Shown one piece after another: positions 1-64,000 of a stretch of DNA of 64,000 bases (position 1 is the stretch's first letter; every line of letters starts with the position of its first letter). The position numbers were made by a program, and so were the translations under genes. The notes beneath the pieces were generated by a model. It saw only the letters and a list, made by a program, of their open reading frames with translations. It was not told where the DNA came from and searched no databases. The stretch is from assembly GCA_027459785.1 (NCBI GenBank), contig DAIDGU010000053.1, positions 1 to 64,000 on the forward strand, written 5' to 3'. The DNA is from Ktedonobacteria bacterium (GTDB taxonomy: Bacteria > Chloroflexota > Ktedonobacteria > Ktedonobacterales > JACDGC01).

Positions 1-320
1 GCTGCGAAACCTTGAGCCATGAGAGCCAAAGCGGCCAGACGGGTCTCGACGAACTGTGCTACGCGCATGGGAAGCTCTGCACGGCTAAACGTTTCCTCGG
101 CCTCTAGCCACTCCTGAACACAGCGTGGATCGCCTGCATCAAGATCCAGCCCTTGTTTGATGAGCCAGGTCCGAAAGCGCACCAGGGTGGCTTCATAGGT
201 CTGGCGCGTCGCCCTGCTTTGGGAGCGTTGGTCTTTGGCATGAAGCCAGGCAGCAATCGCCATATCGATGGATGTGATGGGAAGTGGAAGTGATGCAATA
301 GGATGTTCCGCTGTAGACAT
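1..320 (-). CDS. N-terminal part of a tyrosine recombinase/integrase-like protein (runs off left edge)
   Basis: Hand translation of the minus strand from ATG at 320 gives an open 106-codon frame MSTAEHPIASLPLPITSIDMAIAAWLHAKDQRSQSRATRQTYEATLVRFRTWLIKQGLDLDAGD..., resembling the SAM-like N-terminal domain of phage-type integrases. Not in the ORF track because it has no stop inside the window. Confidence 0.55.
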   Translation of the reverse strand, partial: MSTAEHPIASLPLPITSIDMAIAAWLHAKDQRSQSRATRQTYEATLVRFRTWLIKQGLDLDAGDPRCVQEWLEAEETFSRAELPMRVAQFVETRLAALALMAQGFA

Positions 321-956
321 TACGGCTCCTTTGCAAATGACTCCATCTTAGGGGTTTCCTGCCTAAACGTCAGAAGTGTACCTCTGCTAGCAGTATAACA
401 TAGCTGGACAAGATCTGTGGATACTAGGAGAATATGCCTTATTGCAAGAATAAATCATGCAAGGATGATTTTTCCGATTTGTTCTTTAGTACCATGTATA
501 GTAATCGTGCGCACGTTGCGATACTTTCGCCTAAATTGTAGATTTATAGCTATTATGTTGGTTCCTTTTAAAATCACGTATTCCGATAAAGCCGAACATA
601 CCACGTTATGCAGTGGAAGTTAGCAGTTTTGCATACCAACAAGGAGGCAATTATGTTACTTTGAATAATGCCGCTTATTCCAAGTATAGCATTGTGCCGT
701 TAATGGCTTATCTAACTATAGCCATTATTTCCTTCCAATAGCGACTAATTTGCATGACAGGCAGTGACCTACTGAAATTGAGGATATTGCTGAAAAGAGA
801 GAGATCTATAAAATGACAAGATTCTAGCTAAACTATTTATTCGCGTAAAACTACTTATCAACGGTCCTAGCCTTGTTTCCACTTGATTTGACAAAAAAGG
901 ACTGTTCGACTATATTTATGGCTACTACGCATGAGCGATGAAATGAGGCATGACTG

Positions 957-1412
957 ATGACGACGTTCAGATGGAAGGCGATAGAGGAGTATTCCCCTTT
1001 TTGCCAATTATTAGCCAATCATATGTGGGAACAACGTCCCCCGCTCAATCCTGCACAATTGTCTCATTTAACGGGGATAGACTATTCAACGATCTATCGC
1101 TGGTTCCAACAAAAGGCATCCCCTGACCCGGTTCACCTCCTGCGCCTGGCTCAATGTCTGCCTATTCCGGTGCAGACCTTATTCGTCGCGGCGGGCTATG
1201 GTTTGACCACATTTCCACTCTTTTCTCTAGCTGAGGCCTGGGAGTATGTCATCAACCAGGTACGCAACTCGCAGCACGTCGGAAGCGATGCGCATGACGA
1301 TGTGCTGGTCGTGTTAGATTTGGTGCGTGAAGAAGATCTCGGACGACGTCATTGCGGCGATTATGCTGCTCAACAGGATTTGAGAATAGCTCCCATCGAT
1401 GAAAGCAGGTGA
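957..1412 (+). CDS. XRE/HTH-type DNA-binding protein
   Basis: HTH pattern LSHLTGIDYSTIYRWFQQKASPDPVHLLRLAQCLPIPVQTLFVAAGY. Confidence 0.6.
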   Translation: MTTFRWKAIEEYSPFCQLLANHMWEQRPPLNPAQLSHLTGIDYSTIYRWFQQKASPDPVHLLRLAQCLPIPVQTLFVAAGYGLTTFPLFSLAEAWEYVINQVRNSQHVGSDAHDDVLVVLDLVREEDLGRRHCGDYAAQQDLRIAPIDESR

Positions 1413-1672
1413 AGGAATAAAGGAAAGAGGGATCATCCATGCCTCAAACACTGAACAAGTTCAGAAACGATTCTGTTGGTGAGTTACTTGTTTAAGATAT
1501 GGCCTTGGGAATATGGTCTTTCACACTGCTATCCAGCAGGTAATATTCGAGCTAAGTATGGGCTGAGAATCTATCGCTTTCAGTATTATCCAAGGGAGCA
1601 CCAATAGTATCCTTCTCAGAGTCTGCTATTGCTCTCTTGAGGAAATTGCCGATACATTTTTGCCACCTTCTT

Positions 1673-2608
1673 TCAACTTTCCCTATTTACCGTCTTTCGA
1701 TCTCCGAGGATATCTGCTATTGTCCATAAACGGATGTATCCTTCTTCGTTTTTCCGTAAAATTGAGCAAACTGGACATCGAGGATCGAAACAGAGATTGC
1801 TCTCAGGGACGATATCGGTCTTAGATTTGCCGCATGCTTCTCGGTGCGTCTGGTTGATATTGAACACGGCCTGATCCTCAGTAATCAGGTTACAATCATC
1901 CCGTCCGTTGAACTTCACTGGCGTCACTTGAAAGCGTGGTACTTCACCAGCAGCCAATCTCGCTTTGGCCGTGACACACTGTGTCCCCGCGCTGGATGGA
2001 TTATGACCGTGCGCGATTTGGCAGTAGATAAAGAGGGAAAATTTACCAAACGTTTCGCCACGACCCACCCAGTAGTGGCGAATTTCGGCGATTTCCTCCT
2101 CTGATAAGGCTTTTTTACTCGATGGCTTTTTTCGGGGTGCCGGCAGATGTACTGAGGAATATGCTCGCTCTTCTTGCATGTCTGGCCGCATCACGTGTGG
2201 CTCGGTGGCTAGGGCCATCTCCAATTCACGACTCATCAGATCATCGTGTGCAACCATATCTGTCAAAATACGGTCGCCTACTTCTCGTCGCTCTGCCAGA
2301 GCCATCAAGACCAATCGGCGCAGTTCGTTGATATCCTGTTCGAGCTGCTGGACACTCAGTGACAGAGACAGTACCCGTGACAGAGGTTTCCCTGCCGGGA
2401 GAAGTTCATAATCAGGATAATAGCGCAGGAGTGCCTGGAGATCCGCTTCTTCAAGATAGTGCTGCTGGCGCTTACTTTTAATATACCGCTTATCGGCGAC
2501 GTCAGGATGTTGCTGCACCCAGCGTTGTAGCGTCCGTAGTTTTATCGGATCGCGTGTGACTTTATGAACGATCCGCATGGCAGCTTGATCGAGCGTGACA
2601 AATGGCAT
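1673..2608 (-). CDS. Conserved hypothetical protein, paralogue A (HTH-like N-terminus, C-terminal CPVC motif)
   Basis: 311-aa frame from ATG at 2608; shares LDQAAMRIVHKVTR...TLQRWVQQ, HYWVGRGETFGKFSLFIYCQIAHG and CFDPRCPVC with the adjacent ORF. Confidence 0.7.
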   Translation of the reverse strand: MPFVTLDQAAMRIVHKVTRDPIKLRTLQRWVQQHPDVADKRYIKSKRQQHYLEEADLQALLRYYPDYELLPAGKPLSRVLSLSLSVQQLEQDINELRRLVLMALAERREVGDRILTDMVAHDDLMSRELEMALATEPHVMRPDMQEERAYSSVHLPAPRKKPSSKKALSEEEIAEIRHYWVGRGETFGKFSLFIYCQIAHGHNPSSAGTQCVTAKARLAAGEVPRFQVTPVKFNGRDDCNLITEDQAVFNINQTHREACGKSKTDIVPESNLCFDPRCPVCSILRKNEEGYIRLWTIADILGDRKTVNRES

Positions 2609-3501
2609 CAAAACACCTCTTGTTCGACGTTATATAACGTTCGATGTGACCCTTGATCAAGAGCACGGCATACGGGACACACAGCATCCCGGCAGATAAC
2701 CTCATGAGGTACTTCTCCTGAGCCCTCTCGTTCCTGTGCCTCAGTGTGAATACGGGCGATATTCTGGATCGCTTGTGCTTCATCGACCACTAAGCGATCA
2801 TCCTGACCATTAGCTCCTCCTGCGACAATGGTCAGCGGATAGCTCTGTCTTTGATGTTGCTTAGCTGCCTGTTTCGCTGCTTGGCGTCGGTGGCTGGCGG
2901 CTGATTCGCTGATCCCATGCGCGATTTGTAAATAAACGAAGAGGGCGAAATAGCCGTGGGTGTCGCCTCGCCCTACCCAATGATCACGTAGTGGAAGTAC
3001 ACGCAGGGAATGTGAGGGTGTTGTTGCCCTATATGAAGGAACATAAGGAGTTTGCTGCGCTTTGGATAATTGCGGTTGCCCCGTTCGTGTAATGTCTGGG
3101 GGTATCGGGATCACAGCATAGGGATCACGGAGAACTTGATACATCTCCTCCAGATAACGATATTGGCGGTGTAGTTCTTTGAGTTGGACTTCGAGACGAC
3201 AAATTTCCTCGGACTGCTCTTCCTCATCCTCGGTTGCCTCCCCCTGGAACTCATAGGGGCGGTCAACTAATAATTGAAGGATTTGCGATTCAGTGAGCCG
3301 ATGTGGTACTCCCATTTTAATAAGTTTACGTTCATCAGTAAACAAAGAGTCACGCTCTGTTGGTGCAGCATGGCGTCCTTGAGCAATCCAAGCACGCAGC
3401 GTACCTGGCCGGATTGAAACGCGCGTTTGTCTATGGATAATACGCCTAGCCGCTTCTTCGAGTGTCAACCGTGGTTGTGCATTCTCACAGAACGAGTTCA
3501 T
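2608..3501 (-). CDS. Conserved hypothetical protein, paralogue B (HTH-like N-terminus, C-terminal CPVC motif)
   Basis: LEEAARRIIHRQTR...TLRAWIAQGR, DHWVGRGDTHGYFALFVYLQIAHG and CRDAVCPVC match paralogue A; tandem arrangement. Confidence 0.7.
   Translation of the reverse strand: MNSFCENAQPRLTLEEAARRIIHRQTRVSIRPGTLRAWIAQGRHAAPTERDSLFTDERKLIKMGVPHRLTESQILQLLVDRPYEFQGEATEDEEEQSEEICRLEVQLKELHRQYRYLEEMYQVLRDPYAVIPIPPDITRTGQPQLSKAQQTPYVPSYRATTPSHSLRVLPLRDHWVGRGDTHGYFALFVYLQIAHGISESAASHRRQAAKQAAKQHQRQSYPLTIVAGGANGQDDRLVVDEAQAIQNIARIHTEAQEREGSGEVPHEVICRDAVCPVCRALDQGSHRTLYNVEQEVF
2627..2640. promoter_or_regulatory. Isolated copy of the palindrome (ACGTTATATAACGT) at the junction of the tandem paralogues
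   Basis: Same 14-bp palindrome as at 3713-3726, just upstream of the ATG at 2608. Confidence 0.7.
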
Positions 3502-3712
3502 CCTGATACTGCTCCGGTCTTGATAGACAAATGTACGTCGTTATCGTCGCCCCTTGCGAATCTGAGGTTAGTCAGATCTAGATATATTCATTACATACTT
3601 CCTCCCTAGCAGTCGTGGGGATCTTGCCGGTTTTTGCGTCTAGTCCATTGTATAGCTTTACTTAGCACGATAGATATAAGATGACCTTTGGGCTAGTAGC
3701 TTCCCGTTTATG

Positions 3713-4078
3713 ACGTTATATAACGTTCAAATCCCCCTCCCGAATTTTCTTCCTTGGATGCTTCTTTCCTATAGAAGATAGTTCTTTCACGTGTTGGATA
3801 AAAGGATTTGATAGGAGTTGCGGTATATATAGACGTTATATAACGTCTATAGCACACTACATCGGTATCCACTGAAACAGTATAGGCGTTACGTAACGCC
3901 TATACTGTCGATCAGGAGGCACGATTTATAATACCCAGTAATCTGATAGTCTAATAAGGCGTTATATAACGCCTTATTAGCACCTTTATTACTCGCATCC
4001 TGCTCAGGCCTGGAGTTTTAAACGTTATATAACGCCTTAAGAGCCAACACATAAAAGCCAAAAAAGCGTTACATAACG
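3713..4078. repeat. Array of palindromic elements with CGTTAYRTAACG core
   Basis: Cores at 3713-3726, 3829-3850, 3877-3908 (ACAGTATAGGCGTTACGTAACGCCTATACTGT, perfect 32 bp), 3951-3980 (CTAATAAGGCGTTATATAACGCCTTATTAG, perfect 30 bp), 4023-4034 and 4067-4078. Confidence 0.9.
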
Positions 4079-4106
4079 TCTATTTAGCTTTTATGCATTG
4101 GCTCTT
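4039..4106. repeat. Long imperfect inverted repeat flanking the last palindrome core
   Basis: AAGAGCCAACACATAAAAGC (4039-4058) pairs with GCTTTTATGCATTGGCTCTT (4087-4106) with two mismatches. Confidence 0.75.
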
Positions 4107-4413
4107 TCTCTGTCAATGGTGTTTGGGGGAGATCACGATGAAACTTTGGGCAGCGAAAGGACAACTGAACCAATGTATTCTCATTTGAAAGGAAGAAGCC
4201 ATAAGGAAAAAGCCATGTTGATCAAGCTTCCTCGAAAGAACCTGATGGAATACCAATCCCCACTGAGAACAAGTACAGCCGCTTACTGCTGATACCCCAG
4301 ATAGCGCTCCAACCCTCAGTTTCTTCCATTGCAAAGAAGATGCCGGAGCGGCAGGATGTTTGCGCTCACGGCATTGAACCAAGCGATGCTAAACATGAAG
4401 GTGCAAATACGCC

Positions 4414-5440
4414 CTAGCGGTCGGCCAGCAGAGCCAGGGCAGTTTGCAGGGCGCGGGCGATGTCGTCGAGCGAGGCTTCCGCGTCGCTTTCGCCCAGCCA
4501 GCCCAGCAGGATCTGCCGCGTCGGTTCATCCAACACGCCAGGTTGCTGGGTTAACGCGCGGATCTACTCCATCTGGGCCAGCGAGACTTCGGGCATCGCC
4601 GGCGCATCACTTGCCGGCTGGGGCGGGAAGGGAGAAGGGGCGGGCGGGGCCGCCTGCCCCTGCGATGACGGCGACTGAGGCATGTCGTCGAACATGGTGA
4701 GACCCGCCCCATCACTGACACCTCCGTTGCCGTGGCGCAGATCGAATGCCTGGCGGGCGGCAGCGATACCGCGTGCCTTGGCGTCTTCCAGCACGCGCAC
4801 ACATTCATCGATCTGATCCGCTAATTCCGCGTGGCCCTGGTGGCGCACCGCGCGCGCCAGATCCTGCGCCTGTGTGGTCACGCTGCTGTGCAGCAACTCG
4901 CCGGCGCGCTCGCGGAGGATGGTAAACCGTTGAGACTAGTCCGGCGCTTCGAGATAGGCGATGATGGCATTCTCCGATCCTGCTGCGAGCCTTTATTGGT
5001 GGTGTCCAGCCGCTGGGCTACGCACACCAGAATCGCCTGAACCTGCTGTTCCAGCGCCTGGCGGTGTTCCGGCGTGGAGTGGTCGTTGGCCAGCGCGCGC
5101 ATCGCCTGGTCGAAGTCATGGCGCTCCTCTGGGGTCATCGCGCCCAGCACCGTGCAGCCGCAGCGTCATGCGCCGCTCGCGCCGATCCTCGTGTTCCAGC
5201 AGCAGCAAACGGCGCAGCGTATCCAGATTCAGCAGCACGGATTGTTGCTGTTCCAACACGCGGCGCGTGGCATCGAAATTTGGCGCGTCGATGAAGGCTT
5301 GGATGGCGTCGTCGATCTGCTCGCGCGTCAGGGGAGTGCGCCACTGGGTATCCAGCGCGGGCATGGGATCGGGCGCGTGGCGTGGCCGCAGCAGCCAGGG
5401 GAACATAGATTTGTCGTCGCGCGGTGGTAAGGCCATCCAG
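4414..5440 (-). pseudogene. Degenerate helical-repeat protein gene (repeats like those found N-terminal to CHAT/NLR-type effectors)
   Basis: Coding sense is spread over several minus frames: AIQAFIDAPNFDATRRVLEQQQSVLLNLDTLRRLLLLEHEDRRE; ALEQQVQAILVCVAQRL; ENAIIAYLEAPD*SQRFTILRERAGELLHSSV...QME*IRALTQQPGVLDEPTRQILLGWLGESDAEASLDDIARALQTALALLADR. In-frame TAG at 4936-4938 and 4564-4566, plus frame changes near 5000 and 5150. Confidence 0.65.
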
Positions 5441-5564
5441 TTCCAATGCTTTTTGCTCGACGCGGTTGCGCTGGGCATGACGCTACCAATGCACGCATAG
5501 CATGCCCCTCCCCTTTCAGAGAGAGACATGCCATCATCCGATCTATCGCCGCCCTCGGCTCACA

Positions 5565-6416
5565 TCACGAGAACGATTCGTTACGCGCCTGATACACATC
5601 GCGGCGATCACGCACGGTGCCGCTCGTGAGCACGGCGGGGATCTGTGTCAACGCCGAACGCTTTGCCTGCAACCAGTGGACCAGATTGCCCTCGGTGGGC
5701 TGCACGCCCCGGATGATAACCCAGGACGACAGCTCATGCAACGTCAGGCGCGTCTTGCCTTGAAAGAACGTTTCGCGGAGGGTTTCCCGCAGATTCTCAT
5801 CAGTGGGGGCATACCACACACCCGGTAGCAGGAAACCGGTCCGTGTTGGTGTGCAATATAAAGCGACCCCGGCCAACCGGCCCGGCACCACCTTCACCAA
5901 TACCACGTTATTGACCAGCACGGTGCCGACGAAATCGTGGTCAAGCGCCTGATCGAGGCGTGGCTCGGCCCGGCTGCACAACGCCCACTGCTGCCACTTG
6001 CTGACGAGGGACAGCGGCTGTTGCTGCGCACCCACGTTTCCCAAGCACGCACGCATTCCCGGCAGCATCTCTGTCAGCGGGAGATGCCCCAACAACTCGG
6101 CCAGCGCGAAGAGATAGGCGTTGTACATCAAACACAGCGGATACTCCACTGCCGCCAGATCTGCGGCAGGCAGCGTGTGGCAGAACGTGAAGTAGTCCAC
6201 GAGTCGTTCCATTATCTCTTGCACCTGGGGTGCACGGGCAACGGCGCACAGCGAAGAACCCAGCGATGCATGAGCGCCATACGGCGGGGCAACCAGAGCC
6301 TGGCTGTCGCATACGGCGATCAGCCGGCGCATCATCTCGCCTTCTAAAGCGGGCAGGGCAGCCACCATCTCGCTGATGTGCTGGTGGAGCGTGCGCAAAT
6401 GTGCTACTGTATCCAT
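5565..6416 (-). CDS. Hypothetical protein (283 aa)
   Basis: Long ORF co-oriented with neighbours; SD-like AAAGGTGA upstream of ATG. Confidence 0.65.
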   Translation of the reverse strand: MDTVAHLRTLHQHISEMVAALPALEGEMMRRLIAVCDSQALVAPPYGAHASLGSSLCAVARAPQVQEIMERLVDYFTFCHTLPAADLAAVEYPLCLMYNAYLFALAELLGHLPLTEMLPGMRACLGNVGAQQQPLSLVSKWQQWALCSRAEPRLDQALDHDFVGTVLVNNVVLVKVVPGRLAGVALYCTPTRTGFLLPGVWYAPTDENLRETLRETFFQGKTRLTLHELSSWVIIRGVQPTEGNLVHWLQAKRSALTQIPAVLTSGTVRDRRDVYQARNESFS

Positions 6417-6612
6417 GTGGAATCACCTTTCACACAAAAAGTGGCGGCTCCCTCCTTCTAGGGAACCGCCACACTCTTGATGACCGAAGGTTCGGTCTTC
6501 CGTATTTGCCGAATGTCTCATCCCGCTTCACGTGCCAGCGAAAGGTTACTTGTGCCACTGGTGGCGCACGCGGCCACCGGCAACGCCGCTGCGGCATTCC
6601 CAAATTTCTCCT

Positions 6613-7356
6613 TTAGCGATCGGCGTGGTAGTAGCGCAAGTGACCCCGGCGCAAGGCCGCCTCGGCCTGTTCCTGCACACTGCCGTCGGCGCGTTTGATG
6701 AGCGCAAAGCCCGTGATCGGCACGGACGCAAACACACCCTCGTCCAATCCGACGACAGATTCACCGCTGGGGTTGAAATAGTAAGCTGTGCTCCCGATCA
6801 TGCGGACAAAATACTGGCGACCATCCAGATCAATAGGAGCGGTCGGATCGACCGCTGCCGCGCGGGGAATCAACTCATAGGTCTTGAACAAACACGGCCC
6901 CTGGGCCGCCATCTGCCCCCCAGATGCGGCGGCATGCCCTGGCAACTGCTTGTGGCAAGTGTGCGGCAATGCCTGGTCCTGCCACAGAGTATTGCGGGCG
7001 CGTGGATGGGCCAGAATCATCTGGCTCTGGTCGGACAACTGCGTGAAGTCCAGGAAGGGCGTCAGCTTGCGCGACACGCCATGTGCCTTGGCTTCTTCGA
7101 TGAAGTCCGCCGGCCAGGGATAGTATTCGGCCCCCACCCAGATCAGCAGGTGCGTTATGCCACTGCGCTCATCCTGCCAGAGAGTAGGTTTATTGACCAA
7201 ATCCAGTCCGGCGGGAACGGGCAGCGGCGGATCGATCAAGAAATCCTCGATGGGCCGTCCCTCCACACCGAGGCCGGCTTCCACATAGACACCGCCAGGG
7301 GTGCGTTCCCCACAGCCGCGCACGACGGGATCGGCCACGACCAGCGGCGGATTCAT
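6613..7356 (-). CDS. Hypothetical protein
   Basis: Internal ATG at 7356 (MNPPLVVADPVVRG...) gives a 4-bp overlap with the upstream gene, suggesting coupling. Confidence 0.65.
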   Translation of the reverse strand: MNPPLVVADPVVRGCGERTPGGVYVEAGLGVEGRPIEDFLIDPPLPVPAGLDLVNKPTLWQDERSGITHLLIWVGAEYYPWPADFIEEAKAHGVSRKLTPFLDFTQLSDQSQMILAHPRARNTLWQDQALPHTCHKQLPGHAAASGGQMAAQGPCLFKTYELIPRAAAVDPTAPIDLDGRQYFVRMIGSTAYYFNPSGESVVGLDEGVFASVPITGFALIKRADGSVQEQAEAALRRGHLRYYHADR

Positions 7357-8336
7357 ACAGCACCGCCTTCCGGTGGGGCTTCCGCCGCGCGCAGCCAATT
7401 GCGCATTTCCTGCGCGAAAATGCGTCCGCTCATCTGGACCCGCGCCGCGCTGCCCAGGGGCGCAGCGGTCAATTGCGGCAACACCACTTCCAGGGCGTGC
7501 AGCAACTGGCGCGCGGTCCCCAACGCCGGCGTTGCGGTCGCCGGTGGGCATGGGACGGGGGATTCCGACCCCGTCGGGAGCAACGGTATCTGCTGCATAC
7601 CGGCGCTCACGCGCTGCTGCACCAGGGGTTTGACCAGCGTGTCGTCCAATGGTTGATCCCTGATCACCGCATCTTCAACCACCGCCAATTGCTCGGATCC
7701 CAGCCGCAGCAGACGCCGAACCGTGGTAGCTGTCACATCTCCGACTAGAATGCGCTCGCGCACCAAGTCGGGAAGTTTGGCGACCTTGAAGTAGAAGCGC
7801 AGGGTCGTAATGGGAACGCCCAGTGACCAGGCAATCTCCTGCTCGCTCAAACCACCTCCGTCATCAAGGATATCGAGAACCTGTTCCAATTCATCAACCC
7901 AACTCAGCGTGCGCCGCCGCTGTTCCGTCAGGCGCAGGAACGCCTTTACCTTGGGACTCAGGTGGGCATACACGCGCATCCACAGCGTCTCATGGCCGGC
8001 GTCGTGCGCCCCACTGATCCGATGGCGTCCGAACACCACTTCGAACGTTTCCGTGTCAGGCACCGGCACCACCGCCGGATCATGCAAGACGCCGACGAGA
8101 CGGATATTGCGGGTATATCGATTCACCCCTCGCAGCCGCTCCTCATGGGGGATGCGCACGCGCGCCAGGGGAATTTCCCGGCGTTCATACGTCAATGGCT
8201 CGGTCATCCCCAAGGATTGCATCACCTCCGCGATGGCATCATCGAGCATGGGTTCTGTGTCGCCAGCAAACAAGTGTGCTTGGATCGCACACGCAGATAT
8301 CCCATCGGATGGGATGGTCGGTGGTTGGCGTACCAT
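7353..8336 (-). CDS. ParB/Srx-like nuclease-type or DNA-binding protein
   Basis: IPLARVRIPHEERLRGVNRYTRNIRLVGVLHDPAVVPVPDTETFEVVFGRHRISGAHDAGHETLWMRVY resembles the ParB N-terminal fold; central HTH LSEQEIAWSLGVPITTLRFYFKVAKLPDLVRERILVGDVTATTVRRLL. Confidence 0.7.
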   Translation of the reverse strand: MVRQPPTIPSDGISACAIQAHLFAGDTEPMLDDAIAEVMQSLGMTEPLTYERREIPLARVRIPHEERLRGVNRYTRNIRLVGVLHDPAVVPVPDTETFEVVFGRHRISGAHDAGHETLWMRVYAHLSPKVKAFLRLTEQRRRTLSWVDELEQVLDILDDGGGLSEQEIAWSLGVPITTLRFYFKVAKLPDLVRERILVGDVTATTVRRLLRLGSEQLAVVEDAVIRDQPLDDTLVKPLVQQRVSAGMQQIPLLPTGSESPVPCPPATATPALGTARQLLHALEVVLPQLTAAPLGSAARVQMSGRIFAQEMRNWLRAAEAPPEGGAV

Positions 8337-8454
8337 TTCAGCTTTGGCCTTTCTTCCAAAAACAACAAACGGACACCCCGCTGGGGATGTCCGTGAATTG
8401 GATGAGTTGTTCAGCTGGTCGCACCAGACCAGCCAGGGCTAGCAGCGAAGTATG

Positions 8455-8664
8455 CTAGGCGTGGGGAGGCGGTCGCCGGCGTGAGGTGGTCATCAGCAGT
8501 CGTACTGCACATTGGAGGCACAACGCCTGGCCGAGAAACCGCAAGCGTTGCCAGCGCGGATGCTCCCGTTGACACTGCTGGCAGATAAATTGTGGCCCCG
8601 TATCACTGCCTGGTAGAGCCGGCAGTGGCGTGGCATCCTCGTCATCTGGAAAGGTATGCTGCAT
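8455..8664 (-). CDS. Small zinc-ribbon-like protein
   Basis: MQHTFPDDEDATPLPALPGSDTGPQFICQQCQREHPRWQRLRFLGQALCLQCAVRLLMTT; two CxxC pairs. Confidence 0.55.
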   Translation of the reverse strand: MQHTFPDDEDATPLPALPGSDTGPQFICQQCQREHPRWQRLRFLGQALCLQCAVRLLMTTSRRRPPPHA

Positions 8665-8695
8665 CGCAACCTCTTTTCTGTTCGGGCTACAGGCG

Positions 8696-11600
8696 TTAGG
8701 GAAAGTTGTTAATTCCCCGTTCTGTATCAAGGTCAGGAGATTGGTGTCGCGCGGCCAGCTCGGCAGCAGCGTTTTCGGCCAGGCATGCCCACAAGCTTCC
8801 TGGTGGAAAAGGCTGGGCGGTCTGGTCGGCATGGTCGGTGACGCCGTGGACTCTGGCAGGCGGCGCGGCGCTAGCGACCCCTGGCCGTCCTGCGCGCTTT
8901 TTGGCGCGTCGAGGAAACGCTTGGGCGAACAACACCGGATCATTCCAGGGCAACGGCGCGATCGGTGTGGGCAACCCCACCGGGGGAATCGGGCCAGCCC
9001 AACGTGCGGGCGGGGCCGCCGGGGCGGGTGCCGGGCATGGCTGACCCACAGAAGGGCGCGGCAGCGGCATGGCGATAGGGTCGGTTCTCAGAGCATCAGC
9101 CAACTCGGCGTAAATGGGTTCGAGCAAACGGGGTAGCGGATCGTCGAGACCCATCCAGGCTCGTCCGCTGGCTAACGCCGCGGCCAACTCCTGATCCCGC
9201 TGCGCAAAGCACGCCCGTAATTCGTCATCCGTCGCGCGGTGGAGATCCTGCTCGACGGCCTCAAGGGTTTGACTCAAGCGTGCCAGCATCGTCTTATGCG
9301 CGCCGGCGTGTTCGACGAGCGCCCCCTTCGCTGGTTCCCCAGCGAAAGCCGCCGCTGCCCCCGATTGGCTGCCCAGCTTTTGCAGCTTATGATGCGCCGC
9401 CGACCCCGCATACGCGAGATAGTAAATCCGCACTTCGTTGGCTTTCCCAAGCCGCCAGGCGCGGCGCGATGCCTGGTCGAGGTGGAACAGGTTTTGCGCC
9501 ATCTCGTACCAGATAATGCTGTCCAGAAATTGCAGGTTCAGCCCTTCGCTCACACGCTTGTATGGGACGATGACAACCTGATGTCCTCGCGCGACGGCGG
9601 CGCGCAGCGCGTCTTCGCGCTCTTCCGCTGCAACCTCATTGGGCAAAAGCCATGGGTCGAACTCACGCAACACCCACCGCAACCGTTCGCCCATGCTGCG
9701 GATGTCATTTTGTTCGACATAGATCATTACCCGCCGGCCACGGGTGGGATCAGCAGGATCGCCGCTGGGTTCAGCGATCTCACGGGCCACGGTGTGCAAC
9801 AACTCGCGCTCCAACGGATACAACCAGCTAGCTTCAAGGATCGGTGTAGCCGTGAGAAGGCGTGTGTCCGTCACATTACCCCACTCGTCGCGCGATCTGG
9901 CGATCACGTGATACGCCGGGTCGCTACACGGCAGGGCGGCGAACCAGCGCGGGACGGTCCCCTTCGCTAGCAGCGCCGCCGTATTTTGCTGGCGCGCATA
10001 CTCCTGTAACTCCTCCACGAGATGCAGGTAGTGCGCGTAGAGGTTGCGCCGGTCCACCCAGTCGCGGGTACGCACCACCTGCTCCCGCGCCGCCGTCTCC
10101 GCCGTAACGGCCTGCTGCTCCGCCTCCAGCGCGGCAACCACGGTGGCGGGATCGGCAGTGGGCGGCAAGGCTCCTATCGCGGCATGCGCGTCCTTGACCC
10201 GCTGCAAGGTGGCTTGGTGCGCCGCGTTGGCGGCATCCAGTTGCTCCTGCAACTCAGGATCCTGCATCGAAACGATCACTGGGATTTCCTTGCGGGGCGG
10301 CATGAATGCGCCAACATCGAGGATCGTCAAGAACACCAGCGTTTGCAGGAGATGCGGAATGAGCCTGGCGCTGATCCCCGGTGCCGGCAAGGTCGTGATA
10401 TGCTTATCCGTCTGTCCGGTCCCACGCCGGGCATCCTCCTCATATTCCTTGGTGGTTTGCTCAATCACACCGTAGGTGCGCAGCGCCTCCTCTACATCGT
10501 CCCAACCTAAGCCCAGCCGAAGCCAGAAGCGCGGCTGGAAGCGAAACCAGTAGTGGAAAAAGCCGTCGAGGCTGCCGCCATAATGGGTGCCGGTGGCTAG
10601 AACATGCGTAACCGAAGCCAACATCGCGTTGTGCATGCTCTGCGCGATATCCGTGGCACGCCCCCGCCCATTATGGCTTTCATCGATGACGAGGAGGCCC
10701 ACCGCGCCGGGAAAAAACTGGCGAAGATACTCATACGGAGAAAAACTATCCGGCGGTGGCGCACCGCGCGTCCCGTCAGCGGCAACAATGCGTGTCGCCT
10801 TCATCGCCTCCCGACCGCCTGTGCTCCTTTCCGCTGGCAACCGACGAGGCGGAGCAGGTGGTGAGGAGGAGCAAAGATCCCGACTGAGGGTGTTGGTGCC
10901 ACTGGCGCACTGACGTGCCTGGATGGCCAGGGCATGTGCTGCCGCATCTGCCGCTTGAAGGGCTGGCGCTTCCTGCGCGGCCACCGCCGCCGCCCATGCG
11001 CCAAAGGGGATGCCGCGTTGCTTAGGATTGGTGCGCACGGCGGTCCATAGGGGATCGCCACAATCAGGACAGGTGCGCGGCCTCGTAGTAAAGTACGTTC
11101 GGTTAGTGACGACCTCCAGGATATCATTATCTTCCTCTGCTGCCGGCGAAAGGTTCTCCGCCGTTGGCTCAGGTGCCGGTGCTGGCACCTCCGCACGCGC
11201 ATGCTGGCCACCATACGGCTTGCCCCGGATGACAACGCCACAGTGTGGACAGCGAAAGCGTGTCACCGTCCGCAGCGTCGTTACCAGCTCCCCGGTTGCA
11301 GGTGCGCGATAACCAACAATCTGGTCATGCTCTTTGATCGCCACATACGCCGCCACCTCACCTGGTGGCGGATCGAGCAGCGGCACGCGCTGGCGCACCT
11401 GCTGTTCAATCACCGCTGGCCGCCATGCCCGCCCAAATGCTCGGCTATGCGAGTGGGAGGCGATGGCCAAGACAAGGGGAGCGGTACTGGTGGCACAGCG
11501 ACGCAACCAGGTCACGATATCGTGATAATCCTGGATAACAACATACTCGGCTTCCGGGTACGCGGCCTCTAGCTCAGCCCGCCAGGTTTTGGTTACACGT

Positions 11601-13186
11601 TTGGGCGTCATGACGAGCATCGGCAACGCACTGGGTCCCGTAGCTCCAGGGGGTAGTAGGGCGCGCAGGCGGGGATTGTTCAGCCACGCCTGCCGCAGCC
11701 GTTTGCGCCAGGTTGGTAAGCGTCCGCCGGTTTCGGCCTGCACCTCCCTGGGCCTGCGCCAAATAACCGCTTGCCGTGCGCCTAGGGCGAGCGCCTGGCG
11801 TGTCTTACCCGTACCCGGTTCGCCTTGCAACGCGATCGCGCCTAGGTGGTCCAGCGCACGGCCCAGTGCGTAGACGCGGTGCTGTTGCGGCGGCACCAGG
11901 CCGGGGTGTGCCGCATGTGGCAAGCGTTTATCACGTCCGATCCGCACCACCGCGCGCATCTCCCATTGGTAAGGATGCAGCGCATATAGCGGCTGGCGGC
12001 GCGTCAGCACCACCGCCGCGAGGATCGCCATCCAAGGCGCGAGAAAGCCAAACACCTCCTCGCCCTGATAGTAGGTAATAGCCCCACTTTCCAGATTGAG
12101 CACCCCCAGCACCATGTGATCCTGCATCTGGCGGATGCTCATCCGCACGACCCCTTTCGCGTGGTTCTCTTGCAAGACCTCGTCATCCACGGGTATATCC
12201 ACCCAGGTACTGCTGACAAAGCTCGAAAAGACACAGCGCTCGCCAGTGGGGCCACAGATGACCTCGCCATCGAGCAGGCCGGTGAGGATATCAGCGGCCA
12301 GGTGGGCTTCCCCCGTCGGCGGCATGGCGGGGCGTTCCGCCGCCACATCCACCTCCCAGGTGGTCGCCAGCCGCCACGGACCGGCCAGGTGCGCACCGGA
12401 GGCAGTCAGTGCTTCGAGCAGTTGTGCTTCCGTCGCGTGCAGCGTCTGCATCGCCGGCATGATGTCGCCAGCGTCAGGGACGCGATAGGGATCGGGAATG
12501 GGCAGATCAGGCAGATCGGGCGGCGGCGTCCCCTGCCCCCAGGGCGATGCCGCCCCTGTTTGTCGGGTCCAGCGCCACCCTTTGAATCTTGCTTGCGCGG
12601 CAGGATCAGGTGCGGCGCAAGGAACGGCGTTACGAATGCCGGCGACGATGATCTGGGTATAGCGCGCGAAGTCACCTTCACCATCCACTGCCACGTCGGG
12701 AAATTTCCAGCAACGCACATCATGGTAGCATGTGGCCATGTGACGGATCATGGCATCAGTCCAGGCGCTGCGCGCGGGCAGGATCGCCACCAGCACGCCG
12801 CCTGGACACAACGCTTCGCCAAATCGCTTGATGATGCGATATTCGGCACGTTGTCCATCGACGAAGAAATATGGGGGATTAGCTAGCAACAGCTCCACCG
12901 ACCCAGGCGTAACGCGCACCGCCATACAATCGCTGGTGAGGATCTGCGCCTCAGGGAGGCGTTGTCGCGCAATGGTAGCGCGGTCATCGCTGGTCTCGAT
13001 ACCTAGCAGCCGCGCCTGGGACAACGCTGCGCAGGGCAGCAAGAAATCGCCGGCCCCACTGGTGGGATCAAGCACCGTGACCGACGCACCGAATGATAGG
13101 AGATTGGCGACGATCCGGGCGCTGATGGCGGGTGGCGTCCGCACGAACCCGGAGGTACTCAAATTTTCTAGCGTGCCAGATGGCAT
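8696..13186 (-). CDS. Fused N6-adenine DNA methylase (DUF6094-like) and SNF2-type helicase, 1496 aa
   Basis: N-terminal VLDPTSGAGDFLLP and LLANPPYFF; Walker A GEPGTGKTRQ; VIDESHNGRG; C-terminal helicase motifs YVEQNDIRSMGERL and VSEGLNLQFLDSIIWYEMAQNLFHLDQASRRAWRLGK; internal zinc ribbon CPHC...CPDC. Confidence 0.85.
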   Translation of the reverse strand: MPSGTLENLSTSGFVRTPPAISARIVANLLSFGASVTVLDPTSGAGDFLLPCAALSQARLLGIETSDDRATIARQRLPEAQILTSDCMAVRVTPGSVELLLANPPYFFVDGQRAEYRIIKRFGEALCPGGVLVAILPARSAWTDAMIRHMATCYHDVRCWKFPDVAVDGEGDFARYTQIIVAGIRNAVPCAAPDPAAQARFKGWRWTRQTGAASPWGQGTPPPDLPDLPIPDPYRVPDAGDIMPAMQTLHATEAQLLEALTASGAHLAGPWRLATTWEVDVAAERPAMPPTGEAHLAADILTGLLDGEVICGPTGERCVFSSFVSSTWVDIPVDDEVLQENHAKGVVRMSIRQMQDHMVLGVLNLESGAITYYQGEEVFGFLAPWMAILAAVVLTRRQPLYALHPYQWEMRAVVRIGRDKRLPHAAHPGLVPPQQHRVYALGRALDHLGAIALQGEPGTGKTRQALALGARQAVIWRRPREVQAETGGRLPTWRKRLRQAWLNNPRLRALLPPGATGPSALPMLVMTPKRVTKTWRAELEAAYPEAEYVVIQDYHDIVTWLRRCATSTAPLVLAIASHSHSRAFGRAWRPAVIEQQVRQRVPLLDPPPGEVAAYVAIKEHDQIVGYRAPATGELVTTLRTVTRFRCPHCGVVIRGKPYGGQHARAEVPAPAPEPTAENLSPAAEEDNDILEVVTNRTYFTTRPRTCPDCGDPLWTAVRTNPKQRGIPFGAWAAAVAAQEAPALQAADAAAHALAIQARQCASGTNTLSRDLCSSSPPAPPRRLPAERSTGGREAMKATRIVAADGTRGAPPPDSFSPYEYLRQFFPGAVGLLVIDESHNGRGRATDIAQSMHNAMLASVTHVLATGTHYGGSLDGFFHYWFRFQPRFWLRLGLGWDDVEEALRTYGVIEQTTKEYEEDARRGTGQTDKHITTLPAPGISARLIPHLLQTLVFLTILDVGAFMPPRKEIPVIVSMQDPELQEQLDAANAAHQATLQRVKDAHAAIGALPPTADPATVVAALEAEQQAVTAETAAREQVVRTRDWVDRRNLYAHYLHLVEELQEYARQQNTAALLAKGTVPRWFAALPCSDPAYHVIARSRDEWGNVTDTRLLTATPILEASWLYPLERELLHTVAREIAEPSGDPADPTRGRRVMIYVEQNDIRSMGERLRWVLREFDPWLLPNEVAAEEREDALRAAVARGHQVVIVPYKRVSEGLNLQFLDSIIWYEMAQNLFHLDQASRRAWRLGKANEVRIYYLAYAGSAAHHKLQKLGSQSGAAAAFAGEPAKGALVEHAGAHKTMLARLSQTLEAVEQDLHRATDDELRACFAQRDQELAAALASGRAWMGLDDPLPRLLEPIYAELADALRTDPIAMPLPRPSVGQPCPAPAPAAPPARWAGPIPPVGLPTPIAPLPWNDPVLFAQAFPRRAKKRAGRPGVASAAPPARVHGVTDHADQTAQPFPPGSLWACLAENAAAELAARHQSPDLDTERGINNFP

Positions 13187-13269
13187 AACAGCTCGCTTTC
13201 ATAACAACACGACCCCCTCGGCATGTCAAAAGTACATACCGAGGGGGGACGATCAGAGGTCGGCATATC

Positions 13270-14019
13270 TCAGGCCGCTACCGCGCCACTGGCTCCGCTG
13301 GCTAACCAGCCTTGAGTCACACCGTGAGATAGCAGCGTATTCCACCGCTCTCGGCTATCGCTGATCCGCCAGGCACAGATGCCCAGGGCCGGCGCGGTGG
13401 TGATCAGGCCGGCGATACCAGCTTGCTCCCATAAGGCATCCACCCACTCCGGCAGAAAGATGATGCGCAATGCCCGTAGGTGGCCTAGCAACGCCAGGGG
13501 ATGCGGGACACCTTCCGCGAGATTGCCAAGGAGATAGCGGGGTTGTGCCGCATCCGATGTTGTCGCCGTGGCAGGAGGAGCAGGCAACGCCTCATTTGGC
13601 GCGGGTGTGGGTGCTGGCGCAACCACAGGAGGATGTGTGAGGCCAAACGCGATGTTCGCCGTGTTGGCCAGACCCAATACGTGGTATGAGGTACGCCGGT
13701 AGGTTCCCGTGAGCATGGCCTTGTGCAGTCGCATGCCGCCGGCGGGGCGATGTAGTTGGCCAGGTGCGGACCAGGCAAGATCCGCCGCGGGAGTAAAGGT
13801 CAGTGGCGCGTCTTTGCTCAAAATGGCAAACGCCGCACCACACGTAGTATCCGAGCCGATCAGACTGAGCAGAATGATCGCCCCCGTGCCATCACAGGCG
13901 ATGGCGCTCACGTGGGCTGTTCCGCCATCCGCCGTCACCGTCCCGACAAAGCGGTCCGTAAAGGGACGCACGGGTAAAGTTCCCGTCACCACGAACGGGG
14001 CAAGGTGTGCTATTCGCAT
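13270..14019 (-). CDS. Hypothetical protein
   Basis: Long ORF; likely ATG at 14019 (MRIAHLAPFVVTG...). Confidence 0.55.
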   Translation of the reverse strand: MRIAHLAPFVVTGTLPVRPFTDRFVGTVTADGGTAHVSAIACDGTGAIILLSLIGSDTTCGAAFAILSKDAPLTFTPAADLAWSAPGQLHRPAGGMRLHKAMLTGTYRRTSYHVLGLANTANIAFGLTHPPVVAPAPTPAPNEALPAPPATATTSDAAQPRYLLGNLAEGVPHPLALLGHLRALRIIFLPEWVDALWEQAGIAGLITTAPALGICAWRISDSRERWNTLLSHGVTQGWLASGASGAVAA

Positions 14020-14292
14020 GGGAAAGGTTCTCCAATCAGAGGTGGCCAGCATTTCCAAGTGCAATGCTGGTCATGTTTGGTCACCATGATCTCTTGTTGC
14101 TGAATTATGGGGGGCAGCACAACACCGGAGGCGTACACGCTCAACGCGCGTACCACACCTTCAGGTCAGCAGGTAGTAGGGTCCGTTTCCACGGCGGCTA
14201 ACGTCCCTGGAGGTCAAACGAGGGTGCTGGTAGAGCGGGAAGGGGGAGAACACAGAGCGGAGTTGGGGGAGTTTCCGAAAAGCTCGGCAAAA

Positions 14293-15885
14293 CTAAACGC
14301 CACAGGAAACGAGCAACTTGTCGATTTGCTGGCGCAACCCCTCGGCAGCGGCATGTTCAATGCGCCCGAAGTCGTCGCGATCACAGACGAAGGGGATCAC
14401 GGTCATAGTTGCGGCACTGCGCACGGCAGCCCCCAAGGGAACGCCATCATTGACCTGGGCCAGCACCTCTGTCGCCCAGTTGAGTACGACCCCCAGGTTC
14501 AATTCGCGCCTGAGCAATCCTCCCGCCTGGTCGGTGGCAGTGGTGGTATGATCCTCGATAGCGACCATGAGCCGCGCGATCTTTGCTGGCAGCCCTAGTT
14601 CCTGCACCAACCGCTGCCGCGTCGCGGCGTCGAGGCGCGCGATCTCTAGATGCAAGGCGAAGCGGCGTAAAAGGGCGGCATCAAACGCCTGCTGCACCTG
14701 GAGATAGTCCGCACCCAGATTGGTCGTCGCGATGACCGATAACCGGTTGGCCGGGGCCACGCACACATCGCCCGTCGGCAGGGTCAGAACGTAATAGCGC
14801 CACGCTGGCTGGTGATGGGCCTGTGCCAGCGCCTCAGCGGGGATCGCGTCCATCAGCGCGAGATCGCCGGCCCGTACCGGGTCCAGCGCACCGATGAAGG
14901 CGGCCAGATGCCAGGGATCGAAACGGGCCAGTTCATCGACGATCAGCGCCACTCGTTCGCCCTGTGCCGCCAGTCGCCAGGCTTTGCTCAGCGGACCATC
15001 CACCCACTGAAAGCCCCCTGGTACCGGGCGTGTACCGCCGAAAAGTTGTTTATCGTCCAACCCTGGACGCCCTTCGACCTTGATCAGGCGCACGCCCTGC
15101 TCACGCGCCGCCGCACGGGCCAATTCGCTTTTGCCCACGCCTGTCGGACCAAAGAGCAGCGCCGTCCCGCCCCGCTCGATCAGCCGGGTGAGGACGCGCA
15201 AGGGGGTCTGGGGCGCGGGGCAACTCGCCGCAGTACCTGTCGGCGCGGGCATGGGGCGTAGATAGTACACGTGCTCACAGGAGTTGACGACCAACGGCAC
15301 GGGATGTGGATCCGGCTGTTCATAGACGGTGGTGAGATCATGGATGCGTGCCTTCGACCAGAACCAGAGTTCATCGCTCAGCCCCATAAGTGTCTCGGTC
15401 GCGCCAACGTCATAGGCAGCTTGTCGCGCCAACTGGTCCGCTGTATAGGGTGGCGACGTACCCAACAGCGCGTACAGGCGTACCAAAAAATCGGTATAGC
15501 GCGCAAGCACATCCTGCGTGCGGGGGTGCAAGCGGTCCACCGTCAAGGCATCAGTGAGGGCCACCACGGCGGCCAGATAGGAGCGATACTCGATATACCA
15601 GGCCGACACCGTCCCCCCCAACACATGATCCGCACCGCCAGTACTACTCGTCAACCGGAGGCTCCAGCGGTCAGCGTCCTGCGCAAGACTGATCACCCGG
15701 TCGGTGGTCAGCACGGTACAGATGCCTTTGATGATGCCAGGGCCGACTTTCGAGGGCCGGTGCGGTGAGGCGTGCTTCGCTGCTACCTGTGCTGGGATCA
15801 GTTGCTGGCGGCTCAGGGTTGGCCAACTGCTCGTATCGGTCGTGTTGTAAAGGAACGCCAAAGGGTTGATCAGCTTTGAGGTCAT
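14293..15885 (-). CDS. MoxR/CobS-like AAA+ ATPase
   Basis: TALLFGPTGVGKSELARAAAREQGVRLIKVEGRPGLDDKQLFGGTRP...GERVALIVDELARFDPWHLAAFIGALDPV...SVIATTNLGADY. Confidence 0.85.
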   Translation of the reverse strand: MTSKLINPLAFLYNTTDTSSWPTLSRQQLIPAQVAAKHASPHRPSKVGPGIIKGICTVLTTDRVISLAQDADRWSLRLTSSTGGADHVLGGTVSAWYIEYRSYLAAVVALTDALTVDRLHPRTQDVLARYTDFLVRLYALLGTSPPYTADQLARQAAYDVGATETLMGLSDELWFWSKARIHDLTTVYEQPDPHPVPLVVNSCEHVYYLRPMPAPTGTAASCPAPQTPLRVLTRLIERGGTALLFGPTGVGKSELARAAAREQGVRLIKVEGRPGLDDKQLFGGTRPVPGGFQWVDGPLSKAWRLAAQGERVALIVDELARFDPWHLAAFIGALDPVRAGDLALMDAIPAEALAQAHHQPAWRYYVLTLPTGDVCVAPANRLSVIATTNLGADYLQVQQAFDAALLRRFALHLEIARLDAATRQRLVQELGLPAKIARLMVAIEDHTTTATDQAGGLLRRELNLGVVLNWATEVLAQVNDGVPLGAAVRSAATMTVIPFVCDRDDFGRIEHAAAEGLRQQIDKLLVSCGV

Positions 15886-15950
15886 ACTCTCTCCTGAAAA
15901 GTGATAGGGTCGCACCAGCAGGGGCCAGCACGCCGAACATATGGAGCTGC

Positions 15951-17516
15951 TTAGTTCGCGCTGCCTCGCAGCCAGGCACAGAGCTTAGGGCGCAGGGACG
16001 CGAGATCACTGGCATCGAGGAGCTTGCCAAAGAGGGTCTGCACCTGCTGGATGATCTGCTGATCGATCCCCACGTAGCAAGGCAGTAACACGATGCCATG
16101 CGGCAGATGGGCTAGGGCGTGCTGCATCTCCGCCGTGTCCGATGCGGTCAGATCGCCATCGACGAGGACGATGAGCAGTTTCCGCTGCGCCGACGCGCTG
16201 TTCAGCACTTGCACCAGACGCTGGAAAGCGGGGGCCATGCGCGTTCCCCCCTGGCCCTCCATACCGGCGATGCGCCGCTGGGCCTTGGCATCATGACTAC
16301 GGCTGAGGGGACGAATGAGGATCGGCTCCGCCCCGTCGTCGAAACCCAGGATGGCACAGGGGATGCCGGCAAGTTCTGCCGCGCCGTTGACCAACATCGC
16401 CACCTCGCGCACACTGGGCATGATGCCATGATGCGTCATCGAACGGCTCAGATCGAGGAGCAGACCCACCGCGACATCCCGCGTCGGGCCGGGAGCCAAT
16501 GGGGCATCGAAGGGGCGGGCATCACCTGCCAGCGCACGCTCCAGGTCCAGGTCGCCGCGCGACGGGCTGGGACGCGGCAAGGTGAGGGGACGGATGGGCC
16601 TGAGCGCCTGCGCCACGCTGCGTTGATAGCCGGCGACACGCGCTTGAAGCACACTAGGGTCGGCTTCTGCTGGCTGGCGGCGATCATGCGGATCACCACT
16701 CAGCGCCCCGGCTGCCGTGTGAGGCTCACGCGCTGGCTGCATCGTCGCCGGCAGTTCGGGCAAAGTGGGAAGAGGTAGTCTCTGGGGAGGACGATGCGCC
16801 TCCCCAGCACCACACGCGCAGATTGTGCAGGGCAGATCGGGGGGTATGGGAGCCTGCGGGTCGAGGCCCAGCACCCGTAGAATATCCAAAGCGATGTGGG
16901 TTACGGCGTCGCTGGTGGGCGCGGCCCACGCCTGTTCGATGCGTGGCACCACATCATTCTCCCAGAGTTGCTGATCAGCCCCCAAAGGGCGAAACCGGCG
17001 GTCACGCGGCGGACGATCCCACTCCCAACGGTAGAGTAGGCACCCGTCGAGCAGCCGGTGCGTCGCGGGCTGCATCAACCAGATCGCGCCGCCCAGCATC
17101 GTGAAGACGTCGGCCAGTTCTGGGTAATTGGTGGCTTGGATGCGCTCCTGTCGCTGGTCCTCTAGAGCGTTCCAAAGCCAACCAAGGAGGGGTGCGGCGG
17201 GTTTGCGCCCACTATTGACCACATGGCCGCTTTCATGCTCGACGAGCGCGCGACACATCGCCATCTGAAAGGTTTCGGGGGCATGGGGCGCGTAGGGGAT
17301 GCGCGCCAACTCCGCCGGCGCGGGAAATGCCACCCCTTCGGGATTGATACGGACGAGTTTGCGCACCGGATCGGTGGCCCCCAGGGGATTCGCGGTCGAG
17401 AGATCCAGGCGATAGCGCCGTTGAGTGCGCACCAACAACAAATCGTGTAAGATGCGCTGTATCGCGCGCGTCTGCCACCAGCGCAGCGGAGTTGGCGCGG
17501 GACGTGAAGTGGGCAT
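15951..17516 (-). CDS. VWA-domain protein with HExxH motif (CobT-like partner of the MoxR ATPase)
   Basis: MIDAS LLLDLSRSMTHHG; LIVLVDGDLTASDT; upstream HESGH in LVEHESGHVVNSG. Start taken at ATG 17516. Confidence 0.8.
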   Translation of the reverse strand: MPTSRPAPTPLRWWQTRAIQRILHDLLLVRTQRRYRLDLSTANPLGATDPVRKLVRINPEGVAFPAPAELARIPYAPHAPETFQMAMCRALVEHESGHVVNSGRKPAAPLLGWLWNALEDQRQERIQATNYPELADVFTMLGGAIWLMQPATHRLLDGCLLYRWEWDRPPRDRRFRPLGADQQLWENDVVPRIEQAWAAPTSDAVTHIALDILRVLGLDPQAPIPPDLPCTICACGAGEAHRPPQRLPLPTLPELPATMQPAREPHTAAGALSGDPHDRRQPAEADPSVLQARVAGYQRSVAQALRPIRPLTLPRPSPSRGDLDLERALAGDARPFDAPLAPGPTRDVAVGLLLDLSRSMTHHGIMPSVREVAMLVNGAAELAGIPCAILGFDDGAEPILIRPLSRSHDAKAQRRIAGMEGQGGTRMAPAFQRLVQVLNSASAQRKLLIVLVDGDLTASDTAEMQHALAHLPHGIVLLPCYVGIDQQIIQQVQTLFGKLLDASDLASLRPKLCAWLRGSAN

Positions 17517-17983
17517 CAGACTACCTCCATATGAACGCGCATGGGCCGCTGAGCAGCTCATGAACAGATGCGGTTCCCACACGTCACGGGGACAATGGGA
17601 ACCGGACGCTAGCGGGTGAAAAAACATGTGGCACGTGGCACGCTGCTTCCTGGCAGGGTCGAGATAGGTGGCGGCGCAAGGCATGTTCACGCTACGGTTC
17701 CCACATGATTTGGAGCAGCATGGTCTAGGTCAAATGCCAGGGACGCCAATAGGGAATGAACCATGCTTCCTGGCGGGACCACGGGTGAGGTCGCCTGGTC
17801 GGCGCTCCTTCTGGCCAACACGCCCAAAGAAGCGGCAACCAGGTGTGCATGGAGTGCCTCCTGAACCGCAGTGCCGGCATAATCCGACTGTACTTATCCC
17901 TCACCGTTAGTTCCCCTTTCCGCTTCCCACCTCAGCAGTGCTGGCAGCATCGTTGTTGTTCTCATGGACCGTCTCCCGATCAC

Positions 17984-18019
17984 AACAGCCTGCCCCGACA
18001 CATGCCAGGACAGGCTGTT
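17984..18019. other. Inverted repeat/hairpin AACAGCCTG...CAGGCTGTT
   Basis: 9-bp perfect stem; 18 nt upstream (minus strand) of ATG at 17965 of a possible 23-codon ORF (MRTTTMLPALLRWEAERGTNGEG). Confidence 0.6.
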
Positions 18020-18025
18020 AAATAA

Positions 18026-18066
18026 CTGGCCAGACAACCACACGCAAAAGCATGGTTGTCTGGCCG
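18026..18066. terminator. Strong hairpin CTGGCCAGACAACC...GGTTGTCTGGCC
   Basis: Approximately 12-bp stem downstream of the 18100-18372 minus-strand CDS. Confidence 0.6.
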
Positions 18067-18099
18067 GAGTTACGCGCACAATAGGACCAGACGCAACGA

Positions 18100-18372
18100 C
18101 TAGGTGCCTAAAACGCTGGGCTGATGGACAGCGAGGTCAGCGAAGGAAATGACGTTCGCCAGTGGTTCATCCCTATTTAGGTAATGTTCCAGGGCGTCCT
18201 GCGCTGCCATGTCCCATCCCAGGCTTGTAAAAATTTCGCCACACGCGGGACAATAGGAGGCTGGAAATCCTTCGACCAGGACGGTGCGCTGGTCACCGTT
18301 CACCCGCACTGCCACCTGATGAACCGTGCCGTGCGGCAACGGGGTCATCGTGAGATGGGGACAATTCCGCAT
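18100..18372 (-). CDS. YgiT/MqsA-type zinc-finger protein
   Basis: MRNCPHLTMTPLPHGTVHQVAVRVNGDQRTVLVEGFPASYCPACGEIFTSL... Confidence 0.55.
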   Translation of the reverse strand: MRNCPHLTMTPLPHGTVHQVAVRVNGDQRTVLVEGFPASYCPACGEIFTSLGWDMAAQDALEHYLNRDEPLANVISFADLAVHQPSVLGT

Positions 18373-18400
18373 CGACCCACTCCTTGCTTTTTGATTGTCA

Positions 18401-18706
18401 TTATACATCATCATCCTCCTCGTAGTGAGAACACCAGCACCGCTGGTAGCCAGCATCGTCAAACCACACCGTCGGCTCGTAGACCCGCACCAGAAAACAG
18501 ATCCACTGCTCCATGTCGGGCGGCCACGTATACTCCAGGACTACATGGTAGGTGGTCGCGTGCGGGTGAGCGGGCTGATCACGCGGAAATGTATAACGCA
18601 CCGTCAATGTAAAACACTCCCGATCCGTGGTGGGCTTCGTGGCAATCGCCTGACCGAACGCGAGGATACGGCTGAGGTCACGCGCGGTCAACGAACATTC
18701 CACCAT
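18401..18706 (-). CDS. Hypothetical protein
   Basis: 101-aa ORF co-oriented with neighbours. Confidence 0.45.
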   Translation of the reverse strand: MVECSLTARDLSRILAFGQAIATKPTTDRECFTLTVRYTFPRDQPAHPHATTYHVVLEYTWPPDMEQWICFLVRVYEPTVWFDDAGYQRCWCSHYEEDDDV

Positions 18707-18751
18707 ATCCCGATGTATGCGCGGTCCGGCGAGGATCTCCGCCGTCGGTGG

Positions 18752-18877
18752 TTAATCACGCAACCGCTCACGTACCAGATCGAGCGTGCGCTGCGCCTGA
18801 GCAAGATGCGCCAATGCTGTCGTGCGATAGGCGGCAGCACGTTCAGCGCACTTGGGACACGTCTTGGACACCTTCAT
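18752..18877 (-). CDS. Small CxxC-containing protein
   Basis: MKVSKTCPKCAERAAAYRTTALAHLAQAQRTLDLVRERLRD with SD-like AGGAGGA. Confidence 0.45.
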   Translation of the reverse strand: MKVSKTCPKCAERAAAYRTTALAHLAQAQRTLDLVRERLRD

Positions 18878-19122
18878 TCCTCCTACACACCCGCCGTTTG
18901 AACTGATCAGGCGGATGTGCGATACTGAAAGGGCCATCACCGCACAACTGGTGATGGCCCCACGTTGGGGATGGGCGCGGGAGGAAGCGAGAGACTTTCC
19001 GCGCCCCTCATTGCTTCACTTGCCAGCGAAGCGGGCATCTGACACATGCTGTCGCGGCAGCATCTTTGGTCGAACACTGCGTCTGCTGCCGCCGCCCTTC
19101 CCTCTGCCGGGGAAATACCAAG

Positions 19123-20271
19123 CTATGGTAAAACAATGGGCAGATCGTGAAAATCGAGGTCGAGATACGCATCGTTCCAGGGCAGGGCCGCCTGGCCACA
19201 GTGCCGGAACAGGTGGTAGCCCGCATACGGGTCGGCGCTGGCGCAGTGCAGATCGTTGATGTCGTTGATCTCGTGGTCATGCCAGCGTGACGGCAGGGTG
19301 ATGATCTCCGCGTGCCCATCCAAGTGTGGTGCTAAGCGGCATGTTGCCGACCAGCCCGCTTGATCGCGATTGAATGGTAGATAGATGCGCCGGGCCGCCT
19401 GAAGCCACTGCATCCCTTCCTCCGGCAATGAGCCGCCGGTGAAGGCAAAGGCAGGTAGATGCCACTGGCAAAGCGTCAGCCAGTTGAACGGCCCCTCGTC
19501 GGCGATGATCTCCGCCGCGCCATATACGGTATCCGCACCGAGGATATGACGTGGGCCATAGATGTTGAGGTATTTATCCGGCACATCCTGAAGATGCCGT
19601 CCCGTCAGCCAGCGCACCTGGCCGCCGCGCAGTTCGGGGATGGTCATGCGCCCGGCGAAGCGTTCGCACCCGGTCACGCCATCGATCAGGCCGATATCTT
19701 TGGCCGCCTGTAAAGGGATATGCAGTCGCCGCAGTTCCGCCGCGAATTCGATGTGATCCTCTCCGCTACAATAGCCCAGCCGATAGGCACGGGCGGTGTG
19801 TTCCGTGATCCCGCGCTGCTCGAGATACCGTCGTCCGGGATAGCTACGTGTTTGCCAGAGCCGCCGGGCATACAGATCGACGGCGACCTGCAACGCGCGC
19901 CGCTGCTCATCCGCCGGCGTCCGCTGCCGTGGCGCTTGCCCGTGTCCGTGTCCGCCAGTGGGCCGTCGTGCCGCCGCCGGCGCTAAGCCCTGCACATAGG
20001 CCACCGCCTGGCGAAAGGTCAGGCCATCGCGCATCTGCACGAACGTGAACACATCCCCACCACGTTGGCAGCGCGCGCTGAAACAATACCAACTCCCGCC
20101 GGTCAGCGGATCAGGATAAACGTAGAATGACGGTGTGCGTTCCGCGTGAAACGGGCAAAGACCTATGTAGCCTTTGCCCACGCGCTTGAGCTGCACCGTC
20201 TGGCCGACGATCTCTTCGATGGGATGCGCGCATTTCAACGCCGCAAGATCTCCCTGATGGTGTTTGTTCAT
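19123..20271 (-). CDS. DnaG-like DNA primase (CHC2 zinc finger and TOPRIM-type core)
   Basis: IEEIVGQTVQLKRVGKGYIGLCPFHAERTPSFYVYPDPLTGGSWYCFSARCQRGGDVFTFVQMRDGLTFRQAVAYV; Met at 20271 preferred over 20295, which abuts a T-run. Confidence 0.85.
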   Translation of the reverse strand: MNKHHQGDLAALKCAHPIEEIVGQTVQLKRVGKGYIGLCPFHAERTPSFYVYPDPLTGGSWYCFSARCQRGGDVFTFVQMRDGLTFRQAVAYVQGLAPAAARRPTGGHGHGQAPRQRTPADEQRRALQVAVDLYARRLWQTRSYPGRRYLEQRGITEHTARAYRLGYCSGEDHIEFAAELRRLHIPLQAAKDIGLIDGVTGCERFAGRMTIPELRGGQVRWLTGRHLQDVPDKYLNIYGPRHILGADTVYGAAEIIADEGPFNWLTLCQWHLPAFAFTGGSLPEEGMQWLQAARRIYLPFNRDQAGWSATCRLAPHLDGHAEIITLPSRWHDHEINDINDLHCASADPYAGYHLFRHCGQAALPWNDAYLDLDFHDLPIVLP

Positions 20272-20298
20272 TGGGTGAGCGTTGCTCCCATGCAAAAA

Positions 20299-20373
20299 GG
20301 CCAGCCAGGAGCAAATTTCCTGACTGGCCGAGAAAAAAGGGTGGGCATCACACCGAAGTCATGATGCCCACCC
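20299..20373 (-). terminator. Tandem intrinsic-terminator-like hairpins immediately upstream of the primase start
   Basis: Minus strand: GGGTGGGCATCA-loop-TGATGCCCACCC-TTTTTT (20339-20373) then GGCCAGTCAGGA-loop-TCCTGGCTGGCC-TTTTT (20299-20329). Confidence 0.85.
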
Positions 20374-20390
20374 TCGTGATAACGTGGTAG

Positions 20391-21089
20391 CTAGATTTGT
20401 TCCCTTAGCCGCAGCGTCGCCTCGATTTGAGGTAAACTGAATCGATCTTCTGCTGCACCAAGAGCGAGTTTGTTCGTGATGATCCCTGGCAGATCAAGTA
20501 CGTTCACGGTAATCCCATCGAAGGAAATGGTGCGTGTGAACGTTCGGACGCGCTCATAGGTGCCGATGCCGGCAACCCGCGCCATCACGATGATCGGAAC
20601 CAGCGTCGTTTCCACGCGCACCGGAGCGCCGCCCTGCGCCAGCCAGTTTTCCAGGGTTGACCGCGTGAGGCGTTGGCCGTCCACGTAGGGCTGGAACGGA
20701 AGCACGGCGAGCAGGAACGCAGCGAGATTAGACGGATGCGTAGCGATGCACAATTCCACCACCGCCGAGGCGATGGGGGTGCCAAGGAGTGCGGCGGCTA
20801 GATTCCCCACCAGAACGGTAGCGGTTTGTGCTTGCGCGAGGGCCACAAACAAAGGCAGCGGGGAGGCAAAATAGCCATTGCGCAATTCGGAACGCGCCAC
20901 CATCCCTAATGATTGACTGGCCTGGATTGCCATCTGGTTGCGGCCAACGACGATATCCAGACGCTCCTCCGGTGAACGCTGGAGATTGACTGTGATCAGC
21001 CCCAGATCGACCCCCCACTCGGCCAATTCCGCGAGACGCTGTTGCGCTGCTTCATCGGAAAGTGGATGGGATGAAATCGGTAGAGTCAT
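20391..21089 (-). CDS. Hypothetical protein, possibly nucleotidyltransferase-like
   Basis: 232-aa ORF; C-terminal VNVLDLPGIITNKLALGAAEDRFSLPQIE resembles the C-terminal part of minimal nucleotidyltransferases. Confidence 0.5.
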   Translation of the reverse strand: MTLPISSHPLSDEAAQQRLAELAEWGVDLGLITVNLQRSPEERLDIVVGRNQMAIQASQSLGMVARSELRNGYFASPLPLFVALAQAQTATVLVGNLAAALLGTPIASAVVELCIATHPSNLAAFLLAVLPFQPYVDGQRLTRSTLENWLAQGGAPVRVETTLVPIIVMARVAGIGTYERVRTFTRTISFDGITVNVLDLPGIITNKLALGAAEDRFSLPQIEATLRLREQI

Positions 21090-21134
21090 CGCCCACCTCT
21101 CTTCGCGCTGAATTTTGCGAGAAATGCTCAGTCC

Positions 21135-21608
21135 TTACGGCTGCCGTTGCTGATTGATGCGTTCCAGGTCAGGTAGAACGGCAAGATCTTTCTGTCGGCC
21201 TGCTGATCGCTTACTCGCAATGAGCGCCGGCAGATCAAGCATTGGTATCTGTCGTCCAAACAGGGTTGCCTGAATACTGTGCGTTAAAGCTTGTTGAAAA
21301 CCACCCACGCCTTGAACGGTGCGCAACAAATCAACATCTCCAACTGCGGTCGCGAGCGTGTAGTCAGCCATTGGTGTGTGGTGGTCCCACGGAAATGGAA
21401 CCGTGAGACCTGGCCCAGCACGTAATTCAACGGGACGAAAGGCGTCCAACCATTGAATAATGCGCTGCCAATTTGCGGGCGTGTCGTTGTAGCAGACGTC
21501 GAAATCGTTGGTTTGGTAGGACGGCACGTATTGCTCGACGACCGTCCCTCCAATGATAACAATCTCTGTGGCGTTCGGCAATGCCTGAATGAGAGTTTGT
21601 AGGCGCAT
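21135..21608 (-). CDS. Nucleotidyltransferase-like protein
   Basis: MRLQTLIQALPNATEIVIIGGTVVEQYVPSYQTNDFDVCYND...MLDLPALIASKRSAGRQKDLAVLPDLERI. Confidence 0.6.
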   Translation of the reverse strand: MRLQTLIQALPNATEIVIIGGTVVEQYVPSYQTNDFDVCYNDTPANWQRIIQWLDAFRPVELRAGPGLTVPFPWDHHTPMADYTLATAVGDVDLLRTVQGVGGFQQALTHSIQATLFGRQIPMLDLPALIASKRSAGRQKDLAVLPDLERINQQRQP

Positions 21609-21894
21609 ACTCGTTCCTTTAGGGAGAGGTGATGCTTCACGCTCGCTTTCTTTTTCCACCTCGGCCTTTTGGACCTGGCCTTTCAGCATCGCACATGCGC
21701 CGCAGATTCCACCAGGGGACAGGATGAATTGAGTTCTGCTCGCAGGATCCGCAGCGCGGGCGGGGCGCACAGAATGAGGTGGACCTGCCGTGGCGATGAC
21801 CACGACAAACGGATATGGACGCAAGCCCCATTCTTCCACTCATGGTGGACGAGTTTGGCCCATGCACCTGGCACCAGATTGACACTCCCCATGC

Positions 21895-23064
21895 CTAAAA
21901 GGCAGGGGATTCTCGGTTCCTCTCCCCGAAGGGAGGTTCCGCCCCTGGTACCCCAGGGACTCCCCGAAGGCGCTGCCCGCGCCGCTTGATCTCACACCCG
22001 CTGTTCTCATCACGGTCCATCACCAGCCCGCAGTGCGGACACACATGTGTCCGGACACTGAGCGATTTGGGAACCCGCGTGCCACAGCGACTACAATCTT
22101 GGCTGGTATACTGGGCAGGCACCGCATACACTTCACGACTGGCACTTGCAGCCTTGTGGTGAAGGATCGTCAGGAATTGCCCCCAGCCCGCATCACTGAT
22201 GCTCTTGGCCAGGTGGTGGTTCTTGACCATGTTGCGGATTTCCAGATCCTCATGATAGATGACATCGTTCTCGGTGATCAGCTTATTCGCTGCCTTGTGC
22301 TGATAGTCAAGCCGCTGGCGTGCCACCGTCTGATGCACCTTGGCGAGATCCTTGACGGCTTTCTTGCGGCGCTTGCTCCCTGGTTTACGGCGGGACACCT
22401 GCTTGGTGTGCCAGCGCACCTTGCGTTCAGTGGCACGGAACCAACGGGGATTCTCGACATGCTCGCCTTCACTGGTGGTCAGGAAGGATTGCAAGCCCAT
22501 GTCGATGCCCACTTCGTTGCCCGTGGGAGCCAGGTGAACACAGGGGACGTTCGCACAGGCAAAGGAGACGTACCAGCCATCGGCTTCGTGCCGGATGGTG
22601 ACGGTCTTGGGCGTGCCTTCCAACGGGCGCGACCAGATGACCTTCACTCGCCCGATCTTGCTCAACACCAGGAAGCCGTTATCCGTGGAAGCCCCATTGC
22701 CATATTGAGGATAGGTAAACGAGTGGTAACGGCGCTCATTCTTGAAGCGGGGGTAGCCGACCTTTTCGCCGTTCTTGACGCCTTGGAAGAACTTCTTGAA
22801 CGCCCGATCCAGACGCAAGATGACATCTTGCAACACTTGGGCTTGGATGTCCTTGTACTCCGGTCGCACCTCTTTGACGCCCGGCAGTTCGGCTTTTTGC
22901 TCGTAATAGCCGATACTGACCCGCCGCATTTTCCAGGCGTCGCGCCGTTCCTGCAAAGCAGCATTGTACAACTCACGGCACCGCGTCAGGGTCCACGCCA
23001 GTTGGCGTTCCTGTTCGGGCGTCGGATCAAGTTTGTACTTGAAAGCTTTGTGAACGGTCGGCAT
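21895..23064 (-). CDS. tnpB: TnpB/OrfB RNA-guided nuclease-family protein
   Basis: RuvC-like VGIDMGLQSFL, YHEDLEIRNM, DRDENSGCEI; zinc ribbon CSRCGTR...CPHCG. Confidence 0.9.
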   Translation of the reverse strand: MPTVHKAFKYKLDPTPEQERQLAWTLTRCRELYNAALQERRDAWKMRRVSIGYYEQKAELPGVKEVRPEYKDIQAQVLQDVILRLDRAFKKFFQGVKNGEKVGYPRFKNERRYHSFTYPQYGNGASTDNGFLVLSKIGRVKVIWSRPLEGTPKTVTIRHEADGWYVSFACANVPCVHLAPTGNEVGIDMGLQSFLTTSEGEHVENPRWFRATERKVRWHTKQVSRRKPGSKRRKKAVKDLAKVHQTVARQRLDYQHKAANKLITENDVIYHEDLEIRNMVKNHHLAKSISDAGWGQFLTILHHKAASASREVYAVPAQYTSQDCSRCGTRVPKSLSVRTHVCPHCGLVMDRDENSGCEIKRRGQRLRGVPGVPGAEPPFGERNRESPAF

Positions 23065-23460
23065 CTAGCGATCCTTCTGTGTTTCTACATACCGCTTCAC
23101 GGTTTCTAGCGTGACGCCGCCAACCGTAGCGACAAAATAGGAATTGGTCCAAAGCGAAGGCAGGCGACGTTTCAGACTCGGATATTCCTGACGCAGGGCG
23201 TGCGATGAAAAGCCTTTCAGCAGTTTAACCAGCCGATGGATGCCAAACTGCGGATCACAGCCAACGAGCAAATGGACATGATCGGGCATGACTTCCATCT
23301 CAATCAATTCCTGGCCCCAGCGTTCCATCTGCTCCATCAGGATCGTTTTCAGTCGCTCATCTATCGGCGGCACCAAAACCTTGCGCCGATACTTGGGACA
23401 AAAAACGACGTGATAGCGACAGGTGTAGGTAACGTTGTGGTTGCTCCGATACTCACTCAT
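23065..23460 (-). CDS. tnpA: IS200/IS605 TnpA Y1 transposase
   Basis: YHVVFCPKYRRKVL...MPDHVHLLVGCDPQ (HUH) ... VKRYVETQK (Tyr). Met at 23460. Confidence 0.9.
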   Translation of the reverse strand: MSEYRSNHNVTYTCRYHVVFCPKYRRKVLVPPIDERLKTILMEQMERWGQELIEMEVMPDHVHLLVGCDPQFGIHRLVKLLKGFSSHALRQEYPSLKRRLPSLWTNSYFVATVGGVTLETVKRYVETQKDR

Positions 23461-23536
23461 ACAGACAGTGTACCACACTAGATGGCACGCTGTCAACTAT
23501 TGCGACAGGTACGGTGTCGCTGCGGCGACCGCGCTT

Positions 23537-23758
23537 TCATCCCCATAGCGAGAAGCCAGGGGGATTTCGCGCGATCTTGCTAAAATAGGTGGCATGAGGA
23601 TACAGGCCATAGGTGAGAGGACCCGCCGCTTTATGCACGGCAACCTCAGTGGGGTCAGCTTGCAAACACCAGTGGGAACAGAGTGGGGTAGCGGCGAGCA
23701 GTACCAAGCGATAGGAACCGATGAGCAAGGCTTGGCCTGGCCGACGAAGAAAATACAT
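23537..23758 (-). CDS. Small hypothetical protein
   Basis: MYFLRRPGQALLIGSYRLVLLAATPLCSHWCLQADPTEVAV... with GGAGGTTGT SD before ATG at 23758. Confidence 0.4.
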   Translation of the reverse strand: MYFLRRPGQALLIGSYRLVLLAATPLCSHWCLQADPTEVAVHKAAGPLTYGLYPHATYFSKIARNPPGFSLWG

Positions 23759-23780
23759 ACAACCTCCATAACACCAAAAA

Positions 23781-23807
23781 CCCCTCGCGCACGGTCGTGC
23801 GGAGGGG
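23781..23807 (-). terminator. Terminator-like hairpin
   Basis: Minus strand CCCCTCCGCACGACCGTGCGCGAGGGG-TTTTT. Confidence 0.75.
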
Positions 23808-23871
23808 TCATCATAGTGGCTTAGCGCGTGAATCACACGCCAGCCGTTCACGAAGCATCAAGTGAAAAACG

Positions 23872-23908
23872 CCAAGAGCGCCTCACCTGCTTAGGGAGAC
23901 GCTCTTGG
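23872..23908 (-). terminator. Intrinsic terminator
   Basis: Minus strand CCAAGAGCGTCTC...GAGGCGCTCTTGG-CGTTTTTC, downstream of the 23951-24244 CDS. Confidence 0.75.
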
Positions 23909-23950
23909 TCTGGCCGGCCCAACAGTCACCGTTCTTAGGGGCATGCTTCC

Positions 23951-24244
23951 TCATGAGGTAGGTGTGCTGGTCACAGTCGGCAGGAGGATCGGTGTTGGGA
24001 AGGGAGTGAGGGGTGTCGGCGTGACCGTGGGTAAGGGAGGCACAGGTGGATATGCCCCAGGGTTCCCGCCAGAATTGCCAGGCACCAGAGACGGATCAAG
24101 CGCAAGGGCGGCCACCAGATTGCCGGCGACGCAGGACAACCCACACAAGAGGCCAATGGCGAGGCAGCCTCCCAGGTAGATGATCCGGCGAAGCAGAAAG
24201 ATTTTCCGTTGATCACTCAACGGCGCAGGACGAGTTGGGGACAT
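23951..24244 (-). CDS. Small membrane protein with Pro/Thr-rich C-terminus
   Basis: MSPTRPAPLSDQRKIFLLRRIIYLGGCLAIGLLCGLSCVAGNLVAAL... then (P/T)-rich tail. Confidence 0.5.
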   Translation of the reverse strand: MSPTRPAPLSDQRKIFLLRRIIYLGGCLAIGLLCGLSCVAGNLVAALALDPSLVPGNSGGNPGAYPPVPPLPTVTPTPLTPFPTPILLPTVTSTPTS

Positions 24245-24559
24245 GCGCTTCCTCCACAATAGAAAATGCAGACACCCGCAGGCGTCCGCGTGATATGCCG
24301 GCTTGACCAGCACATCGCGCAGCAGTCCGCGCAGCGTCTGCATTCGCGTAAACAGGGCTACCTTGGCTTAAGGGAAAACGAAGCTAATGCGCATTAGATC
24401 ATTGGTTGTGTGAAAAAGCACAGCGGTGCCGAAGACGGGGCAGCCTGACTGAATGCATGAGAAGCAATTTCAGGGATCAGGTAGAAGAGTTACGGGAAAC
24501 AGACCACAGCGATACTCGCCTTGTTGCAGAGGAAGTGACGCAACGAGACCAATAGAAAC

Positions 24560-24805
24560 TTATGGTGCAAGATAGCGGCGATATCCTGCGTGCAAAAGCC
24601 GGAGACACCAACCTACCAGTACCAGACCGCTACCCACCAGGAGTATAGCGACCAGCGGTGCTGTCAGGAAGAAGGCTTCCAACCATGCCAACAGCAGCAG
24701 GAACACGCTACTCACCAAGAGGAACGCGCCAAACGCGATGACCAGCAACGCGATAATGGCTGGTGCGGGTTGAATCAAGATGCCAATGTGTAGGCGCGGA
24801 TGCAT
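24560..24805 (-). CDS. Small two-TM membrane protein
   Basis: Two hydrophobic stretches: AIIALLVIAFGAFLLVSSVFLLLLAWLEAFFLTAPLVAILLVGSGLVLV. Confidence 0.45.
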   Translation of the reverse strand: MHPRLHIGILIQPAPAIIALLVIAFGAFLLVSSVFLLLLAWLEAFFLTAPLVAILLVGSGLVLVGWCLRLLHAGYRRYLAP

Positions 24806-25451
24806 TTTTTGTCGAAGTATCCTCCTTTCATGAATATACTCAGCTCATCGTTTGCAACTTATGCTCCACTGCTATCTTCTGTTTGCGGCGAGAAACGCTG
24901 GCACAACACATACCATCTATCGCCTCTCGTCAGCATACACACCTCCAACGCCATCGAGCAGCAACACACTCCATACATACTCAGTTGGACGCACTGCACA
25001 GTACACACCTACAGGGACACACTCCACTAACGCATGACGAATCAACTACCAACGTGGCTCCGGCTGATCGCACGAGTAAAAGTTAGCGGAGAGATCAGCA
25101 CGAGCCACTGGGAAAAGGATGTGAATTCACACGGCGCTTGGCGCTCGACATTGAACCAATCCTTCTCGGTATCCTTGGGGAGATTACCCAACCCATCCGC
25201 GCAATGGCAGCAGAATCTGGGTCAAGCCACCTCACGCTTGATCGTGATAACACGATGCGGGGTGGGATACAGCACCACGACAATCTTCATCATCTAGTGT
25301 AGCATGCCCGTTGCCCGTCTGCAAGGGGCGGGTGAATGGCACTTGCACAGGGTATTGGAGGGGGGTGTTTGAGAGAAAACCTCGCTATAGCTACCTTATC
25401 CACCCCAGGCACTGCCTGCTTTGGGTGCCATCTTGTACCCAACTATGTCGC

Positions 25452-25468
25452 ATGGTGCGATGCACCAT
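25452..25468. promoter_or_regulatory. 17-bp inverted repeat ATGGTGC-gat-GCACCAT upstream of umuD
   Basis: Same arms recur at 27456-27472 downstream of umuC. Confidence 0.55.
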
Positions 25469-25652
25469 TCACAGAGGGTAATATTGTGTAACAGATTCAC
25501 AAAGTTGCTGACCGTAAAGGTAGCTTGATCTATATTCTCCGAAAGTCCTATCTTTTCTTACCTATCAGTCCCACCACTACCGGTTTCGCGGCCCCTGTTG
25601 GCCCGATTGCGTATCCTATGAATAGAACGCATGGTCAAGAGAGGTGTATCTT

Positions 25653-26072
25653 ATGCAGCCGTTGCCCCTGAATCAATTCCCGCTCCCCACGCGCCCGCTT
25701 TACCTGGTGCGCGTCCCCGCCGGCTTCCCCTCGCCGGCGGAAGATTCCATCGAGCGCAACCTGAACCTGCATGATTATGTGGTCCGGCGGCCATCGAGCA
25801 CCTTCTTCGTGCGCGTGACCGGCGATAGTATGGCTCCTGGCATCGCTGATGGCGATATCCTAGTCGTAGACAAGAGCCTGACACCGCTTCAACATACCGT
25901 GATTTTGGCTGTAGTAGACGGCGAATTTACCGTCAAACGCTTCACCCGCGAGGCCGGTCGCATTGTCTTGCAGGCCGATAATCCCCGCTATGCGCCCATC
26001 GTCATCAGTGACCCCAGCCGTTTCCTCTGTTGGGGAGTGGTGACGTATGTCGTGCATAACCCCAACGAGTAG
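25653..26072 (+). CDS. umuD: UmuD-like S24 family peptidase
   Basis: FFVRVTGDSMAPGIADGDILVVDKSL...VVDGEFTVKRF...LQADNPRYAPI. Confidence 0.9.
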   Translation: MQPLPLNQFPLPTRPLYLVRVPAGFPSPAEDSIERNLNLHDYVVRRPSSTFFVRVTGDSMAPGIADGDILVVDKSLTPLQHTVILAVVDGEFTVKRFTREAGRIVLQADNPRYAPIVISDPSRFLCWGVVTYVVHNPNE

Positions 26073-26078
26073 CCGCTG

Positions 26079-27329
26079 ATGATCGGTATAGCAGACTGTA
26101 ACAACTTCTATGTCTCATGCGAGCGCATCTTCCACCCTCAGCTCGAAGGGAAACCGGTGCTCGTCGTGGGCAATAACGATGGGTGCGTGATCGCGCGCAG
26201 CAACGAGGTCAAAGCTCTGAATATCCCTATGGGTGCGCCCTTGCATACCATCCGTCATCTCGTCAAACAGCACGGCATCCAGGTCTTCAGCGCCAACTTT
26301 GCGCTGTATGGCGACATCAGTCAGCGCGTCATGCAGGAACTGGCGGCCTACGCTCCCGCCATGCAGGTATATAGCATCGACGAAGCTTTCCTGGACCTGG
26401 CCCACGTGCCACATGACGAGCAGGAACGGGCGGCTGCCCACCTCCGTGCGACCGTGCGCCGCAATACTGGTGTTCCCATCAGCATCGGCATCGCCGCGAC
26501 GAAGACCCTCAGTAAGCTCGCCAATGATCGGGCGAAGAAGCTGGCTGGTGGTATACTTTTCCTGCACGACCAGGATGCTGTGGACGATCTGCTCAGGAGA
26601 TCCGACGTAGAGGACATATGGGGCATCGCTGGCCGGCGTGCGACAGCATTACGTAACCTCGGCATCCACACGGCATATGATCTGGCGCAGGCCGACATCG
26701 GCATCATCAAGCGCAAGCTCTCGGTCGTTGTCGCCCGCACGGCGTTGGAACTACGCGGCGTGGCTGCTTTGCCGCTAGAGGCGATGCGTGAGCCACGCAA
26801 AGAGATCTGCGTCTCACGCGCCTTCAGCCACCACGTGCAGGAGATCGCGGCGTTGCGTGAAGCGGTGGCAACCTACGTGACACGCGCCGCCGAGAAGCTT
26901 CGTACCCAACATAGCGTTGCCGGCATCGTCACCGTGTTCCTGCACACCAACCCCTTTGCCGAGGATCTGCCCCAATATGCCGCTCATTGCGCGGTGGCCG
27001 TCGCGCCGACGAACACCACGAGGGATCTCATCGCGGCTGCCCTGCGCGGCATCGATGCATGCTATAAATCAGGATATGCTTACCACAAGGCTGGCGTGGT
27101 ACTGACCAATCTCACAGCGGATCATCTCATCCAAGCCACGCTCTTCGCGCCAGAGACGGACCCACGCCGCCAACAATTGCAGGTGGTCATCGACGACATC
27201 AATACGCGCTGGGGCCGCGATACTATCCGCTACGCCGCGAGCGGTGTCAAAAGGCCGTGGGCCATGAAGCAGGGCAACCGCAGCGCCAGGTACACGACGC
27301 GGTGGGATGAGTTGCCAGAGGCACATTAG
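26079..27329 (+). CDS. umuC: UmuC-like Y-family DNA polymerase V subunit
   Basis: MIGIADCNNFYVSCERIFHPQLEGKPVLVVGNNDGCVIARSNEVKAL...YSIDEAFLDL...GIAATKTLSKLANDRAKK. Confidence 0.95.
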   Translation: MIGIADCNNFYVSCERIFHPQLEGKPVLVVGNNDGCVIARSNEVKALNIPMGAPLHTIRHLVKQHGIQVFSANFALYGDISQRVMQELAAYAPAMQVYSIDEAFLDLAHVPHDEQERAAAHLRATVRRNTGVPISIGIAATKTLSKLANDRAKKLAGGILFLHDQDAVDDLLRRSDVEDIWGIAGRRATALRNLGIHTAYDLAQADIGIIKRKLSVVVARTALELRGVAALPLEAMREPRKEICVSRAFSHHVQEIAALREAVATYVTRAAEKLRTQHSVAGIVTVFLHTNPFAEDLPQYAAHCAVAVAPTNTTRDLIAAALRGIDACYKSGYAYHKAGVVLTNLTADHLIQATLFAPETDPRRQQLQVVIDDINTRWGRDTIRYAASGVKRPWAMKQGNRSARYTTRWDELPEAH

Positions 27330-27455
27330 CGGTCATATCTGGCTGGCTCAATAATTCAGGTCGCAAGCAGGGATCTCCGACAAAGAATCTGCTGCATCCG
27401 CCCATCGTCACTGACACCATTTCCGCAGTTTTCGCAGCATGTGCACCAACAAAGA

Positions 27456-27472
27456 ATGGTGCATGGCACCAT
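27456..27472. promoter_or_regulatory. 17-bp inverted repeat ATGGTGC-atg-GCACCAT downstream of umuC
   Basis: Arms identical to the repeat at 25452-25468. Confidence 0.55.
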
Positions 27473-27739
27473 GCGCACTATACTCCATCCACTTTCCCTC
27501 CGGCTGCGGTGCCGACAGGGATGAAGCTGGTTAAATATGCCCATGTTTTCTCCAAATGCCTCCCCCGTTTCCCATGAGTGCATGATCAGGACAATTTTCT
27601 CCTGAACGTTCCACTGAGCGTAAGCTTATATTGATAGTAAGGTTGGATATATTGCATATCGTTAGGCGATCGCTGTAAACAGGAAATACAACTGCTGGCG
27701 TGAAGTGAGCGCATCAATACCATGCTTCCACTTATAGCA

Positions 27740-27936
27740 CTAAAGAATCTTTGTGGGGTGTTCTAAATATCGGCAGCGATTTTCGTGGGGTCTGCTAAAA
27801 ATGGTTCGTGGGTTGCTCTAAAAACGGTTCGTCGGGTCTGCTAAAGCAGTTCGCGGGTTGCACTAAAGAATGTTCGTGGGATACACTAAACGACTCTTGT
27901 GGAGTCTGCTAAAGATCGTTCGTGGGGTCTACTAAA
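27740..27936 (+). repeat. Iteron array (about 8-9 imperfect copies of GTTCGTGGGGTCTGCTAAA)
   Basis: CTAAA anchors at 27740, 27763, 27795, 27818, 27841, 27863, 27886, 27909 and 27932; spacing 22-23 bp except one of 32. Confidence 0.9.
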
Positions 27937-28093
27937 GCCTTGCGAGCCAGATCCTTTGGTACCGCCAAGGGTAAACGGTTATTTGTCAGAAGAGATAAGT
28001 AGTTTTAGGAGAATAGAATCATGTAGAATAGATAGAGTTGACTAAGTTGGCTGATCATCCATCTCTCTGTTGTTGAAGGGGAAGGGATAGGCG

Positions 28094-29875
28094 ATGTCAC
28101 AAGCAAAAGGTGGCTCTTCGCGCAAAGTGAAAGGGCAGGATCAACACTTGGTGAGTACGCCGACGTTGTGGGATGTACTGGATCCTTCACAGATGGATCG
28201 CCAGCCTGATGAGAAAACTGAGTCATCTGTAGCGGGACTTGCGAGTCCCATCATCGGTGCTGTATCAGACATCAGCAGCCTCGTCGGCTTTTACGATGGG
28301 ACGTTACCGCGTTTACAGGCTCCTTCGCTCGAAGATGAGGTGGCGTTTCGACGACGGATCATTGCTGAGGCGCATGATGGCCAAATTGCCCTTGATGGCC
28401 TCTATTTGCGCGTTGGCTCGCAAGCCCATGTCGGGCGCGTACCGGAAGGCGAGATCATCGATGGCTCGCGCTGGATAGCGCGCCACAATGATTTGACCTG
28501 GGAAATACCGCTCGATGCACTACCAGTGCGTGAGCAACTCGAACGTGAAGCTGAAAAACAACAGATACCAGTTGAACAGGTATCCGACCAGCTTTTACAG
28601 ACGACGGTCATTGACGTGGCCGAACGGCTGGTGGGTGCCTATGCTGCGCGTGTCATGCACGGCTTATATCAAGCGGCAAATGATTGCTGGCGCATGCCTA
28701 TTTTTCGGCTGGATCTCAACTCTTTTTTGACCTTACTGGGATTAACCCCCGATAAGTATGGCCATCACCGGGGCGAGGCGCGTGCTGAGCTGCGCGATAC
28801 CTTGCAGGCGCTACAATCAGTTAATCTCATCTGGGAAGGTGGGATTTACGAAAATGGCGAGCGTATCTTCCGCCAGATCCAGCGCCCGCTAATCAGCATC
28901 CTCGCCACCGACTATCGGGAGCGGGAAAATCCGGGAAAAGAACGCCGGCGGCCCTCGCACGTGATCGTTGCTCTTGGTTGGTATCAGGGTGTGCGCCGGC
29001 CCGATGGGCGACCAGGCACCGATTACATACGTATTCAGCGGTTGCGCCCTGGGCTGGGCAATGCGTCGCATCATCGCACCGATGACGCCCTTGGTAGGCG
29101 CTTGCTCATGATCGCGCGCTATCGCCTGAACGAATTGGAGCGGCGCAAAGTTCAACTCGAACCGACGGATACGGTTTCGGTAACGCTCACCCGGCGCGTT
29201 GCGCTGGAACGTGCCGGCATCACCACCACGAATGTGACCTGGCAGCGCAAGACGTTAGAAAAAGCCCTCAACAAGCTCATCGCCGCCGGGATCGTGGTCT
29301 CCTTCGAGCAGATTCCCGCCAAGCCGGAGCAGAGCTTTGCGATTCATGTTGCGGTGGCTCCTTTAGTGGCGATTGCCCTGTCGAAGAGCGAAGAGGAAGA
29401 CTTGCACGCTGAAGAGCAGGCTGCGATACCAGCAGATCTGGATACGCTGGATGAGACGGAGATCGTGGCAACCGAGGAAACCTTACCGGAGTTTACTATG
29501 CCAGCGATACCCAATTGGCCCCCCTCGGATACACAATCCCCCCCCTCAGCGGCGGATAGCATCTATACGCAGCAGTCGTATTTAGGGCTGGCCCAGAGTG
29601 TTCTCGCGCTCTTGAAAGAGGGCAGCCGTGGTGTGCCGGCTATGTATCACTATCTGTCAGGCATGCAAGCCTGCTGGATCATCAAAGCGCCAGCAAACGA
29701 GGCGAAAATCGAGCAAATGGCTCCCGAAGTCTTTGTGTTACTCACGAAAAGCGCGACAGTTGCCCGCCACGTGCGCAAATATGTTTCGAGCGACCTCGAA
29801 CCATACGCCCGGCAGATGTATAAAGCCTTTCCGCGCATCGACGTTGTCTTATTGCCGAAAGATCTGCCAGCCTGA
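28094..29875 (+). CDS. Candidate plasmid replication initiator protein (593 aa)
   Basis: Position just downstream of the iteron array; C-terminal half looks winged-helix-like (SVTLTRRVALERAGITTTNVTWQRKTLEKALNKLIAAGIVVSFEQ). Assignment rests mainly on context. Confidence 0.65.
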   Translation: MSQAKGGSSRKVKGQDQHLVSTPTLWDVLDPSQMDRQPDEKTESSVAGLASPIIGAVSDISSLVGFYDGTLPRLQAPSLEDEVAFRRRIIAEAHDGQIALDGLYLRVGSQAHVGRVPEGEIIDGSRWIARHNDLTWEIPLDALPVREQLEREAEKQQIPVEQVSDQLLQTTVIDVAERLVGAYAARVMHGLYQAANDCWRMPIFRLDLNSFLTLLGLTPDKYGHHRGEARAELRDTLQALQSVNLIWEGGIYENGERIFRQIQRPLISILATDYRERENPGKERRRPSHVIVALGWYQGVRRPDGRPGTDYIRIQRLRPGLGNASHHRTDDALGRRLLMIARYRLNELERRKVQLEPTDTVSVTLTRRVALERAGITTTNVTWQRKTLEKALNKLIAAGIVVSFEQIPAKPEQSFAIHVAVAPLVAIALSKSEEEDLHAEEQAAIPADLDTLDETEIVATEETLPEFTMPAIPNWPPSDTQSPPSAADSIYTQQSYLGLAQSVLALLKEGSRGVPAMYHYLSGMQACWIIKAPANEAKIEQMAPEVFVLLTKSATVARHVRKYVSSDLEPYARQMYKAFPRIDVVLLPKDLPA

Positions 29876-29894
29876 CGAGGGAGGTATGTGGATT

Positions 29895-29935
29895 GCTCGT
29901 AGCGGTTTTAGTAAACACATAAAACCGCTACGAGC
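29895..29935. terminator. Perfect 16-bp-stem hairpin between the rep candidate and drmB
   Basis: GCTCGTAGCGGTTTTA-gtaaacaca-TAAAACCGCTACGAGC. Confidence 0.7.
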
Positions 29936-30023
29936 CTTGGTAAACTGGTATTTATCTATGATTTATTTTTCGGGAATATGATAGTGGTTTTACTCCTGGT
30001 CTATCAGGAGGGACAAGCCCTCC

Positions 30024-31883
30024 TCATCTAAAAAATGCCGTAAATTCTTGGTCCACCGTCCGCACCAGCACCGAGCGATCAAGATACTTGTTGCCGCGTT
30101 CACATGACGTTTCAGGTGCGAAGAGGCAGGCATGGCAGGCGGCGGCATGCAGGGCCAGCGCGTCACCTTGGGGATGATGTTCGGCACAGAGCGGATCAGA
30201 GGCGCACCATTGTATCTGTTCAAGTGCGCCGGCGAGATGCCGCTGTAATTCCGCCGCCTGGCCCAGATGTACCAGGCCACCCAAGGTGCCTTCGCTATCA
30301 GGTGCGGCGGTGTACATCAGGATGCCCGCCATTGGCCCGTCGTCGGCTTCGGGGTCCAGCGCATAAATGCGCTCGCTCAGGCTCGCGGCAGCGTAGCCGC
30401 AAGTCAGGATGACCTGGCGCATCAGGGCATGCGCGAAGGAATGCAGCAGTACATAGCGCAGGCCGGGGTAGGGCATATGCGTGGGATTGATCTGGCGCTG
30501 GCGGCACCAGGCCAATTGTGCCTCACGGAATTGCTGGCTCAGTTCATGGGCCGCCTGGTTCTCGATCAGCCAGCTTTGGACCGCCGACTCGTGGAATTGT
30601 AGGAAAATACCCTCGCCGCGCACTTCGTTGGCCGGCACCCAGGTTGTTTGCGTATGCGCCAAAGGTGCCCATTGCACCATCGTATCCTCAGATACCTCGG
30701 TCAGGTCGTCGGGGGCGATGATGCGCGTGAAGCCGGCCAGCGCGCTCACCTGGCGCAGCCGCTCGGCCACCACCACCCGCTCGATGGTGCCGGCGAATGC
30801 CCTTGGCACTTCCACGGCGCGAATGCGAAAATCACGATCTTCAGGGGCGTGGTCGGGATCAATGAAGAGTCGCCATTCTGGTGTTTTGAGGTTGCCGCCT
30901 TGTTCGTCCACCGGAGCAAAAACAAGTTGGCTGCGGGTGAGCGCATTCCAGATATCCGCATCGCTATACTCGGTGAAAGCAGATAAGCCGCCACCTTTGC
31001 GCATCATATACAAGTCGCGTTCGCTGTTCACTTCGTCCATTATGTCGGCATGCTGTTTGATGAGCTGTTCGAGATGATCCTCGGCCTTGGGCAGCGACAG
31101 AACGGTAAATCGGGTAGAGAACCAGCTATTCGACGCGCCGGAGGCGATCGTTTTCAAGGGTTGAAAACATGGCTTATCAGCAAAGCTCCGCAGGTGCGGC
31201 CAGCGCCCGCGACATTGGGGTAAGCTTGCTTGCGCAGCATCGCCAAAGGCATCGACAAGAAAACGCCCTGCCTCACAGGTTGCGCAGTAAATGAAAATAT
31301 CAGCGGCTTCACCGGAGGCTCCAGCTTCACGGAACGTAAGTTTGGCTTTGCAGGTGGTGGGGCCACGATGCACAAAGAAATCCCATGGAAAATCATCGAG
31401 GTGGCCGTGTTCACACGCCACCAAAAAGCGTGCAGGCAACACGTTGGGTGGCGCGGTGGCCTTGGAACAATTGGTATGTACATAGCGCGTCTTTTCGATG
31501 CGCACGGGGTCGTGTTTGAGCTGGAACAATTCCGATTCGAGCGGTGCGAGCAACTGACACTTTGGACACACCATCCAGCGGGGAAAGGTGGCCACAGGTA
31601 CGCCTGTGATGGCGTCACTGCCAAAGGCATCGTCGCTGGTGCCGGTTCGCTCCGGTTGGGCGGGTGGCTTATAAAGCGTCTGGACCTGCTCGCCCAGCGC
31701 CGTGCGCACAGCATGGAGCAGGCGTGGTTCCGTGATCATTTCCATGCGCTCGGTCTGCCAGTGATCCAGGCCCATCACCATCACGGAAATATTGGGCAGA
31801 TCGACGACCGCGCCCACGCCGAAGGTCGTCAGCAATTGACTGGGGCGCAACGCGCCCACCCGTCGTTTTTCCTTGCCATTCAT
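30024..31883 (-). CDS. drmB: DISARM-type DrmB (DUF1998-containing) protein
   Basis: MNGKEKRRVGALRPSQLLTTFGVGAVVDLPNISVMVMGLDHW...; C-terminal LRYVLLHSFAHALMRQVILTCGYAAASLSERIYA...GGLVHLG...C..H...CHACLFAPETSCERGNKYLDR; 4-bp overlap with drmA. Confidence 0.85.
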   Translation of the reverse strand: MNGKEKRRVGALRPSQLLTTFGVGAVVDLPNISVMVMGLDHWQTERMEMITEPRLLHAVRTALGEQVQTLYKPPAQPERTGTSDDAFGSDAITGVPVATFPRWMVCPKCQLLAPLESELFQLKHDPVRIEKTRYVHTNCSKATAPPNVLPARFLVACEHGHLDDFPWDFFVHRGPTTCKAKLTFREAGASGEAADIFIYCATCEAGRFLVDAFGDAAQASLPQCRGRWPHLRSFADKPCFQPLKTIASGASNSWFSTRFTVLSLPKAEDHLEQLIKQHADIMDEVNSERDLYMMRKGGGLSAFTEYSDADIWNALTRSQLVFAPVDEQGGNLKTPEWRLFIDPDHAPEDRDFRIRAVEVPRAFAGTIERVVVAERLRQVSALAGFTRIIAPDDLTEVSEDTMVQWAPLAHTQTTWVPANEVRGEGIFLQFHESAVQSWLIENQAAHELSQQFREAQLAWCRQRQINPTHMPYPGLRYVLLHSFAHALMRQVILTCGYAAASLSERIYALDPEADDGPMAGILMYTAAPDSEGTLGGLVHLGQAAELQRHLAGALEQIQWCASDPLCAEHHPQGDALALHAAACHACLFAPETSCERGNKYLDRSVLVRTVDQEFTAFFR

Positions 31884-34800
31884 GCCTGTGCCTCCGTCGG
31901 GGGAAGGGGTGCGACAAACCAGGGTCGCTCCGCATCGCGGGCCATATTCAGGTGGTCTTCCAAAATCAAACTGACCTCCGCTTCGACATCGCGGAGGGAA
32001 TCCAGGCAGGTAAACTGGTGCCAGCCCCGTTCCTGGGGATGATGAAGCAGAGCGCGCGTTACGCCGTCTTTGACGGCGGCATAGCCAAGTTGCGCGCCCC
32101 CCGCCAGCCCATCCACCAGATTTTGCCAAGCGCCCGTGCGTTTATCTAACTCGCTGCGCACCAGTTCAGCCATGTCACTATTCTCGGTGACGATGCGTGC
32201 GCGGGCTATGATCGCCGCGCAGTGTTCCACCAACTCCAGCGGATGTGCCGGCGCGTGTTCGGCTCCTGTGTTCGCCATCAAGCGATCATCCAGCAGGCGC
32301 GTGAGCGTCACCAGCAGGGCTGAGAGGCCGCGATCCAGGGCGCGCGGGGCAAAGGGGGTGACAGAAAGCGCTTCCACATGCGCATCGAAGGTGGCGTGAA
32401 AATGCTCGAAATGCTCGTAGTGCGACAGATCGCGCGGGCGGTTCCAGTTGAGAACGGTGCAGACCAGACTGGGGAGCGCACGCCCGACGCGCCCTGTCGC
32501 CTGGATGTATTCGGCGGTGGCTTTGGGTTGTCCTGCTACCACCATCAACCCCAGCCGCTGCACGTCCACGCCGACGGAGAGCATGTTGGTCGCCAGCAAC
32601 ACATCCACAGGCCGCGCGGCATACACGGTAGTGGGTTTGGCTGTGTGTAGCGCACCATCAAATGGTTTTTCTAATTGATCCAACACCTGGGGAATCTCAG
32701 TGGCAGAACGGCGCGAGGTCAATTCCTCGACTTTCAGCGTGGCACGGCGGGCCAAGCCACGGTCAGCCATGCGCTTCAAGCGGGTGTTTACGTCGTCATC
32801 CACCAGGCGCTTCATGCCGGCTAATTCGCGGACGGAATTGAAATAGCCGACGAGCGTCATCCAGGGATCGACCGCCTTGCCGTATTTCTCATACAGGCGT
32901 TGCGCGGCGGCCAGATAGGCGACATAGACGCGGATGAGCGTGCGCTTCAGTGTGTGGCCGGGCGCACAAATGCCCACGTAGCGCCGGCCTGGTAGTTCAT
33001 CTGACGGTGCTTGCTGGTGTGCGAAGAAATTATCGGCGGCATCCACGCCCTGCGGCGGAAAGATGTGTACCTGGCGCGCGAAGATCGCGTGGATCTGTTC
33101 TGGCGCGTGGCGCACGGTGGCGGTGGAAGCGACGACCTTGGGCCGCACCGGCTGCCCCTGGTGGTCCCACGTCGCCAGGCGATCCACTGCCGTTTCATAG
33201 AGGCCGACGAGCGTACCCAGCGGCCCGCTGATGAGGTGCAATTCATCCTGGATGATGAGATCTGGTGGACGCAAGGGAGCGCGCGGTTCCGTCCGGACGC
33301 CGGGCAGGTCGCCCAAACGGGGATGCGCCGTGCAACACAGATCGGGTGGCAGACCGGCGGCCACATAGCCATGCCGCGCGCACCAGCCACTCACGCGGCC
33401 AAAGAGCATCCCCGTCGCGCCGTTCCAGGGCATCTGAGCGAATTTATCGACGGTGGCGATGAGCAGCGCGGGCAACAGGCGGTAAATATCTTCGTCCACC
33501 ACCAGCGCGGGCAACCCGTCTTCCGGTGCCAGGCGCTGGCTGAACGGGCAGTCGCCGGTGGCATCGCCACAATAGATGATCGTGCGTCGCCGCCCGCTTT
33601 TGTGGGTATAGGCTTTGATGTCGCGGCTGGGGTCAATGGCGGTGCCGCACCAGGGGCAATTCGGCAATTGCGCGGGCGTTCCCAGCCCGCCGATGGTGCT
33701 GCCGCGCTGCCAGGTGCCGTGTTCGCGGTTTTTGAGAGCAGTATCGCTCTGGTCGTTGGTGTTGGGCGTGGTGCGGCTGCCCACCCACAGCCCCAGGCGA
33801 AAGGGCGTCGTCCCCCAGCGTGCAGGATCGTCGCGCCGCAGCATTTCGCAGGCGCAGATCAGCGCCGTCGCGCGCTGGAATTGTTGCAGTGTCAGCAGGC
33901 GCAGGGTATAGCGCATCAGCACGGCCACGCCATCGCCGCCACTGGGCGCGCCTTGCCGCCGGCGCAACGCCAGCGTATAGGCCGTCAGGCCCAGGTACGC
34001 CTCAGTTTTGCCGCCGCCGGTGGGGAACCAGAGCAGATCCGCGATGGCATCCGGCGAGGCGCTGCGGTCGGGGTGGAGCGGATCGGTCAGGCCGGGCAGA
34101 TTGAGCAGGATGAAGGCGAGCTGGAAGGGGCGCCATGACCGACTCAGTGGCACGTCGGCATCTGGTGGCGCTGGCTTGCCCTGGCGCACGGCTTCGGCCT
34201 GGATGGTGTGGATGCGTTGTTGCCACATGGCGGCGTTCATGAAGCGAAACGCTTCCGCCGCCAGTGCATCGCGCCCCAGCAGATCAATGCCGGCCTGGAT
34301 GCGCGCGAGGGCGGTGCGGCAATTGGCGAGGGTGGCCTGGGCGGTCACGGCGAATTCGGCCAGCCCGTCTGTGCCAGCGGCGACGCGGGTGGCCTGGTGG
34401 GCGATCCAGGCGGCATAGGCGCTGGTGAGCGGCGCGAGCAACGCCGACAAGGCGGCGAGATCGCATTCGGCCAGCGCGCGCATATCCATTTCCAGCCCGG
34501 CGAGATCGGCCACATCCGGCAGGGTGCGGCCCACGTCATATTCCGGCACCACGCGCGTGCCGACGGTCAGGGCGCGCGTGGGATCAGCGCCGGCGCGGGT
34601 GACATGCACGCCCACGCCATGCCCCACGGCGAATTCCACCTGCCGGCGGAAGCGCAGCTTCAGCGCAGCCTCTTCGCTGAGCGGATCATCTGGCGGCGGG
34701 GCGAAGGATTGCGGCACGTGGCGGCTGAAGATAGCCGCACCATCCGGCGACCGTGCGCTCAATTCTGGCTGAAAAAGCCAGGCCGTATCTTTATCGATCC

Positions 34801-35458
34801 GGCGCGGCAGTTGTTCATTGACAAGATGCAGGGTGATGATCCAGGTGCCATCCAGGCGGCGCACCAGACCGCGCACCTTCACATCCGGTGCGGCGGGGTC
34901 GGGGGCGAAAGGTGTGATGGGACCGCGCTTGATGGGGATGATCTGCGCGCCGCCCATCGGCTGGCGGTGCCAGGGCGGGCGCTGCTTTTCCCCAAGGGGC
35001 ATGTCGCGGGCGCGGTCATAGCGCCCCCAGGCGGCGCGCACTTCCAGTGCCGTTGCCTCACCTGCGACGCAACACGAAAAGCCGAACGATGACGGCAAAA
35101 AGCCCTGGCTGGCGGGGAGTTTCACGTCAACTTCGTCGTCATCGTCATCCGCCCCGTCTGGCCCGGCCACGGCCAGCGCATCATCCGCCAGTTCCAGCGC
35201 CAGCCCGTCGGGCGGCTCCGGTGGCGCAGCGGGGGCTGGTGTATCCGCCTCCTCTGCGGCATCGCGGCGGGGCGGGGCCAACATCCCGACGAGATAGCGT
35301 TCATAGACGTGGCGCTCCGTGACGATTTCTTCCGCGCCCCCGGCTGGCCCCAGCAATTCCTGCACCACCAGCCGGTGCAATTCGTCGCGTAGCGCGCCCG
35401 CGCCGGGGATCGCTTCCTGCAAGGCCGTGTTGGTGGGTGGGGTCTGGGGATCGTCCAT
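31880..35458 (-). CDS. drmA: DISARM-type DrmA helicase
   Basis: LLWFPTGGGKTEAYLGLTAYTLALRR, IIQDELHLISGPLGT, VVASTATV, VDVLLATNMLSVGVDVQRLGLMVVAGQPKATAEYIQATGRVGR; pairing with drmB. Confidence 0.85.
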   Translation of the reverse strand: MDDPQTPPTNTALQEAIPGAGALRDELHRLVVQELLGPAGGAEEIVTERHVYERYLVGMLAPPRRDAAEEADTPAPAAPPEPPDGLALELADDALAVAGPDGADDDDDEVDVKLPASQGFLPSSFGFSCCVAGEATALEVRAAWGRYDRARDMPLGEKQRPPWHRQPMGGAQIIPIKRGPITPFAPDPAAPDVKVRGLVRRLDGTWIITLHLVNEQLPRRIDKDTAWLFQPELSARSPDGAAIFSRHVPQSFAPPPDDPLSEEAALKLRFRRQVEFAVGHGVGVHVTRAGADPTRALTVGTRVVPEYDVGRTLPDVADLAGLEMDMRALAECDLAALSALLAPLTSAYAAWIAHQATRVAAGTDGLAEFAVTAQATLANCRTALARIQAGIDLLGRDALAAEAFRFMNAAMWQQRIHTIQAEAVRQGKPAPPDADVPLSRSWRPFQLAFILLNLPGLTDPLHPDRSASPDAIADLLWFPTGGGKTEAYLGLTAYTLALRRRQGAPSGGDGVAVLMRYTLRLLTLQQFQRATALICACEMLRRDDPARWGTTPFRLGLWVGSRTTPNTNDQSDTALKNREHGTWQRGSTIGGLGTPAQLPNCPWCGTAIDPSRDIKAYTHKSGRRRTIIYCGDATGDCPFSQRLAPEDGLPALVVDEDIYRLLPALLIATVDKFAQMPWNGATGMLFGRVSGWCARHGYVAAGLPPDLCCTAHPRLGDLPGVRTEPRAPLRPPDLIIQDELHLISGPLGTLVGLYETAVDRLATWDHQGQPVRPKVVASTATVRHAPEQIHAIFARQVHIFPPQGVDAADNFFAHQQAPSDELPGRRYVGICAPGHTLKRTLIRVYVAYLAAAQRLYEKYGKAVDPWMTLVGYFNSVRELAGMKRLVDDDVNTRLKRMADRGLARRATLKVEELTSRRSATEIPQVLDQLEKPFDGALHTAKPTTVYAARPVDVLLATNMLSVGVDVQRLGLMVVAGQPKATAEYIQATGRVGRALPSLVCTVLNWNRPRDLSHYEHFEHFHATFDAHVEALSVTPFAPRALDRGLSALLVTLTRLLDDRLMANTGAEHAPAHPLELVEHCAAIIARARIVTENSDMAELVRSELDKRTGAWQNLVDGLAGGAQLGYAAVKDGVTRALLHHPQERGWHQFTCLDSLRDVEAEVSLILEDHLNMARDAERPWFVAPLPPTEAQA

Positions 35459-35654
35459 CGAATGCACGCCTCCTGTGCGATGTCAGCTTGTGTTGCTTAT
35501 TGTATAGCACGCGGCTTTCTGGCGCTATAGCCCGTTTGGGGTAACGTGCAAAACATGAGTTCGTTCTTCATCAGGATGACAGGGACTTCTTGGCCCTGCA
35601 CGGCGAGCATTTTCTGCGCTATAATGAACACACATAGAGGAAAGGGGCGGTGGT

Positions 35655-35737
35655 ATGCAACGTCACTACAAAGCAGCCCCGATCGTCGAGGCGCTCTGCG
35701 ATTTTCGGTTCGATGAGCGCGGCCCATGGGATCAAAC
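35655..35737 (+). pseudogene. Truncated TIGR04255-like gene (N-terminus only)
   Basis: Hand translation MQRHYKAAPIVEALCDFRFDERGPWDQTV resembles the N-terminus of TIGR04255 proteins (K.PPIVEA..E.RF); homology stops where AT-rich sequence begins. Confidence 0.45.
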
Positions 35738-35784
35738 AGTACGCAGCTGTAGTTTTACAAATGTTTACTTTGATAAAAAAAACC

Positions 35785-35813
35785 TTGTGCAAGTAGGTTC
35801 AAATTGGTAGAAT
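35785..35813 (+). promoter_or_regulatory. Putative sigma70-type promoter for the XRE-ImmA-UBL island
   Basis: TTGTGC - 17 nt - TAGAAT, about 80 nt upstream of ATG 35893/35881. Confidence 0.4.
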
Positions 35814-35880
35814 TGAATCACCGTTGTGCCTGATTTCATGTTAAACATGCAACTGCAAAAAAGTCATTAAAAGTAAAAAG

Positions 35881-36246
35881 GTGGGTCAATACATGGAAAA
35901 GGTGTATTTTGATGTAGCAGCGTTCTACGCTGCACTAGATGCACAAAGACGTGTACTTAATATGACTTGGAAGCAAGTTGCCGCTGTTACTGGCGTAAGT
36001 GCCTCTACGCTAACCAGAATGGCGCAGGGTAGGCGACCGGATGTTGATGGCCTTGCCGCTCTATCAAAGTGGGCTGGTCTCGATCCCGCTGCATATACAC
36101 GCGGTGGTAGTGAGCAGCAAGGGCAACCTGAACCTATGGCAATGATCTCCACCTATCTCCGAAGCGATCCTCATTTGACTCAGGAGGACGCACAAGCATT
36201 AGAGGAAATTATTCGTGCTGCTTACCAGCATCTCCGAAAGGATTGA
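35881..36246 (+). CDS. XRE-family transcriptional regulator
   Basis: WKQVAAVTGVSASTLTRMAQGRRPDVDGLAALSKWAGLDPAAYTR. Confidence 0.8.
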   Translation: MGQYMEKVYFDVAAFYAALDAQRRVLNMTWKQVAAVTGVSASTLTRMAQGRRPDVDGLAALSKWAGLDPAAYTRGGSEQQGQPEPMAMISTYLRSDPHLTQEDAQALEEIIRAAYQHLRKD

Positions 36247-36811
36247 GGCGTTGCCATTTAGACGAGGCTTCAAGACGGAAGCAAACGAAATCGCACAAGA
36301 GGTGCGAAGCGAACTTCACCTGAGACCGATTGACCCACTCGACGTTTGGGCATTGGCGCGGCATCTTGAGATCCCCGTTCACCCAATGTCTGTATTACGC
36401 GAAAGGGCAGCTTCGGCCTTTCATCACTTCTCTCATGTCAGTCCGTCTGTTTTTTCAGCTGTCACTGTCTTCGACGGACCAACCAAGAGAGCAATTTACC
36501 ATAATGATATCCATTCACCGGAGCGTCAAGCCAGCAACCTGGCTCATGAACTGGCTCATGGACTACTTCTACATCCGCCAACTCCAGCTATTGATGATCG
36601 GGGTTGTCGCGAGTGGGATCAGACGATCGAAGATGAAGCGAATTGGCTCGGAGGTGTTTTGCTCATTACCGAGCAGGCGGCATTATTGATCGCACGAAAA
36701 GGGCTTTCGCTCAGCAAAGCGGCTGCCATCTACAGGGTAAGTGAACAAATGGTTCGTTTTCGATTGAACGTGACCGCAGCACAGCAACGAGTCAGGATAG
36801 CTCGGCGCTAG
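36215..36811 (+). CDS. ImmA/IrrE-family metallopeptidase
   Basis: ASNLAHELAHGLLLHPP (HExxH) ... IEDEANWLGGVLLI, AAAIYRVSEQMVRFRLNVT; typical partner of XRE regulators. Confidence 0.85.
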   Translation: MLLTSISERIEALPFRRGFKTEANEIAQEVRSELHLRPIDPLDVWALARHLEIPVHPMSVLRERAASAFHHFSHVSPSVFSAVTVFDGPTKRAIYHNDIHSPERQASNLAHELAHGLLLHPPTPAIDDRGCREWDQTIEDEANWLGGVLLITEQAALLIARKGLSLSKAAAIYRVSEQMVRFRLNVTAAQQRVRIARR

Positions 36812-37011
36812 CCCTTCTCAATGTGCATCGTGTCAAGAGAACCACTTTATGTACGCCCTTTCTATCGTGGTGAAGATACTTGGTACTTTATCATAATCCT
36901 CATGAGTGCCTCTTCTGAGTATCTCACGCTTCCGATACCGTACTTCTGTTGGAGAAAAGACTATTACCAGCCTTTTGCTGCCATTGCAAAATCCTACAGT
37001 TGATTGCGAAT

Positions 37012-37040
37012 TTGCAATTGACCATCGAATGTGCAATAAT
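37012..37040 (+). promoter_or_regulatory. Putative promoter upstream of the ubiquitin-like gene
   Basis: TTGCAA - 17 nt - AATAAT. Confidence 0.4.
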
Positions 37041-37096
37041 AAAGCAGAGGCATAGCATAGAACTACAAACCAATAGAAAGGTACCCATTTGCCGGT

Positions 37097-37375
37097 ATGA
37101 CGGACGTTACCACTGTCGCTGAAGAAGCTGACCACCTCAAAGCAATCACCATCATCGTGAACGCTGCACTGAAGACGGTGCCAACACGTGAGGTGTCATA
37201 CGACGAAGTTGTTGCACTTGCTTACCCAACACCCCCATCACCAAACACCATTTTCACGGTTACGTACCGAAAGGCTGCAGGACAGCCTCACGACGGCAGC
37301 CTCGTTGAAGGTCAATCGGTAAAAGTTAGGGAAGAGGGAACCATTTTCAATGTCCGAGCAACTGGTAAATCGTAG
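37097..37375 (+). CDS. Ubiquitin-like protein (multiubiquitin-domain type, single copy)
   Basis: AITIIVNAALKTVPTREVSYDEVVALAYPTPPSPNTIFTVTYRKAAGQPHDGSLVEGQSVKVREEGTIFNVRATGKS; followed by a ThiF gene with overlapping frame. Confidence 0.75.
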   Translation: MTDVTTVAEEADHLKAITIIVNAALKTVPTREVSYDEVVALAYPTPPSPNTIFTVTYRKAAGQPHDGSLVEGQSVKVREEGTIFNVRATGKS

Positions 37376-38525
37376 TCCCGACCTGCGGCGTCTCCAAGAA
37401 GAGGGCTACGATATTGAGGTCCGGTCGAATTGCTTGTTGGTTAAGCAAGTTCCCTATGTGACGGCTGGTAGAATGGTAGAACGCGGCATCCTGGTGTCCG
37501 AATTATCAACCAGTGGCAGCGTCACTATCCCTCCAAATACGCACGTGGTATCGTTTGTTGGATCGATTCCTTGCGATAATCATGGCCGTGAACTCGATAA
37601 AATTATCCACCAACGGGCGGCAGTCCCTCTCGGTGGGGACATCACGGCAAGTTGTACGTTCTCAAGCAAGCCTGCTGAGGGATATCAGGACTATTACGAA
37701 AAGATGACGGCCTACATCAACATCCTGCTCGGCTTTGCCCGCGCAATCGATCCAAGTATCACAGCGCAAACATTCCCTCCGTTGAGAGCCGATGCCAACG
37801 ATTCCGTGTTTCGATACGTGGATTCAGCGTCGAGCCGGGCGCAGATAAGCGCAATTACGGAGAAACTCAAACTTGGCAAGATAGCAATAATCGGCCTCGG
37901 AGGGACTGGATCGTACATCTTGGACCTTATCACCAAGACTCCCATTGAGGAAATCCACTTATACGACGGCGACGTATTTTATACTCACAATGCGTTTCGC
38001 GCACCTGGCGCGGCCTCCATTGAAGAACTTGACGCGATGCCAAAAAAGGTTGATTACTTTCAACGAAAGTATGACCCCTTGCACCGAAACATCATTCCGC
38101 ATCCCGTTTACATCGATAAAACGAACGTTGACGAATTGAGAGACATGAGCTTTGTGTTTCTCGCAATGGACACCGGTCCAGCCAAGAAGCTCATCATTGA
38201 AAAGCTGGGAGAATTCGGTGTATCATTCATTGATACAGGCATCAGCGTTTTTCAAGCTGCCGGTTCGTTGGCGGGTATCGTTCGAACGACAACGAGCGAT
38301 CCAGCACACAGACAGCACGTGCGGAAGCGCATCTCTTTCGCTGAAGAAGATGATGACGCATATGAGCAGAACATTCAGATTGCCGATCTCAATGCGCTCA
38401 ATGCGATCATGGCCGTCATCAAATGGAAGAAGCTGTTCGGCTTTTACATCGACCTTGAACATGAATATTCAAGCACGTACACTGTCGATGGAAATCATCT
38501 GCTTAATGAGGACCAGCCGAAATGA
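37350..38525 (+). CDS. ThiF/E1-like ubiquitin-activating-family protein with DUF6791-like N-terminus
   Basis: IAIIGLGGTGSYILDLITKTPIEEIHLYDGDVFYTHNAFRAPG...SFVFLAMDTGPAKKLIIEKL. Confidence 0.85.
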   Translation: MSEQLVNRSPDLRRLQEEGYDIEVRSNCLLVKQVPYVTAGRMVERGILVSELSTSGSVTIPPNTHVVSFVGSIPCDNHGRELDKIIHQRAAVPLGGDITASCTFSSKPAEGYQDYYEKMTAYINILLGFARAIDPSITAQTFPPLRADANDSVFRYVDSASSRAQISAITEKLKLGKIAIIGLGGTGSYILDLITKTPIEEIHLYDGDVFYTHNAFRAPGAASIEELDAMPKKVDYFQRKYDPLHRNIIPHPVYIDKTNVDELRDMSFVFLAMDTGPAKKLIIEKLGEFGVSFIDTGISVFQAAGSLAGIVRTTTSDPAHRQHVRKRISFAEEDDDAYEQNIQIADLNALNAIMAVIKWKKLFGFYIDLEHEYSSTYTVDGNHLLNEDQPK

Positions 38526-38980
38526 AGCACACCGCAATCGACCATGAGTTTGTTGAATTCATGCCGTCCGAGCTAAGAGAAGGAACGCTTTACGTCTCGG
38601 TCCAATTTGCGACCGCGGTGCATAAATGCGCTTGTGGATGCGGTAATAAAGTGGTGACGCCTTTTAGCCCCGCTGACTGGCAGCTATTTTTTGATGGTGA
38701 TACTGTTTCACTCACGCCCTCTATCGGAAATTGGCAATTTCCATGCCGCTCGCATTACTGGATCAGATCGAACAGAGTTAGATGGGCAGAGGATTGGACT
38801 CCAGAACAAGTTGCCGCAGGAAGGCTTCGTGAAGCACGTGATCACGAACGGTATTTTGCGGGCAGACAATCGCCTAGCAGAACTGCCGATCAAATGGATG
38901 CTGAAGTGCAACCAGAACGACGACCCGGTAAAAAGCTTATCGCTAGACTTTTACATTGGCTGGGGCTGAAAAGCGACTGA
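38522..38980 (+). CDS. DUF6527-like Cys-rich protein
   Basis: HKCACGCGNKVVTPFSPADWQLFFDGDTVSLTPSIGNWQFPCRSHYWIRSNRVRWAEDW; 4-bp overlap with the ThiF gene. Confidence 0.75.
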   Translation: MKHTAIDHEFVEFMPSELREGTLYVSVQFATAVHKCACGCGNKVVTPFSPADWQLFFDGDTVSLTPSIGNWQFPCRSHYWIRSNRVRWAEDWTPEQVAAGRLREARDHERYFAGRQSPSRTADQMDAEVQPERRPGKKLIARLLHWLGLKSD

Positions 38981-38985
38981 TCAGA

Positions 38986-41900
38986 TCATTCCTTGCTCGC
39001 TGCGTGCTTGCCAGCGAACAGCCCCCCGTCGTTTGCCGGCGCCCGGCCCGGCTTGCCCGCGCCGCCTTTTTTGCGTGGCACGGCGTGCAGTCCCGCCGCC
39101 ACTTCCGCCGCGTAGCGCGCGTGATTCAGCCGCAGCAGCCGCGCCAGCATCTCGCGCCGCGCCGCCGGGCTGATGGTGAAGCGCATGCCCTGCTTCGTCT
39201 GGTGGAAACCGTGGGCCAGATCCATCTCGCCCCAGCCATAGGCCAGCGCCACCGCCCGATCCATCGCCGCATGCAGCTCGCGCAGCCGCGCGATGTCGCC
39301 CGCCCGTTCGCCCGCATCGTGCATGCGGTTATAGGTCTTCGTCAGCCCCTCTTGCCGCCCCTGCATGATCCCTTGCCGGTGCGCGTAATACGCCGCGCCG
39401 ATCTCCTCCAAATCATCCATGCTTTCGGGAAACGGAAAGGTCTCGAAGCAATCGGATGGGGTAAAACGAAGTGTTTCACCTAAACTACTACCAAATTGAA
39501 ATGCCCAGATTTCTCCTATTCCACTTGCTAGCAGGCAGAATACATTTTTCTTACTGCTTGCTATTACTCCTACCCCATGACTGTAAACAAGCGAAGGTTT
39601 TACAAAAGCATAGGCAGCATATTTTGTATGGAGCGTAATCACCAGCACCCGCTCCATCCCCGCGATGGTCGCGTAGAGGGCGGGACGCTTATCCCAAAAT
39701 TTCCAAAAATCATATTCATGTATTTGCTTGCCTCTCGCTATAATCCCATCTCTAAAAGGTTTTACGCGCTCACGTAGTACTGCTAAACAATCAGGGTATT
39801 CCTCAGCGCGGGCCAGGGGCCAGTCGTGGAAGTTGATGACCCAACGGCTGGGTGATTGATCAGGACGTGAATTGAGATCATCACCATTGAGGTATGGGAA
39901 CAACACATCACGGTTGCGGGGGTCACGTTCTATTAGGTCGGCAGCTTCATCCATCGATAATATGAAACCTGTTCCCAACACATAAGAACCAATGAAAGAT
40001 TTACCAACGTTGGATACAAGGGAAAAGGGAGAACTTGATAACCCATCTTTTTCGGCTAAAAATGAGGTGATTCCAACGACAGGTTTGTTTTCGAGAATAT
40101 AAATTCCATTCCATGTTCCACGACATAGCCAAACTTCTGCTATTTCCAGGGCAGAATCTCCAGGCCACGGCATGCTAGAAATTGCTCTAAAGAAATCCAC
40201 TCCTAGGTTTTCTAATTGTTCAAGTCCAACTTTTCGTGTTCCTCCCTGAGCTATAGTATTTGTTGCTAATAATCCTGCATTTCCATTTTGGCGTAAAAGT
40301 GTTCCAGATCTTAAGAAAAAATAAGAACACAAATCAGCACTTCCTTTCCATCCATTTCCAATAACTAAAGCGATATATTCAAAGTAGTTATCCCCTAAAA
40401 CCGTGCTAATCTTTTTCCCGCCCATGAACGGCGGATTGCAGAGGATGGCGTCGAAGCCGGGGTTGCCGTCGCGGGCCACGGGATCGAAGACCTCCGGAAA
40501 CTCCAGCGGCCAATGGAAGGGGTGGCGGCCCGCCAGCAACGCGGCGGCGCGCTGCTGCAACGATTGGCGTTCGGCCAGGGTGGCGCGCAGGTGGTCGACG
40601 GTGAAGGGGTGGGCGAGCTGTTCTTCGGCGGCGGCCATCACCACGGCATAGTCACCTTGCAGGGTTTGGCGCAGGCGGTCGCGCTCCTTGGGTGTTGCGG
40701 CCAGCCGCGCGGCCACCAGCAGATCGGCCCCCAGGCGCACCAGCGCCGTCGCCGCTTCGGCTTCGGCCAGCAGGCGCGCTTTTTCGCGCGCGTCGCGCAC
40801 ATCGCGCACCGGCTGCCGCGCAATCAGTCGCCGCCGCCGTTCGGCCTCATCCAGCGCCCGACGGATCGGCTCGCTCAAGAAATCCAACTGCGCCACGCCG
40901 GGATCCAGCGACCACGCCCGCAACTGATGCAGATCGGCCCCCAGCAGCGAATCGCCGCACCGCAGCGCGTGGTCCAGAAAGGTGAAGGGCAGGTCGCGCG
41001 CCATCGTGGCGATCCACAGCGACAGCTTCGCCATCTCCACCGCCATCGGGTTGCGGTCCACGCCATACAGGCAGCGGTCGCAGATCAGGCGCAGCGCCAA
41101 ATTATCGCGCTCTTTGGTATCAGTCGGAAAATTGATTGTGCTGGATGGCAACGAAGATCCGACGATCGTTGATGCACCGATTTTAGTGTATTCACTTACC
41201 CAAAGGGTTTGCACCCGTTCGCCATGTTCAGCATTGATAATGAGTGAACCATCGGGCGCGATGAAGTGTGCCGCTTCGTGTACTGGTGGTAAATCTTGCG
41301 CCGCCATCTCCCAGGCTTCCAGCAGGCGCTCCGACAGATAGCGTGCGGCCTGCACCAGGAACGCGCCCGATCCCATCGCCGGGTCGCAGACGCGCAGGGC
41401 CAGGATCTCGCGCGGCGGACGCAGGTGCCACTGATCTTCGGGCAAGCCCTCGGCGGGGCCATGATACACCAGCGGGTCCAGCGTGTGGCGCACGATCTCC
41501 GCCGTCAGGCGGCGCGGGGTGTAGTGCGTGCCGGTGCTGCGGCGATCTTCCCCGGCGGTGACATAGATGCTGCCAGGGACAAAGACCGCCGGGCGGCCCG
41601 CGAAATCGGTCAGCAGCAACGCGGCGAAGGGTTGGATGCGCGCCACCAGGGCGGCGTCGTTGTCGCACGCCACGCGCAGCCGCGCCAGTTCATCCGGGGT
41701 CAGGGGCGTGGCCAGACCCTTGCGCAGGGCGTGCGCCGTCTTGCCGGTGCGATCTTTCAGCAGCTCTACCAGCGCGTCTGCGCCACGGTCGCGGGCGGCT
41801 TCCAGTTCGGCCAGCGGCACCTCTGGCACGGCCTCGGCCCTGCCCGCCAGGCCCAGCACGGCGTCGTCTGCTCGCCGCGCAGTGTGGTCCAGCAGACCTT

Positions 41901-43200
41901 CATAGACGTGGCCGATCTGCTCCACATCCAGCGCGCGAAAGGTCACGCGCTGTGGCTCCGCCGTGCCGCGCTCATGAATCTCTTGCAACGCCTTCAGCAG
42001 ATAGAGCGTCGTGCGGTTGTCAATCGGCAAGGGATCGGCGGGCGTGGCACGCCACGTTGTCCCCGGCAATCGCCCTTCCAGAAAGGGATAGGCGTCGGGA
42101 TCGAACAGATCGCCGCCATAGGCGCGCAGGGGCATAGCCTCGTGGTTCACGCCGCCAAAGACTGCGCGAAAGGTCGCCAGCAAGCGTCCCCAGGCATCGC
42201 TGAACCGCTCCAGCCGCTCCTCGCCATGCTGGTCGGCGTCTTCCTGCAACTGCGCCCGCATGGTGGCGACGGCGTAATAGCGATCATACAGATCGTTGCC
42301 GCGCAGCAGTAAGGCGCGCTCCTCGGCATAAAAGAGGAACACCAGGCGCATCATCACCGTCAGCGCGGCGCGATAGAGGTCTTCCGGCGCAATGCCCGCC
42401 AGCAAGGCGCGGTCGCGGTCTTTATCGATCTCATCGATGCGGCGCAACAGCACCTGGATGGCACGGCGCACCTGGTCGCCCAGCGTCAGCGCCACCGTTT
42501 CGTGTTCCCGCGCGCCTTCCGCCAGCAGGTCGGCCAGCGCCTCGCCGGGTGCCGCGCCGCTGATGCGCCGTAGCCCCACCAGGCTGCGCCAGGCGCGCAA
42601 CGTCTCTGGCTCTTCCAGCCACAGTTCGGCGTACCACGTGATGTAGCTGGCCGTCGCGTCTTTGGCGTCGCGCGGCATGCGGACGAGCATCCACGCATCG
42701 CCGTTGGTCAGCAGCCCCAGTTCCACCCCTGCCGCCCGCAACAGATCCGCCATGCGTTGGGCGGGCGAGGCCTTCCACGGTGAACCCGCCAATGGGCGTT
42801 CCAGATCTTGCCCCGGCGGCACCAGCAGCACGGCCAGGCATGGTATGCCGCCAGCCTCCCGGCCCGGCGGCGTCACCAGCGCCAGGGTGGGGGCCAGCGT
42901 CGCGCCATACTGCGCCACGCGCAGCGTCAGGTTTGGTGGCAGGGCCGCGCCCTCGCGCAGCAGATCGTCGCGCCAGTCCAGCACCTCGCGCAGCACGAAG
43001 CGCAGCCACTGATAATGGATGGCGGGGTCATGCCCAGCGGCCTCCCACTCCGCATAGGCCCCGCGCAAACGACGCAACACCTCCGGCGGCGTGGCAGCGA
43101 AGCCCTGGGGGAAGACGCGCTCCAGCGTTTTGCCATCGATGAATGGGCCGTTGACATCCAACAAGCGCAGGATTTCGGCGAAGGCGCGGGTGGTTGCCAT
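38986..43200 (-). CDS. drmMI: Class-1-DISARM-type N6-adenine methyltransferase DrmMI (Eco57I-like)
   Basis: RLTAEIVRHTLDPLVY, LRVCDPAMGSGAFLVQAARYLSERL, FDAILCNPPFMGGKKI; adjacent to drmD. Confidence 0.8.
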   Translation of the reverse strand: MATTRAFAEILRLLDVNGPFIDGKTLERVFPQGFAATPPEVLRRLRGAYAEWEAAGHDPAIHYQWLRFVLREVLDWRDDLLREGAALPPNLTLRVAQYGATLAPTLALVTPPGREAGGIPCLAVLLVPPGQDLERPLAGSPWKASPAQRMADLLRAAGVELGLLTNGDAWMLVRMPRDAKDATASYITWYAELWLEEPETLRAWRSLVGLRRISGAAPGEALADLLAEGAREHETVALTLGDQVRRAIQVLLRRIDEIDKDRDRALLAGIAPEDLYRAALTVMMRLVFLFYAEERALLLRGNDLYDRYYAVATMRAQLQEDADQHGEERLERFSDAWGRLLATFRAVFGGVNHEAMPLRAYGGDLFDPDAYPFLEGRLPGTTWRATPADPLPIDNRTTLYLLKALQEIHERGTAEPQRVTFRALDVEQIGHVYEGLLDHTARRADDAVLGLAGRAEAVPEVPLAELEAARDRGADALVELLKDRTGKTAHALRKGLATPLTPDELARLRVACDNDAALVARIQPFAALLLTDFAGRPAVFVPGSIYVTAGEDRRSTGTHYTPRRLTAEIVRHTLDPLVYHGPAEGLPEDQWHLRPPREILALRVCDPAMGSGAFLVQAARYLSERLLEAWEMAAQDLPPVHEAAHFIAPDGSLIINAEHGERVQTLWVSEYTKIGASTIVGSSLPSSTINFPTDTKERDNLALRLICDRCLYGVDRNPMAVEMAKLSLWIATMARDLPFTFLDHALRCGDSLLGADLHQLRAWSLDPGVAQLDFLSEPIRRALDEAERRRRLIARQPVRDVRDAREKARLLAEAEAATALVRLGADLLVAARLAATPKERDRLRQTLQGDYAVVMAAAEEQLAHPFTVDHLRATLAERQSLQQRAAALLAGRHPFHWPLEFPEVFDPVARDGNPGFDAILCNPPFMGGKKISTVLGDNYFEYIALVIGNGWKGSADLCSYFFLRSGTLLRQNGNAGLLATNTIAQGGTRKVGLEQLENLGVDFFRAISSMPWPGDSALEIAEVWLCRGTWNGIYILENKPVVGITSFLAEKDGLSSSPFSLVSNVGKSFIGSYVLGTGFILSMDEAADLIERDPRNRDVLFPYLNGDDLNSRPDQSPSRWVINFHDWPLARAEEYPDCLAVLRERVKPFRDGIIARGKQIHEYDFWKFWDKRPALYATIAGMERVLVITLHTKYAAYAFVKPSLVYSHGVGVIASSKKNVFCLLASGIGEIWAFQFGSSLGETLRFTPSDCFETFPFPESMDDLEEIGAAYYAHRQGIMQGRQEGLTKTYNRMHDAGERAGDIARLRELHAAMDRAVALAYGWGEMDLAHGFHQTKQGMRFTISPAARREMLARLLRLNHARYAAEVAAGLHAVPRKKGGAGKPGRAPANDGGLFAGKHAASKE

Positions 43201-46200
43201 CAGCGCACCTCCGTCTGGGCCAGGCCACGCGGCACCAGCAGCGTCACGGCCAGGGGAAAGCAGCGCGCCTGCACATGGGCATAGCGGTGGCGGATGGCGA
43301 CCGTCTCGCGGGCGATCTCCGCTGGAATGGCTTCCGCGCGCTGGCGCAGATAGTCGGCGTCGCGCTCATATTGCTCGCGTTCGTCATGGCTGAAGAGTTG
43401 CAATTGCTGCGGCCCCTGCGGCTGGCGCACCTGGGCCATGATGCTCGTCTGCAATTCCGTGAGAATCGTCGTCATGTCGCTGACCTCCTGCGCGGCGCGT
43501 TCATCCAGCAAACGCCCGATGCTTGTGACGCGCTCATCCTGGCGGACGGTCAGGGCATCCAGCAGGGGCGGGCGCAGCCGCGGCCAGTGTTCCGCCAGCC
43601 ATGCGCCAAAGCTGGCGGGCGCGGGATCGGGCAAGGCTGCCGCCAGGGCACGTTCCACCTCGCCGACGCTCAGCCGCGCGAAGCGCCCCTCGCGCAAGCG
43701 TCCCCCCGCCGCGATCACCTCTTCGTGCAGCCGCTGCTGATCGCCCCCCAGCACCAGCAAGCGCGCGTGGATCACCAGCGCGGGCGTGGCGATGATGCCT
43801 TCTGGCACCAGCCGCGCCGTGGCACGGTGCAGCCGTGGCGCGTCGCCCGCGGCCCACACCTCCGCGCGCAACAGGCGCAGCGCCATCTGCACCAGCGGGT
43901 GATTCAGGTGCGCCAGCACCACGTCATCCCGTCCGCGCGCCAGGCTCTCATCAAAGACGATGGGGCGCAGTTGGTGCGTATGGGGGTGCGCCAGGCCGAC
44001 GCTGCACTGCGCCCAACTACCCCCGAACTGGGGCAGATACCAGACCGGAATAGCGGGATGCGTCCCCGTCGCGTCGCGCAAGGTCGCGGGGCGCAGGGGT
44101 GGCTGCCCGGCGAGATCCAGCGCGATCTGCACCACCGCCGCCACGTTTTCCGGCTCCAGGTGTTGGGCGGTGCGCGTCTCGCGCAGTTGCGCCATCAGAC
44201 GCTCGATGCGCTCGCGCAGGTTGCGCTCGAAGGCGAGCATCTCGCGTGATTTGCGGGCGCGATCCTCCACCGGTTCCGTCATCAGGCGGCGCTGCCCCCG
44301 GCCCAACATCGCCTCTTCCACCTGCCGCGCGATCACCGGCCCCACGCTGCCCAGATCCTCGCGGATTTGCTCCACCTTTTCCGCCACGCGCATCAGAAAT
44401 TCCAGGTCGTCATCCAGCGCGTCGCCGTCCGCCGTCGTCAAAGCCATCGCCGCCGCGCGTCGATAATGCGCGCCCACGAAATGGCACACCTGCACCACGC
44501 TTGCCCGCTGGCCGTGCCGGTCAATGCGTCCGTTGCGCTGCTCCATCCGGTTCGGGTTCCATGGGATCTCGTAATGGACCAGGCGCGCGCAATGATTCTG
44601 GAGGTCGATCCCCTCGGAGGCGGCATCGGTCGCCAACAGAATGCGCACCGGGTCCAGCGTGGGATGCGCCTGAAACGCCGCTTTGATGCGCTCGCGCTCC
44701 TCGGTGGACATGCCGCCATAGAGCAACAGTACGCGCCCGCCCGCCGTCAGGCCCGCCGCGGCCAGCAGATCAAGGAGCCATTTCTGCGTATCCCGATATT
44801 CGGTGAAAATGATGGCGCGCGCGTCGCCCCAGTCGCCGCTGGGACGCAGTTCGCGGGTCAGCCAAGCCAGCAACGCTTGCGCCTTGCTATCCGGGTGCCG
44901 CTCCGCAGCTTCTGCCCAGACTCCTAGCTCATCCAGCATGCGCGTTTCAGCCGCCGTGGGCGCGCGAAAGAGCCGGGCGGATGCCGCCAGCGCATCGCCT
45001 GTAGCCTCATCAAACGCTGCCTCATCACCGAAATCTTCTTCGGCGCGGTCCAGTTGCCGCTGCAACAGATGGGGCGCGGGGGACGCGCCCCTCGTGCGGG
45101 GTCGCGCTTCGTCCAGCGACACACGGTGCCGCGCCAGTGTGGCGGCAAAGGCGGCGGGCGACGAGAACAGCCGCTTTTTGAGCAACTTCAGCACGAACTC
45201 GGTGGCGATGCGTTCACCCTCGCTTGCCGGTGCCTCGGTTTTCAGGCGGCTGTCGCCATAGGCGCGCAACAAGGCAAACGCCGTGCGCTCCGACGGCGTG
45301 TATGCCACTGGCAGCGCCTCAAGCTGGCGACGCGGAAAGCGCGGGGTGCCGTCCCAGTTGGGCGGCAACTCGGTTTTCAGCCGGCGCACCATCACCGCGC
45401 CCAGTTGCTCGCGCCTGGGCGGCACGCCGCGCGCGAAGCGCTGCCCATCCAGCACTTCCAACAGCGCCGTGAAGCTGTTGACATAGCCGTTGTGGGGCGT
45501 GGCCGAAAGGAACAGCTTATGCTCGAAGTGCGGCGCGATACGCCGGAGCGCCTGGGTGCGCTGCGAGTCCACCGCGTAATTGCCCTGCCCGGCGGGCGCG
45601 ACATTGTGCGCCTCGTCGAGAATCAGTAGATCGAAGCGGCGGGGGAAGGAGGGTTCACCCTCACCAGGCAGCACCGCGCTCATCAGCCGCATGGGCCGCT
45701 CGCGCTTGAGATAGTCGAACGACGTGATCAGGCGCGGAAAGCTGGTCCAGGGATTCACATGCAAGCCGCGTGTGCGTCGCAGCCAGCGCAGATACTCGGC
45801 ATCCACGATGCGGCATTCCAGGCCGAATTTGTCGCGCAATTGGTCGCGCCACTGAATTTGCAGTGACGCCGGGCAAACGACCAGCAACGTGCGGACGCGG
45901 TGGCGCAACAGCAATTCCTGGCACACCAGCCCGGCTTCGATGGTTTTGCCCAACCCTACATCGTCGGCGATCAGCAGATTGACGCGCGGCATGCGGATGG
46001 CGCGTACCACCGGATCAAGCTGATAATCTTCCACCACGACGCCACTGCGAAATGGTGCCTGCACAGCGCGTGTATCTGCCGACGAGGCCGCACCCCAGCG
46101 CACGGCATCCAAAAAGGCATCCAGCCGACGCGGATCATCGAAGCCGTCGGGCGTGAGGTCGCGCATCTGCTCAGCTGGTCGCGCGCCCGGTTCGACCTCC

Positions 46201-46388
46201 CAAATCACCTGTAACTCGTCGCCAAAGGCATCATCTTCGATGGAACTGAGCGTCACCAGGTGTTGTGGAACTTCCTGGGGATGCAGCTTATCTTCGGGTA
46301 GCGTGTTCTGCTGGACCTCGACCACCACAAAACGGCGCTGGCGCACCGCGACAATGCTTCCCTGTTCCGGTGGGGCGATCTGCGGCAT
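43200..46388 (-). CDS. drmD: DISARM-type SNF2-like helicase DrmD
   Basis: LLIADDVGLGKTIEAGLVCQELLLRHRVRTLLVVCPASLQIQWRDQL, LLILDEAHNVAP, SATPHNGY, AIIFTEYRDTQKWL, ATDAASEGIDLQNHCARLVHYEIPWNPNRMEQRNGRIDRHGQ. Confidence 0.85.
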   Translation of the reverse strand: MPQIAPPEQGSIVAVRQRRFVVVEVQQNTLPEDKLHPQEVPQHLVTLSSIEDDAFGDELQVIWEVEPGARPAEQMRDLTPDGFDDPRRLDAFLDAVRWGAASSADTRAVQAPFRSGVVVEDYQLDPVVRAIRMPRVNLLIADDVGLGKTIEAGLVCQELLLRHRVRTLLVVCPASLQIQWRDQLRDKFGLECRIVDAEYLRWLRRTRGLHVNPWTSFPRLITSFDYLKRERPMRLMSAVLPGEGEPSFPRRFDLLILDEAHNVAPAGQGNYAVDSQRTQALRRIAPHFEHKLFLSATPHNGYVNSFTALLEVLDGQRFARGVPPRREQLGAVMVRRLKTELPPNWDGTPRFPRRQLEALPVAYTPSERTAFALLRAYGDSRLKTEAPASEGERIATEFVLKLLKKRLFSSPAAFAATLARHRVSLDEARPRTRGASPAPHLLQRQLDRAEEDFGDEAAFDEATGDALAASARLFRAPTAAETRMLDELGVWAEAAERHPDSKAQALLAWLTRELRPSGDWGDARAIIFTEYRDTQKWLLDLLAAAGLTAGGRVLLLYGGMSTEERERIKAAFQAHPTLDPVRILLATDAASEGIDLQNHCARLVHYEIPWNPNRMEQRNGRIDRHGQRASVVQVCHFVGAHYRRAAAMALTTADGDALDDDLEFLMRVAEKVEQIREDLGSVGPVIARQVEEAMLGRGQRRLMTEPVEDRARKSREMLAFERNLRERIERLMAQLRETRTAQHLEPENVAAVVQIALDLAGQPPLRPATLRDATGTHPAIPVWYLPQFGGSWAQCSVGLAHPHTHQLRPIVFDESLARGRDDVVLAHLNHPLVQMALRLLRAEVWAAGDAPRLHRATARLVPEGIIATPALVIHARLLVLGGDQQRLHEEVIAAGGRLREGRFARLSVGEVERALAAALPDPAPASFGAWLAEHWPRLRPPLLDALTVRQDERVTSIGRLLDERAAQEVSDMTTILTELQTSIMAQVRQPQGPQQLQLFSHDEREQYERDADYLRQRAEAIPAEIARETVAIRHRYAHVQARCFPLAVTLLVPRGLAQTEVR

Positions 46389-46556
46389 GGCGTTCCTCGT
46401 TGGCGTGATATCATCTGGCACCCCATCATAGCATAGATGCAGCGTAGAGGGAAGCACCTGTCAGGCTAATCCAGGACTTTTGCAGAGGGACAAAGGCCAA
46501 GGTGACCATTTGGTGCAGGCACTTGGACGAGATGCGTCAATCACCACTTATATACA

Positions 46557-46997
46557 TCAGTGGTTGCCAAGCGTGACTGCCTGCTCGATTGTGATGAGTT
46601 CAAAAGGCCGGACATAAGTTTGGACTGGCTTAGTGCAGCCCAGGCGTTCTGCTTGAAGATACGCTGCGCTGGCTTCCAAACCTTGCTCACGTTCTTCCTC
46701 CATCTGTCCAATACGGAACCAGGCGGGTCCAGTGCGGGGAGAATCTGGATCAACGTGTACGGCTCGGTGATAGGCATGAAGGCGTACTTCAAGTGGAAGA
46801 TCTAGGTGATCGATGATAGCGAGATATTTCCAGTGGAGAGCAGCATTGTGCGAGGTCTCAAGATAGGAGGCTAACAGTTTTGCTGCGCGTGACCACCAAC
46901 CGACGAGAAGCCAAAGGCGAATGAAAAAGAGCAAAAACAAATGGCGCATGAGAAGAATGCTCCCGCCGGGTAGAATTTTTCGAAGCTTATAGCACAA
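46557..46997 (-). CDS. Hypothetical membrane-anchored TPR-like protein
   Basis: N-terminal hydrophobic segment LLMRHLFLLFFIRLWLLVGWW then helical repeats. Confidence 0.45.
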   Translation of the reverse strand: MCYKLRKILPGGSILLMRHLFLLFFIRLWLLVGWWSRAAKLLASYLETSHNAALHWKYLAIIDHLDLPLEVRLHAYHRAVHVDPDSPRTGPAWFRIGQMEEEREQGLEASAAYLQAERLGCTKPVQTYVRPFELITIEQAVTLGNH

Positions 46998-47563
46998 CCA
47001 ATGCCTGTTCTGCGCATGCCCGCTCTAATAACAGAGGTTTATTGTGTCTACATCGACCAATATATTCATCAAAACCTAATCCCCTAGCGAATCGAAAGTT
47101 CTCCCTCACCACACCCCGTCCTCGTCCTCTGTCACCCTCATCGCACAGATTTGGGGGGAGGCATTCCGTAACTTTGGGGGATTGAGTGCCAGGATTCACC
47201 GGCCTATTCCGGTATCCTGGTACATAGAACCCGTCGCACCAGAAGCGGTGCCTGATCTGGTTCGTGCTCCTGCCAGAAATGGTGCTGGTAGGAAGCCAAG
47301 AGTGCGTTGACGCCGCGCACTGCGAAAGGAGGCTTGGATGCTCTACCAGATCAATCGCGTGTCGTAAGTTTGTTCGCGCCACGCGGAGGTTGGTCACGCC
47401 CTCCGCGTGGTGTGTCGCCAGTATCGATCCGGTGCCTACGGTTTCACTGTAGCTCTCTGATTCCGACTTGTGCTGGTTATGGAGGGTGGAGGCAAGATGT
47501 TCTCTTTGAAGGTGGTCATCATTCGCACCACCGCCATTTAGCGGTGAAAGCAAAGCAAAGGAG

Positions 47564-48289
47564 ATGAAACTGATGGTCATTCGCGCGTCGCGCCTGTTCG
47601 TCGGCCTGCGCGTGGGAGCAATCGCGGTCGTACTTCCGCTGTTGCTGCTTACGGCAACACCTGTTGCCGCTCACACGCCCCAGCCCATCACCACCGTGTC
47701 ACATTCACATCAGCGTGTGGGAATCACCTGGCACACTGCGGCGCGTGGGATGATCCTCGTGGCCCTGCATGTCCAGCCGGCAGCTGTGTTTGCCGCCCCC
47801 AACCCCTTCGGGTTCTGTCGCAACGACCGGGCGTATATCATCGGATTCAGCCTTCCTGGCGGCTTCGACGAAGGAGTTCCTTTCAATTGGGGGGATGTGC
47901 GTGGCCAAATCCTGTATCTTTGGTGTCCTTCCTGGGTGACGTACTACCCTGGCGGTGTCAATTTTGCCATGCTCATCGTCACCAACACCTCGTCAAATTG
48001 CGAAGTCTTCTCCTTTGGCGCACCTTCCTCTGGTTGGTACGACCTCATGCACTGGCAATTGCTGAACGCCTATACGGGCATGCAATTGCTCACGGCTAAT
48101 GGTCGTACTCTGGCCACCGCCCCTCCCCGGCCACGCACACAAACGCTCTGCCCTGGCCAGTCTTTGCAAGCATTTTCTGGGGTGGCCGATGGGCGTGAAC
48201 CGTACTTAGCTCTTGCGGTCTTCGCCGTTGGGATTCCCGCGCAGCATGCCGGGTGGGTGGACTATATGGTTACTCCCTACCCGCGCTAG
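47564..48289 (+). CDS. Secreted hypothetical protein
   Basis: N-terminal signal peptide-like LFVGLRVGAIAVVLPLLLLTATPVAAHT; SD AAAGGAGATG. Confidence 0.6.
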   Translation: MKLMVIRASRLFVGLRVGAIAVVLPLLLLTATPVAAHTPQPITTVSHSHQRVGITWHTAARGMILVALHVQPAAVFAAPNPFGFCRNDRAYIIGFSLPGGFDEGVPFNWGDVRGQILYLWCPSWVTYYPGGVNFAMLIVTNTSSNCEVFSFGAPSSGWYDLMHWQLLNAYTGMQLLTANGRTLATAPPRPRTQTLCPGQSLQAFSGVADGREPYLALAVFAVGIPAQHAGWVDYMVTPYPR

Positions 48290-48359
48290 CTGGTGTTTCT
48301 GACAAGTCTCAAGTTCCTCGTCGGCTGTCATGTTGCCCTTTTGAAAGGTTTATTGCACG

Positions 48360-49286
48360 ATGCCTACCTTACCCGCCCCCGTTTCCCCAGATGATCCGGA
48401 ACCTGAAAGCGTCCCTACCGATCCGGCGCTCATCACCATTACCACCGGCATGTGCCAGGGGATCGCCTATACCCGCTTCGCCCCGCGAGGTGGTCACGAT
48501 GCATCGCCTTGCCAACCACTGCTCCTAGTGCATGGTGCCGCACATACCCGCCGCATCTTTGATGTCTTGGCGCTGGATCTCGCCGCGCGTGGACTTACAG
48601 TTATCACCCTTGACCTGCGTGGCCACGGGGAGAGTCCGATGCCCGACAACGTATCTGTTCGTACTGCCCGCGCAGCCGACTATGTGGCGGATGTGCGTAC
48701 AGTCGTCACCGGGTTAGCTGAGCTGCGTGACGGTGCCTTCGTGCTGCTGGGGCATAGCATGGGGGGCATCATCGCCCAACTCTATGCCCGCCGATTCTCG
48801 GTGGCGGGGGTAATCGTACTCGCTTCTGTCGCCCCCCAGCGGACCCTGCATGCCATGCTGGATCTGACCTGTCGCTTTCCGTGTCGCATGCTGCGCGCCT
48901 TCCGCCAGGGCATGGACGAAGCATTCAACTCACCCGCCGGGGTCCGCACGTTTTTGCTCGAACCTTCAGCACCAGAATCCAGGGTGCAGCCGGTGCTGGC
49001 GCAGATCACGGCGGAATCGACAGCGATCCTTCCCGATCTGCTTCACCTGGCCCGCCTTGGCCTGCGTCCCCTGCAAACTGAACACATTCTGTTTTTGGGC
49101 GGTTCCCGTGATGTCTGCTTCCGCCCACCCTACGTGCGCCAAAGCGCCCGTGATTATGGTACCGAAGCCGTCTTCATTCCCCATGCTCCCCACAACTTGA
49201 TGGCAGCCCATGCCGTTGTGCTCGATCAGGCAGCCCGAAAAATCGAACGCTTCGTCCAGGGGTGTGTTCTGCCGGCATCGACCTGA
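48360..49286 (+). CDS. Alpha/beta hydrolase
   Basis: LLLVHGAAHTRRIFDVLALDLAARGLTVITLDLRGHGESP...VLLGHSMGGIIAQLYA. Confidence 0.85.
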   Translation: MPTLPAPVSPDDPEPESVPTDPALITITTGMCQGIAYTRFAPRGGHDASPCQPLLLVHGAAHTRRIFDVLALDLAARGLTVITLDLRGHGESPMPDNVSVRTARAADYVADVRTVVTGLAELRDGAFVLLGHSMGGIIAQLYARRFSVAGVIVLASVAPQRTLHAMLDLTCRFPCRMLRAFRQGMDEAFNSPAGVRTFLLEPSAPESRVQPVLAQITAESTAILPDLLHLARLGLRPLQTEHILFLGGSRDVCFRPPYVRQSARDYGTEAVFIPHAPHNLMAAHAVVLDQAARKIERFVQGCVLPAST

Positions 49287-49401
49287 AACGGACGGTGCCG
49301 CTCCTCTTTGCTACGCTTTTTGATTGCCCACAGGAGGTGGCTATGCTGGTCTACCCACCGGTGTTTCCATCGCTACCTAACATGACCGCTCCACCTCTGG
49401 T

Positions 49402-50757
49402 TTGAGCGAAGGAGGTCTGCCCATGCGTATCCTTGCTCTGGTGGCTATGGCAGTGACCTGGTGTGCGAGCGTGACGTTTTCTACTTTCACGACGTCCACC
49501 GTTGCAGGAATCATGTGGCCCCACCATACTCTAGCGCAGCCCGTTGGTTTAGCTGATCAGGCACGGCCCTATCGCTGTACTCTACCAGGAGCCATGCCTC
49601 GCTGCTACACGCCTGCCCAACTTCAGATGGCCTACCACGTCACTCCACTGCTCTCCCAGGGCGACACCGGCGCGGGAGTGGCAATCGCGATCATCGACGC
49701 CTACCAGTCGCCGACTCTGGCTCACGACCTCCGCCTGTTCGACCGCCGCTTTCATCTGCCAAATCCCGTGCTCGCCATCCGTGCGCCCCAAGGTGTGCCG
49801 GCGTTTAACCCAGCCAATCCGACCCAGGTGGATTGGGCCGGCGAGATCACGCTGGACGTAGAATGGGCGCATGCCTTGGCTCCGGCGGCGCGCATCGTGT
49901 TGGTCGAGGCACGTTCCGACGCGGATCAGGATTTGCTGGCCGCGACGCGCTGGGCGGTTTTTCAGCACGCCGGCGCGATCCTTTCCCAAAGCTATGGGGA
50001 GGCGGAAGATTGCGCCGCGCCGAGCTATCTGCATGCGCAACACCAGATCTTCATGCTGGCAGTGGCACACAGCATCACGCCGGTGGCGGCAGCGGGTGAT
50101 AGTGGGGCCGGGCTACCGGATTGCCGGGATAATGGCTATCACAAAGCGGTCAGCAGTCCGGCGAGCGATCCCTATGTCTTGGCGGTCGGTGGCACCCATT
50201 TGCAAGCCCCCAATCAGGCCGGGAATCGCACGGAAACGGTATGGAACAACGGTCTGGGGGCCACCGGTGGTGGTTATAGCGAGATCTATGGCCGCCCAAT
50301 CTACCAGAATGATATCTCGACACAAAGTGGACGAGGACTGCCGGATGTGGCCAGTGATGCCGATCCCCAAACGGGTCTATTGGGTATCTGGAGTTCCTCT
50401 GGCATGGGGAAGAATCTCACCTTCACGTTTGGTGGCACCTCCGCCGGCGCGCCGGTTTGGGCCGGCATCCTGGCTCTGGCTGTGCAGCATGCCGGCCACG
50501 GCCTGGGGTGGGTGAACCCCCGCCTCTACGCCCTCTTCGCCTCTGCGCCAGGTCGGCTACATCCGCGCGTTGCACGCCCGATCCAGCCACCCCTGCTCTT
50601 CGATATTACCAGCGGTTCGAACACGGTTCAGGTACCCAATGCCCAGGGACATACCCAGACCATCGTGGGCGATACAGCGCACGTTGGCTGGGATGCAGTC
50701 ACGGGTTGGGGGACACCGGATGCGGTTCGCCTTGTTCCCGTTTTGGCTGGCTGCTGA
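49402..50757 (+). CDS. Sedolisin (S53-family) serine-carboxyl peptidase
   Basis: GAGVAIAIIDAYQSPTLAHDL, WAGEITLDVEWAHALAP (E..D), TPVAAAGDSGAG, FGGTSAGAPVWAGILALA. Confidence 0.85.
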   Translation: MSEGGLPMRILALVAMAVTWCASVTFSTFTTSTVAGIMWPHHTLAQPVGLADQARPYRCTLPGAMPRCYTPAQLQMAYHVTPLLSQGDTGAGVAIAIIDAYQSPTLAHDLRLFDRRFHLPNPVLAIRAPQGVPAFNPANPTQVDWAGEITLDVEWAHALAPAARIVLVEARSDADQDLLAATRWAVFQHAGAILSQSYGEAEDCAAPSYLHAQHQIFMLAVAHSITPVAAAGDSGAGLPDCRDNGYHKAVSSPASDPYVLAVGGTHLQAPNQAGNRTETVWNNGLGATGGGYSEIYGRPIYQNDISTQSGRGLPDVASDADPQTGLLGIWSSSGMGKNLTFTFGGTSAGAPVWAGILALAVQHAGHGLGWVNPRLYALFASAPGRLHPRVARPIQPPLLFDITSGSNTVQVPNAQGHTQTIVGDTAHVGWDAVTGWGTPDAVRLVPVLAGC

Positions 50758-50810
50758 TGGGTAGCCGGAATGAGCAGCCAAGACGACTTCGCCTGAAAGG
50801 AGGTGGTGTT

Positions 50811-50885
50811 ATGACTTGCGATTGGATGACCTTTGTGCATATCGTGCTGACGGTATTACATGCGCTGGGTAGCGTTCGCTTCTAG
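50811..50885 (+). CDS. Small ORF encoding a 24-aa hydrophobic peptide
   Basis: MTCDWMTFVHIVLTVLHALGSVRF preceded by AAAGGAGGTGGTGTT. Confidence 0.45.
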   Translation: MTCDWMTFVHIVLTVLHALGSVRF

Positions 50886-51096
50886 TCGATCGTTTTTGTG
50901 CGCTCCTATCCACGCTAAGGTGAATACTGAGGGGTGGGTAGGGGGCATAACTGAGGTGTCATTAGGATTTTATCCGCTCGTATCACAAGATTTGAAGGGG
51001 AACCGAATTTTTCACATGAATATGGGCCTATTGAATCTCGCGGGCATCGCGGCCTTCCTGTTCGCTTACTCCATGCTTCTGATAAAAGGTTGCTCT

Positions 51097-51561
51097 TCAG
51101 TTTTCCTGCGTTGCATGGTGTAAGTTCGATGAGGTAGGATGCCGGCGCAGCCATTGTTTCAGTTGGTGTGCCTGCTCCCCTATGCCGCCTGTCGTTACAT
51201 AAGCGTTTGCCAGGTGTGCGCCGACAAGTGCGGGTCGATAATCGGCGCCTAGGCAGATGAGGATGTTGTCATACTTGCTCTGCCTAATGCGTGTGTTGAT
51301 TGTGGCAACAATCTGCTCGCGCAAGGCGCTGGCGCGCTCATGTGACATGCGTCGCTCATACCAGGGGATCAGGTGGTGGTCGTCTATGGCCCCAAACTCA
51401 GCGGAAATCACCAGGATGTCGAGTTCTTGATCGAGAGTCGGGTGCTCTCGCAACGCACGACGGATAACCTTCCAAAACGTCCCCTGGTAGCGAGAGCGTG
51501 CAGGAAGCAAACCAGGATCAGGTGATTTGGCTTTTGAGCAACCTACAATCAGGAGGCGCAT
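51097..51561 (-). CDS. DUF6884-like protein
   Basis: MRLLIVGCSKAKSPDPGLLPARSRYQGTFWKVIRRALREHPTLDQELDILVISAEFGAIDDHHLIPWYERRM. Confidence 0.55.
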   Translation of the reverse strand: MRLLIVGCSKAKSPDPGLLPARSRYQGTFWKVIRRALREHPTLDQELDILVISAEFGAIDDHHLIPWYERRMSHERASALREQIVATINTRIRQSKYDNILICLGADYRPALVGAHLANAYVTTGGIGEQAHQLKQWLRRHPTSSNLHHATQEN

Positions 51562-51571
51562 GCAGTCTCCT

Positions 51572-52243
51572 TCATGGCAATAGTTCGGCTTTGATGACGG
51601 CCAGGGTCAGCCGTATACGCCCTTTGCCCCCTGCAAGAGGAACGTCGATCTCGTACGTACCTGCACCGCTATCCTCGTCGAGGGTCTCCTCGCTGAACAA
51701 GGCCGATTTAATGACCCCAACATCTTCCTCGATATCACCAACGCGGTCTTCAATGAACAGTGCATGCCGGATCAAGGAGTTTGTGGTTTCCGCCAGCTCC
51801 CGCTCGTTCGCCGGTTGTTGCTGCACCAATTCACCAAAGAGGCAGCGATCAGCGGCAGACATCACATCCATGCGAAATTCTGCGAGGCGTGGCGCGATTT
51901 CCGAACGGACTCGATTCGATTGGATGCTATTCAGCCAACCGCCGACAGCTTGCCGCCGGATACACCAGGTATCGCGATTGCCTTTGCTCGTGGGTACGGG
52001 CAATTGCATCACGTAGGGCGCATATTCCGGATCATCACGCAGTTTTTGAATCTGACGGTACTCAGCAATGCCCAGGCGTTGACATACGGTGGTGATAGGC
52101 AAATAGACTGAATTATCGGCGGTACGAATGACTGTGACCTGGAAGGTCCAGCGCGCCAGCGTAACAGGATAATAGGTCAAACCATTGATTGTGGGTGGCA
52201 ATGTCGTCACGCGGAGCCTCCTGCGATGAACGATTGGTACCAT
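51572..52243 (-). CDS. Phage antirepressor N-terminal-domain (P22_AR_N-like) protein
   Basis: WTFQVTVIRTADNSVYLPITTVCQRLGIAEYRQIQKLRDDPEYAPYVMQLPVPTSKGNRDTWCIRRQAVGGWLNSIQSNRV. Confidence 0.7.
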   Translation of the reverse strand: MVPIVHRRRLRVTTLPPTINGLTYYPVTLARWTFQVTVIRTADNSVYLPITTVCQRLGIAEYRQIQKLRDDPEYAPYVMQLPVPTSKGNRDTWCIRRQAVGGWLNSIQSNRVRSEIAPRLAEFRMDVMSAADRCLFGELVQQQPANERELAETTNSLIRHALFIEDRVGDIEEDVGVIKSALFSEETLDEDSGAGTYEIDVPLAGGKGRIRLTLAVIKAELLP

Positions 52244-52319
52244 TGGAAAGCGATGGGTTCTTGTATCTCTATGATACCACCGTTCAGCATGTCTCGTGTT
52301 TTATATGCATGTTTGCCGT

Positions 52320-52343
52320 TTCCCCCAACATATGTTGGGGGAA
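52320..52343. promoter_or_regulatory. Perfect 24-bp palindrome TTCCCCCAACATATGTTGGGGGAA
   Basis: Between two minus-strand genes, upstream of the antirepressor-like gene. Confidence 0.7.
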
Positions 52344-52369
52344 CCAGGGCGACCGATACCAGGGGGTTT

Positions 52370-52690
52370 TTAGCCGGTGGCGCGCTCCCCGATTTCGCCC
52401 GAACCGGTCATCCGTGCGAACAGCAAGATGAGGCCATTGCGGGATGCACGCCAGCCCAACGCGCCACCCAGGTCTTGAAAGTGTTGGGGAGTGCGCGTGG
52501 CGATATCTTGGAACCAGCGGCGCACCGTGTTGTCTTTGACCGGCAGGCCGACAGTGTTCAGTTGTTCAGTCACTTCTGCAACGCTCCAAAATTGACGCGC
52601 GGCCAGCAGCCAGGTATATCCGCCGTGGCTGCGCAGGATCTGTTCGGCTTCTTCGAGAGGGAGATCTGGCATGGGTTCACCTCGCGGCAA
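52370..52690 (-). CDS. Small HTH-like protein
   Basis: LLAARQFWSVAEVTEQLNTVGLPVKDNTVRRWFQDI. Confidence 0.5.
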   Translation of the reverse strand: MPRGEPMPDLPLEEAEQILRSHGGYTWLLAARQFWSVAEVTEQLNTVGLPVKDNTVRRWFQDIATRTPQHFQDLGGALGWRASRNGLILLFARMTGSGEIGERATG

Positions 52691-52883
52691 TGGAGTAGGT
52701 ATGAGCAGGAACGTGGCGTACTGCTACGTCCTCTATAGGCTTCTCATCTAAAAAAGAGTATACCACAAAAAAGGTCAAAGTCCTATGCCCTATTGTATTA
52801 TCGCTAACTATCTGATATAATTGAACACAACATGACACAAGTGATAATTATTCGGCATTCAGCGACGCTACAAGGGGGAATAC

Positions 52884-53192
52884 ATGGAATTAGGGTTTGC
52901 CTGCCAGACGACCGCAAGGTGGGGAGCCGGATATCCGTGTCTCACCGATGTTGATATTGCCGCCTTGGGTGTTCTTTCCCAGGGGTGCTTTACCCCAACA
53001 GGTCAGGGATGGCAAACCTGGTTGTGGCGGATAGCCGTAGGTGCTGTCGAGGAACAAGCGGCTACACATCTCGTTCAGGCCCGTATTTTGGCGATTCAAG
53101 ATGATGGCTATCGTTTGACGGCAGAGGCGATCCAGCGTATTGAGGGGATGCTCAGCAGATGCTCTTCCTGGCATGGCCTCGATTCTTCCTGA
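52884..53192 (+). CDS. Hypothetical protein
   Basis: 102-aa ORF with SD-like AAGGGGG upstream. Confidence 0.4.
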   Translation: MELGFACQTTARWGAGYPCLTDVDIAALGVLSQGCFTPTGQGWQTWLWRIAVGAVEEQAATHLVQARILAIQDDGYRLTAEAIQRIEGMLSRCSSWHGLDSS

Positions 53193-53348
53193 AGCAGACA
53201 TTGCTCAGGAATTTGCAAACGCAGGGATTGTTTGAGATACGCCTTCCTTGCAGGAACCTCGGCAACAACAGCTCGGAAAAACAACGGTTTCCCACGAACA
53301 CCGGAGTGACACCCACTTCGGCATTTTCACTGCTCAAGAGGTTACGGA

Positions 53349-54836
53349 ATGACAGCGATCGTATCGAGCTTTGCTGGCGCGCCTCAGGCGCTGCCCTGGT
53401 ACCGCGTGGTGCCGCCCTTTGCGTGGCTCACTCAACCGAAGAAACCCCGCCGTCTGCGTCCAGCAGGCCATTCCGCCTGGGTGGAAGCGATGCACCAACC
53501 AGTGCTTTTTGCCATCTCACTCGCCTTCACCAGTGCCGGGTTATATACCTTGGCCAAAGATTACGTAGCCAAAGCGTTCACCTCGATCGGTGCCGGCGAT
53601 TACGGGCAGATTATTCCCGTCATCCTGGCGCTGTTCGTCATCGTTATCACCGGCGCCTCCATCGAGATCGCATTTCTTACGGCGGCCAGCCGCTTACGCA
53701 TGCACCTGTTGCGTAAAGAATGGGGCTGGACGACGGTATCCGCAGCGATGTTATTGGTGACGGTCTGCGTTGAAGGTCTGACCTGTAGCTACATGTTTTA
53801 TCTCATCGAGGCACCCAAATTAAGCGCCGGGTTTGCCCTGTTCATGCAAAACGTGCCGACGCTGCTGTTCTTTGTACGCGCCTTCGCCGGCCTGGTCTGC
53901 GCCGCGTACTTGATCATCGGTGTACTCCCTTTCGTCATTCGCCCCGATGATGTGCGGCGTGAGATGGCCGCCGAGGCAGGGGCCGCGAAGGTCGCCATCA
54001 TTCAACGCTTGTTGCATGTCATAAACGACTTGAGTGTGTGGCAGATGCTGGCGATCTACGAACCAGTTGCGGCGATCTTCCGCGACAACGCAGGCTATAC
54101 CAGTGTGCAGGGCGCAAATCGCCTGGCCTTGGCCGCTCTGGGCGAAGTGAAGCAGCAATTTATTGCAAAGGGAGCGTGGAAACCGGAGTTCGAGGCCTTG
54201 CTCGCACCGGTGGAGAAGGCCCACGAGAGCAATGCGGGGATGGAACTGGAGCGCTATGATCAGCAGACGCATGCAGCCCTCACCCGTTTGCAGGAGCGCC
54301 TGCAAGCTGTAGTGGAAGCGCAAGGCCAGCCGCCTGGTCGGGAGAGCATAGACCGCTTCGCGCGTCTTGAGGGCGAGCTTCAGGCGCTTCGCGATCAGGT
54401 GGTAGCCCTGCCCGCACCCGCCGCGAGCGTTGCGCCTGATAGCAACACGCTGCTCAATGAATGGGGGCAGCGCCTAACGCTTGAGTTTGGCGAGCGGTTC
54501 GCCGGGCTAGAGGAGCAGATCGCGGCCATCGTGCAGGGGCAAGATGCGGCTGACACCAATAGCCCTGATTTCGCGAACAGCACGGCAGCCGGAGTACGCC
54601 AGCCAGGTGTGAAGGCTCTCCCTAAACCGGGAACGAAGAGGTTTAACAACCTGGTCTATACCACTGCGCAGCTCTTGCTTGGCGACGAGCGGATGTCCAT
54701 CTTCAATATCGCTCAGGAATTGCAGGTCGATCCGCGGATGGTGCAGGATGCCATCGCTGCACTCAAACAGGAGCGCATCAGTCGCCTCAAGCCAGGTAAG
54801 GAACTCGACCCCGACCCCGTTCTCGACATCCTGTAG
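53349..54836 (+). CDS. Multi-TM protein with coiled coil and C-terminal winged-helix-like domain
   Basis: Four hydrophobic segments (e.g. PVLFAISLAFTSAGLYTLA, IIPVILALFVIVITGASIEIAFL), Gln/Glu-rich coiled coil, then LVYTTAQLLLGDERMSIFNIAQELQVDPRMVQDAIAALKQERISRL. Confidence 0.6.
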   Translation: MTAIVSSFAGAPQALPWYRVVPPFAWLTQPKKPRRLRPAGHSAWVEAMHQPVLFAISLAFTSAGLYTLAKDYVAKAFTSIGAGDYGQIIPVILALFVIVITGASIEIAFLTAASRLRMHLLRKEWGWTTVSAAMLLVTVCVEGLTCSYMFYLIEAPKLSAGFALFMQNVPTLLFFVRAFAGLVCAAYLIIGVLPFVIRPDDVRREMAAEAGAAKVAIIQRLLHVINDLSVWQMLAIYEPVAAIFRDNAGYTSVQGANRLALAALGEVKQQFIAKGAWKPEFEALLAPVEKAHESNAGMELERYDQQTHAALTRLQERLQAVVEAQGQPPGRESIDRFARLEGELQALRDQVVALPAPAASVAPDSNTLLNEWGQRLTLEFGERFAGLEEQIAAIVQGQDAADTNSPDFANSTAAGVRQPGVKALPKPGTKRFNNLVYTTAQLLLGDERMSIFNIAQELQVDPRMVQDAIAALKQERISRLKPGKELDPDPVLDIL

Positions 54837-54846
54837 CGGTAGACTT

Positions 54847-54970
54847 TTCCACGCGCGTGGAACATCCGCCGTTGCGTGGAACATCCGCCGTTGCGTGGAA
54901 AGCACCGTTTTTCTACATGCGTGGAAACATCGGAATTTCGTGGAAAACACATTTTCCACGCGCGTGGAAA
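54847..54970. repeat. Candidate centromere (parS-like): six CGTGGAA repeats, two as TTCCACGCGCGTGGAA palindromes
   Basis: CGTGGAA at 54856, 54875, 54894, 54920, 54939 and 54963; palindromes 54847-54862 and 54953-54970; directly upstream of parA. Confidence 0.75.
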
Positions 54971-55018
54971 CATCCACATCTCGTAGAGCAATCCACACAA
55001 CCCACAGAGGAGTGAGTC

Positions 55019-55840
55019 ATGCCTAAAGTTATCTCACCTGCGAATAGCAAGGGCGGGGTCGCCAAGACGACCTCATCGGTCAATCTCGGCCACGAGTTGG
55101 CCTGTTGCGGCAAGAAAGTACTCATCATCGATGGCGACTCCCAGCGATCGGCAACGAAGAATCTGGGGATTGAACCACGGCCTGGCCAGGCGACCATTTA
55201 TGCCGTTATCACCGAACCATCCTTGGGTATCAAGCGTGCAGTTGTTGCATACACCGGTACCCCACGCTATCCGGTGCAGTATCCGCCGGGGGGGCGGCTT
55301 GATGTCATCCCTGGCGCGAAGCAGATCACCGAAGCGCCGACTGCCTTCGACAAGAGTCGTGATCGCCAGCCGGTTCCCACGTTCAACCATGTGTTGCCCT
55401 ATATCATTGAGCACTTCTGTGGCGAGTATGACTACGTGATCATCGACCCCAGTCCCTCCCAAGACCGGGTAAATGCGGCCATCATTTACGCGGCGGATGC
55501 CATCATTGCACCCGTGGCCGCAGAGCCAATGGCAATGGATGGCGTGCAGGAATTGCTCGAAAGCCTGCTGGAGATGAATGCGGCCCGCGATGGCTTACGT
55601 TTAGCGGGACAAACCAAGCTGGCAGGGCTGCTGATTGCCAAAGTGTATCCGGATCAGATGAAGCTCGTCGCCAGCCTCCAACAAGCTCTGGATGGCGCAC
55701 ACATCGCGCATTTCGGCCCAACCTATATCCCCTACACGACGGCAGGGTGGGAATCAACGGGTGAGCGAGTGCCTATCGCGATCTATGCCCCCGACGATGC
55801 GGCTGCGCAGGCATATCGTATCGTCACGCAAGCTTTGTAG
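55019..55840 (+). CDS. parA: ParA-family partition ATPase
   Basis: ISPANSKGGVAKTTSSVNLGHELACCGKKVLIIDGDSQRSATKNL; YVIIDPSPSQDRVNAAIIYAADAIIAPVAAEPMAMDG. Confidence 0.9.
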   Translation: MPKVISPANSKGGVAKTTSSVNLGHELACCGKKVLIIDGDSQRSATKNLGIEPRPGQATIYAVITEPSLGIKRAVVAYTGTPRYPVQYPPGGRLDVIPGAKQITEAPTAFDKSRDRQPVPTFNHVLPYIIEHFCGEYDYVIIDPSPSQDRVNAAIIYAADAIIAPVAAEPMAMDGVQELLESLLEMNAARDGLRLAGQTKLAGLLIAKVYPDQMKLVASLQQALDGAHIAHFGPTYIPYTTAGWESTGERVPIAIYAPDDAAAQAYRIVTQAL

Positions 55841-55901
55841 TGTTCAGGGAGGAAGATTTTCACTTTCTCTCAATCAGTTGCAAAAGGAAGGATCGATCAA
55901 C

Positions 55902-57182
55902 GTGGCGCAAGAGCAAGAACAGACAGGACTCAGCCGTATCTTGGGGGGATTTGCCCGGTTTGCCAGTGGGGTTGAGGCCCAACCGGCTGCGATCGTCGAA
56001 GCGCACCATGTCGTGTCTCAGGGAGCCGTTGAAGTTCACGTGCCGCATATCAACGGCGAACTGCCCGGCGAAATCGCCGGAGTAGATTTTTGGATACCCC
56101 TGATCCAGTTACAACTCGCCCCGTCGGATGATCTGCTGAATTCACGGTATGACCCGCAAGAGGATCCTGAATTCGAGCAATATGCGGCGGCCATCACTGC
56201 CCTCGGCGAACACATTCCTTCGCTGCCGGTCATCCCTGCCAACCGTGATGTGACCTTGCCCGATGGAACCAAGAAGCCCCTGTACTTGGTATATGATCAG
56301 CCCTACGTCTACTATGCGTTGATCCACCTCAAACGGATACGGGCCAAAGTGCATGTGCCGTCGGTACCTCATCCAGGGGCGATCTTACTTAAGGCGATGG
56401 GCCGTGAGGGCCAGTTGCGCCGCGAGCCGTCGATTCTGGAGATCTGCCGTGCGGCGCGCCGGCTGAAAGAGTTTTATGGCTACACCGTCGAGGAGATCGC
56501 TGAGCAGCAGGCGGCCAATCGTGAGGACCGGACTCGTCCATCAGCCCAACAGGTCTACAACCAGATTAATGTCGCCGGGCTACCTGAAAATGTGCAGGAC
56601 ATGCTGCATCGAAAGCAAATCCTCTGGACGCATGCACGCGATCTCGCTGAAGCCTTCCTGGGCGATGATCGCCTCTGTTTACTGTGTGCGACACTGGCAA
56701 GCCAAGGCCGACGCATGACGGTAGAAGAGTTTGCGTTCGTCCTCAAACGCCTGAAAGCCAAGTTGAGTCGCCTGGACGTGGATGAGAGTGGTGTGGTCCA
56801 TGAAGTGCGCACAGATCAAGCGTTGAAACTGGTAACGGCTCCGGATGGGAAGGGGGCCAGCCGTGTTCCAGATACCGTCACCTATGATCGCACGATGGTT
56901 GCACGTCCAGCATTGATTCAGCGCGAAGCCACGCGCTTTACGATCGTGGTTGTCCCCGCCGACAAACCAGAACAGGTGGCAATCGCTCCTGGCTCCTTCA
57001 AGGAGCTGCGGGAGTGGCTTGATGGGCGGAATAATAATACCCCTGTGCGCGAAACGGAAGCCGTTCTCCTGGGGTTCCTCCAAGCGATTCGCCAAAGTGC
57101 TCGTGTCACTGGGCTGCTCAATGGGCAGGGAACGCTGTCCCCCCAGATCGACGCGATGGCCAGCGAAAAAATCGGCTCATAG
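55902..57182 (+). CDS. ParB-like partition/DNA-binding protein
   Basis: GTG start at 55902 after SD-like AAGGAAGG; IPVIPANRDVT-type N-terminal region and HTH SILEICRAARRLKEFYGYTVEEIAEQQAANREDRTRPSAQQVYNQINVAGLPENVQDML; follows parA. Confidence 0.7.
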   Translation: MAQEQEQTGLSRILGGFARFASGVEAQPAAIVEAHHVVSQGAVEVHVPHINGELPGEIAGVDFWIPLIQLQLAPSDDLLNSRYDPQEDPEFEQYAAAITALGEHIPSLPVIPANRDVTLPDGTKKPLYLVYDQPYVYYALIHLKRIRAKVHVPSVPHPGAILLKAMGREGQLRREPSILEICRAARRLKEFYGYTVEEIAEQQAANREDRTRPSAQQVYNQINVAGLPENVQDMLHRKQILWTHARDLAEAFLGDDRLCLLCATLASQGRRMTVEEFAFVLKRLKAKLSRLDVDESGVVHEVRTDQALKLVTAPDGKGASRVPDTVTYDRTMVARPALIQREATRFTIVVVPADKPEQVAIAPGSFKELREWLDGRNNNTPVRETEAVLLGFLQAIRQSARVTGLLNGQGTLSPQIDAMASEKIGS

Positions 57183-57460
57183 GGAAGCTACCTTTCGTTG
57201 GAAAGGAGTGGGACGAGACCGACCCCATATGTGTCCATACCACGTCTGTGCCGGCATGGCTCCAGCAGCCACCCCTTCATGCGCTAACTGCACCACCAGG
57301 GCATCGGCGTGGTCATTCCCCGCAAACAGAATACGCGCCGGCGTGGCCCGTTCGGCAAGACAGCGCATCGGGAACGCCAGCGCATCGAACCGCGCTGCAA
57401 TCGACCCAAGCAGGTGCGCCGCATCACCACCCGTGATGAATAGCTGGCATATGATTATCT
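57177..57460 (-). pseudogene. Fragment of an actin-fold-like protein (GGDA motif)
   Basis: Minus-strand frame ICQLFITGGDAAHLLGSIAARFDALAFPMRCLAERATPARILFAGNDHADALVVQLAHEGV; no clear start. Confidence 0.3.
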
Positions 57461-57766
57461 AGCGATGCTCACCATCAAATGCATGGTGATCTGACCACTA
57501 CCTCCCACGTCTGCATAGTGATTGGTGGTAACGTGAACGCGTGCTGACCTCCACAATAATAAAGTTGAGTTCGAGAAGTGCTGTAAATTAGCCAAGAAAA
57601 GAGAGGTTTGCCCTAGTTGGTAGGCTGGTAGTAATTACTGCTCACCGAGGCGAGCAGCATCTGACGCTGGATGACCAGCTATTTATATCCCGGCAGTCGA
57701 ACCTAACGCATCCCTTCCGCCCACTCCCCGGAGGTTTTCTTGATCTCTCGCGGTGTGTCGTCTATA

Positions 57767-57784
57767 ATGTAGTCATTACTACAT
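57767..57784. promoter_or_regulatory. Putative ArsR/SmtB operator
   Basis: Inverted repeat ATGTAGT-catt-ACTACAT just upstream of the ArsR-family gene. Confidence 0.6.
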
Positions 57785-57805
57785 CTCTACAGGAGGAGAT
57801 CCCTC

Positions 57806-58221
57806 ATGGCTGATCTGCTTCCGGTTGCCTGTCCTACCCCGTGTGCTGAGCATGACCGCGTGGTGCAGGCCCGTGCGCACGTCTTCGATGACACGGTGTA
57901 TGTCCACCTCGCAGAGCTTTTTCGCGCGCTGAGCGATGCCACACGTGCCAAGATGGTGCTCTGTTTGTTGCATCAAGATCTTTGCACCTGCGATCTCGCC
58001 GACCTCACGGGGATTTCCGAATCGGCGGTCAGCCAGCATTTACGCATCCTGCGTGCGTTAAGGTTGATCAAGAGTCGTCGCCAGGGCCAGCTCGTCTTTC
58101 ATTCCCTCGATGATGCCCATATCGCCATCCTGACCCAAGTCGGGCTGAGCCATGTGCGCGATGGCGATGCCGATCATCCAGCTATGGAGCAGTTGTTGCG
58201 GCAGTTCACGCAGGGGAGACA

Positions 58222-58225
<4 letters not shown>
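57806..58225 (+). CDS. ArsR/SmtB-family metal-responsive repressor
   Basis: VHLAELFRALSDATRAKMVLCLLHQDLCTCDLADLTGISESAVSQHLRILRALRLIKSRRQGQLVFHSLDDAHI. Confidence 0.9.
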
Positions 58226-59201
<976 letters not shown>

Positions 59202-59205
<4 letters not shown>

Positions 59206-59873
59206 ACGTTTCCGTACCCGCATCCCCCTCACCTCGTTCGGTATGGGCGGGTGTTCAGCTTGAACGAATCACGGTTGGCTGGATGACGCTAGAGGCGGTG
59301 GTTGCGTTCGGTGCGGGGCTGGTTGCCCACAGTCTGTTGCTCACCGCCTTCGGGCTGGACAGCGTCATCGAACTGATCTCTGGTGGCGTCCTCCTCTGGC
59401 GCCTCACGCTGCAAGCGAATGGCGCATGCCTGACACGAGTGGAAGTGGCGGAACGGCGTGCCGCCTGGGTCGTTGCCGGTGCGCTCGGCCTGCTGTGCCT
59501 CTACATCCTAGTCAGCTCTGGGGTGGGCCTCGTACGCCATACCCACCCGGCCACCTCCATTCCCGGCATCGCGCTGGCACTGCTGGCGGTAGTCGGCATG
59601 CCGCTGTTGGCCTGGCGCAAGCGGGTGCTGGCGCGGCAACTCAACAGTGCGGCGTTGCGCGGCGATGCGGCATGTTCGCTTACCTGTGCCTATATGGCCG
59701 CCGCATTGCTGATCGGATTGCTCCTGACCGGTCTGTTCAGCTGGTGGTGGGCTGACAGTCTAGGTGCGCTGGCGTTGCTGCTCTTTCTTGTGCCGGAAGC
59801 TCGTGAAGCGCTGGCAGGCGCGCGCGCAGGCAAGGCTGCCTGCGCCTGCGGCGAGGATGATTGTACGGATTGA
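59202..59873 (+). CDS. Cation transporter-like membrane protein
   Basis: LERITVGWMTLEAVVAFGAGLVAHSLLLTAFGLDSVIELISGGVLLWRL...; C-terminal CACGEDDC; overlaps the CDF gene. Confidence 0.75.
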
Positions 59874-59905
59874 CATCCTCCCCACGCCTACAATGCGGGG
59901 GATGC
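59870..59905. mobile_element. IS200/IS605-like end remnant
   Basis: TTGACATCCTCCCCACGCCTACAATGCGGGGGATGCC resembles the IS right end at 21879-21914 (TTGACACTCCCCATGCCTAAAAGGCAGGGGA). Confidence 0.5.
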
Positions 59906-59929
59906 CAGGGATTGTTCCACCCACCTGAT

Positions 59930-60230
59930 GTTAGCTGTCTGCAAGAAAGTGGCACGGAACTCGATCCAGCGGCGTACCTCATCGTGACCTCTTCAGGCAA
60001 GCGCATCACCTATGATTACCTGATTGTGGCGCTGGGCATGCAGATCGACGGGAATCGCATCGAAGGTCTGGAAGGCACCGTGAGGCACAAAGGAAGGCGT
60101 CTATTGCAACCTCGACACACAGACCAAGGCGCTCGTCCACTACGTAATGCTCCATGTCACGCCAATGAGTGCGCCTGATGTCGTCAAATCCAGTCCGCTG
60201 CCCCAGCCCGATGGTCGATGGAAGCGATGC
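59930..60230 (+). pseudogene. Sulfide:quinone oxidoreductase (SQR)-like pseudogene with frameshift and internal deletion
   Basis: Frame 1 SSGKRITYDYLIVALGMQIDGNRIEGLEG; shifted frame GVYCNLDTQTKALVHYVMLHVTPMSAPDVVKSSPLPQPDGRW joins N-proximal and C-proximal SQR motifs. Confidence 0.6.
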
Positions 60231-60251
60231 CGGCTCCTTTGCATCAGCATA

Positions 60252-61703
60252 TTAGGGCATCGGCATCATGCCCAGGAGGGTGGCGGCATGTTGGGCAAAA
60301 AGGATGAACGGCTGAGGGAAAATGCCCGTCACCAGTGCGCCCAGGCCCAGCACCAGCAACGCCAGCCGTAGCGCAGGGGGATCAGTGCCGACGAAGGGCG
60401 TCGTGCCAGGCTTGAGGTAGAGTGCTTCGAGGATACGCGCATAGTAGAAGAGCGAGATGGCGACATTCGCGGCCATGATCGCCGCAAGCCAAAGCCAGCC
60501 CGCGCCCAGCGCCGCGCCGAAGAGCAACACCTTGCCCACAAAGCCGCTCAAAGGGGGAAAGCCCGCCAGCGAGAGCAAGCACAGCGCCAGCACCCCTGCG
60601 GCATAAGGCGCGCGCCACCCAGCGCCCGCCACGGCGCGCAGTGCGTCGCTGCCAACGCGCCGTTCCAGCGCGTCCACCCCCAGGAACGCGCCCAGATTCA
60701 TGAAGAGATAGATGATCAGATAGAGAAGCAACGCGGGGATGCCCAGATTGCTGCGTGGCGCGGCGGCGATGCCTACTAGCAGATAGCCGGCCTGACTGAT
60801 CGAGGAATAGGCCAGCAGGCGCTTCAGGCTGACCTGGCGCAGCGCCAGCAGGTTGCCAAGCGTCATGGTGAGGGCAGCGATCACCGCCAGGGCGACAGGC
60901 CAGCCATCCCGCCCATGCGGGAAAGCGACCAGCACCGTGCGTAGCAAGACGGCCAGCCCCGCTGCCTTCGGTCCCACCGCCAGATAGCCGGCGACGGGCG
61001 TGGGTGCGCCCTGATAGGTATCCGGTACCCAGAAGTGGAACGGCACAAGGGTGATCTTGTAGCCGTAGCCGGCCAATACCAGCGCCAGGGCCGCCAGCGC
61101 GATGATCGCTGGAGCGCCGGGCAGGTGCTGCGCCAGTTCTGGCAGCCGCAGCGTCCCCGTCAGCCCGAAAAGTAAGGTCATGCCATAGATCATCACCGCG
61201 CTGGACGCCGCCGAGAAGAGGAACAGCTTCAGTGCGCCCTCCATTGCCAGACGGCTCCCTTTCGCCAGGCCCACCAGCACATAGGAACCGACGGTAATGA
61301 GTTGGATGAAGAGCGCGATCAGGGCGAGATCTTGGCTGGCCGCCAGCCCCATGATCCCCAGGCAAATCAGCAAGAAGAGCGCCGGCACCGCTCCCGCGTG
61401 CGGCTGATCGCGGAAGAGGCTGGGGGTGGCGAGCAGCGCCAATGCGGTTGCCACCAGCGCGAAGAGCTTGAGCGCGACGGCGAGCGGATCAACAGCATAG
61501 GTGTCGTCGAAGACGGGCCGCGCCGGTTGCAGCGACAAAGCAACGCTGGCCCACGTGCTCAGCGCCAGCGCCAGGAGCGCCAGCCAGGTCGTGGTCGCGC
61601 GCCAGCGGGGCGGCAGGATCTCGCCCAGCGGCAGCAGCAGCAAGATCGCCCCGGCGACGATCAATTCCGGCGCGAGGGCCAGGGTCCATTGGAGTTCTTG
61701 CAT
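60252..61703 (-). CDS. nuoN: NADH-quinone oxidoreductase subunit N
   Basis: Proton_antipo_M-type protein with GYKITLVPFHFWVPDTYQGAPTPVAGYLAVGPKAAGLAVLLR; order N-M-L. Confidence 0.9.
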   Translation of the reverse strand: MQELQWTLALAPELIVAGAILLLLPLGEILPPRWRATTTWLALLALALSTWASVALSLQPARPVFDDTYAVDPLAVALKLFALVATALALLATPSLFRDQPHAGAVPALFLLICLGIMGLAASQDLALIALFIQLITVGSYVLVGLAKGSRLAMEGALKLFLFSAASSAVMIYGMTLLFGLTGTLRLPELAQHLPGAPAIIALAALALVLAGYGYKITLVPFHFWVPDTYQGAPTPVAGYLAVGPKAAGLAVLLRTVLVAFPHGRDGWPVALAVIAALTMTLGNLLALRQVSLKRLLAYSSISQAGYLLVGIAAAPRSNLGIPALLLYLIIYLFMNLGAFLGVDALERRVGSDALRAVAGAGWRAPYAAGVLALCLLSLAGFPPLSGFVGKVLLFGAALGAGWLWLAAIMAANVAISLFYYARILEALYLKPGTTPFVGTDPPALRLALLVLGLGALVTGIFPQPFILFAQHAATLLGMMPMP

Positions 61704-61713
61704 CAGTGCCTCC

Positions 61714-63204
61714 CTAATGGACTATGAGCGGCCCCAGCAAGGGCGCATGGAGCGCGCCACCGATGGCCGTGGTCAGCGGGCCGGGGATGATGCCCAGCAG
61801 CACGATCAACACCACCAGCGGCACCATCGCCGCGATCTCATAAGCGCGTAGACGCGGCAGGTGTGCGAAGGCTGGCGGCGGTGCGCCATACAGCACGCGC
61901 TGGAGTACCCACAGGAACATCGCTGTCGTCACGAAGATCGCCACCAACATCGCGGCAGCGATGCCAGGGAATGCACCCACCGCGCCGAGGACGATCTGCA
62001 CCTCGGCGGCGAATTGTGCCAGCGCCGGCAGCCCCAGTGAAGCGAACACGAGCAGTGTGAAGATGCCCCCGTAAAGCGGCAACGCTGCCCAGATGCCGCC
62101 CAGACGCGCGATCTCGCGGGTGCCGGTGCGGTCGGCGAGGATGCCCACCGCCAGAAAGAGGCCGCCCGTCACCAGGCCATGCGCCACCATCTGATACATC
62201 GCGCCCACCGCGCCCGCCGTGCGGTCGGCGGGATTGGCGGCATAGGCCGCCACTGTTACCCCCAGCAAGACATACCCCATGTGATTGACACTGGTGAAGG
62301 CGACCAGCCGCTTGAGATCGGACTGCGCCATCGCCACCGCCGCGCCATAGATCGCCGAGACGACGGCGAGCACCGCCAGCGGCAGCGCCCAATAGTGGAA
62401 CGCGCCCGGCACGGTCGGCAGCGCCAGCCGCAAAAAGCCATAGCCGCCCATCTTCAGCAGCGCGCCGGCTAACATGATGCTGCCCGCCGTTGGTGCTTCC
62501 GTGTGGGCATCCGGCAACCAGGAGTGTAGCGGCACGATGGGCAATTTGATGGCGAAGCCCAGGAAGAAGCCGAGCAGCACCAGCGAAGGCACCAACCCTG
62601 CACCGGGGAACGGGTGCGCCGCGATGATCGCCGGCAAGTAGAACGTGTGTGGCTGCACGGCGAGATAGAGCGCGAGGATCGCCAGCAGCATCGCCAGGCT
62701 GCCCACCCGCGTATACAGGAAGAACTTCATCGCGGCCTCTTGCCGACGCTCGGCGTGACCCCAAACGCCGATGATGAAGTACATCGGCACCAGCGCCACC
62801 TCGAAGAACAGATAAAACAGCAACAGATCCACCGTGCTGAAATAGCCGTTCAGGCCGGTTTCCATCAGCAAAAAGAGGGCGAAGTAGGCGCGCGGGCGCT
62901 CGGCGTGAGGCCAGGAATAGAGCAGCGCCACGCAGGTCAGCAGCGTGGTGAGCAATACCAATGGCAATGCCAGGCCGTCCACGGCGAGCGTAAAATTCGC
63001 GCCGATCGCTGGAATCCACGGCACGGAGACGCGGAACTGCGCGCCGCCGCTGTGCCAGTTGAACTGCGCGGCCAGCACGACGGCCAGCGCCAGCGTGAGC
63101 AGGCTCGTCCCCACGCCAACCCAGCGCGCCGCCTTCGCCGGCAGGCACAGCAGCAGCAGCGCGCCGGCCAGTGGCACGAAGATCACCAAGGTCAACACCA
63201 TCAC
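61714..63204 (-). CDS. nuoM: NADH-quinone oxidoreductase subunit M
   Basis: FAIKLPIVPLHSWLPDAHTEAPTAGSIMLAGALLKMGGYGFLRLALP. Confidence 0.95.
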   Translation of the reverse strand: MMVLTLVIFVPLAGALLLLCLPAKAARWVGVGTSLLTLALAVVLAAQFNWHSGGAQFRVSVPWIPAIGANFTLAVDGLALPLVLLTTLLTCVALLYSWPHAERPRAYFALFLLMETGLNGYFSTVDLLLFYLFFEVALVPMYFIIGVWGHAERRQEAAMKFFLYTRVGSLAMLLAILALYLAVQPHTFYLPAIIAAHPFPGAGLVPSLVLLGFFLGFAIKLPIVPLHSWLPDAHTEAPTAGSIMLAGALLKMGGYGFLRLALPTVPGAFHYWALPLAVLAVVSAIYGAAVAMAQSDLKRLVAFTSVNHMGYVLLGVTVAAYAANPADRTAGAVGAMYQMVAHGLVTGGLFLAVGILADRTGTREIARLGGIWAALPLYGGIFTLLVFASLGLPALAQFAAEVQIVLGAVGAFPGIAAAMLVAIFVTTAMFLWVLQRVLYGAPPPAFAHLPRLRAYEIAAMVPLVVLIVLLGIIPGPLTTAIGGALHAPLLGPLIVH

Positions 63205-63217
63205 TCGATTCCCCCTC

Positions 63218-64000
63218 TTAACGCACGGCGAGCGCGATCAGCGCCAGCACGACGATCCCCAGCCCCCACAGCGCAACTGCCAGTAATTCATTGCCGATCA
63301 TCCCCGTCTGAAGCCGCCGCAACGCCTGGCCGCCGTCGGCGATGCCGCGCCCCAGGCCGGTGAAGGCAGCGTCGATGCCACGCAGGTCGAAGCGCCCAGC
63401 CAGGCGCACCAGCACCAGCACGCCGTGCGCCGCCGCTCCGGCGAAGGCATCAAAGACCTGGCGATCCACCGCCCCCAGCACCCCGGTCGCCCAGATGAAT
63501 GCCCGCGCCAGGCCCAGGTAGAGTGGACGGAAGCCGAATTCCTCCTGCAAAACGGGCGCGCTGGGCCGCACCACCGGCCAGATGATACGATCCGGCCACG
63601 CCACGCGCGCGGCCAGGCCCAGCACCACCCCACCGACGGCGCACCCCAGCGCCAGCGCCGTGACCGCCGGTGATTCCGGCGTCATCGCAAGAAGCAGGCG
63701 CGCGAGAGGCTGGCCCAGCAGCGCGGCATTCGCCAACAGGACGACCACCAATGCAACGGCGAGCACCAGCAACGGCCCCAGCAATCCGCGCGGTGCCTCA
63801 TGCGCCTGCCGGGCGGGATCAGACGTGCGCCCCAAAAAGACTTCGCCGAACGCCCGCGCGCTATACAGCGCCGTGAAAAGGCTGGCCACCGTCGCCAGGA
63901 TGAAGAGCGCCGGTTGCCCCTGCGCGGCGGCCAGCACGGCATCTTTCGCCGGCAGCGCCAGCGTGACGGGCAGCCCCGCCAGCGCGGCGGCAGCCAGCGC
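63218..64000 (-). CDS. nuoL: NADH-quinone oxidoreductase subunit L (C-terminal part; runs off right edge)
   Basis: ATVASLFTALYSARAFGEVFLG...; last subunit upstream of nuoM on the minus strand; open to window edge. Confidence 0.8.
   Translation of the reverse strand, partial: ALAAAALAGLPVTLALPAKDAVLAAAQGQPALFILATVASLFTALYSARAFGEVFLGRTSDPARQAHEAPRGLLGPLLVLAVALVVVLLANAALLGQPLARLLLAMTPESPAVTALALGCAVGGVVLGLAARVAWPDRIIWPVVRPSAPVLQEEFGFRPLYLGLARAFIWATGVLGAVDRQVFDAFAGAAAHGVLVLVRLAGRFDLRGIDAAFTGLGRGIADGGQALRRLQTGMIGNELLAVALWGLGIVVLALIALAVR

Follow-up and report, generated by a model that had tools for sequence, protein, structure and literature searches.

A ubiquitin-like protein–E1–DUF6527 cassette lies between drmMI and drmA of a class 1 DISARM locus in a Chloroflexota bacterium

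RESULTS

Five reverse-strand genes lie within a class 1 DISARM locus

All coordinates given here are positions in the window, by which we mean the whole 64-kb stretch of a Chloroflexota bacterium genome that was analysed. On its minus strand the window encodes drmB (about 30024–31937; NF038324, 674 bits versus a cut-off of 240), drmA (31880–35467; NF038325, 1318.6 bits versus a cut-off of 950), drmMI (38986–43200; PADLOC DrmMI, E=0, 1614 bits) and drmD (43200–46457; PADLOC DrmD, E=0, 1379 bits). With drmD, drmMI, drmA and drmB all present and in order, the host system is a class 1 DISARM; it keeps the gene order of that class, but differs from it in lacking drmC and in carrying a reverse-strand cassette between drmMI and drmA. 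In the window drmC gave no match and so does not adjoin drmB, while the best drmC match in the bacterium's own genome reached 67 bits, under the cut-off of 133. This gene has been reported to be dispensable (PMC9142583).

The drmMI–drmA interval, 3519 nt long, holds five plus-strand genes encoding an Xre repressor, an M78 peptidase, a ubiquitin-like protein (UBL), an E1-like enzyme and a DUF6527 protein, and it separates DISARM into drmD–drmMI and drmA–drmB transcription units. Both the open reading frames and the Pfam families confirmed this five-gene run, which the first-pass annotation had described as lying in more AT-rich DNA than DISARM. The composition agrees with that description, as the GC content of the island genes is 0.495–0.518 versus 0.657 for drmA, 0.619 for drmMI and 0.665 for drmD, and their GC3 is 0.39–0.55 versus 0.70–0.79 for the same three genes. 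The overlapping frames that had been claimed for the whole run are found at Xre/M78, UBL/E1 and E1/DUF6527 but not at M78/UBL, where the genes are 285 nt apart and the spacing contains the UBL promoter region.

At the right edge of the island the stop codons of the DUF6527 gene and drmMI face each other, 5 nt apart. The left edge had been placed at 35655, which is not the start of Xre (35881) but opens a TIGR04255-like N-terminal fragment on the plus strand (MQRHYKAAPIVEALCDFRFDERGPWDQ..., 35655–35737). This fragment matches NCBIfam TIGR04255 at positions 2–23 weakly (E=0.057, below cut-off), over the first approximately 22 residues and in the register expected, and just past it, at about 35740, the GC content falls from 0.55 to 0.28. 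Judged from its sequence, the fragment is apparently the relic of a gene severed by the left edge of the island. A search for terminal repeats at the island ends gave only weak ones, such as 24 nt of 75% identity at 35586 and 39066, and no clear target-site duplication flanks the island.

The UBL, E1-like and DUF6527 proteins

The UBL gene (37097–37375, plus strand) encodes a 92-aa protein with a single Multi_ubiq domain (PF14452, 1.3e-17) and the C-terminus ...NVRATGKS. The proposal that this protein is ubiquitin-like was borne out, since its family has a solved multi-ubiquitin structure, PDB 9cd2, which its family profile matched at 1.6e-22. The ZDHYS365 multi-ubiquitin domain protein of 9cd2 shares with it the UBL family and a TDKS-type C-terminus, but is 222 aa long with extra sequence before the matched domain, whereas the window UBL consists of one domain. 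Across the loci described below the UBL ranges from about 90 to 250 aa and ends in the pattern T-x-K/R-S with no terminal glycine, the last residue being serine in 83 of 84 loci and alanine in one. The coding sequence of this C-terminus is shared with that of the E1 N-terminus in a dual-coding overlap of 26 nt (37350–37375, plus strand), which measures exactly 26 nt in 80/84 loci.

The E1-like enzyme (37350–38525, plus strand) combines DUF6791 (aa 10–159; PF20590, 2e-54) with a ThiF adenylation domain (aa 170–304; PF00899, 1.1e-9) and belongs to NCBIfam family PRK06153 (9.4e-165). Its adenylation residues G182xGGxG187, D206, D208, N214, R217 and K233 are invariant, and D274 is kept in 62 of 65 sequences. 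The ThiF domain contains no conserved cysteine column; at column 272, 43/65 sequences have Cys and the window E1 has Ala. The conserved cysteine of DUF6791 is C75 (62/65). Using the AlphaFold2 model of the E1 (pLDDT 92.7), Foldseek gave Citrobacter BubCD as the best match (5.5e-15, TM 0.47 of query), followed by UBA5, PaaA, MccB and ThiF. No JAB domain match was found in the E1.

The spacing of H65 and C75 in DUF6791 raised an E2-like domain as a candidate, for which no support was found: Pfam searches with 55 members returned DUF6791 and chance matches only, and the strand order of the model shows no clear fit to the UBC fold. The DUF6791 profile found nothing credible in the PDB, and no BubCD chain, and a small HHalign comparison with three approximate human E2 sequences was negative, its positive control being weak as well.

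The last gene of the island encodes the DUF6527 protein (38522–38980, plus strand; PF20137, 1.2e-26), so that Multi_ubiq, ThiF, DUF6791 and DUF6527 were all matched in the Pfam check that had been suggested for this module. In the DUF6527 family H34, C36, C40, C75 and H78 are conserved in 58/58 sequences and C38 in 55/58, and this Cys/His set, which includes the pattern C36-x3-C40-x34-C75-x2-H78, is a candidate zinc site. Assignment to a known fold failed, as the model (pLDDT 84.8) had no PDB match below E=0.8.

A regulator pair and a putative operator upstream of the UBL gene

Upstream of the UBL operon an M78 peptidase gene stands beside an HTH repressor gene, which is the CapH/CapP arrangement. 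The repressor is of the Xre type (35881–36246, plus strand; HTH_3, 8.7e-7) and may have a CapH-like role; it gave no PADLOC match, including none to capH, and its homologues adjoin the module in 13 other loci. The M78/ImmA-IrrE metallopeptidase (36215–36811, plus strand; PF06114, 1e-15) carries a HELAH motif and is CapP-like, with a modest score against PADLOC capP (7.1e-8). In a survey of at most two ORFs upstream of the UBL per locus, 110 ORFs in total, Peptidase_M78 was found in 28, capP in 26 (best 4.5e-66), capH in 13 (best 8.5e-33) and WYL in 4. For Bub operons it has been described that CapW or CapH+CapP adjoins 219 of 544 (PMC13373217). In nearly all relatives having the pair, Xre/M78 is divergent from the UBL; in the window it is co-directional with the UBL and divergent from drmA.

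Between M78 and the UBL gene, at 37012–37040 on the plus strand, we found TTGCAATTGACC-N6-TGTGCAATAAT, which may serve the UBL operon as operator/promoter and whose motif is common to locus L051, the closest relative (E1 67% identical). At these positions TTGCAATTGAMC-N6-TGTGCAATAAT has the identical spacing in the divergent Xre–UBL region of L051, and no such motif pair between the window and L051 is expected in shuffles. Because motif and spacing are conserved in L051, the UBL operon may well be under Xre control, which this conservation supports but does not prove. A second copy of the operator motif was looked for near drmA and none was found.

The module is a known operon kind, distinct from Bil and from strict Bub

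A genome scan combined with a plasmid search yielded 87 other module loci from many phyla. The E1 is present in 87 of these, DUF6527 in 86 and the UBL in 85; about 85 of the 87 have the UBL–E1–DUF6527 module, often with CapH/CapP-like or WYL regulators adjoining. Thus the gene set recurs and is not unique to this assembly.

This module is already known as operon type 6e, a little-studied kind predicted in 2006. Iyer, Burroughs and Aravind described type 6e polyUbl operons in which the UBL has between one and three beta-grasp domains, including a version in which an uncharacterised domain replaces JAB in the E1 and a zinc-finger protein is added (PMC1779556). The window UBL, with one beta-grasp domain, falls within their range (PMC1779556), its E1 has DUF6791 where JAB would stand, as in the JAB-less subset, and the sporadic, mobile distribution is likewise shared. 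The DUF6527 protein resembles the zinc-finger protein of type 6e in part: it has the C-x3-C pattern and, compared with C-x(3)-C-x(35-38)-H-x(2)-C, an equal number of ligands, but with the last pair swapped and the spacer one shorter. The window module differs from type 6e in lying inside DISARM and in having no inactive E2/RWD gene.

The Bil system (BilABCD) comprises a ubiquitin-like protein, an E1, an E2 (BilB) and a JAB deubiquitinase (BilC). The window module shares the first two with it, but has no E2 and no JAB deubiquitinase gene, and its UBL tail lacks the glycine. None of the five island proteins is an E2, E3 or deubiquitinase, and Prok-E2_B had no match in the own genome. The module is therefore not Bil, which the first-pass annotation had named among the UBL/E1 operons of antiphage defence.

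Nor is the module a strict Bub system, for which Citrobacter BubCD structures exist (9ea4, 9ea5 and 9ea8; Ye et al. 2026, as cited in PMC13373217). It has a Bub-type E1 (BubD), the E1 part of BubCD being the closest solved fold (5.5e-15), and regulators of the same kinds, CapH/CapP and CapW. However, the fold match spans part of BubCD, taken as the E1 part, the window E1 has DUF6791 in place of the N-terminal part of BubCD, DUF6527 is present, and island gene content, on which this point was judged, offers no BubB candidate. For related Bub operons phage protection was not demonstrated (PMC13373217). In the accessible literature we found no experiments on the UBL–E1–DUF6527 module, and no papers on DUF6791 or Bub chemistry.

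The gap between drmMI and drmA repeatedly serves as a cargo slot

In Chloroflexota relatives the drmMI–drmA interval measures 0.06–8.1 kb and its cargo is varied. In nine relative loci the slot gene is co-directional and carries a UvrD-type helicase, with a weak ParE/RelE-like match at its N-terminus where scanned, and drmC was found in none of the nine within the stretch examined. Conversely, drmC is present and the UvrD-type slot gene absent in L032, L037, L038 and L043. The slot of L032 contains candidate defence nucleases as well as RloB/AbiLii and an AbiLi-like ATPase, the latter two on the reverse strand; that of L028 also contains an RRXRR-HNH gene; and in plasmid DISARM loci it holds XisHI, GIY-YIG, or an ATPase with an O-methyltransferase, or is empty. 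The UvrD-type slot gene is absent from the window locus, and elsewhere the host genome has weak matches only. We conclude that the drmMI–drmA gap is a recurrent slot for accessory or defence cargo.

The first-pass annotation had seen the module as nested in DISARM and as forming one defence unit with it, either combined or mobilised jointly. The nesting is real here, but the nested order was seen in the window locus alone: none of the 87 other module loci has drmA or drmB within flanks of up to 10 kb, and neither do another two Chloroflexota loci, of which one, L147, is the same contig as L111 and so belongs to the 87 already. Of 400 Chloroflexota genomes sampled, 3 contain DUF6791, the window's own included, and among 100 relatives the E1 family was not found, except for one weak generic match; this scarcity fits a recent arrival. 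The evidence does not show a joint unit, as the module occurs elsewhere without drmA/drmB and the relatives' DISARM occurs without the module. Because each occurs without the other, module and DISARM are normally independent, and because the slot takes cargo generally, opportunistic insertion is the simpler reading. The simplest reading is thus that the module was inserted into an accessory slot tolerant of cargo, and DISARM coupling is possible but unsupported.

DISCUSSION

Taken as a whole, the locus is probably best explained by a self-contained cassette, a known kind of operon in a new and unusual place, which was horizontally acquired into the DISARM slot and combines an ssDNA-type switch with UBL conjugation independently of DISARM. 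According to this explanation, a CapH/CapP-like switch joined to UBL–E1–DUF6527 would have entered the drmMI–drmA slot of class 1 DISARM in reversed orientation, displacing or following older cargo, which the TIGR04255 relic and the absence of the usual UvrD-type gene would reflect. Xre would repress the UBL promoter near 37012–37040. PprI and CapP are activated by ssDNA (PMC10904395), and phage replication or damage may likewise expose ssDNA that activates M78, leading to Xre cleavage. Once induced, the E1 would adenylate the UBL C-terminus and the UBL would become attached to a target, with the DUF6527 zinc-site protein as a possible acceptor or targeting subunit. The cassette would thereby have an antiphage role, and DISARM, here without drmC, would operate independently of it.

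Several observations sit less easily with this explanation. The island has no E2, E3 or deubiquitinase gene and the UBL no C-terminal glycine; the window Xre lacks a capH match and the M78 score against capP is modest; Xre/M78 is co-directional where nearly all relatives have it divergent; and the nested example is a single one.

How the UBL would be transferred deserves separate consideration. A non-canonical chemistry, with a Ser-ended UBL (T-x-K/R-S), an E1 without a conserved adenylation-domain cysteine, no recognisable E2, transfer via DUF6791 Cys75 or the DUF6527 HxCxCxC site, and the 26-nt overlap tying the UBL tail to the E1 start, is a tentative proposal to which we give somewhat less than even chances. 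The E1 might instead modify the UBL C-terminus chemically, by MccB-like nucleotidylation or thiocarboxylation, the product being a modified small protein and not a tagged target. The presence of MccB and ThiF among the Foldseek matches, the Ser (83/84) or Ala (1), and not Gly, at the UBL end, and the lack of E2, E3 and deubiquitinase genes all speak for such a modification. We nevertheless consider it unlikely, since the top fold match is a Bub E1, UBL–E1 nearly always comes with a DUF6527 gene, whose product has a conserved Cys/His site, and the size of the UBLs, about 90–250 aa and up to three domains (Iyer 2006), better suits a protein tag.

Two further alternatives to the independent cassette concern the nesting itself. 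An assembly error would be in keeping with a draft genome of 88 contigs and with the abruptness of the composition shift, and a contig mis-join had been named in the first-pass annotation as the finding that would undo the claim. The evidence makes it very improbable: the locus lies away from the end of a 168,401-bp contig, the DISARM genes on either side are whole, with only nucleotides between them and the junction, what appears to be a gene relic lies at the left edge, and relatives carry comparable cargo at the equivalent place. Alternatively, island and DISARM may be coupled in a layered defence, either because Xre/M78 also governs the divergent drmAB promoter or because the UBL modifies DISARM proteins. 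Xre is indeed divergent from drmA across a shared intergenic region of 413 nt, the insertion splits DISARM into two units, and in L032 this slot carries an AbiL-like pair that is likewise reversed. Yet the UBL operator motif is not repeated near drmA, 87/87 other module loci lack drmA/drmB neighbours, the relatives' DISARM lacks the module and the nested instance is one, so that we regard coupling as improbable.

The locus connects a ubiquitin-like module of bacteria that has received little study with regulators of the DNA-damage type and with an antiviral defence locus. It also marks the drmMI–drmA junction as a slot where DISARM can carry a second defence system. A further point is the biochemical question of how an E1 acts on a UBL that ends in serine instead of glycine. 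Two details stand out in this respect, namely the T-x-K/R-S end of the UBL encoded within the 26-nt overlap and the ThiF domain without a conserved cysteine.

Genes between drmMI and drmA, and the drmMI gene itself

The interval between drmMI and drmA, which in the window holds the ubiquitin-like cassette, is occupied by other genes in DISARM loci of Chloroflexota relatives. In L025-L031, L033 and L035 the recurring occupant is a gene for a UvrD-type helicase, some 700 amino acids long and with a ParE/RelE-like N-terminus, and these same loci gave no match for drmC; the helicase gene is possibly an undescribed DISARM component. In another relative's locus, L032, the interval carries an AbiLi/AbiLii-like pair in reverse orientation (5071-6961, minus strand), which is a second instance of a defence system carried within another. 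As for drmMI itself, GC3 in the window's gene falls to 0.35-0.51 over approximately amino acids 901-1300 (window 39301-40500), as compared with 0.76-0.87 across nearly all of the remainder, and the MmeI target-recognition domain lies within this low-GC3 stretch. The gene is thus a mosaic, which suggests that its specificity domain was swapped.

Ubiquitin-related genes and other genes of the window

Among 84 loci from various phyla, 80 have a 26-nucleotide overlap (37350-37375 in the window) that codes for both the C-terminus of the ubiquitin-like protein and the N-terminus of the E1. In the relative G036, an E2-E1 fusion gene adjoins a nucleotidyltransferase-like gene (L143, 169-2988, minus strand), a pair resembling type II CBASS.

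Elsewhere on the window's minus strand lie a DUF6094 methyltransferase/helicase gene (8696-13186) and a DnaG-like primase with a CHC2 zinc finger (19123-20295), both (within 8696-20295) of kinds frequent on plasmids or integrated elements, and an IS605 OrfB/TnpB-like gene with a Cas12f1-like TNB domain (21895-23064).
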